Virus record (IMG/VR): IMGVR_UViG_3300025168_000690
Coordinates: 1 to 23,507 of that record
Origin: a virus
DNA: 23,507 nucleotides
Reading direction: 5' to 3' (one strand)
The position numbers and the translations under genes were made by a program. This document shows positions 1-23,507 of this stretch, in pieces. How positions within the stretch are numbered: the stretch's first letter is position 1; each line of letters opens with the position of its first letter. The notes under the pieces are model-generated. The model ran no database searches and was not told where the DNA came from. It saw only the letters and a list, made by a program, of their open reading frames with translations.

Positions 1-2824
1 CATCTGCATCTATGGTAAAGTCTCCAGAAGTACTAACTCCTAATTCTACCTTACCAGTAGAAGTACCTTGAAGTCTTAATGGATTTCCGTGGCCAGCAAT
101 ATGAAGTAGGTTAGAAGGTGCAGTTGTTCCTATGCCTACATTACCACCTCCTGCTATAATCATTCTGGATGTACCAGCTTCTACAAAATCTAATTTTCCA
201 CCACCAGAACCAGCACCATCAGCAGTAGATTGCAAGTGCCAATTGCTACCACCTGTAGCATCAGCATCTAAATATAAAGCGACACCAGCAGAATGACTAC
301 TAATTATTTTAGCCATATCATATTGAGTACCAGAAACAGTTAGAGGTAAACCGGGAGCAGTTGTACCTATACCTACATTACCAGCAGTAGCTCCTGAACC
401 TTTAATAATCAAAGCTGTGTTTGCCTCCGCATCATTATAAAAAAATCTTATATCGGATTCAGTTTTAGAAGCAAAAGCTATATAATTATCGCCTTGGTCA
501 GTTCGTAATGCCCCTGTAACATCTTCAGCTGCATTAGTAAAAGCAATTGGCCATCCACTATTAGAAGATAATTGTACACTAAATACATCGCTAAAAGTTT
601 GTGGATTAGTTAAACCTATTCCCACGTGACCTAGGGAATCCATATGTAATTTTTGTGCACCATCTATAAAGAACTTCATATCATTCTTGGCATTTAGTTC
701 AATGTTACCGTTAGTTTCGCTATTACGGATGAGTAAATTATCCCCACTTTCTCCTATATATCTATTAGTATCACCAAATATTAAATTACTGCCTGTGGCA
801 ATGGTCATATGAGTTCCATCCCAAGTCCAGTCGTCTACTCCACCAAATGCACCACCATTATTATATTGTAGTTGAGTTGTAGAACCACCGGGTGTTCCTG
901 TGTTTGCTGCAACCGCAGTAGTCACATAAGCTGTAGTAGCTACTAAAGTACTGTTATCAGAAGCACCTTGAGTAGTAGCTGTAGTAGCTGCAGCAATTGT
1001 TCCTACTAACTCCCCGTTGAAAGAAGTAGCTGTTACAGAACGACTTGCACCCTGTAAAGTTAAATCTGCATCAGGTATTATTACATCGTTTTGGAAATAG
1101 TGTTGTCCACCGGCTGCATTATAATATATATCTGCTGCACCTGCTATTTTAGCATCATTGGTGCCTGTTTCGGAAATAGTTAAATGTACATTATTAGAAG
1201 TATCTGCGAATTTAACGTCCCCTGCTACTTGTAATTTAGCATTAGGTGAAGTTGTGCCTATACCTACGTTTTGACTACTGTCCATAGTCATTCCTGAAAC
1301 ACCAGCAGTTAGTAAATGTAAAGTGTCAGCCGCACTTCTACTCATACCTGTGTTAGTGTCGCCTACAAAACCATAATTAGCTGTACCTGCTGGACCGGGA
1401 GTTAAATCCATAGAAGGACCGCCACTCTCCTCCGAAAATAAAGTACCAGCATCTATGTGTAATCTCGGACTGCCATCTATTATAAAATCAAATCGATTAC
1501 TTGGACCATAGAGTTGTATATAATCATTAGAGTCATCTCCGAAATAAAGTTTATTATTTATTGTAACATCTGTGCCATCAAACGTAAAGTTAGCACTGCC
1601 TTCTATACTATCAGCTGTAGTAGCTCCAAAGGCTACTTGGTTGTCTGTTATAGAACCACTTATTGTACCATCTCCACTACCGTAAGATTGATTTTTTACC
1701 CAAGCTGTAGTTGCTAACTTAGTGTTATTGTCTCCTGTAGCCGGGGTAACTGTAGTTGCACCAGAACCTAATGTTGTTATACCTGTTAATGTAGAAGTAC
1801 CCGTAACAATTAAATTACTATCTACTATAATATCATTTGCAAATTGGAACTCTCCACTAGAACCTATAATTCTTTGTGTAGCTCCTTGGAATAATTGCCA
1901 TTTGCCATTACTTCCATTAACACTCTGCATCCACGTACCGGGACCACCCTTATGATAAATATTACCACTAACTTGTAAAGCACCTCGAACATCTAGTTTA
2001 TAACTTGGGTCATCAGTTCCTATACCAATTCCAGTAGCTTTTCTTACAAAATCCGCAGTTCCTGTAACGTTTTGTGCTCCGTCGAAATAAGAAATGTAAG
2101 TAGCCGTACCGGCACCTGTTATTTCTCCAGTGCCCGGCTGATTAACGTAAACCTCTTGGTCACCCCAGTACAATCCTGTACCAGAAGCCCAAAGGTGATT
2201 GTTTCCGGGATTAGTGGTTACAGCTCCCGTTATTTCTAAATGTCCGTATAATTTTTGATTACCACTTACATCTAATAGTTCATTAGGTATAGTAGTGCCA
2301 ATACCAATATTACCTCCACCAGCAATTCGGATTCTTTCAGTATTGTTAGTAGCAAACTTCATAGGGATGTTTTCATATCCCCAAATGTTATTTTCGTTGT
2401 CAGTATTACTATGAGTGATTGCTAATCGAGAACCATCAGCGTCATCAGCAATCAATAAACCGTTAACTACAGAAGAACTATTGTTATTTTTTAGTTTTAA
2501 TGAATATGCCCCAGCTTCAGTTGTTGTTAAATTAAGTGTTTTATTAGTACTATCAAAAATAATTGCACTTGTACCTGTGATAGTATCACTAGTGCCAGCT
2601 ACTGAATAAAAAGGAACTTCATATTGAGGAGATGGTGCAACTGTACCACTGCCTCCGCCACCGCCAGCTAAACTAGATAAATTTACACTCCATTGGCTTC
2701 CGTTACTCAAACTACCTGTTAATATATTGTTATCACCTAAAGTACCTGTCAAGGTATAGTAATTAGCTCCTTGGCTTGCTACCTTGGCTTTTCCGTGTGG
2801 TAAATAATTTTTTGAAAATGGCAT
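1..2824 (-). CDS. Receptor-binding/tail fibre protein, C-terminus cut off by window edge
   Basis: This frame is open from ATG at 2824 to base 1, at least 941 codons; the C-terminal end lies outside. The protein is rich in Gly, Thr, Ser and Asn, as in fibrous beta-structured tail proteins. At least six copies of a module of the form (N/H)-V-G-I-G-T-T-x-P-x-x-L-x-V-x-G occur, and two copies of a motif like T-K-L-A-T-T-A-W-V or S-T-L-V-A-T-T-A-Y-V. Both are common in phage side-tail fibres. Proteins of this style often end in an intramolecular chaperone (peptidase S74) domain, which would be outside the window. An in-frame TAG lies just upstream of the ATG, fixing the start region. No clear Shine-Dalgarno is seen. 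It follows the capsid gene after a hairpin terminator. Role inferred: host recognition at the virion surface. Confidence 0.85.
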   Translation of the reverse strand, partial: MPFSKNYLPHGKAKVASQGANYYTLTGTLGDNNILTGSLSNGSQWSVNLSSLAGGGGGSGTVAPSPQYEVPFYSVAGTSDTITGTSAIIFDSTNKTLNLTTTEAGAYSLKLKNNNSSSVVNGLLIADDADGSRLAITHSNTDNENNIWGYENIPMKFATNNTERIRIAGGGNIGIGTTIPNELLDVSGNQKLYGHLEITGAVTTNPGNNHLWASGTGLYWGDQEVYVNQPGTGEITGAGTATYISYFDGAQNVTGTADFVRKATGIGIGTDDPSYKLDVRGALQVSGNIYHKGGPGTWMQSVNGSNGKWQLFQGATQRIIGSSGEFQFANDIIVDSNLIVTGTSTLTGITTLGSGATTVTPATGDNNTKLATTAWVKNQSYGSGDGTISGSITDNQVAFGATTADSIEGSANFTFDGTDVTINNKLYFGDDSNDYIQLYGPSNRFDFIIDGSPRLHIDAGTLFSEESGGPSMDLTPGPAGTANYGFVGDTNTGMSRSAADTLHLLTAGVSGMTMDSSQNVGIGTTSPNAKLQVAGDVKFADTSNNVHLTISETGTNDAKIAGAADIYYNAAGGQHYFQNDVIIPDADLTLQGASRSVTATSFNGELVGTIAAATTATTQGASDNSTLVATTAYVTTAVAANTGTPGGSTTQLQYNNGGAFGGVDDWTWDGTHMTIATGSNLIFGDTNRYIGESGDNLLIRNSETNGNIELNAKNDMKFFIDGAQKLHMDSLGHVGIGLTNPQTFSDVFSVQLSSNSGWPIAFTNAAEDVTGALRTDQGDNYIAFASKTESDIRFFYNDAEANTALIIKGSGATAGNVGIGTTAPGLPLTVSGTQYDMAKIISSHSAGVALYLDADATGGSNWHLQSTADGAGSGGGKLDFVEAGTSRMIIAGGGNVGIGTTAPSNLLHIAGHGNPLRLQGTSTGKVELGVSTSGDFTIDAD

Positions 2825-2831
2825 ATATAAT

Positions 2832-2848
2832 ACCTACGCTACGTAGGT
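2832..2848. repeat. Perfect inverted repeat upstream of the fibre gene
   Basis: ACCTACG-CTA-CGTAGGT is a perfect 7-bp inverted repeat with a 3-base spacer, ending 8 bases before the fibre ATG. It could be an operator or an RNA hairpin in the fibre leader that limits translation. No function is shown by sequence alone. Confidence 0.5.
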
Positions 2849-2849
2849 T

Positions 2850-2882
2850 AAAAAAGATTGTGGAGGTTTTGAACAGACCTCC
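2850..2882 (-). terminator. Hairpin plus T-run after the major capsid gene
   Basis: Read on the minus strand, GGAGGT (2882-2877), a 9-base loop and ACCTCC (2867-2862) are followed 6 bases later by six T (2855-2850). This has the shape of an intrinsic terminator and would limit readthrough from the capsid gene into the fibre gene. T-runs alone can terminate archaeal RNA polymerase, so the stem may be accessory. Confidence 0.55.
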
Positions 2883-2921
2883 AACTGTTTACCGTGCTCC
2901 TAAGAGCTGATTTTATTCTGT

Positions 2922-4019
2922 TTAAGCAACGTTAATTACTATTACACCAGTTTCAGGTCTTATGACCTTAAGTCCGTATCTCATAGACATATAAGAACCG
3001 ACAATTCCAAAACCGGGGTTTGCTTCTTCAACAGTTAGCGCACGTCTTTCGACATATGCCATCTGTTTTACACTTGTATCAAAGACACCGAACCTATCGG
3101 CAGGTATCCAAGCACTAGTGTATACTTTCAAACCATACAGAGTACCGATGAATCCATCACCAGATGTGTTCTCTAATGGTCCCATTTGACCACCAGAGTC
3201 ACGTGGACCCGGATTGACTACACTGTGAGCGTGCAAAGCAACTGTGAAATCAGCTAAGTCAAGTAACGACTTGTAGTGAGTTGGTGATATGAATACTGTG
3301 TCTGCGTTGTATCCCATATTTCCAACTAACTCGATTGCGTTAGTTAAATCTGCTAATCTTAGTTTACCAGCGGTTGCGACTGTTGCTGCTACATAGTGAC
3401 TCTTTTGGAGTTGTGTTGCAGAAGCTAGTCCGTAGTCGTACAGTCTTCCAGTTCCTACAGCACCACCACTACCGATAAATCCACCATATATATTGGAGGA
3501 AAAATCTGTAATAGAGGATGTTGCAGGTCCTTCAGCGGAAGCAACACCAATGTTTGCTCCACCTAATCCTGTACCTAGTGTTGAGTCAGCTAGACCGAAT
3601 AAGGCATAAACAATGTGTTTTTCCAAATGTCTGTCTACTGCTCGACGTGCTTCATTAAGGGACAACTCAACTTCGTTGAATCGTGAATCCTCAATCATTC
3701 TTCGGGTTACACCTACTGCAATACCCCACTCCCTTACTGCTACTCTCTCAGAGCGCATTTTGGTGTGTTGGTACTTAGGTGTTGAACCTTCGTCTATCTG
3801 TTCCATAACCATTGATGGAAGACCAAATGTAATATCTATGTCTCCACCGGTTTCTGTGGTCATACGTTCAGTAAACAAAGAAACTGCAGGGATATCGGTT
3901 GTTCGATAATCGATAAGTGCGTCTTTATAATCTATAAGGACTCTATCTCCTGTGCCTCCTGTTGCTGCGTATGAACCAGTATTATTGGACGTTAAAAGTC
4001 CTTCTTGTGCTGTTACCAT
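2922..4019 (-). CDS. Major capsid protein, HK97-fold type
   Basis: 365 residues. It lies in the position expected of the major capsid protein, after protease/scaffold and decoration genes. The sequence has features usual for HK97-fold capsid proteins: an N-terminal part with an acidic region (residues about 25-60), a region with M-x-x-E-Q-I-D-E-G-S-T-P-K-Y (about 70-85) like the E-loop area, a following helix with repeated Arg/Glu residues around 90-140 (spine-helix-like), and a C-terminal P-domain-like part ending R-P-E-T-G-V-I-V. The assignment rests on gene order and general style more than on one diagnostic motif. Start: ATG preceded by AAGGAG at good spacing. The gene follows the decoration gene by 13 bases. 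No sign of truncation. It would form the icosahedral shell. Confidence 0.87.
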   Translation of the reverse strand: MVTAQEGLLTSNNTGSYAATGGTGDRVLIDYKDALIDYRTTDIPAVSLFTERMTTETGGDIDITFGLPSMVMEQIDEGSTPKYQHTKMRSERVAVREWGIAVGVTRRMIEDSRFNEVELSLNEARRAVDRHLEKHIVYALFGLADSTLGTGLGGANIGVASAEGPATSSITDFSSNIYGGFIGSGGAVGTGRLYDYGLASATQLQKSHYVAATVATAGKLRLADLTNAIELVGNMGYNADTVFISPTHYKSLLDLADFTVALHAHSVVNPGPRDSGGQMGPLENTSGDGFIGTLYGLKVYTSAWIPADRFGVFDTSVKQMAYVERRALTVEEANPGFGIVGSYMSMRYGLKVIRPETGVIVINVA

Positions 4020-4032
4020 ATTTTATATCTCC

Positions 4033-4434
4033 TTAGAACATTACCTTCTGGAGGGTTATTGCGCCCGCTCCAGCTACTAATGCTGTTGTCTCTAAATACG
4101 TTGCGACAGCTTGACCTGACGCTGCTGTACTTAGTGCTGCTTGGAGGTGCATCTCTGAACCTGCCAAATACAGTCGTGCTCCGGGATTAATTGCTCCTGA
4201 ACAAAATGTCTTCAGAACTACTCCCTTCCCTGTTACCGTGTTTACTATATTGCCTGAGGTGGCTGCTGTAAGTGCTACACCAATTCCAATGTTTCCACTG
4301 GTTAACGTAGCTATTACTTGACCATTGCCAGCTTTTAATCCTACGTAGTCTCCAGCTGCAATTGTCTCATTTGCAATAAACGGTATGATGCGAGCCGGAG
4401 CTCCACCATCATTAACTATGATTTCGTCTGCCAT
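4033..4434 (-). CDS. Capsid decoration/stabilisation protein (DUF2190-like)
   Basis: 133 residues, small, Ala/Gly/Thr-rich and beta-strand-like throughout, with an A-A-G-D-Y-V-G-L-K motif near residue 27 that resembles the start of DUF2190-type and related head decoration proteins. It sits between the protease/scaffold and the major capsid gene, the classic place for a lambda gpD-type cement protein. Start: ATG with GAGG upstream. No transmembrane segment or signal peptide. Function as a trimeric capsid cement is inferred from position and composition. Confidence 0.7.
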   Translation of the reverse strand: MADEIIVNDGGAPARIIPFIANETIAAGDYVGLKAGNGQVIATLTSGNIGIGVALTAATSGNIVNTVTGKGVVLKTFCSGAINPGARLYLAGSEMHLQAALSTAASGQAVATYLETTALVAGAGAITLQKVMF

Positions 4435-4450
4435 ATTTAATTTCCTCTAT

Positions 4451-4924
4451 TTATTTTTTTCCTTTGTAAATCATTCTGCCGTTTTCCATCGAAAACAAAC
4501 GATTTACTTCTGGTTCGGCCTCAATGGCCTTTTCTTCCGAATCCTTTACAATACCTTTACCAAAAGTTTTTTCGGTTTCCGGCATTGGCATAGATTCTAA
4601 TGCTTCATAAAAACCTGAAAGTTTGTTGTCTTCCCAGTTAGTTAATTCTTCAGCACGTACTGTTTCAGCATCTTCTTTGATTCTTCCAAGTAACAGTTCT
4701 TTGGAAATGACATTGCCTACAAGCTCTTTCTTAATTCTTGTAGCTTCGACAATTTGTCTTTCCTCCTCTGCTTTTTTGAAAGTATCTAAAGATTCAATTG
4801 CCTCTTTGTACTTACCTTCTAACTCACTGTGGGCTGACGAAACATCTTCCAGTTGTTTCTTATATGAAGCAAACTCTCTTTCTAATATCTTTTCAGATTC
4901 TGTTTTTACAACTTCTTCGCTCAT
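4451..4924 (-). CDS. Nested in-frame scaffold protein (internal start in protease gene)
   Basis: An in-frame ATG at 4924, codon 262 of the protease gene, is preceded by GAGGT with 7 bases between it and the ATG. It would give a 157-residue protein of only the coiled-coil scaffold domain. In phage lambda and relatives, an internal start in the protease gene makes the separate scaffold (C/Nu3 arrangement). The internal start site falls exactly at the boundary between the Cys-rich linker and the coiled coil, which supports it. Seen: start, ribosome site and domain boundary. Inferred: that both products are made. Confidence 0.55.
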   Translation of the reverse strand: MSEEVVKTESEKILEREFASYKKQLEDVSSAHSELEGKYKEAIESLDTFKKAEEERQIVEATRIKKELVGNVISKELLLGRIKEDAETVRAEELTNWEDNKLSGFYEALESMPMPETEKTFGKGIVKDSEEKAIEAEPEVNRLFSMENGRMIYKGKK

Positions 4925-5707
4925 ATTATCTACCTCTTTTTCTTCACCGTCGTGGGTGCATTGGCACGCATCTTCTTTATGTCCATCACAACCACAATTT
5001 TCCTTAGCTGCAAATTCTCTTTCAGTGTGTGTACCACATTCCGTGTCAATCGTACATTCCCCACAGACGGGTGTTGCAATCTCGTTGTCTATAAACGAAA
5101 CCTCAACCGGCCTGATGTTAGTGGCATATGAATCACCCATAACATCGACATCTTTTGAAAACCAGTCAATACTGACGTGGGTGATGTCACCGTCTTTTAC
5201 TTTTTCTATCACTTGTGCAGTTCTCTCTGTTGGTTCAAATACTTGAGCCGTCATTGTAACTGCTACCTTTCCATTTTCTAATTCCTCAATCTTAGGATTA
5301 ATCGCCTTTCCAATTAAATCTTCGGGCGTCCTTTGGTGAGTGTAATATATAGGCAATTCATTAAAAGAGTCTAAACTCTCTTTCAGAATGCTAGGTTCTA
5401 TGAAAACCTTCTGGTCATCGCCTTCAACTTCGTAGTCGTGGCGTCCGGAGGTAATTGCCTTAATAGGAAATTCCCACATATCGGATTTTTTGTTGTCAGA
5501 TTGTTTAATCTTTTCAACATCTAATTTGAAATCCATAGCAAAACTTCTTTGGGTCTCAGTGCTGTTAGTGATTCCAAATTCCTTTTCCTGACCATTTTCT
5601 TCTGCCCACATTAGACACATACCCTGAGCCATTGTCTCAGGTTGTTCTATCCCTCTTTTTTTGAGTCGGGGACTTAACTCTGATATACATCTTTGGTACG
5701 TACTCAT
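4451..5707 (-). CDS. Prohead maturation protease fused to a scaffold domain
   Basis: 418 residues. Residues about 75-210 fit the HK97-type prohead protease family (peptidase U35/S78): a candidate catalytic His in Y-Y-T-H-Q (H124) and a candidate catalytic Ser in T-H-V-S-I-D (S179). Residues 262-418 are charged and helix/coiled-coil rich, as expected for a scaffold that is cleaved during maturation. Between them is an unusual Cys-rich linker (C215, C218, C224, C238, C240, C248, C250). An N-terminal segment of about 55 residues with two Cys (C7, C31) precedes the protease domain. The start overlaps the portal stop by ATGA, implying translational coupling. It acts in the procapsid, cleaving scaffold and capsid precursors. 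Confidence 0.82.
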   Translation of the reverse strand: MSTYQRCISELSPRLKKRGIEQPETMAQGMCLMWAEENGQEKEFGITNSTETQRSFAMDFKLDVEKIKQSDNKKSDMWEFPIKAITSGRHDYEVEGDDQKVFIEPSILKESLDSFNELPIYYTHQRTPEDLIGKAINPKIEELENGKVAVTMTAQVFEPTERTAQVIEKVKDGDITHVSIDWFSKDVDVMGDSYATNIRPVEVSFIDNEIATPVCGECTIDTECGTHTEREFAAKENCGCDGHKEDACQCTHDGEEKEVDNMSEEVVKTESEKILEREFASYKKQLEDVSSAHSELEGKYKEAIESLDTFKKAEEERQIVEATRIKKELVGNVISKELLLGRIKEDAETVRAEELTNWEDNKLSGFYEALESMPMPETEKTFGKGIVKDSEEKAIEAEPEVNRLFSMENGRMIYKGKK

Positions 5708-6984
5708 ACTTTCTCCTCAATAATCAGTTCTTTCTTAACGCCATTACCCTTTCTGTTTCCTGTTTTGTTTTTAGATAGTCTTTGTTCTGTGCGTTTACCT
5801 TCTTCTGATTTATCTTGATTCTTACCGCCACTAAGGTTTACATTAGGTTCAGTAGGTTGCATTTCTACAGTTCCATTAGGGTCAAGTCCTCTTTCTGCCC
5901 TTACTTCTCCTGATGCTAACACTCCTTCTGATAGATATATCATATCAGTCTTAGCTTTAGTGAATGCGTCTTCTACATTCAATTGTCTGAATACAAATCT
6001 CGCATCTTCGCCTAATTGTGGCATAAGTTGTGAGTTAATTGATGATTCAACTGCTTTTTGTAAATACTTTACGTAAGGTTCGAAAATAGGTCGTGCCTCT
6101 GCAGGATTAGACCACATAGTTCTTGGTACCTTAAGTGCCATATGTATTTTATCTAATAAGTCGTCTGTGTACTTACCGTACTCGAAAGCTCGGTCTGTGC
6201 CTTCTAGTTCTTTAATTTCAATATCATTACCGTGAATTATATCTTCACCGGGTTCTAAAGTATTAAATGTTTCAACAATTTCATTAATCTTATCAGGACC
6301 ATAGGGCATATCAGGCAACCCGCAGGAAATGTCGAAACGAGAGACCGCATATTTATTAAGAGCGGCACCAATGTCACGCTCTGCATAATCTTTAAGGTCT
6401 ACTAAGTATAAAATAGTATGTATGTCAGAAAGCCCGTACGCGTAATCATCAAAAGGGTTATTCTGTAATTCTACTATCTCATCAGGATTAAAACGAACAT
6501 CTTCTTGGTCTGCACCAACAGATTGGTAATACCACATTACCTGACCGTGCTCGTTTCTTTTAACATACATATTTTGAGAAGAACGCAAAACTAGGTTGTC
6601 TCCAGTCCATTCTAAATATCCGGAACCAAAGATTCGAGCATTACGTAGCCAACCGTAGATTGTCATATCAATATTGATATCAACAAACATCTTCTCTATT
6701 TTTTCTCTTAATTTTTCATCTTCCGTGACAATGTCATATCCGTCTTTAACGGCGTAAAGACAAGGAAGGTCAATCAAAGAACGTACTATTGGGTCTGATA
6801 AATAAACATTCATATAGGTTCTATTGTCACCTATGTGCTGCTCATAATTTCTTGCTCCCTGACTGTGGGAAAGTTTCAATCTTCTTATTACACCGTCACC
6901 AAAGCTGCGTGGTTTGTCTTCCGGAGTGTTCGGATTACTTCCTGTAACAGCAAAAATGCGGCGTATTGTATCACCAAGACCCAT
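5704..6984 (-). CDS. Portal protein
   Basis: About 426 residues from ATG at 6984; a TTG three codons upstream (6993) is an alternative start. The gene lies directly between terminase large subunit and protease, as expected for the portal. The sequence has the portal hallmarks: an early region with D-P-I-V-R-S-L-I-D-L-P (about 65-75), a wing with W-Y-Y-Q, then D-E-I-V-E-L, a G-L-S-D-I-H segment followed by a long helix, then M-A-L-K-V-P-R-T-M-W and a final helical region with E-G-V-L-A-S-G-E-V-R-A-E-R-G-L. The C-terminal tail is Lys/Asn-rich and likely disordered. It would form the dodecameric DNA channel at one capsid vertex. I favour ATG 6984 because a TATA box lies upstream at 7012-7022. 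The stop overlaps the protease start. Confidence 0.85.
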   Translation of the reverse strand: MGLGDTIRRIFAVTGSNPNTPEDKPRSFGDGVIRRLKLSHSQGARNYEQHIGDNRTYMNVYLSDPIVRSLIDLPCLYAVKDGYDIVTEDEKLREKIEKMFVDINIDMTIYGWLRNARIFGSGYLEWTGDNLVLRSSQNMYVKRNEHGQVMWYYQSVGADQEDVRFNPDEIVELQNNPFDDYAYGLSDIHTILYLVDLKDYAERDIGAALNKYAVSRFDISCGLPDMPYGPDKINEIVETFNTLEPGEDIIHGNDIEIKELEGTDRAFEYGKYTDDLLDKIHMALKVPRTMWSNPAEARPIFEPYVKYLQKAVESSINSQLMPQLGEDARFVFRQLNVEDAFTKAKTDMIYLSEGVLASGEVRAERGLDPNGTVEMQPTEPNVNLSGGKNQDKSEEGKRTEQRLSKNKTGNRKGNGVKKELIIEEKV

Positions 6985-7011
6985 TGGTATCAAATAATAA
7001 ATAGTCGTATG

Positions 7012-7022
7012 ATATATTTAAA
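7012..7022 (-). promoter_or_regulatory. TATA box upstream of portal gene
   Basis: On the minus strand TTTAAATATAT is centred at about 7017, so an archaeal transcript would begin near 6990, a few bases before ATG 6984. It lies in the short gap after the terminase stop, so the portal-to-capsid block may have its own promoter. A match in AT-rich DNA can arise by chance. Confidence 0.5.
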
Positions 7023-7030
7023 GGTTCGTC

Positions 7031-8713
7031 TCAAATGCCCTTCATAAACCTTCGATTAGGGTTTAAAGAGCGCCTTCCAGTACTAATTAACCCAGTTCTG
7101 CCACTTCTAGTAGGTCTAGAAGCGCTATTTTTTTTTCTGATACTAGCTCCAGTTAAAGAAGCGCTTGCAGGAAGCATTGAAAGAGCTGAATGAACCGCCA
7201 TTACACTACTATCACAATAATCGTCGTGTTTTCCGTTAGGTGCTGAAATCTTTTCAGTTTTTTGGGTAGAATCCATCACATATGTTAAATCTATGTGTTC
7301 TCTGTACCATTTCCACATCAATTTTTTGGCTTCTCCTTCTTGAACGTCAACATTTGGTACTTTAATAATACCTTTTTGAACAAATGATACATAATCACGA
7401 TAAGCATAAGTTTTTGACCCCCTCGGTCCTCCAGTAAATACAAAAGGTAAGAAATGTATACTTCTTGGAATACATTCTACCCTTATATCTTGTTCGACCG
7501 CACCTCCAATACCTGTAGCGTCAATAATAACACGAGCTGCGTTAAAATCATCAGCCACTTCCATAATACGTTGCCTTTGATAAGGTATATCGTGACCTCC
7601 AGACTTTGGACCGATTTCTTCCAAGTATAAAAGTCGTGCAATATTTCCGTCATTGGTTTTTTCAGTGCGCCATACACTAATAACAGTAGAATTAACAGAT
7701 TTGCCAATGTCAACAGCGACAGAATTATTACTTCCTGTGTCTCCAATGGTTCCGATGGTTTCTCTTGTGATGAGTTCATAGTCTTCAAAACACCTTCTTA
7801 TGTTTTCTGGGATAAATACATTTGATATGCTTTCCACAAATTCACATTCGTATTCTGTTTTCCAATGGATGGAGTCTTCACCCCATTCTGTCATTTTATT
7901 TAACATTTCTTCTTCATCATACGGTGATGAATATGCTTCACCCTTAGTAATTGCATTTCGCCAAGTGTAATGTAACCTTGTAAACGTATCTTGATACCCT
8001 TCATCAAACAAATAACGGTACATATGGTTTTCTTTGGATTTTGGTGTCCCAAGATTAATAAATGGAGCCTTATTTGCGACGATAGCTGGTTCAACATTGT
8101 CAATAAACAACTCGTCTGCTATTAAAGGTGACTCGTCTACTATTAAAAGTGTTGGGTGCTGTCCGCGAATGGATTGTCCTTGATTTGAGGGTGCTACAGG
8201 TGCTCTACGTAGGATTGTTCCGCCTTTCATTTTAATATGAGGTTTGTTATGTAGCTTATAATTAGATATTAAACTGTCTAAAAATTTATTATCTTTGAAA
8301 TGTCGTAAACAATAGTCAAAAATCAGGGCGCACTGGTCTTCTGTAGGTGCCAATACAAATACTAAATCCCTAAATCTATTAAAAAACATAAATATTACGG
8401 CTGCTACTGACAATGCCCAAGATTTACCACTACCTCTAGGTGCTAAGATTGCTAACTTTCTTTGTTTACTTGAGTCTCCATCTGGATAAGTTAATGATTT
8501 AACTATAATGTCCATTTGAAGAGGTCTTAACCTCAATGGTCTTTGTTGTTTGTCTAATAAATATGTTTCACAAAATGCTCTAACCAACTTTTCCATCTTC
8601 TTTTCGTTCTTTCTTACTTCTGCAAAAAAAATTGATAAGTTTTGTGAGTCAAACTTGTTTTGGCCACTAAGGGCTGCTTTCAATTCCTTCGTCTGATTCG
8701 CTACTGGTATCAT
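7031..8713 (-). CDS. terL: Terminase large subunit (packaging ATPase-nuclease)
   Basis: 560 residues. ATPase domain: Walker A A-P-R-G-S-G-K-S (91-98), Walker B L-L-I-V-D-E (189-194), and a coupling-type motif L-G-T-P-K-S (221-226). Nuclease (RNase H-like) domain: acidic residues in A-V-D-I-G-K (D335), I-I-D-A-T-G (D398) and H-D-D-Y-C-D-S (497-501 area), all present, so both activities look intact. It pumps DNA into the procapsid and cuts the concatemer. The start overlaps the small-subunit gene by 47 bases, with GGAGAT upstream of ATG. The C-terminal tail is Arg/Ser-rich. Length and motif order are normal for the family. Confidence 0.96.
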   Translation of the reverse strand: MIPVANQTKELKAALSGQNKFDSQNLSIFFAEVRKNEKKMEKLVRAFCETYLLDKQQRPLRLRPLQMDIIVKSLTYPDGDSSKQRKLAILAPRGSGKSWALSVAAVIFMFFNRFRDLVFVLAPTEDQCALIFDYCLRHFKDNKFLDSLISNYKLHNKPHIKMKGGTILRRAPVAPSNQGQSIRGQHPTLLIVDESPLIADELFIDNVEPAIVANKAPFINLGTPKSKENHMYRYLFDEGYQDTFTRLHYTWRNAITKGEAYSSPYDEEEMLNKMTEWGEDSIHWKTEYECEFVESISNVFIPENIRRCFEDYELITRETIGTIGDTGSNNSVAVDIGKSVNSTVISVWRTEKTNDGNIARLLYLEEIGPKSGGHDIPYQRQRIMEVADDFNAARVIIDATGIGGAVEQDIRVECIPRSIHFLPFVFTGGPRGSKTYAYRDYVSFVQKGIIKVPNVDVQEGEAKKLMWKWYREHIDLTYVMDSTQKTEKISAPNGKHDDYCDSSVMAVHSALSMLPASASLTGASIRKKNSASRPTRSGRTGLISTGRRSLNPNRRFMKGI

Positions 8714-9017
8714 CTGTTTCTAAATCTCCTAGGAAGTTCATAAAACTTTCGGTCTTCTCTTCTACTAAAGTAGGTATTTCAATATTAAGAGCGCGGAACT
8801 CAGTATGAATATCCCTAACAATCTGGTTTCTCTGTTGCAATAACTTTGTTCGAGCGTTAACATCCCGAATAGATATAGAAATTTCTTCCCACAACAGGTC
8901 TTCAATAACAAGATTTCTTGCCAAAAGACGTACAAGTTCTTTATGACGTTCATATTCTCCTTCGCCTACACGTTGTCTCAAACGAGTTTCATATTCTTCT
9001 ACTTTATCTTCCATCAT
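8667..9017 (-). CDS. Probable terminase small subunit
   Basis: 116 residues, almost fully helical, with charged helices (residues about 1-80) and an acidic Ser/Asp/Glu-rich tail. It directly precedes and overlaps the large-subunit gene, which is where the DNA-recognition small subunit normally lies. No diagnostic helix-turn-helix signature can be named with certainty, so the call rests on size, helical content and position. Two adjacent ATG codons (9017 and 9014) are possible starts. Confidence 0.65.
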   Translation of the reverse strand: MMEDKVEEYETRLRQRVGEGEYERHKELVRLLARNLVIEDLLWEEISISIRDVNARTKLLQQRNQIVRDIHTEFRALNIEIPTLVEEKTESFMNFLGDLETDDTSSESDEGIESSP

Positions 9018-9018
9018 A

Positions 9019-9333
9019 TCAACAACGCCATCGTTTTAATGCCGCACCCTTTCTAGTTAACTTACCACCTTTACTAGTTGGTCCTTTAACTCCTTTCATT
9101 CTTGCACAAAAGGATTTTCTTCTTTTAGCTGCTTTACTTCCTTTCTTAACTTTACCTGTAACTGCTGTTTTTAATTTACTTCCCGGATTCTTCCTTCTGT
9201 ATGCAGCTACACCTTTTTTTGTCATACCAGCGCCTTTACTCGTTGGTCTATAATTAGCGTTCTTACCTTTAGTTGTTTTACGTATAGGTTTACCTTTCTT
9301 TTGTTTTTTAGTAGTTTCCTTTTTTGGAGCCAT
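9019..9333 (-). CDS. Lys/Arg-rich basic protein, DUF6321-like
   Basis: 104 residues, more than one third Lys or Arg. It contains the motif K-R-R-K-S-F-C-A-R-M-K-G and a second half ending R-K-G-A-A-L-K-R-W-R-C, resembling a family of small basic proteins (DUF6321, from memory) found in marine phages and large viruses. Two Cys are conserved in that pattern (C76 area and the terminal residue). Function is not known; DNA binding or a role in the virion are inferences from charge. Its ATG overlaps the stop of the 26-residue gene upstream as TAATG. Confidence 0.75.
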   Translation of the reverse strand: MAPKKETTKKQKKGKPIRKTTKGKNANYRPTSKGAGMTKKGVAAYRRKNPGSKLKTAVTGKVKKGSKAAKRRKSFCARMKGVKGPTSKGGKLTRKGAALKRWRC

Positions 9334-9413
9334 TATTTCTTTTTACCTTTAGTGGTCTTCTTCTTTTTAGGTCTTCCAACTTTTTTACCGTATGTCCCTT
9401 TACCGTAAGGCAT
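9333..9413 (-). CDS. 26-residue AT-hook-like basic peptide
   Basis: A 26-residue ORF beginning M-P-Y-G-K-G-T-Y-G-K-K-V-G-R-P-K-K-K-K. The G-R-P core flanked by Lys resembles an AT-hook, and similar M-P-Y-G-K-G-T-Y-G openings are, from memory, widespread in small proteins of marine tailed phages. Both ends are joined by TAATG overlaps: its ATG overlaps the stop of the gene before it and its stop overlaps the ATG of the one after. This spacing supports real translation despite its size. Confidence 0.7.
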   Translation of the reverse strand: MPYGKGTYGKKVGRPKKKKTTKGKKK

Positions 9414-9706
9414 TATTTTTTCCTCTTAGTAGTTTTCTTTTTACCATTTGATTTAGGTTTTAAATTTGGGTATTTCTTGAATACCGCACGTTTAATCCCT
9501 GCAGGACGTGGTGCGTTATGAGCTAACTTCAGTGCTGACTTAGCTCTTGCTAATGTATTAATTGGGAAACTACCTGCTGGTGCTCCTCCTGAAGGCCCTG
9601 CAAAGGCTTTTACTCCTTTGTATTTACCTACGTTAGAACCACCCGGTTTTTTTCTAGCTGCCGCTTGTTTCTTTTTTGCGGGTGCTTTTTTCTTTATTGG
9701 TGCCAT
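9413..9706 (-). CDS. Lysine-rich protein with conserved G-P-S-G-G-A-P core
   Basis: 97 residues with a Lys-rich N-terminal tail (1-20) and C-terminal tail (80-97). The middle has F-A-G-P-S-G-G-A-P-A-G-S-F-P-I-N-T followed by R-A-x-S-A-L-K-L-A-H-N-A-P and G-I-K-R-A-V-F-K-K-Y-P. From memory this core resembles small conserved basic proteins in marine phages and algal viruses whose function I cannot name. Start ATG has AAGGAT upstream. It is the first of three basic genes coupled by TAATG. Confidence 0.72.
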   Translation of the reverse strand: MAPIKKKAPAKKKQAAARKKPGGSNVGKYKGVKAFAGPSGGAPAGSFPINTLARAKSALKLAHNAPRPAGIKRAVFKKYPNLKPKSNGKKKTTKRKK

Positions 9707-9717
9707 ATTATCAATCC

Positions 9718-9876
9718 TTAATTATAAATAAAGTAGTATCTGTATTCTCCAGAACCAACTTTCACTATTCCTTGAGCATATACATTAGTAATGGTCAAAG
9801 CGTTGATAGCCACATTCATAGCGACTATACAACTTGAAGCAGTTGATTCCCGTCCTTGAACTACAGAACTAGCCAT
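9718..9876 (-). CDS. Small protein of unknown function, 52 residues
   Basis: The protein begins M-A-S-S-V-V-Q-G-R-E-S and ends Y-R-Y-Y-F-I-Y-N. It is not strongly basic and has a mildly hydrophobic middle with no clear membrane span. The sequence looks beta-strand-like and could be a small structural or head-tail protein. It starts 5 bases after the stop of the 54-residue gene, and the next gene starts 11 bases after its stop. No family is recognised. Confidence 0.6.
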   Translation of the reverse strand: MASSVVQGRESTASSCIVAMNVAINALTITNVYAQGIVKVGSGEYRYYFIYN

Positions 9877-9881
9877 TATGT

Positions 9882-10046
9882 TTAACCTGAAGTAGCTGAA
9901 CTAGATAATGTACTAGGACTTTTTACGAACTTAGATTTATCTTCAGTTGCGTTAACATTTTTGGTTTCTACTCTACCACCCAAAAATAAGTCTCCGGTAT
10001 CAGTTGCATCTCTTGTGTCTTCGAATTCTTTTTTAGTTTCTGCCAT
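9882..10046 (-). CDS. Small hydrophilic protein of unknown function, 54 residues
   Basis: The protein begins M-A-E-T-K-K-E-F-E-D-T and is rich in Asp, Thr, Ser and Lys, with a Ser-rich C-terminus; probably largely disordered. Start is supported by AAGGAG upstream, located inside the end of the preceding gene. It sits between two other very small genes with close spacing, so it belongs to the same transcript. No family is recognised. Confidence 0.62.
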   Translation of the reverse strand: MAETKKEFEDTRDATDTGDLFLGGRVETKNVNATEDKSKFVKSPSTLSSSATSG

Positions 10047-10048
10047 AT

Positions 10049-10180
10049 TTATTTCTCCTTCTTAGCTTTTTTAACTGGTTTGCAATTATCACACGATTCG
10101 CAGCAAGCTAATAAGTATTCTACTTGTTGATGAAGTCCTTCAACTTGTTTAACTAACTCCTCTTGTTCGAAATCGTTCAT
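10049..10180 (-). CDS. Small Cys-containing helical protein, 43 residues
   Basis: A helical first part (residues 1-24) leads to L-L-A-C-C-E-S-C-D-N-C-K, four Cys spaced C-C-x2-C-x2-C that could bind zinc or another metal, and then a Lys-rich tail (K-K-A-K-K-E-K). The ATG overlaps the preceding stop as ATGA, which indicates coupled translation. Function unknown. Confidence 0.62.
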   Translation of the reverse strand: MNDFEQEELVKQVEGLHQQVEYLLACCESCDNCKPVKKAKKEK

Positions 10181-10353
10181 TTTTTACCCTTTGATTTTTT
10201 AGCAGCTTTCTTTTTAGCTGGTACTTTAACTTCAGGTTTAACTTCAGGTTTTTCTTCAACTAGGGGTGCCTCACGTAGTGGGGCTTCTAGTATAATATTA
10301 CCGTGTCTGTCTCTTTTAGGAGCTGGTTTCTCTCTTGCGTGTAATTGTGTCAT
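10177..10353 (-). CDS. Small basic protein with Lys-rich tail, 58 residues
   Basis: The protein begins M-T-Q-L-H-A-R-E-K, has a Pro/Glu/Lys repeat (K-P-E-V twice) and ends K-K-K-A-A-K-K-S-K-G-K-K. The tail resembles histone-H1-like or other DNA-contacting tails. Start has GAGGT at good spacing, and a TATA box lies at 10387-10394, making this the first gene of the small-protein run leading to the terminase genes. Function unknown; nucleic-acid binding is an inference from charge. Confidence 0.62.
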   Translation of the reverse strand: MTQLHAREKPAPKRDRHGNIILEAPLREAPLVEEKPEVKPEVKVPAKKKAAKKSKGKK

Positions 10354-10386
10354 AATTAACCTCTAAACAAATTACGTTACGTTAAC

Positions 10387-10394
10387 ATATAAAT
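10387..10394 (-). promoter_or_regulatory. TATA box before the small-protein/terminase block
   Basis: The minus-strand sequence TTTATATG is followed by TTAACG. Transcription would be expected near 10365, leaving about 12 bases of leader with GAGGT before ATG 10353. The box lies just past the stop of the holin-like gene. Confidence 0.5.
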
Positions 10395-10401
10395 GTTTCG
10401 G

Positions 10402-10764
10402 TCACTTTTTGCTTTCCATCTTATGCTCTTGGTCTTGTGCTTTGCTCTCTACATCTTGTGCTTGTTTCAATACAGCATCGTTATAATCGATAACTGCTTG
10501 AGCTTTCACTTTGTAAAATGCTGTCTTCTCTGCTTGTTCTTGTTTCCAAACATCTAGGGCATCTTTGATAATTAGAAGGGCTGGCCCACCTAATATAGCT
10601 ATCAAAGTTGTATATGCTTCAATGTTGTCAAGAACTTCAGGTTTACCAAGTCCGCTATGTATAACGAACCCTGCAAACCCAACCCAGAGTAAGACTAGTG
10701 GTACGGCAATCATAAACATAAACACATCGTTAAATGTAGTTCCTTCTCTTGCTTCTTTACTCAT
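10402..10764 (-). CDS. Shorter two-span form of the membrane protein from an internal start
   Basis: An in-frame ATG at codon 61 (10764) is preceded by AAGGAGG with 8 bases between it and the ATG, a better ribosome site than that of the GTG start. It would produce a 120-residue protein, M-S-K-E-A-R-E-G onward, with two membrane spans and lacking the first. Either this is the true gene and the upstream part belongs to a longer minor form, or both forms are made, as in dual-start holin systems. Confidence 0.5.
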   Translation of the reverse strand: MSKEAREGTTFNDVFMFMIAVPLVLLWVGFAGFVIHSGLGKPEVLDNIEAYTTLIAILGGPALLIIKDALDVWKQEQAEKTAFYKVKAQAVIDYNDAVLKQAQDVESKAQDQEHKMESKK

Positions 10765-10944
10765 ATTTTCAGTCCTCCTTTTTTCTTTTTGTTCCTTTTG
10801 TGGAAGTTTGATTGTCGGTAATTTGATACCTGACAGTAACTTCCGTATATATGCAATCATCAGTATAATAAAGGTTGTCGCTGTAACAGCTAATAAAGTT
10901 ATTATCACTATCAACAGTATATTTGTAATCGTATCGAATATCAC
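10402..10944 (-). CDS. Membrane protein, three spans, holin-like
   Basis: 180 residues from a GTG directly after the upstream TGA, with GGAGGAGG inside the end of the previous gene. Predicted membrane spans by eye: residues about 8-33, 72-95 and 108-126. A charged stretch (Lys/Glu/Arg, 48-62) separates the first from the second, and the C-terminal 45 residues are charged, helical and soluble. Small size, several spans and a charged tail are features of holins, but also of other membrane proteins. No sequence family is recognised. Position next to a surface-anchored protein and upstream of packaging genes fits a late cell-envelope function. Confidence 0.6.
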   Translation of the reverse strand: MIFDTITNILLIVIITLLAVTATTFIILMIAYIRKLLSGIKLPTIKLPQKEQKEKRRTENMSKEAREGTTFNDVFMFMIAVPLVLLWVGFAGFVIHSGLGKPEVLDNIEAYTTLIAILGGPALLIIKDALDVWKQEQAEKTAFYKVKAQAVIDYNDAVLKQAQDVESKAQDQEHKMESKK

Positions 10945-11895
10945 TCATTCCTCCTCCAGAATAATCTCAGGGATGTAAAAGTAATTGACCCATTCATAAG
11001 TGCCATTACTGCCGTAATCTGCATAAAGATTGACATATACCATATACCATCCAGTATAAGGTTCTGTAAAGTATTCTGGACCAGAAGTCATTGTATACTC
11101 GTTAGATTCCCAACCTGTTACGTTGTAGAAATGGTCAGTCCACATATACCCGTTCCATACAGTTTCATTGTCTTCTACCTTGATGTGCCCAACGTCGAAT
11201 GTCACCATCACAGGCAAATCTTCTTGGTCGCAATTTGTGTCTATATCTACTGTGATGTTGAGGGTATTATCTTCCCTAGAGTAGTTTCCATACTGCATAC
11301 CGTTGTAAAAATAAGTTTGATTGGCTACACATTCGTATTCTTCGTACTCGCAACTCCCATCGTCCTCTTCAGCTCTGTCGTTGTAGTTCTCTGCGTCTAT
11401 GTCCATACACCCATAAATTGTTTCGTTGGTCTGGGTCTCATTGTTACCTGTGTTGTTATCGACTGGGCCGCCAAGAAATTGACAACGCCCATTGTCGTGA
11501 GTTGCCTCCTTGTTATAATTTTCTGCATCTGGATTAGTACACCCATAAACTACAGGTGGTGGAAAGGCACAGCTCCCATTATCAAACGTAGCTTTGTTGT
11601 TAAAATTTATAGCCCCCGGGTCCATACAACCGCCTACCGGTCCCACTTCTTCTTCGCCCCATAAATCTGTCAACATACCTAAATCCGCTGTACCACTTCC
11701 GAACATCGCTAAAATAATTACTGTTAGAATTGAACCAATCTTTTTACCAAATTTAGTCTCGCCTAGTTTATCTCCTGCTTTACCAATGGTTTCGAAAAGA
11801 CCTTCTTCTTCATCTGGTCGAGGGCCTCCGAGCCCTAATGCTTCTCGCTCTTCATCTGAAATAACGTTAATTGCACCGTAATCATCTCGCGCCAT
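10945..11895 (-). CDS. Membrane-anchored surface protein with three C-x-D-P-x-A-x-N-Y repeats
   Basis: 316 residues. Residues 1-50 are charged and would be cytoplasmic or internal; a membrane span lies at about 53-68. Three repeats of about 20 residues follow (C90-C109, C119-C138, C163-C182), each of the form C-x-(D/N)-P/I-x-A-x-N-(Y/F)-(N)-x3-A-x2-D-(D/N)-G-x-C. The rest (about 185-316) is Asp/Asn/Tyr/Thr-rich and beta-like, with many N-x-(S/T) sequons, fitting an exposed and possibly glycosylated domain. Such repeats are known in secreted proteins of marine bacteria and, to my memory, of Marine Group II archaea. Role in adsorption, envelope interaction or lysis is inferred. The start follows a TATA box by 27 bases, so the mRNA is probably leaderless. 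Confidence 0.72.
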   Translation of the reverse strand: MARDDYGAINVISDEEREALGLGGPRPDEEEGLFETIGKAGDKLGETKFGKKIGSILTVIILAMFGSGTADLGMLTDLWGEEEVGPVGGCMDPGAINFNNKATFDNGSCAFPPPVVYGCTNPDAENYNKEATHDNGRCQFLGGPVDNNTGNNETQTNETIYGCMDIDAENYNDRAEEDDGSCEYEEYECVANQTYFYNGMQYGNYSREDNTLNITVDIDTNCDQEDLPVMVTFDVGHIKVEDNETVWNGYMWTDHFYNVTGWESNEYTMTSGPEYFTEPYTGWYMVYVNLYADYGSNGTYEWVNYFYIPEIILEEE

Positions 11896-11916
11896 ACTAT
11901 TTATGTCGTTGTATTT

Positions 11917-11926
11917 GTTTATAAAG
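11917..11926 (-). promoter_or_regulatory. TATA box of leftward (structural) transcript
   Basis: Minus-strand CTTTATAAAC is centred about 27 bases upstream of ATG 11895, so transcription should begin at or within a few bases of the start codon. This is the leaderless geometry common in archaea. Confidence 0.72.
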
Positions 11927-11950
11927 ATTTTCCCCAGAGCTCTATTATAC

Positions 11951-11966
11951 AGTACTATATAGTACT
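11951..11966. promoter_or_regulatory. Perfect 16-bp palindrome, candidate operator
   Basis: AGTACTATATAGTACT is perfectly self-complementary. A further AGTAC half-site follows at 11969-11973. It lies between the two divergent promoters and could bind a dimeric repressor controlling both arms. Confidence 0.6.
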
Positions 11967-11974
11967 AAAGTACC

Positions 11975-12005
11975 TTAACATATGCTTTCTTTGCTTAACG
12001 TATGC
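11975..12005. repeat. Two copies of TTAAC(A/G)TATGC, 20 bp apart
   Basis: TTAACATATGC (11975-11985) and TTAACGTATGC (11995-12005) are direct repeats 20 bp apart, close to two helical turns. They lie just upstream of the rightward TATA box. The first is repeated exactly at 16529-16539, within a 14-base identity. Confidence 0.6.
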
Positions 12006-12020
12006 AGTAATCCCACAACC

Positions 12021-12028
12021 TTTATATA
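12021..12028 (+). promoter_or_regulatory. TATA box of rightward nuclease transcript
   Basis: TTTATATA is centred 27-28 bases upstream of ATG 12052, again leaving no leader. A strong match to the archaeal TATA box. Confidence 0.75.
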
Positions 12029-12051
12029 GAAAGTATCCCTGATAAAAAAAT

Positions 12052-12981
12052 ATGAAAGAAACTCAAAGTGACTCAGAAGAGTTCACGTACACTGTCAAAT
12101 ATGACATAGAAAATGATACAGAAATAGATTGGACGCCAAGCGAGTTCCGTTTGTCGCCCTCTAAGATAAATACTTTTTTAAAATGCCCACGTCAATTTTA
12201 CCATAAGTATATCGAAAAACTCCCTGACCAATTAACATTACATTTGTTTCGTGGTTCTATAGTTCACGAAATACTTGAGGATATATTCGAAAAGGAATTC
12301 AAGTACCCTAGTCGTTGGCGAAACGGCGAACCAGCGGAGTGGGCTGTTTTAGAATTTAATAAAAGATGGACTGCTCGTAAAGCAAAGATGCCGTGGTTAT
12401 GGAAGAACCCCGCCATCGACGGCGATGTTATGGAACGGGAAAGTATCGACCTTTTGGTCAACTTCTGTACTCGTGTCGAAAAGAAACTGTATGAACTAAT
12501 GGATTGGAAAGTCGCGCGTTCTAAAGATATGGCGTTCAAACAACTTAAACCAACATTCGCTGAGATGCGTGTCCATAATAAAGAATTTAAAATAATGGGC
12601 ATTATAGATGTTATCCAAAAAGATTTCGAGGGTAATATCTCCATCGTTGATTATAAAACCAGTAAGCGTTACGGAAGCTGGTTACCTGACGATTACTATC
12701 GCCAGTTAATAATATACGCCCTGTTATATCAAGAAGAAACCGGGGTACGCCCAAAATTCGCGGGCATCGATTGGTTGCGGTACGACGACGTTTACTTTGT
12801 GGCTATAAACGATGGTGTTATCGAAGAAGCGCGGGAACTCATCAAAGGCATACACGACGAATTAAAGAAAAGGGGGGACGACGTTGAGCAGTATGAAATG
12901 GTTCCGCAAACCCTTTGTAAGTGGTGCGCCTTTTATAAAAAGCCCTGTACACCCAAAGGTATATATTCTAAGAAGAAGTAA
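12052..12981 (+). CDS. Fe-S PD-(D/E)XK nuclease, RecB/Cas4-like
   Basis: 309 residues. Motifs in order: S-P-S-K-I-N-T-F-L-K-C-P-R-Q-F-Y (35-50, containing C45), R-G-S-I-V-H (67-72), G-I-I-D (183-186), V-D-Y-K-T-S (199-204; D200, K202), and Q-L-I-I-Y (218-222), with a C-terminal C289-x2-C292-x6-C299. Together C45 and the three C-terminal Cys fit the 4Fe-4S cluster of Cas4/AddB-type nucleases, and the D-D-x-K set fits an active nuclease. It would degrade or resect DNA ends in replication or recombination. It has no adjacent Cas genes, so a CRISPR role is not indicated. It stands alone behind a leaderless promoter divergent from the structural arm. Confidence 0.88.
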   Translation: MKETQSDSEEFTYTVKYDIENDTEIDWTPSEFRLSPSKINTFLKCPRQFYHKYIEKLPDQLTLHLFRGSIVHEILEDIFEKEFKYPSRWRNGEPAEWAVLEFNKRWTARKAKMPWLWKNPAIDGDVMERESIDLLVNFCTRVEKKLYELMDWKVARSKDMAFKQLKPTFAEMRVHNKEFKIMGIIDVIQKDFEGNISIVDYKTSKRYGSWLPDDYYRQLIIYALLYQEETGVRPKFAGIDWLRYDDVYFVAINDGVIEEARELIKGIHDELKKRGDDVEQYEMVPQTLCKWCAFYKKPCTPKGIYSKKK

Positions 12982-12990
12982 TATTAATTA

Positions 12991-13029
12991 GGACCCCTAA
13001 TGGGTATCGAATAAGATACCGACGGGTCC
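12991..13029 (+). promoter_or_regulatory. Two-tier nested hairpin upstream of the membrane-protein gene
   Basis: GGACCC (12991-12996) pairs with GGGTCC (13024-13029), and inside it GGTATC (13003-13008) pairs with GATACC (13015-13020). No T-run follows, so it is not an ordinary terminator. It ends 13 bases before the ATG of the next gene and next to its ribosome site (CGAGG), so it could be an mRNA leader structure, or a DNA palindrome bound by a protein. Confidence 0.5.
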
Positions 13030-13042
13030 ACCTCGAGGAACA

Positions 13043-13432
13043 ATGAACAATACAACAGCAAACAACACCGCTCTATTAGAAGCGGTAGAAGAAAGTGGTC
13101 TGTTAGAAGAACCCTTAGTTCTTGGACTTTTGGCACTTGCCGGAGCTTTAGTAGCTTTCGTATGTTATACGAACCCAGCTATCAAAGCTTTAGTTATGCC
13201 AATCTTGAATAAGTATTTGAAAAAATACGATACTCAAATCCAAGCTCTACTAGAAGAAAATCTAACTAAAGCACAGCAAGTCGCCTATAACAAACTAGAC
13301 GAAACACTCAAGGCTCAAGTGAAAGATGAACTTCTAAGAAAAGTAGTCTTAACAGCTTGGGATGAAAAGGACGACGAACTAAAATCCTTGGTTAAAGGGA
13401 AAGTTAAAACTGCCCTCGATAACACTAAGTAA
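13043..13432 (+). CDS. Single-span membrane protein of unknown function
   Basis: 129 residues. The N-terminus is Asn/Thr-rich with sequons (about 1-10), then an acidic stretch, then one membrane span (about 25-43), then a long charged helix (about 55-129) rich in Lys, Glu and Gln that looks like a coiled coil or amphipathic helix. This layout (outside tail, span, cytoplasmic helix) would fit a membrane remodelling, lysis-accessory or anchoring role, but no family is recognised. GAGG lies upstream of the ATG. A hairpin that could terminate transcription follows the stop. Confidence 0.65.
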   Translation: MNNTTANNTALLEAVEESGLLEEPLVLGLLALAGALVAFVCYTNPAIKALVMPILNKYLKKYDTQIQALLEENLTKAQQVAYNKLDETLKAQVKDELLRKVVLTAWDEKDDELKSLVKGKVKTALDNTK

Positions 13433-13453
13433 TTTAGAATGCAAACACGCGTC

Positions 13454-13487
13454 GAGGTCCGCGGCAAAAAATAGACCTCACCTTTTA
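13454..13487 (+). terminator. Hairpin followed by T-rich tract
   Basis: GAGGTC (13454-13459), a 14-base loop and GACCTC (13474-13479) are followed by a T-rich tract ending near 13487. It lies 21 bases past the stop of the membrane-protein gene. The loop is long, so this is only a plausible terminator. Confidence 0.4.
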
Positions 13488-13489
13488 TT

Positions 13490-13576
13490 ATGACTAAACC
13501 AAAATACTGGAAACTACTGCGAATATGTAACTGTAAACACGGGCACCACAATTGTACCTGTGGGGGACATAAGTAG
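13490..13576 (+). CDS. 28-residue Cys/His-rich mini-protein
   Basis: The sequence reads M-T-K-P-K-Y-W-K-L-L-R-I-C-N-C-K-H-G-H-H-N-C-T-C-G-G-H-K. Four Cys and four His lie in residues 13-27, enough ligands for one compact zinc site. It begins 10 bases past the hairpin and is followed by a T-run at 13599. No Shine-Dalgarno is seen, so expression is unproven. Confidence 0.4.
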   Translation: MTKPKYWKLLRICNCKHGHHNCTCGGHK

Positions 13577-13598
13577 AACATTCAAAAATTAGCCCCAA

Positions 13599-13607
13599 TT
13601 TTTTTTT
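13599..13607 (+). terminator. Run of nine T, archaeal-type terminator
   Basis: Nine consecutive T on the coding strand lie 23 bases after the 28-residue ORF. Oligo-T tracts are sufficient terminators for archaeal RNA polymerase. It separates the upstream pair from the next set of genes. Confidence 0.5.
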
Positions 13608-13725
13608 AACATATCTGCCTTACTCAAAATATTCTAGTGTTTGTGTGAAGGGGTGGACATAGAGTTAAAGATAAGATACTATGTAGTTTAGAGGGGAGGT
13701 ATGATTACTACTCATAACTAAAGTG

Positions 13726-13911
13726 ATGAGTGAGTATCATAAAAATGGAACTACAGTGACAAGGAAGAAAGACATTGCAGTAGAAAAGATGTTGAAACTG
13801 CAACAAAAGACTAGAGTATATTGGGAGAAGGCAAAAGACCCTGAGACTGTAGAAGGAAAAGAATTTAAACTTTGGATGGCATTGATTGAGGATTGCATTG
13901 GTAAGAGGTAA
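13726..13911 (+). CDS. Small charged protein of unknown function, 61 residues
   Basis: Begins M-S-E-Y-H-K-N-G-T-T-V and is rich in Lys and Glu, helical. A GTG one codon upstream (13723) could also start it. A strong GAGGGGAGG lies at 13691-13699, too far for the ATG but close to a six-codon frame starting at 13701. The next gene starts 6 bases after the stop. No family is recognised. Confidence 0.55.
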   Translation: MSEYHKNGTTVTRKKDIAVEKMLKLQQKTRVYWEKAKDPETVEGKEFKLWMALIEDCIGKR

Positions 13912-13917
13912 GAACAA

Positions 13918-14190
13918 ATGAACAAAAAACAAATGAAACTGGATGTAAGTGGAAACACTATCAATCCAACGATAGGCAGAGTCAAGAGGGTAGAACTACA
14001 CCCAGAATTGGCCAACTACTTTAAACTGTATTCATTACAGAAAAAGGCAGAAAGAACTAGGAAATACTATACAGATGGTATAGGTAATCAGACTAGGATA
14101 AACTATGAACAACATACAACTATACCTGAACTAGCACAGTTCTTGATGTATGTAGAAGAAAGATTGGGGGTGTCATATGACTTCTTATAA
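13918..14190 (+). CDS. Small protein of unknown function, 90 residues
   Basis: Basic, helical first half, ending L-G-V-S-Y-D-F-L. No membrane span or Cys pair is seen. AGAGGT lies upstream at suitable spacing. Its stop lies inside the start of the following zinc-ribbon gene (14177), so translation is coupled. No family is recognised. Confidence 0.6.
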   Translation: MNKKQMKLDVSGNTINPTIGRVKRVELHPELANYFKLYSLQKKAERTRKYYTDGIGNQTRINYEQHTTIPELAQFLMYVEERLGVSYDFL

Positions 14191-14326
14191 GACATTCCTT
14201 AAAGAAATAGGGCCTCAGTGGGAAGACACTACTGAGTTCCTTTGTGTAGAGTGTAACACTACTATGTCAGAGGCAAATAAGGGATATTCCTTTAACTGTC
14301 ACTCCTGTTGGAGTAAGAACAAATAA
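14177..14326 (+). CDS. 49-residue zinc-ribbon mini-protein
   Basis: C23-x2-C26 and C41-x2-C44 form a standard two-knuckle zinc site, with an acidic front part and short basic tail. The start overlaps the preceding gene by 14 bases, and the stop overlaps the next ATG as TAATG. Nucleic-acid or protein contact is inferred from the zinc fold only. Confidence 0.65.
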   Translation: MTSYKTFLKEIGPQWEDTTEFLCVECNTTMSEANKGYSFNCHSCWSKNK

Positions 14327-14481
14327 TGTATTTAATAACAACCAACTATTGCACCCTATGTAATATGAGAGTAACTATTAATCACAATGCTAATATCAAG
14401 ACACAGCTCTGCGAGAGTTGTTTAGAAGACCACGTATCAGGTCAAATGCGTGACTTTATAAGAACTGACCAAAAGAGATAA
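14326..14481 (+). CDS. 51-residue zinc-ribbon mini-protein
   Basis: C9-x2-C12 and C29-x2-C32 form a two-knuckle zinc site. Residues 33-51 are charged and helical. The ATG overlaps the previous stop as TAATG. It is a second, separate zinc mini-protein directly after the first, and the two are not obvious copies. Confidence 0.65.
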   Translation: MYLITTNYCTLCNMRVTINHNANIKTQLCESCLEDHVSGQMRDFIRTDQKR

Positions 14482-14484
14482 AAA

Positions 14485-15099
14485 ATGAATAAAAAACTAT
14501 CTATAGAGTTTCCTTCAGTATCTGAAGTGGAACTAGAGCACAGACCGCCCTACGCAGGGCAAGGCAAAGAAAATGGAAATCGTGGTTACGTCAACCTAAG
14601 AGACTATTCGTCTGCAGGATTGAAAGATAAGAACGGTGAACCAATATTGGGTGGATTAGAGTATCTACATAAGGCATACGGATACAATGATAATTCGACT
14701 GCCTCAAATGGTGACTCCTATCACAGAGGTTATTTAACTAACCACAGACCTAATAACTCCAGACAACTATTCGGTGGTGCAGAAGGATTTTTTGCACTTC
14801 TTGAATCATCAACTCAAAAAGAATTAACCGAAATGGGTTTAAAAGAATGGATTCAAATCAAGAAAGATATGGCACCAAGTTGGGAAGTAAAAAGACAATT
14901 CGTCCATAAGTGGGACTCAGAAATCAAAGCTACGAGTGCAACTAGGACACGTAAAGAATCTCCAAAACAAGCTGCTTTAAGGGAATCTGTGAAATCTGAA
15001 GTATTATCTTCTTTAACTGTAGAGGAATTGCAAGCTATGATATCTGCACGTGAGTCAACAGAAGACATAGAATTCGACATCAAGGAGTCTAAGAAATAA
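14485..15099 (+). CDS. Hypothetical protein, 204 residues
   Basis: The first half is Gly/Asn/Tyr/Asp-rich with R-P-P-Y-A-G-Q-G and G-G-L-E-Y-L-H-K-A-Y-G-Y; the second half is charged and helical, ending with acidic stretches. No Cys, membrane span or recognisable catalytic motif is seen. The middle W-x-I-K-K-D-M-A-P-S-W segment may be a conserved core. It starts three bases after the previous stop and is followed by a clear hairpin terminator. Could be a DNA-interacting protein, but I cannot assign it. Confidence 0.7.
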   Translation: MNKKLSIEFPSVSEVELEHRPPYAGQGKENGNRGYVNLRDYSSAGLKDKNGEPILGGLEYLHKAYGYNDNSTASNGDSYHRGYLTNHRPNNSRQLFGGAEGFFALLESSTQKELTEMGLKEWIQIKKDMAPSWEVKRQFVHKWDSEIKATSATRTRKESPKQAALRESVKSEVLSSLTVEELQAMISARESTEDIEFDIKESKK

Positions 15100-15127
15100 A
15101 TCCTTAAAAGTCTGTAAGAAAATCGTA

Positions 15128-15157
15128 GGGTAGGCGATTCCTACCCAAACCTTTTTT
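15128..15157 (+). terminator. Strong hairpin terminator
   Basis: GGGTAGG (15128-15134), a 5-base loop and CCTACCC (15140-15146) form a perfect 7-bp stem, followed after AAACC by six T (15152-15157). It lies 28 bases after the stop of the 204-residue gene. This is the most convincing intrinsic-type terminator in the window. Confidence 0.8.
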
Positions 15158-15172
15158 AAATTATAACTAATT

Positions 15173-15445
15173 ATGACAAAAATCAAAGAAGAACTAATAA
15201 CAAAACAAAACAAGGCCAGAACTCAAGTTGCTGAAACCATAGGAGAGATTCAAAAGTTAAGTAGACTGAACAAGAGAGAGTTTGGTAGAATATTCTACGG
15301 AATGAAAGAGACAATCATAGATACTGACTATCTTAACGGGAAATATAATAAATACTGTGAAGAAGGATTCATCAGTGCATACAACAGACTAGACATCAAG
15401 AATATGTCCAGAGTAATAGATTACATAACAGAGGAAGTATGGTAG
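15173..15445 (+). CDS. Small helical protein of unknown function, 90 residues
   Basis: Charged, helical, with no Cys pair: begins M-T-K-I-K-E-E-L and ends Y-I-T-E-E-V-W. It follows the terminator by 15 bases with no clear Shine-Dalgarno or TATA box at the right distance. Its end overlaps the next gene by 7 bases. No family is recognised. Confidence 0.6.
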   Translation: MTKIKEELITKQNKARTQVAETIGEIQKLSRLNKREFGRIFYGMKETIIDTDYLNGKYNKYCEEGFISAYNRLDIKNMSRVIDYITEEVW

Positions 15446-15558
15446 ACGATTCAGAATGGGAAGAACGTTTAGGTAGGGCAGAAGAACGATACCTCAAAAT
15501 GTGCATAGAAATGGATGAAGGTCAACCTAATGATAATGATTCAGGATGGGAACAATGA
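15439..15558 (+). CDS. 39-residue acidic protein
   Basis: Strongly acidic (many Asp and Glu) with two Trp; one Cys. GAGG lies just upstream of the ATG. Its stop overlaps the next start as ATGA. Function unknown. Confidence 0.5.
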   Translation: MVDDSEWEERLGRAEERYLKMCIEMDEGQPNDNDSGWEQ

Positions 15559-15824
15559 CAATCAGAAAGAAAGACTCAAGGAGTGTAGTCATTACAATCT
15601 CTGCATCCTGTGAAAGAAATATGGTAGGGACTGTGAGTAAACATTTCCTTAAAGAATGTATGGAAAACGAAAAGACAGGTATGAATGACCTAAGAATAGA
15701 GATAGAGAGACAAGAAGAAAAAGACCCAATGACTTGTAAAGAATGTGGTTGTGACTCTTGGATGTCTGTTGACAATCTAAACGTAGAAAGAGTAATGGCT
15801 AGAATATATGAGGATAGAATATGA
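15555..15824 (+). CDS. Small protein with C-x2-C-x-C zinc knuckle, 89 residues
   Basis: From ATG 15555, overlapping the previous stop; an ATG three codons upstream (15546) is possible. The C-terminal part has T-C-K-E-C-G-C-D-S-W, a short metal knuckle, after a beta/helical front part. Stop and next start overlap. No family is recognised. Confidence 0.58.
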   Translation: MTIRKKDSRSVVITISASCERNMVGTVSKHFLKECMENEKTGMNDLRIEIERQEEKDPMTCKECGCDSWMSVDNLNVERVMARIYEDRI

Positions 15825-15994
15825 AAGTTTGTGAATTCTGTGAAACATCCTTTAATGAATCAAAAACAGATAACTGTTACACTTGTCAATGTATGCGTGA
15901 AGGCAGATGTCATCCTAATTGCAGCACAATGCGTGAAAACGCACAAGAAGAAGGAACGTCCTTAAGAAATATAGGGCTCAGTAAGAAAACCTGA
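15821..15994 (+). CDS. 57-residue Cys-rich zinc mini-protein
   Basis: C4-x2-C7, C19-x2-C22-x-C24, C30 and C34 give seven Cys with a His at 31, enough for two zinc sites. The tail is charged. Start overlaps the previous stop (ATGA). It is the last gene before the 758-bp gene-free region. Confidence 0.6.
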   Translation: MKVCEFCETSFNESKTDNCYTCQCMREGRCHPNCSTMRENAQEEGTSLRNIGLSKKT

Positions 15995-16147
15995 GTCTAA
16001 GCAAGTTCTCACCAAACACCAAACGTGGTCCTGAGCTAAGACCTTAAACTGGCTCAAATTTTTTGTCGTGCTAAGAAGTGCCTTGCCGTAAGCATCACGC
16101 GCTTGCGCTGCTCAAAGCATAATTTATGATGTGCCGTATCTTTACGC

Positions 16148-16262
16148 GGTGCTCAAGGTTTCATCGGTGTGCTCAAGTGAGAAAGGTTGCTCTAATTGTG
16201 TGAGCACCTACATCAGGGTGCTGTGTTGGAAATGCTTCATCAACCCCTTTTTTTTGAGCACC
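16148..16262. repeat. GGTGCTCAA repeats, direct and inverted
   Basis: GGTGCTCAA (16148-16156) and GTGCTCAA (16169-16176) lie about 20 bp apart as direct repeats. A related GCTCTA is at 16189, GTGTGAGCACC at 16198-16208, and TTGAGCACC at 16254-16262 is the exact inverse of the first copy. Spacing near two helical turns suggests a protein that binds an array, or an iteron-like element. Confidence 0.5.
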
Positions 16263-16400
16263 TCTTGCAAACTTGCTCTGCTCACATTTACGTGGCTCTC
16301 CACCAACAACTGTTACGCTCAATGAGAAACTGAACCTAAACTGGTTCTAGTTTGCTGAACTGGTTTGGGTGTGTGTGTGCTTGTTAACACAAGGTCCCAA

Positions 16401-16436
16401 AGCATACGTTTAATGACAAATTATAGCATACGTATG
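16401..16436. repeat. AGCATACGT pair, reverse of the divergent-promoter motif
   Basis: AGCATACGT at 16401-16409 and 16425-16433 is the reverse complement of the core of TTAAC(A/G)TATGC from 11975 and 11995. The second copy sits in the perfect palindrome CATACGTATG (16427-16436). Confidence 0.5.
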
Positions 16437-16528
16437 ATTAAGAGCATAATAGGGCACTCTCTCTCTTATTGCTCAATAGAGTTCATATCTAATATATCTT
16501 GCTTAGTGATACTAGAGCACAATATATC

Positions 16529-16539
16529 TTAACATATGC
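16529..16539. repeat. Exact copy of TTAACATATGC motif
   Basis: The 14 bases CTTAACATATGCTT here equal those at 11974-11987 in the divergent promoter region. A shared binding protein is the simplest explanation. Confidence 0.5.
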
Positions 16540-16596
16540 TTCTAAACAAATGATAAGCATACTCTACTAAGCCCTGTGCTTATATGGTGCTGGTTC

Positions 16597-16680
16597 TATA
16601 TAAGTTCTTGCTTAGTGTATATAAGGCATAACGTATAGCACCCGCGATTTTTAACCGCTCAACCATATCTTTATATAAAA
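16597..16680 (+). promoter_or_regulatory. Three TATA boxes in tandem before the right-arm operon
   Basis: TATATAAG at 16597-16604 and again at 16618-16625 (21 bp apart), and TTTATATAAAA at 16670-16680. The last would start transcription near 16701, giving about 50 bases of leader before ATG 16753. Tandem boxes imply more than one start, possibly timed differently. Confidence 0.6.
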
Positions 16681-16699
16681 TCTCGTCTCTGCTGATATA

Positions 16700-16740
16700 C
16701 TTGTAAGCACTCTGTAAAAAAAAGATTGGTGCTTTACAAG
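16700..16740 (+). promoter_or_regulatory. Inverted repeat at the expected transcript 5' end
   Basis: CTTGTAAGCAC (16700-16710) pairs with GTGCTTTACAAG (16729-16740), with one bulged base and an 18-base A-rich loop. Its left arm begins where the 16670 TATA box predicts the transcript start. It could be an operator over the start site, or a hairpin stabilising the mRNA 5' end. Confidence 0.55.
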
Positions 16741-16752
16741 TAGGAAAGCAAA

Positions 16753-17127
16753 ATGCAAATGACAAAGAAAGCAAAAAATGAAATAGAAGCATCAGTAGGA
16801 TGTGCTCTAAATCTATTGCCCAGCACTATAGTGGATAAATTATATGCCGCTTATGAACGTGCTGTAGCTAAGATGAAAAGAGAGCAGGCTATTGAGAAGA
16901 AATATGCTTACCCAATTAGTGGTAACAGAGCGCAAGACCAGAAACACTATCAGCATCCAGTCCCAAAAATACAGCGGTATCGACAAGCTCGGCATATTCA
17001 CGAGGGATTAGTTCACAGCATTGTATGTAGTTGCTTTAAAACTGACACAGCAGCTATACCGTGTCCATTTAAGCCAGATGTTGTGGTCGGGCCGCTCGCA
17101 GACTATTGGAGCAAATATGACAAGTGA
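16753..17127 (+). CDS. Hypothetical protein, 124 residues, first gene of right-arm operon
   Basis: The first part (1-50) is helical and basic; the second has H-I-H-E-G-L-V-H-S-I-V-C-S-C-F and P-C-P-F, so Cys and His are gathered in residues about 81-104 and may bind a metal. A second ATG lies two codons downstream (16759). There is no recognisable family. It overlaps the next gene by 11 bases. Being first behind the strongest-looking promoter of the arm, it may be an early regulator, but that is only inference from position. Confidence 0.62.
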   Translation: MQMTKKAKNEIEASVGCALNLLPSTIVDKLYAAYERAVAKMKREQAIEKKYAYPISGNRAQDQKHYQHPVPKIQRYRQARHIHEGLVHSIVCSCFKTDTAAIPCPFKPDVVVGPLADYWSKYDK

Positions 17128-17491
17128 TGCACCAGCATTGACTGACCGAATGCTCGTTGAGTTGAGTAATTATATGACAAGGCTCAAGGGAACAAGGCCA
17201 ATGCTTAACTTATATCCCGTAGACACAGCACTGAGTCATTCAATAAGAAAATGTGCTGCTATTTGGTTAGAGAAAAACCAGCAGACTCTGTCACACGTGG
17301 ACATCGACAACTTCCTACGGCAGTTGTTCCAATCACTTGCTGACAAAGATGTTAATGAGTCAGCAGTATTAAATGATATTAAAAAGCATTCCGGTGTGGG
17401 TTATGTCAATGGTGGCATATCCGGCAAGAATGAATACAGCAAAGATAAGAGTCGTGTAGACGGCAGAATGTATCAGACAAAAAGACGATGA
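17117..17491 (+). CDS. Hypothetical helical protein, 124 residues
   Basis: I chose ATG 17117, because upstream codons in this frame lie inside the previous gene in a different frame and give unlikely protein. The protein M-T-S-D-A-P-A-L-T-D is mostly helical from 8 to 95, with a Lys/Gly/Asn-rich C-terminal tail ending K-R-R. No catalytic motif or Cys cluster is seen. Its stop overlaps the next start as ATGA. Confidence 0.62.
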   Translation: MTSDAPALTDRMLVELSNYMTRLKGTRPMLNLYPVDTALSHSIRKCAAIWLEKNQQTLSHVDIDNFLRQLFQSLADKDVNESAVLNDIKKHSGVGYVNGGISGKNEYSKDKSRVDGRMYQTKRR

Positions 17492-17670
17492 TAAGAGCAA
17501 TGGTCGATAGAGTTAAAGTGAGCAACAAAATGGTTATTTGCATACCTTTCTCCGATGCTGGCTTTAACTCCGACAAATTACGCTCAACCGAGTCTTTATA
17601 TGCAATGAAACCACTGCTTATTCCTCGTAAAGCAATCGAGAAAAATGGAGGAAATGAATGCCGAATATAA
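17488..17670 (+). CDS. Hypothetical protein, 60 residues
   Basis: Starts M-I-R-A-M-V-D-R-V-K and carries V-I-C-I-P-F-S-D-A-G-F. ATGA overlap with the gene before it and 13-base overlap with the zinc-protein gene after it. The 3' end carries GGAGG that serves as ribosome site for the next ATG. No family recognised; small size keeps confidence moderate. Confidence 0.5.
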   Translation: MIRAMVDRVKVSNKMVICIPFSDAGFNSDKLRSTESLYAMKPLLIPRKAIEKNGGNECRI

Positions 17671-19424
17671 ACTGTGAACGCTGTTCTGAACAAGTAAATG
17701 CTGCTGATATAGAATCTACTGATGACTATGAAGCAGTATGCAAACCTTGTATGGAAGAATTTTATAATTGTGCTGACTGTCAGTCGCTCTCAGATGATGA
17801 AGATGGTATAACTGTTAGTCACGGCAAAATATGTTCCTCTTGTTATGAAAGCGGTGATTATGTAAATTGCGATTGCTGTGAAGAGATAATAAATCTCGGT
17901 AGAGAAACAGCATATTGTGACAGTGAAAACACGGGTAACTATGCTTGTGAAGATTGTGGTGATGAAGAACTAACTACTTGTAATTGTGGCTCTTCCATTC
18001 TTTGGAATGAAGTTGATTCAAGCAGCTATTATGAGGGAGAGTGCTATGACTGTTATAATAATCCAAGAGCAGAAATAAGCCGCTCAATTTCAAGCAATGC
18101 TACGACATTATCAAGAAATACCATTCATACTTTAGAATCATACAGAACCATAACTCCAGCAACCAGAAATTTCGCTGCTTGGTTTTATCAAGGTGAAGAA
18201 GACCATTACGAGAACATCAATAAAGAAATAGTTAAGGGTGCTATGGGTGTATACCTTGCTGATACTACACCAGAAAAAGCACCAGCTTGGTGGAATGGTG
18301 AAATGTCCATTACAAGCAGAGTATACAAAGATACAGCTGAAATAATCACAAAATTAATATCATCAAATACATTTTTGACCGAGCATAAAAAGTATGGTCT
18401 TTACCACCCTATGCGACATCTATTTGCTAAGCACATACAATATCGACGACTTGTTGGAGAGCACGGTGGACGTCATTCAGAAGAAATCAACGGCACTGAT
18501 GTGTCATTACAAGACCAAGGCCAAAATTATTTTAACTATGTTATCGATTATATTCGTAAGAATGATTTAGCTGAACAATTATCCACTAATAAAACAAATG
18601 AAGGAGCAGATTTACGTCGAGCCATCAACCAAATATTTAATAGAGCATATAAAAACAGATTACCTCAGTGGATTGCTGGATTAAGAGACGAACGGAATGA
18701 GCAACATTGGAATGATACCTTACAAAAATACAATACTAATGCTACCAACGTCAAGTTAGGTATAAGCATTGGTTTCGAAAGTAATATTGAATTTTTACGA
18801 CAAGTAGACCGATTTAACAGCAGAAGTAGTAGTTGTCAATTAGCAAGTAATAGAAATTCATATGGCTTTGGTTATATGGATATGTTTGTGAACCCACATC
18901 TATTTGCTTTTATCAGAAACAGTGAAGAAGAAATCATAGGTCGCTCAGTAATTAGATTATTCAAGCAGAATAACCAAGTATCGTGGGATAACGATGCTGA
19001 CCCTGTGTTTGTAGCACCTTCAAGATTATATTTAACAGAGCATACACAATCAAAATCAGAAGTGTATGTATCATTATTCAAAGCAGTAAATGAATGGGCT
19101 AAGACTACATTCCCAGTTCATAAGTTGATTGCTTATCGTGGTTCACGTCACGACAGCAGTATTCGTTCAATACTTGCACAACATCCTACAGCTCTATCTT
19201 TTGATGATACAGGAGACCGCACAAATTTAGTAACTCAAAGATGGTTGCCGTATTGGCACGAAAAACCATTGAGCGATGATTGCGACTATACCTATTATCA
19301 AGATGAAGACCAAAGAACAAGATATTACCAAATAAACGATAGTAACTCTACAGCTACACAATATACAGTTGAAGAGCAACTATACAGTGACAGTTACGCA
19401 ATAGTGGAATTAGAAAATGACTAA
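17658..19424 (+). CDS. 588-residue protein with multi-zinc N-terminal region
   Basis: Start ATG has GGAGG six bases upstream. Residues 1-132 hold 18 Cys, mostly as C-x2-C pairs: C6/C9, C28/C31, C38/C41, C59/C62, C71-C73-C74, C87, C97/C100, C108-C110, C129/C132. This resembles stacked LIM/RING-like treble clefts or zinc ribbons and could hold four or more zinc ions. Residues about 140-360 are helical and polar, without a known motif. Residues 370-590 have S-S-C-Q (C393), G-R-S-V-I-R (428-433) and P-S-R-L-Y (454-458), a pattern I faintly associate with uncharacterised phage PcfJ-like proteins, but this is weak. Asp/Asn/Ser/Tyr are abundant. It overlaps the peptidase gene by 8 bases. Possible roles: nucleic-acid or protein recruitment, ubiquitin-ligase-like function, or host-takeover; none is shown. 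Confidence 0.72.
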   Translation: MPNINCERCSEQVNAADIESTDDYEAVCKPCMEEFYNCADCQSLSDDEDGITVSHGKICSSCYESGDYVNCDCCEEIINLGRETAYCDSENTGNYACEDCGDEELTTCNCGSSILWNEVDSSSYYEGECYDCYNNPRAEISRSISSNATTLSRNTIHTLESYRTITPATRNFAAWFYQGEEDHYENINKEIVKGAMGVYLADTTPEKAPAWWNGEMSITSRVYKDTAEIITKLISSNTFLTEHKKYGLYHPMRHLFAKHIQYRRLVGEHGGRHSEEINGTDVSLQDQGQNYFNYVIDYIRKNDLAEQLSTNKTNEGADLRRAINQIFNRAYKNRLPQWIAGLRDERNEQHWNDTLQKYNTNATNVKLGISIGFESNIEFLRQVDRFNSRSSSCQLASNRNSYGFGYMDMFVNPHLFAFIRNSEEEIIGRSVIRLFKQNNQVSWDNDADPVFVAPSRLYLTEHTQSKSEVYVSLFKAVNEWAKTTFPVHKLIAYRGSRHDSSIRSILAQHPTALSFDDTGDRTNLVTQRWLPYWHEKPLSDDCDYTYYQDEDQRTRYYQINDSNSTATQYTVEEQLYSDSYAIVELEND

Positions 19425-20694
19425 GCAACAGAAAACAGAGAACAAAGCGGCAGTTATAGAACTGCCAGAGCCTAGCACAAGCATTACCACCAAAATACCA
19501 GATATGGAAGCAATAAGTGACATCGATATGCTGTCATCTATGTTATCAATCTACAGCCCAAGTGGGTCCGAGCACCCTATGATTGCGTATGTTACGCAAT
19601 ACTTGAAGCAACAGAAGATTGATTACGAGATAGACACAGCTGGAAATATATATTTCAGCAACGATGTAGAGGGTGACCAACGCATCTTACTTAATGCACA
19701 TATGGACACAGTAGGTTCCGCTGCTCCTGACATAATAGTCGAGCAGATAAAAGATAACGGAACAGTGCTCCATTCAACCAACAATCAGGTAATTGGCGGC
19801 GATGACAAATGCGGTGTATTTGCAGTATTACGAATGATAAGTAATAAAGCAATTGACACCCCGTTAAGTGGCTTACTAACAGTAAGTGAAGAAACAGGAT
19901 GTAACGGAGCAAGACACGCAATGGACCATCACAGTGATAAGTTCAGCGATATTGTATTCAACATCACAATAGATAGAAACGGTCATACTGACATCATCAC
20001 ACAAAATAGTGACTACAAACTATGCTCAGATGTGATGGATAAGATGTTACAAGAATGGGGTAAGCCATTTGACCTTAGAACTACAAGTGGCTCTATATCT
20101 GATGTAAGTGAGATAGTATCAACCTTAGACATCAACGGTATCAATCTATTTGCTGGTTATTATAATGCACATTCAGGTAAAGAATACATAATTATGGAGC
20201 ATTTATATGAATCTATAGCATTTGCTACACATTTAGTGCCTAAATTACTTCAGCATTTCAAAAACCATCCAGAACATATCAAGTTTGAAGCAACCAAAGC
20301 ATTTAATTATGCATACGGTGCATATGACTGGTCATCTTACGAAAACTACGGCGGTATCAAATACTACGGTGGTAAATCAGGGTGGACTAAAACGCTCCCT
20401 GAGTCAGACAGTGACACAGATAATATACTAGAATTCTTTGACGCTTTAGATAAAGTAGAAGCAAATGAAGGTGGATATTGTGGGCTTGATAGACTAGCTG
20501 ACGATAACGCAATAAGAATCAGCGGGTCAGGCAAATCTATAGTAATACCTGAAGCATTTGTTAATTACTTTGCAGAAATGGATATGCTGGAAGATTATCT
20601 ACCAGTAGCTCAGAATGGATATGATGGTATAATTGCTATCACCGACATCAAAGTATTTTTAGATACAACAAGAGCAGAAGGGTTTGAAGTGTGA
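19417..20694 (+). CDS. Metallopeptidase of the M20/M28/M42 type
   Basis: 425 residues. Metal-ligand motifs in order: L-N-A-H-M-D-T (H95, D97), I-G-G-D-D-K-C-G (D129/D130), S-E-E-T-G (E158, E159), a further Asp in I-T-I-D-R (D186), and Y-N-A-H-S-G-K-E (H252). The front part S-P-S-G-S-E is also typical. All ligands for a two-zinc site are present, so it looks active. Only about 65 residues lie between D186 and H252, so the dimerisation/lid domain of most M20 enzymes is missing, and the layout is closer to M28/M42-type cores. Residues about 290-425 form an unassigned C-terminal extension with two Gly/Tyr-rich segments. Substrates could be short peptides or acyl-amino acids. Overlaps its neighbours on both sides. 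Uncommon in tailed viruses. Confidence 0.83.
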   Translation: MTKQQKTENKAAVIELPEPSTSITTKIPDMEAISDIDMLSSMLSIYSPSGSEHPMIAYVTQYLKQQKIDYEIDTAGNIYFSNDVEGDQRILLNAHMDTVGSAAPDIIVEQIKDNGTVLHSTNNQVIGGDDKCGVFAVLRMISNKAIDTPLSGLLTVSEETGCNGARHAMDHHSDKFSDIVFNITIDRNGHTDIITQNSDYKLCSDVMDKMLQEWGKPFDLRTTSGSISDVSEIVSTLDINGINLFAGYYNAHSGKEYIIMEHLYESIAFATHLVPKLLQHFKNHPEHIKFEATKAFNYAYGAYDWSSYENYGGIKYYGGKSGWTKTLPESDSDTDNILEFFDALDKVEANEGGYCGLDRLADDNAIRISGSGKSIVIPEAFVNYFAEMDMLEDYLPVAQNGYDGIIAITDIKVFLDTTRAEGFEV

Positions 20695-21062
20695 AGCGAT
20701 ATAAAAGAGGAAAGGCCGGTAAGGCTAGAGTTATGTGTCCTGAATGCAAAGAAAAATCATCAAGTCGTATGCGACACGAGCCAGAAAATGATAACAGTCA
20801 CGAGAGCTATCACTGTGAGGTTTGCAAAGAGCATTGGCACGTAAGTGAAGTAATTGTAGAGGAATACAAGACTGCTGTGTTTATAGGTAATGATGGTAAA
20901 GCAAAGTTTATTGCACTGACTGACGAGAGAAAGAAAAAGTTAGCTGAGGAAACTGAGATGTGGAATAAATATTCAATGAGACGCAGCCGAGACGAGAAGG
21001 GGTTGTTCACTGGTTCTTTAAGTAAAAAAGACAGTAACCTGCTGAAGAGGTTGAGAAAGTGA
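20691..21062 (+). CDS. Zinc-ribbon protein, 123 residues
   Basis: GTG start in a GTGA overlap with the peptidase stop; ATG at codon 15 is a weaker choice because it lies at the first knuckle. C16-x2-C19 and C42-x2-C45 form a zinc ribbon, with H-W-H next to it. The tail is rich in Lys/Arg. A transcription-factor-like or nucleic-acid-contacting ribbon is possible. GTGA overlap also with the next gene. Confidence 0.65.
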   Translation: MKRYKRGKAGKARVMCPECKEKSSSRMRHEPENDNSHESYHCEVCKEHWHVSEVIVEEYKTAVFIGNDGKAKFIALTDERKKKLAEETEMWNKYSMRRSRDEKGLFTGSLSKKDSNLLKRLRK

Positions 21063-21235
21063 AACGCCGGAAGAAAGTATCAGAGATTGACAAGGATATG
21101 ATTCGTGAATATTACGGCGATAGTAAGTATTGGAGGAAACGTTTGCTCAAGAATAAGAACCCAAGAGGAACAGGACACAGCACTTATAAAGAACTAATAA
21201 AGAAGAGGAATAAAAAAAATGACACAGTTATATAG
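21059..21235 (+). CDS. Small basic protein, 58 residues
   Basis: GTG start in GTGA overlap with the previous stop. Very basic, with M-K-R-R-K-K-V and K-K-R-N-K-K at the ends. Overlaps the following gene by 17 bases. Possibly nucleic-acid binding by charge; no family recognised. Confidence 0.55.
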   Translation: MKRRKKVSEIDKDMIREYYGDSKYWRKRLLKNKNPRGTGHSTYKELIKKRNKKNDTVI

Positions 21236-21941
21236 AATAGAAAAGCAAGACTGGGATAATTCATCAGCTCACCAATTAATATCGGAGTGGAGCACACATA
21301 ATGTTTGTTATGCTGAAATGATTAAGAATGAGAACATCACGCCAGATGAAGCAGTTGAATTAAGTCAGTATGGGCCACGTAATGGGTGTTTTCAATTTGC
21401 AGCCATCTACCGCAAGAACGAACACAATTACATATGGCGAGGCCGTAGAGTGCCTACTGTAATCAGGGACAGACTCATCAAAATGTTAATAAGTGATGAC
21501 CCAGCAAAACAAAAAGAAGGGACTATGCTGTTATACAAGACAAGTGGTAATTCACGAGTAGACAATAGGCTCTTTTACCCTGTCAGATTAAGTAATAATA
21601 GATACACATTTCAAATGGGTTCTTTGGCAGGTTTACAGCAGTTTATGAATGATAATTACAATACTGATGAAAAACAGGATTCATTTAATGTGATATTTAA
21701 AATGTGGGCAGTAGAGCACTTACTTGATTACGATGAAGTTAAGTTCTATGGTTCACGATACCGTCGAAGAGCTATGATGGCTTTCTTAATGGACACATTA
21801 GTAACCCTTGACGAGTATAAAGAGCTTTATCACAATACTTCTTCAAATGAGGGCCTTCTTCGAGCAACACATTGTGTTTGGAAAGATGGACAGATAACAG
21901 AGTGGGAGCGATGTGGTCAAAACATACATCCAAAGATTTAA
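21219..21941 (+). CDS. Hypothetical protein, 240 residues
   Basis: Mixed alpha/beta appearance: front part Y-R-I-E-K-Q-D-W-D-N-S-S-A, then N-G-C-F-Q-F-A-A-I-Y-R and R-V-D-N-R-L-F-Y-P-V-R-L, then a helical end with a W-A-V-E-H-L-L-D-Y and Y-R-R-R-A-M-M segment. No recognised motif, signal or membrane span. AGAGG lies upstream of the ATG, inside the end of the preceding small gene. The next gene begins two bases after its stop, so it is in the same transcript. Confidence 0.7.
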   Translation: MTQLYRIEKQDWDNSSAHQLISEWSTHNVCYAEMIKNENITPDEAVELSQYGPRNGCFQFAAIYRKNEHNYIWRGRRVPTVIRDRLIKMLISDDPAKQKEGTMLLYKTSGNSRVDNRLFYPVRLSNNRYTFQMGSLAGLQQFMNDNYNTDEKQDSFNVIFKMWAVEHLLDYDEVKFYGSRYRRRAMMAFLMDTLVTLDEYKELYHNTSSNEGLLRATHCVWKDGQITEWERCGQNIHPKI

Positions 21942-21943
21942 AT

Positions 21944-22201
21944 ATGAATAAAACCAACATAAACAGTATGAACGAAGCAGAGAAGAAATTGTTTGCGATA
22001 TTTGTAGCTGAGTTAATGAAAAATAAAATCATCACTGAAGATGACTGGCTTGATGAAGAAGAAGAGCTGGGAGAGTATGTGAAGAAAGATAAGAAAGGAG
22101 TGCTAGAAGTAGGGCCTGTAGTTTACGACCCGTCTCAAGCAGACCCTAAAGTGATAAGAGAGAATGTATTGGAGAGAACAAATGACAAAAAGAAAAAGTA
22201 A
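21944..22201 (+). CDS. Acidic helical protein, 85 residues
   Basis: Chosen start ATG 21944 lies two bases after the previous stop; longer frames begin inside the preceding gene. Strong Asp/Glu stretch D-E-E-E-E-L-G-E-Y-V, a Lys-rich end. Overlaps the next gene by 20 bases. No family recognised. Confidence 0.6.
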   Translation: MNKTNINSMNEAEKKLFAIFVAELMKNKIITEDDWLDEEEELGEYVKKDKKGVLEVGPVVYDPSQADPKVIRENVLERTNDKKKK

Positions 22202-22439
22202 AGCAGAGAAAGACGAAGCAGAATACCAACGAACAACTAAGTATGTCAATCATATAGCTGACATTGTAAATAGCATAAGAGAAAGTGACAAAGAAGAGAT
22301 GCTAGATGAGATATGTGACCCTGAGCCAATGTCAGGATATTCACTACTTGATGAGATGGAATTTACATTATATGCAGCATTAGCTGATTTAAACAAGTTA
22401 CAAAAGCTAATCTTTTTATACAAGGAGCAACAAGAATAG
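22182..22439 (+). CDS. Acidic helical protein, 85 residues
   Basis: ATG 22182 lies within the Lys-rich end of the preceding gene. Charged, helical and acidic, with L-D-E-M-E and L-Y-A-A-L-A-D-L-N-K-L-Q-K. No family recognised; a protein-interaction or coiled-coil role is possible. The next gene begins four bases after its stop. Confidence 0.6.
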   Translation: MTKRKSKAEKDEAEYQRTTKYVNHIADIVNSIRESDKEEMLDEICDPEPMSGYSLLDEMEFTLYAALADLNKLQKLIFLYKEQQE

Positions 22440-22442
22440 GTT

Positions 22443-22574
22443 ATGTCAGCAGATTATAGTGACGAACCTTCTTGCACACGCCGAGGTAGTGGATGGATTG
22501 ACTTTTCTATTTTAGAAAAGAAACCCAAGAAGCGTCTAAGATTAAAAAAAAGGAATCGTAATGCACACCGGTAA
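22443..22574 (+). CDS. Small basic protein, 43 residues
   Basis: M-S-A-D-Y-S-D-E-P-S then a Lys/Arg-rich C-terminal half (K-K-P-K-K-R-L-R-L-K-K-R). Overlaps the following gene by 14 bases. Function unknown. Confidence 0.5.
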   Translation: MSADYSDEPSCTRRGSGWIDFSILEKKPKKRLRLKKRNRNAHR

Positions 22575-22716
22575 AGACAACCCCGATGAAATACCTTATC
22601 AATACAAACTTGCTATAGGTTTTGTGCATTGTATGGCTAGAGTTTTAGATAAAATCTACGAAGGTAAAGATAGTTGGGAAAGAAATGAACCTTGGTTTTG
22701 GGTGCTAGATGATTAA
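22561..22716 (+). CDS. Small protein of unknown function, 51 residues
   Basis: M-H-T-G-K-D-N-P-D-E-I, with a helical middle and an aromatic W-F-W end. AAAGG lies upstream. Overlaps the next ORF by 8 bases. Function unknown. Confidence 0.5.
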   Translation: MHTGKDNPDEIPYQYKLAIGFVHCMARVLDKIYEGKDSWERNEPWFWVLDD

Positions 22717-22879
22717 AAATTGTTGCTGTTGTGAGAATAATTTTATAACACACGACATATCAATTTATTGTGAGAGTTGTAGTTGGGATTTACATTACAG
22801 CAGAAACTGGTATTATAAAGAATACACAAAAGAGGAATGGATAAATGAAAAAAGAAGAGAAAGACTGTCCCAAATGTAA
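22709..22879 (+). CDS. Cys-rich zinc mini-protein, 56 residues
   Basis: Four consecutive Cys at 5-8 (C-C-C-C), then C21-x2-C24 and a Trp/Tyr-rich helical tail. C5/C8 with C21/C24 would form a zinc ribbon. It overlaps the next gene by 35 bases, and the overlap is long, so its exact end is well fixed but expression less so. Confidence 0.5.
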   Translation: MIKNCCCCENNFITHDISIYCESCSWDLHYSRNWYYKEYTKEEWINEKRRERLSQM

Positions 22880-23054
22880 GCGACAAGCTAAGTTTGACGG
22901 CGGAGACCTAGAGATGGACATATTAGCTCACTATTATTGTGGTGAGTGTATGATATGGACTGAGAACAGACACACATCGATTTGGACTGATGGATGTGAC
23001 GAATATAAAAACACTAACGGCAGGTATGAAATGCACGATACGAGGTGTTGTTAA
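22845..23054 (+). CDS. Zinc-ribbon mini-protein, 69 residues
   Basis: C8-x2-C11 with C32-x2-C35 forms a zinc ribbon. Another Cys (C51) and a C-terminal Cys pair lie further on. AGGAATGGATAA precedes the ATG with GAGG at usable spacing. Shares stop/start bases with the following gene. Confidence 0.62.
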   Translation: MKKEEKDCPKCKRQAKFDGGDLEMDILAHYYCGECMIWTENRHTSIWTDGCDEYKNTNGRYEMHDTRCC

Positions 23055-23176
23055 TGACACCAGCAAGTAATTTTATTAAAGCAGGAACACCTCGAACTGA
23101 ATGCACTGTATGTGAAAGAATACATCACTTGTTTATTCATTGTGATTTATGTATGTGTGTGGAGTGTTTAAGATGA
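23054..23176 (+). CDS. Cys-rich mini-protein, 40 residues
   Basis: C17-x2-C20 and C30-x2-C33-x-C35-x2-C38 with two adjacent His at 24-25: a compact metal-binding peptide. ATG immediately follows or overlaps the previous stop, and its own stop overlaps the next ATG as ATGA. Confidence 0.5.
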   Translation: MTPASNFIKAGTPRTECTVCERIHHLFIHCDLCMCVECLR

Positions 23177-23346
23177 ACCAAATCGGTAAACACTATGACT
23201 TTATGGAAGCAATCTACGAGATAGCATTTGGTGACAACGCTATTAACAGGGACTTTACTAAAGAAGAAGTCCTAGAAAAGTTGCGTGAGTATTCAGATAA
23301 AGCTTTAAAGTTTGACACATTAGGAGATTGGGTGCATAATGACTAA
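23173..23346 (+). CDS. Small acidic helical protein, 57 residues
   Basis: Chosen start ATG 23173 overlaps the preceding stop. Contains F-T-K-E-E-V-L-E-K-L-R-E-Y, an amphipathic helix. Overlaps the next gene by 8 bases. No family recognised. Confidence 0.55.
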   Translation: MNQIGKHYDFMEAIYEIAFGDNAINRDFTKEEVLEKLREYSDKALKFDTLGDWVHND

Positions 23347-23507
23347 AGCAAAGAATACAGTATATGTAAATGGTATGAAATTCAGCTGCGGACCACCTAT
23401 GAAATCAGGTGGATATAATAAATGGAACTGGTGTAAACTATGCAGTGCTATCTATGATAAGAATACAGTGAGATGTAGTAGCTGTAATCAACAAATAAGA
23501 AGTAAGG
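23339..23507 (+). CDS. Zinc-ribbon protein, C-terminus cut off by window edge
   Basis: 56 codons visible. C-G-P near residue 17, then C33-x2-C36 and C47-x2-C50 form a two-knuckle zinc ribbon. ATG overlaps the previous stop. It continues the zinc mini-protein array past the window. Confidence 0.55.
   Translation, partial: MTKAKNTVYVNGMKFSCGPPMKSGGYNKWNWCKLCSAIYDKNTVRCSSCNQQIRSK

Follow-up and report, generated by a model that had tools for sequence, protein, structure and literature searches.

A clan MH metallopeptidase gene and a zinc-rich partner gene recur side by side in tailed phages

The locus and its close relatives

The window, by which we mean the whole 23.5-kb virus record analysed here, is probably a fragment. 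Its minus strand carries a virion module (positions 2-11895) encoding a tail fibre, major head protein, decoration protein, portal and terminase large subunit, the last having only distant relatives among GenBank phages (best approximately 22-28% identity). A run of plus-strand genes opens with a PDDEXK exonuclease (12052-12981; Pfam PF12705 4.5e-27, Cas4-like 3.2e-7) and extends from 12052 to the end of the window. Eight open reading frames (ORFs) within this longer run are the subject of this study (Table 1). A first-pass annotation had delimited them from the letters of the sequence, and their coordinates, lengths and overlaps, which amount to 4-17 nt between neighbours, were all reproduced. 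Its placing of the eight behind one promoter region found no support, as 41 promoter-like sites were counted against 36.4 ± 6.9 in shuffles, and the genes sit inside the longer plus-strand run. The approximately 760 bp ahead of the first gene (15995-16752), which contain no convincing plus-strand gene, could carry regulatory signals. An Rfam search returned no match.

Table 1 Features of the eight-gene segment, in window coordinates
Feature	Coordinates	Strand	Basis
124-aa protein, first gene of the local cluster	16753..17127	+	ORF; homologues at same position in L216 (45% identity) and L217 (34%)
124-aa protein	17117..17491	+	ATG start; homologues in L216 (79%), L217 (60%), L219 (38%) and L218 (33%)
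60-aa ORF, uncertain gene	17488..17670	+	Similar-sized ORFs at equivalent spot in L216 and L219
588-aa partner: N-terminal zinc array, middle region, C-terminal probable SC-box (weakly GNAT-like) domain	17658..19424	+	
Zinc array of the 588-aa protein, residues 1-132	17658..18053	+	Cys positions
Probable SC-box domain, residues ~375-560 of the 588-aa protein	18780..19337	+	HHalign to SC-box profile
Stop/start overlap of the 588- and 425-aa genes, 8 nt, ATGACTAA	19417..19424	+	Sequence
425-aa clan MH metallopeptidase, phrog_4191 type	19417..20694	+	Pfam and PHROG profiles, metal ligands
123-aa protein, one CxxC...CxxC zinc-ribbon-like motif	20691..21062	+	GTG start; weak zinc-ribbon profile matches
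58-aa basic protein	21059..21235	+	GTG start; homologues at same position in L216 (83%) and L217 (77%)
240-aa protein	21219..21941	+	Homologues at same position in L216 (34%) and L217 (33%)

Scanning IMG/VR with a peptidase alignment recovered four related loci, L216 to L219, whose peptidases are 77, 66, 46 and 43% identical to that of the window, respectively, and a later scan added further contigs including L298 and L299. A homologue of the 588-aa protein lies directly upstream of the peptidase in all four loci (51, 40, 34 and 35% identity) and likewise in L298, where the genes encode, in order, 131, 582, 433, 146, 73 and 257 aa. Seven of the eight ORFs have homologues that follow one another in unchanged order, in full in L216 and L217 and in part in L218, L219 and L298. 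The stop/start overlap at the 588/425 junction recurs in L216 to L219, the pair and its overlap being retained down to 43% peptidase identity. Conservation of the eight-gene segment is confined to close relatives, and the unit is the 588/425 pair alone. IMG/VR scans with either protein of the pair as single query gave no match, and tblastn of the 588-aa protein against GenBank phages returned no record.

Neither the product of 16753..17127 nor the 240-aa protein matches a Pfam or PHROG family. The gene at 17117..17491 is contained in a mechanically called ORF that opens at a TTG at 17021, and similar ORFs of 131 aa occur in L298 and L299. The 60-aa ORF, which yielded no homologue by BLAST, is the least certain member of the eight. 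The 123-aa gene is kept immediately 3' of the peptidase in L216 to L219, and a 60-aa zinc-ribbon ORF occupies its position in the gut phage L002. When the pair and its surroundings were compared with the PADLOC anti-phage defence models, neither the 588- nor the 425-aa protein was matched, and the 123-aa protein alone gave a weak zinc-ribbon match.

The peptidase and its SC-box partner

In agreement with the first-pass annotation, the 425-aa protein belongs to the clan MH peptidases. It matches Pfam M42 (2.9e-7) and M28 (5e-5) as well as the M20 family, PHROG phrog_4191 'peptidase' (2.7e-41) and, under the cut-off, a PepT-like NCBIfam model (1.2e-12), and its set of clan MH metal ligands is complete (H95, D97, D129, E158-E159, D186 and H252). 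H95, D129, E158/E159, D186 and H252 are invariant across 14 phage homologues, and the motifs HxD and EExG each occur in 241, and GxDD and YxxxH each in 239, of the 242 peptidases collected. The protein has the same HxD...DD...EE...D...H pattern as the M28, M42 and M20 members of the clan (PepT-like, TET1, LysK) but adds a C-terminal extension of 150 residues and scores far under the curated NCBIfam cut-offs. M42 glutamyl aminopeptidases carry a dimerisation domain inserted between HxD and DD. The identity of such an enzyme was considered for the window protein, whose score exceeds the Pfam M42 gathering score (30.3 versus 23.2), and was rejected because the insert is missing, approximately 30 residues separating HxD from DD (D97 to D129), and the NCBIfam equivalog cut-offs are missed.

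The 588-aa partner begins with a dense zinc array. Its first 132 residues hold exactly 18 Cys, as had been counted before, and the other 456 hold 2. The array consists of four tandem LIM-like CxxC...CxxC units, namely C6 C9 C28 C31, C38 C41 C59 C62, C71 C73/C74 C97 C100 and C108 C110 C129 C132, and 13 of its Cys are invariant in five relatives. Searches of Pfam, PHROG, NCBIfam and PADLOC gave no match for the 588-aa protein, to a known virion family or otherwise, and its single-sequence AlphaFold model reached a pLDDT of 33.

Large proteins encoded beside such peptidases share the motifs S-C-M, (G)R-A, R-x-Y and P-Y-x-D in this order, and we name them the SC-box family (motif set SC[M/Q], GR[A/S], RxY, PY). 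It is a phage family without an earlier name. IMG/VR scans found at least 140 SC-box loci, along with more than 500 peptidase loci, and a single homologue is cellular, on a short contig of a Flavobacteriaceae MAG. Profile comparison by HHalign joins the SC-box proteins to the partners of the Klebsiella phage KP34 type (7.7e-10 with clean alignments; 5e-9 with domain cut-outs) and of the gut-phage type (1.3e-12). A value of 5e-63 for the KP34 type was discarded, since members of the first family had found their way into the second alignment. The window protein has the motifs in family order and invariant among its relatives (S392-C393-Q394, G428-R429-S430, S455-R456-L457-Y458 and PY near residue 531), with the Asp of PYxD replaced by His. 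Its profile matches that of the SC-box over 72 columns with the SC motif in register (E=2.8e-5, P=74%), compared with a best value of 0.0053 among 200 column shuffles and 0.32 for the reversed alignment. With two more relatives included the value was 4.6e-5, and the KP34-type and gut-type profiles align weakly at the same motif. On these profile matches, the 588-aa protein probably belongs to the SC-box family. The C-terminal zinc region of the KP34-type partner aligns onto the window array (HHalign E=5.5e-4).

The fold of the family was approached with the SC-box member L021, for which AlphaFold2 with an 89-sequence alignment gave a model of high confidence (pLDDT 95.1, pTM 0.86). Nearly all of its top 50 PDB neighbours in Foldseek have the GNAT fold (RimI, Eis, HPA2, NMT), for example RimI 7n1l (prob 0.97, TMt 0.44, E 0.01). 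Target-normalised TM scores rise to 0.47 and query-normalised scores are approximately 0.22, with no PDB entry at E < 0.001. By predicted element order, the match spans a strand-strand-strand-helix-strand core, and the DRIY strand of L021 passes through a 3-residue turn into a helix (E197-206, H210-221). Unlike its GNAT neighbours, the SC-box lacks the acetyl-CoA loop Q/RxxGxG/A after strand 4, its consensus being without GxG, and places an invariant Cys ahead of a core helix; none of the 89 members matches a Pfam acetyltransferase. The model thus points weakly to a GNAT-like fold, in which catalysis may be lost because the acetyl-CoA loop is missing. In BFVD, the model matched uncharacterised phage proteins, except for one 'putative hydrolase'. 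The residues invariant in the family are S, C, R, R, Y, P and D, and a papain-like protease is unlikely because this set contains no His. A relation to PcfJ was also considered and dropped, as Pfam PF14284 is absent from the window protein and from the 89 SC-box members.

The gene pair and its zinc modules across phages

By tblastn, relatives of the peptidase are found in at least 270 phage records, mostly of Klebsiella phages, in which a gene labelled 'putative peptidase' adjoins a 'hypothetical protein' that is given no function. A large partner adjoins the peptidase in Klebsiella KP34 (gp10), Pectobacterium PPWS2, Vibrio KF1 and Bradyrhizobium BDU-MI-1, and also in the gut phage MT840031, Thermus TSP4, Cellulophaga phi38:1 and Lak-type megaphages. 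For a systematic count, loci were collected via peptidase similarity only and grouped at 50% identity into 32 clusters, which are single-linkage groups and not a phylogeny; a gene counted as adjacent if it shared the strand and lay no more than 350 nt away, and the controls were the remaining genes of these loci that encode 250 aa or more. An SC-box/zinc partner is adjacent in 22 of the 32 clusters, as opposed to 4 of 488 control genes (0.8%). Three or four clusters of WSSC type are counted in the 22 on the strength of BLAST links, which may run via zinc units. When the HMM tags are made strict (E<1e-5), an adjacent partner is present in 15 of the 32. A tally of SC-box genes in just 17 of 80 peptidase loci on the contig pieces was replaced by this all-type count, as it had used a Lak-only profile and was low because that profile missed the KP34, gut and window types.

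An adjacent SC-box gene is missing in 10 of the 32 clusters. Within one large peptidase cluster, 47 of 54 loci instead have an unrelated-looking TKWC protein directly upstream, which bears the motif C..GxxTKWC..(Y) (examples are L233, L237, L239, L269 and L276, among others), and in EF5 and L252 a WSSCH/NSCH protein takes the partner's place. The TKWC and WSSC/SCH proteins are alike in layout and were considered as SC-box homologues, but profile comparison gives no link. On 41 contigs the peptidase has no SC-box neighbour; 23 of these carry an SC-box match at some other position, approximately 18 of the matches being strong and the remainder marginal.

Upstream partners mostly lie -88 to +59 nt from the peptidase. 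The partner may also stand downstream, or on both sides as in Thermus TSP4, and this variation indicates that the pair is not one inherited block; no fusion of the two genes was found. In TSP4 (L005:5332-8201) the SC-box genes flank the peptidase, and a Lon/MoxR-like ATPase and a vWA gene follow approximately 3 kb downstream. Tandem SC-box copies precede the peptidase in L017 and L064, and the megaphage records LR756501-LR756504 and LR745206 each encode several SC-box paralogues, at 7-15 places in every record. In Klebsiella phage vB_VIPKPNMC07C (L006:3303-4977) the homologue of KP34 gp10 is split into two ORFs of 442 and 113 aa.

The closest cultured counterpart of the window pair is formed by gp10 (phrog_6980) and gp11 (phrog_4191) of KP34, which have the same gene order and a stop/start junction, and lie in the early region before the primase. 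The KP34 partner likewise combines SC-box motifs with a Cys-rich region, which is C-terminal there and N-terminal, in four units, in the window. The two partners are related only at profile level and the peptidases are approximately 25% identical. The window pair is a variant of this gp10-gp11 type, with the zinc array at the N-terminus instead. The first-pass annotation, which knew of no such module in tailed viruses, is corrected by these cultured phages, and its concern that homologues of the two proteins might never be neighbours elsewhere is answered by the cluster count. Both genes are already known as separate annotations, and what is newly recognised is the pair as a module, of which excerpts from the mainly open-access literature give no account.

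Furthermore, the zinc modules are mobile. The LIM-like array sits at the partner's N-terminus in the window type, at the partner's C-terminus in L220, L225, L232, L241 and L282, and at the C-terminus of the peptidase in L222, L238, L287, L262 and phi38:1; only one cluster has it on both proteins. A module of which one copy is needed, no matter which of the two neighbouring genes carries it, indicates that the two proteins act together, and this shifting of the array between the genes bears out the first-pass suggestion that they work as one unit. The arrays could also be structural. The four-Cys LIM-like units found in the window and other pairs are not of the CxxCxGxG type seen in DnaJ and BSD2. 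Such DnaJ/BSD2-type repeats end the SC-box proteins of several large phages, and both kinds of zinc unit are joined in phages to SC-box or peptidase domains and not to J domains; L073:4443-6143, L083:4584-6167 and L045:4479-6032 each combine an SC-box with 10-14 repeats at approximately 11-residue spacing.

Possible roles of the pair

We are confident that the 588- and 425-aa proteins are functionally linked: adjacency in many unrelated phages indicates that they very probably do one job together, early in infection. Early expression is what we infer from the position of the pair here and in KP34-like and PhiM1-like phages, where it precedes the primase. In published comparisons of these phages, the peptidase (IPR007484) is among six conserved early-region ORFs and the preceding gene is conserved too (excerpts of PMC6115819 and PMC4411677), and the core gene table of Kp34likevirus includes both genes (PMC4411677, in part). 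More broadly, several phage groups have the peptidase on record as a core or auxiliary gene (PMC4411677, PMC12619734 and PMC9723777, in part). Excerpts of a jumbo-phage review make no mention of M20 or M28 peptidases (PMC7824862).

Our preferred reading, put forward tentatively, is that of a linked, early, non-virion pair that processes peptides and includes a GNAT-like transferase step; that step is, by itself, a shade more tentative. The two proteins would be the components of one enzyme module, produced early in infection. The zinc array would dock a polypeptide (or RNA) substrate, the SC-box would bind or transfer an aminoacyl or acyl group at the substrate's N-terminus via its conserved Cys, Arg and Tyr, and the peptidase would trim the exposed residue or strip the conjugate, in a modify-then-cleave or writer-eraser scheme whose outcome may be the takeover of host or defence components. 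We infer the sequence of steps in this scheme, as well as its donor and its target. A functional precedent is Rac of phiKMV, a phage GNAT that marks the host RNA polymerase alpha subunit, which is then cleaved (PMC7824862, in part). A stronger version, which we regard as somewhat doubtful, would be a phage-wide modify-and-cleave system that couples a zinc-armed GNAT-fold transferase without acetyl-CoA to a clan MH exopeptidase or deacylase, possibly transferring the aminoacyl or acyl group through the invariant Cys, and that would rewrite or remove host protein N-termini or peptide signals. Recognition of a unit that is conserved across many lineages, whose zinc modules are interchangeable and whose partner protein is GNAT-like, makes a single testable system of early infection out of two orphan genes, and the pair could reveal a new phage route for processing host proteins or peptide signals.

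On the other hand, the SC-box/zinc protein may be a catalytically inert adaptor, which would take hold of a host protein or peptide and pass it to the peptidase for targeted proteolysis. The mobility of the arrays between both genes would suit such an adaptor, as would a GNAT-like core without its cofactor loop and the DnaJ/BSD2-type CxxCxGxG repeats on some SC-box proteins, a zinc-repeat fold that binds unfolded polypeptide. We nevertheless consider an inert adaptor rather unlikely, because the invariant polar residues (S146, C147, R181, R203, Y205 and D265 in L021) exceed what a scaffold needs, and because compact clan MH peptidases are usually exopeptidases and not degraders of folded proteins.

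Salvage of amino acids or peptides is a less probable role. The peptidase, as the product of an auxiliary metabolic gene, would then recycle host peptides with support from its partner. Peptidases of the window type are related to the PepT, LysW-lysine hydrolase and ArgE/DapE families, some stand without a partner, and in megaphages the gene has been counted as an auxiliary metabolic gene (PMC9723777, in part). Salvage explains neither why the zinc/SC-box neighbour is frequent in lytic phages of small size nor why the zinc array may sit on either protein, and we judge it unlikely.

A role in virion assembly or maturation is more improbable again. It is suggested by Thermus phages, whose peptidase lies a few kb from a gene pair annotated as MoxR-like/Lon ATPase and vWA, since MoxR-vWA pairs have been predicted to act in virion assembly (PMC7824862, in part). 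The window pair is encoded on the strand opposite to the virion genes, the KP34-like and PhiM1-like pairs sit in the early region, and the bands seen in KP34-like virions were assigned to other proteins (PMC4411677, in part), all of which argue against it. Finally, chance neighbourhood or an annotation artefact might draw on the window partner's direct sequence link to other SC-box proteins, which is only moderate, but is highly improbable given the excess in 22 of 32 clusters over 4 of 488 controls and a pair that keeps its stop/start overlap to 43% peptidase identity.
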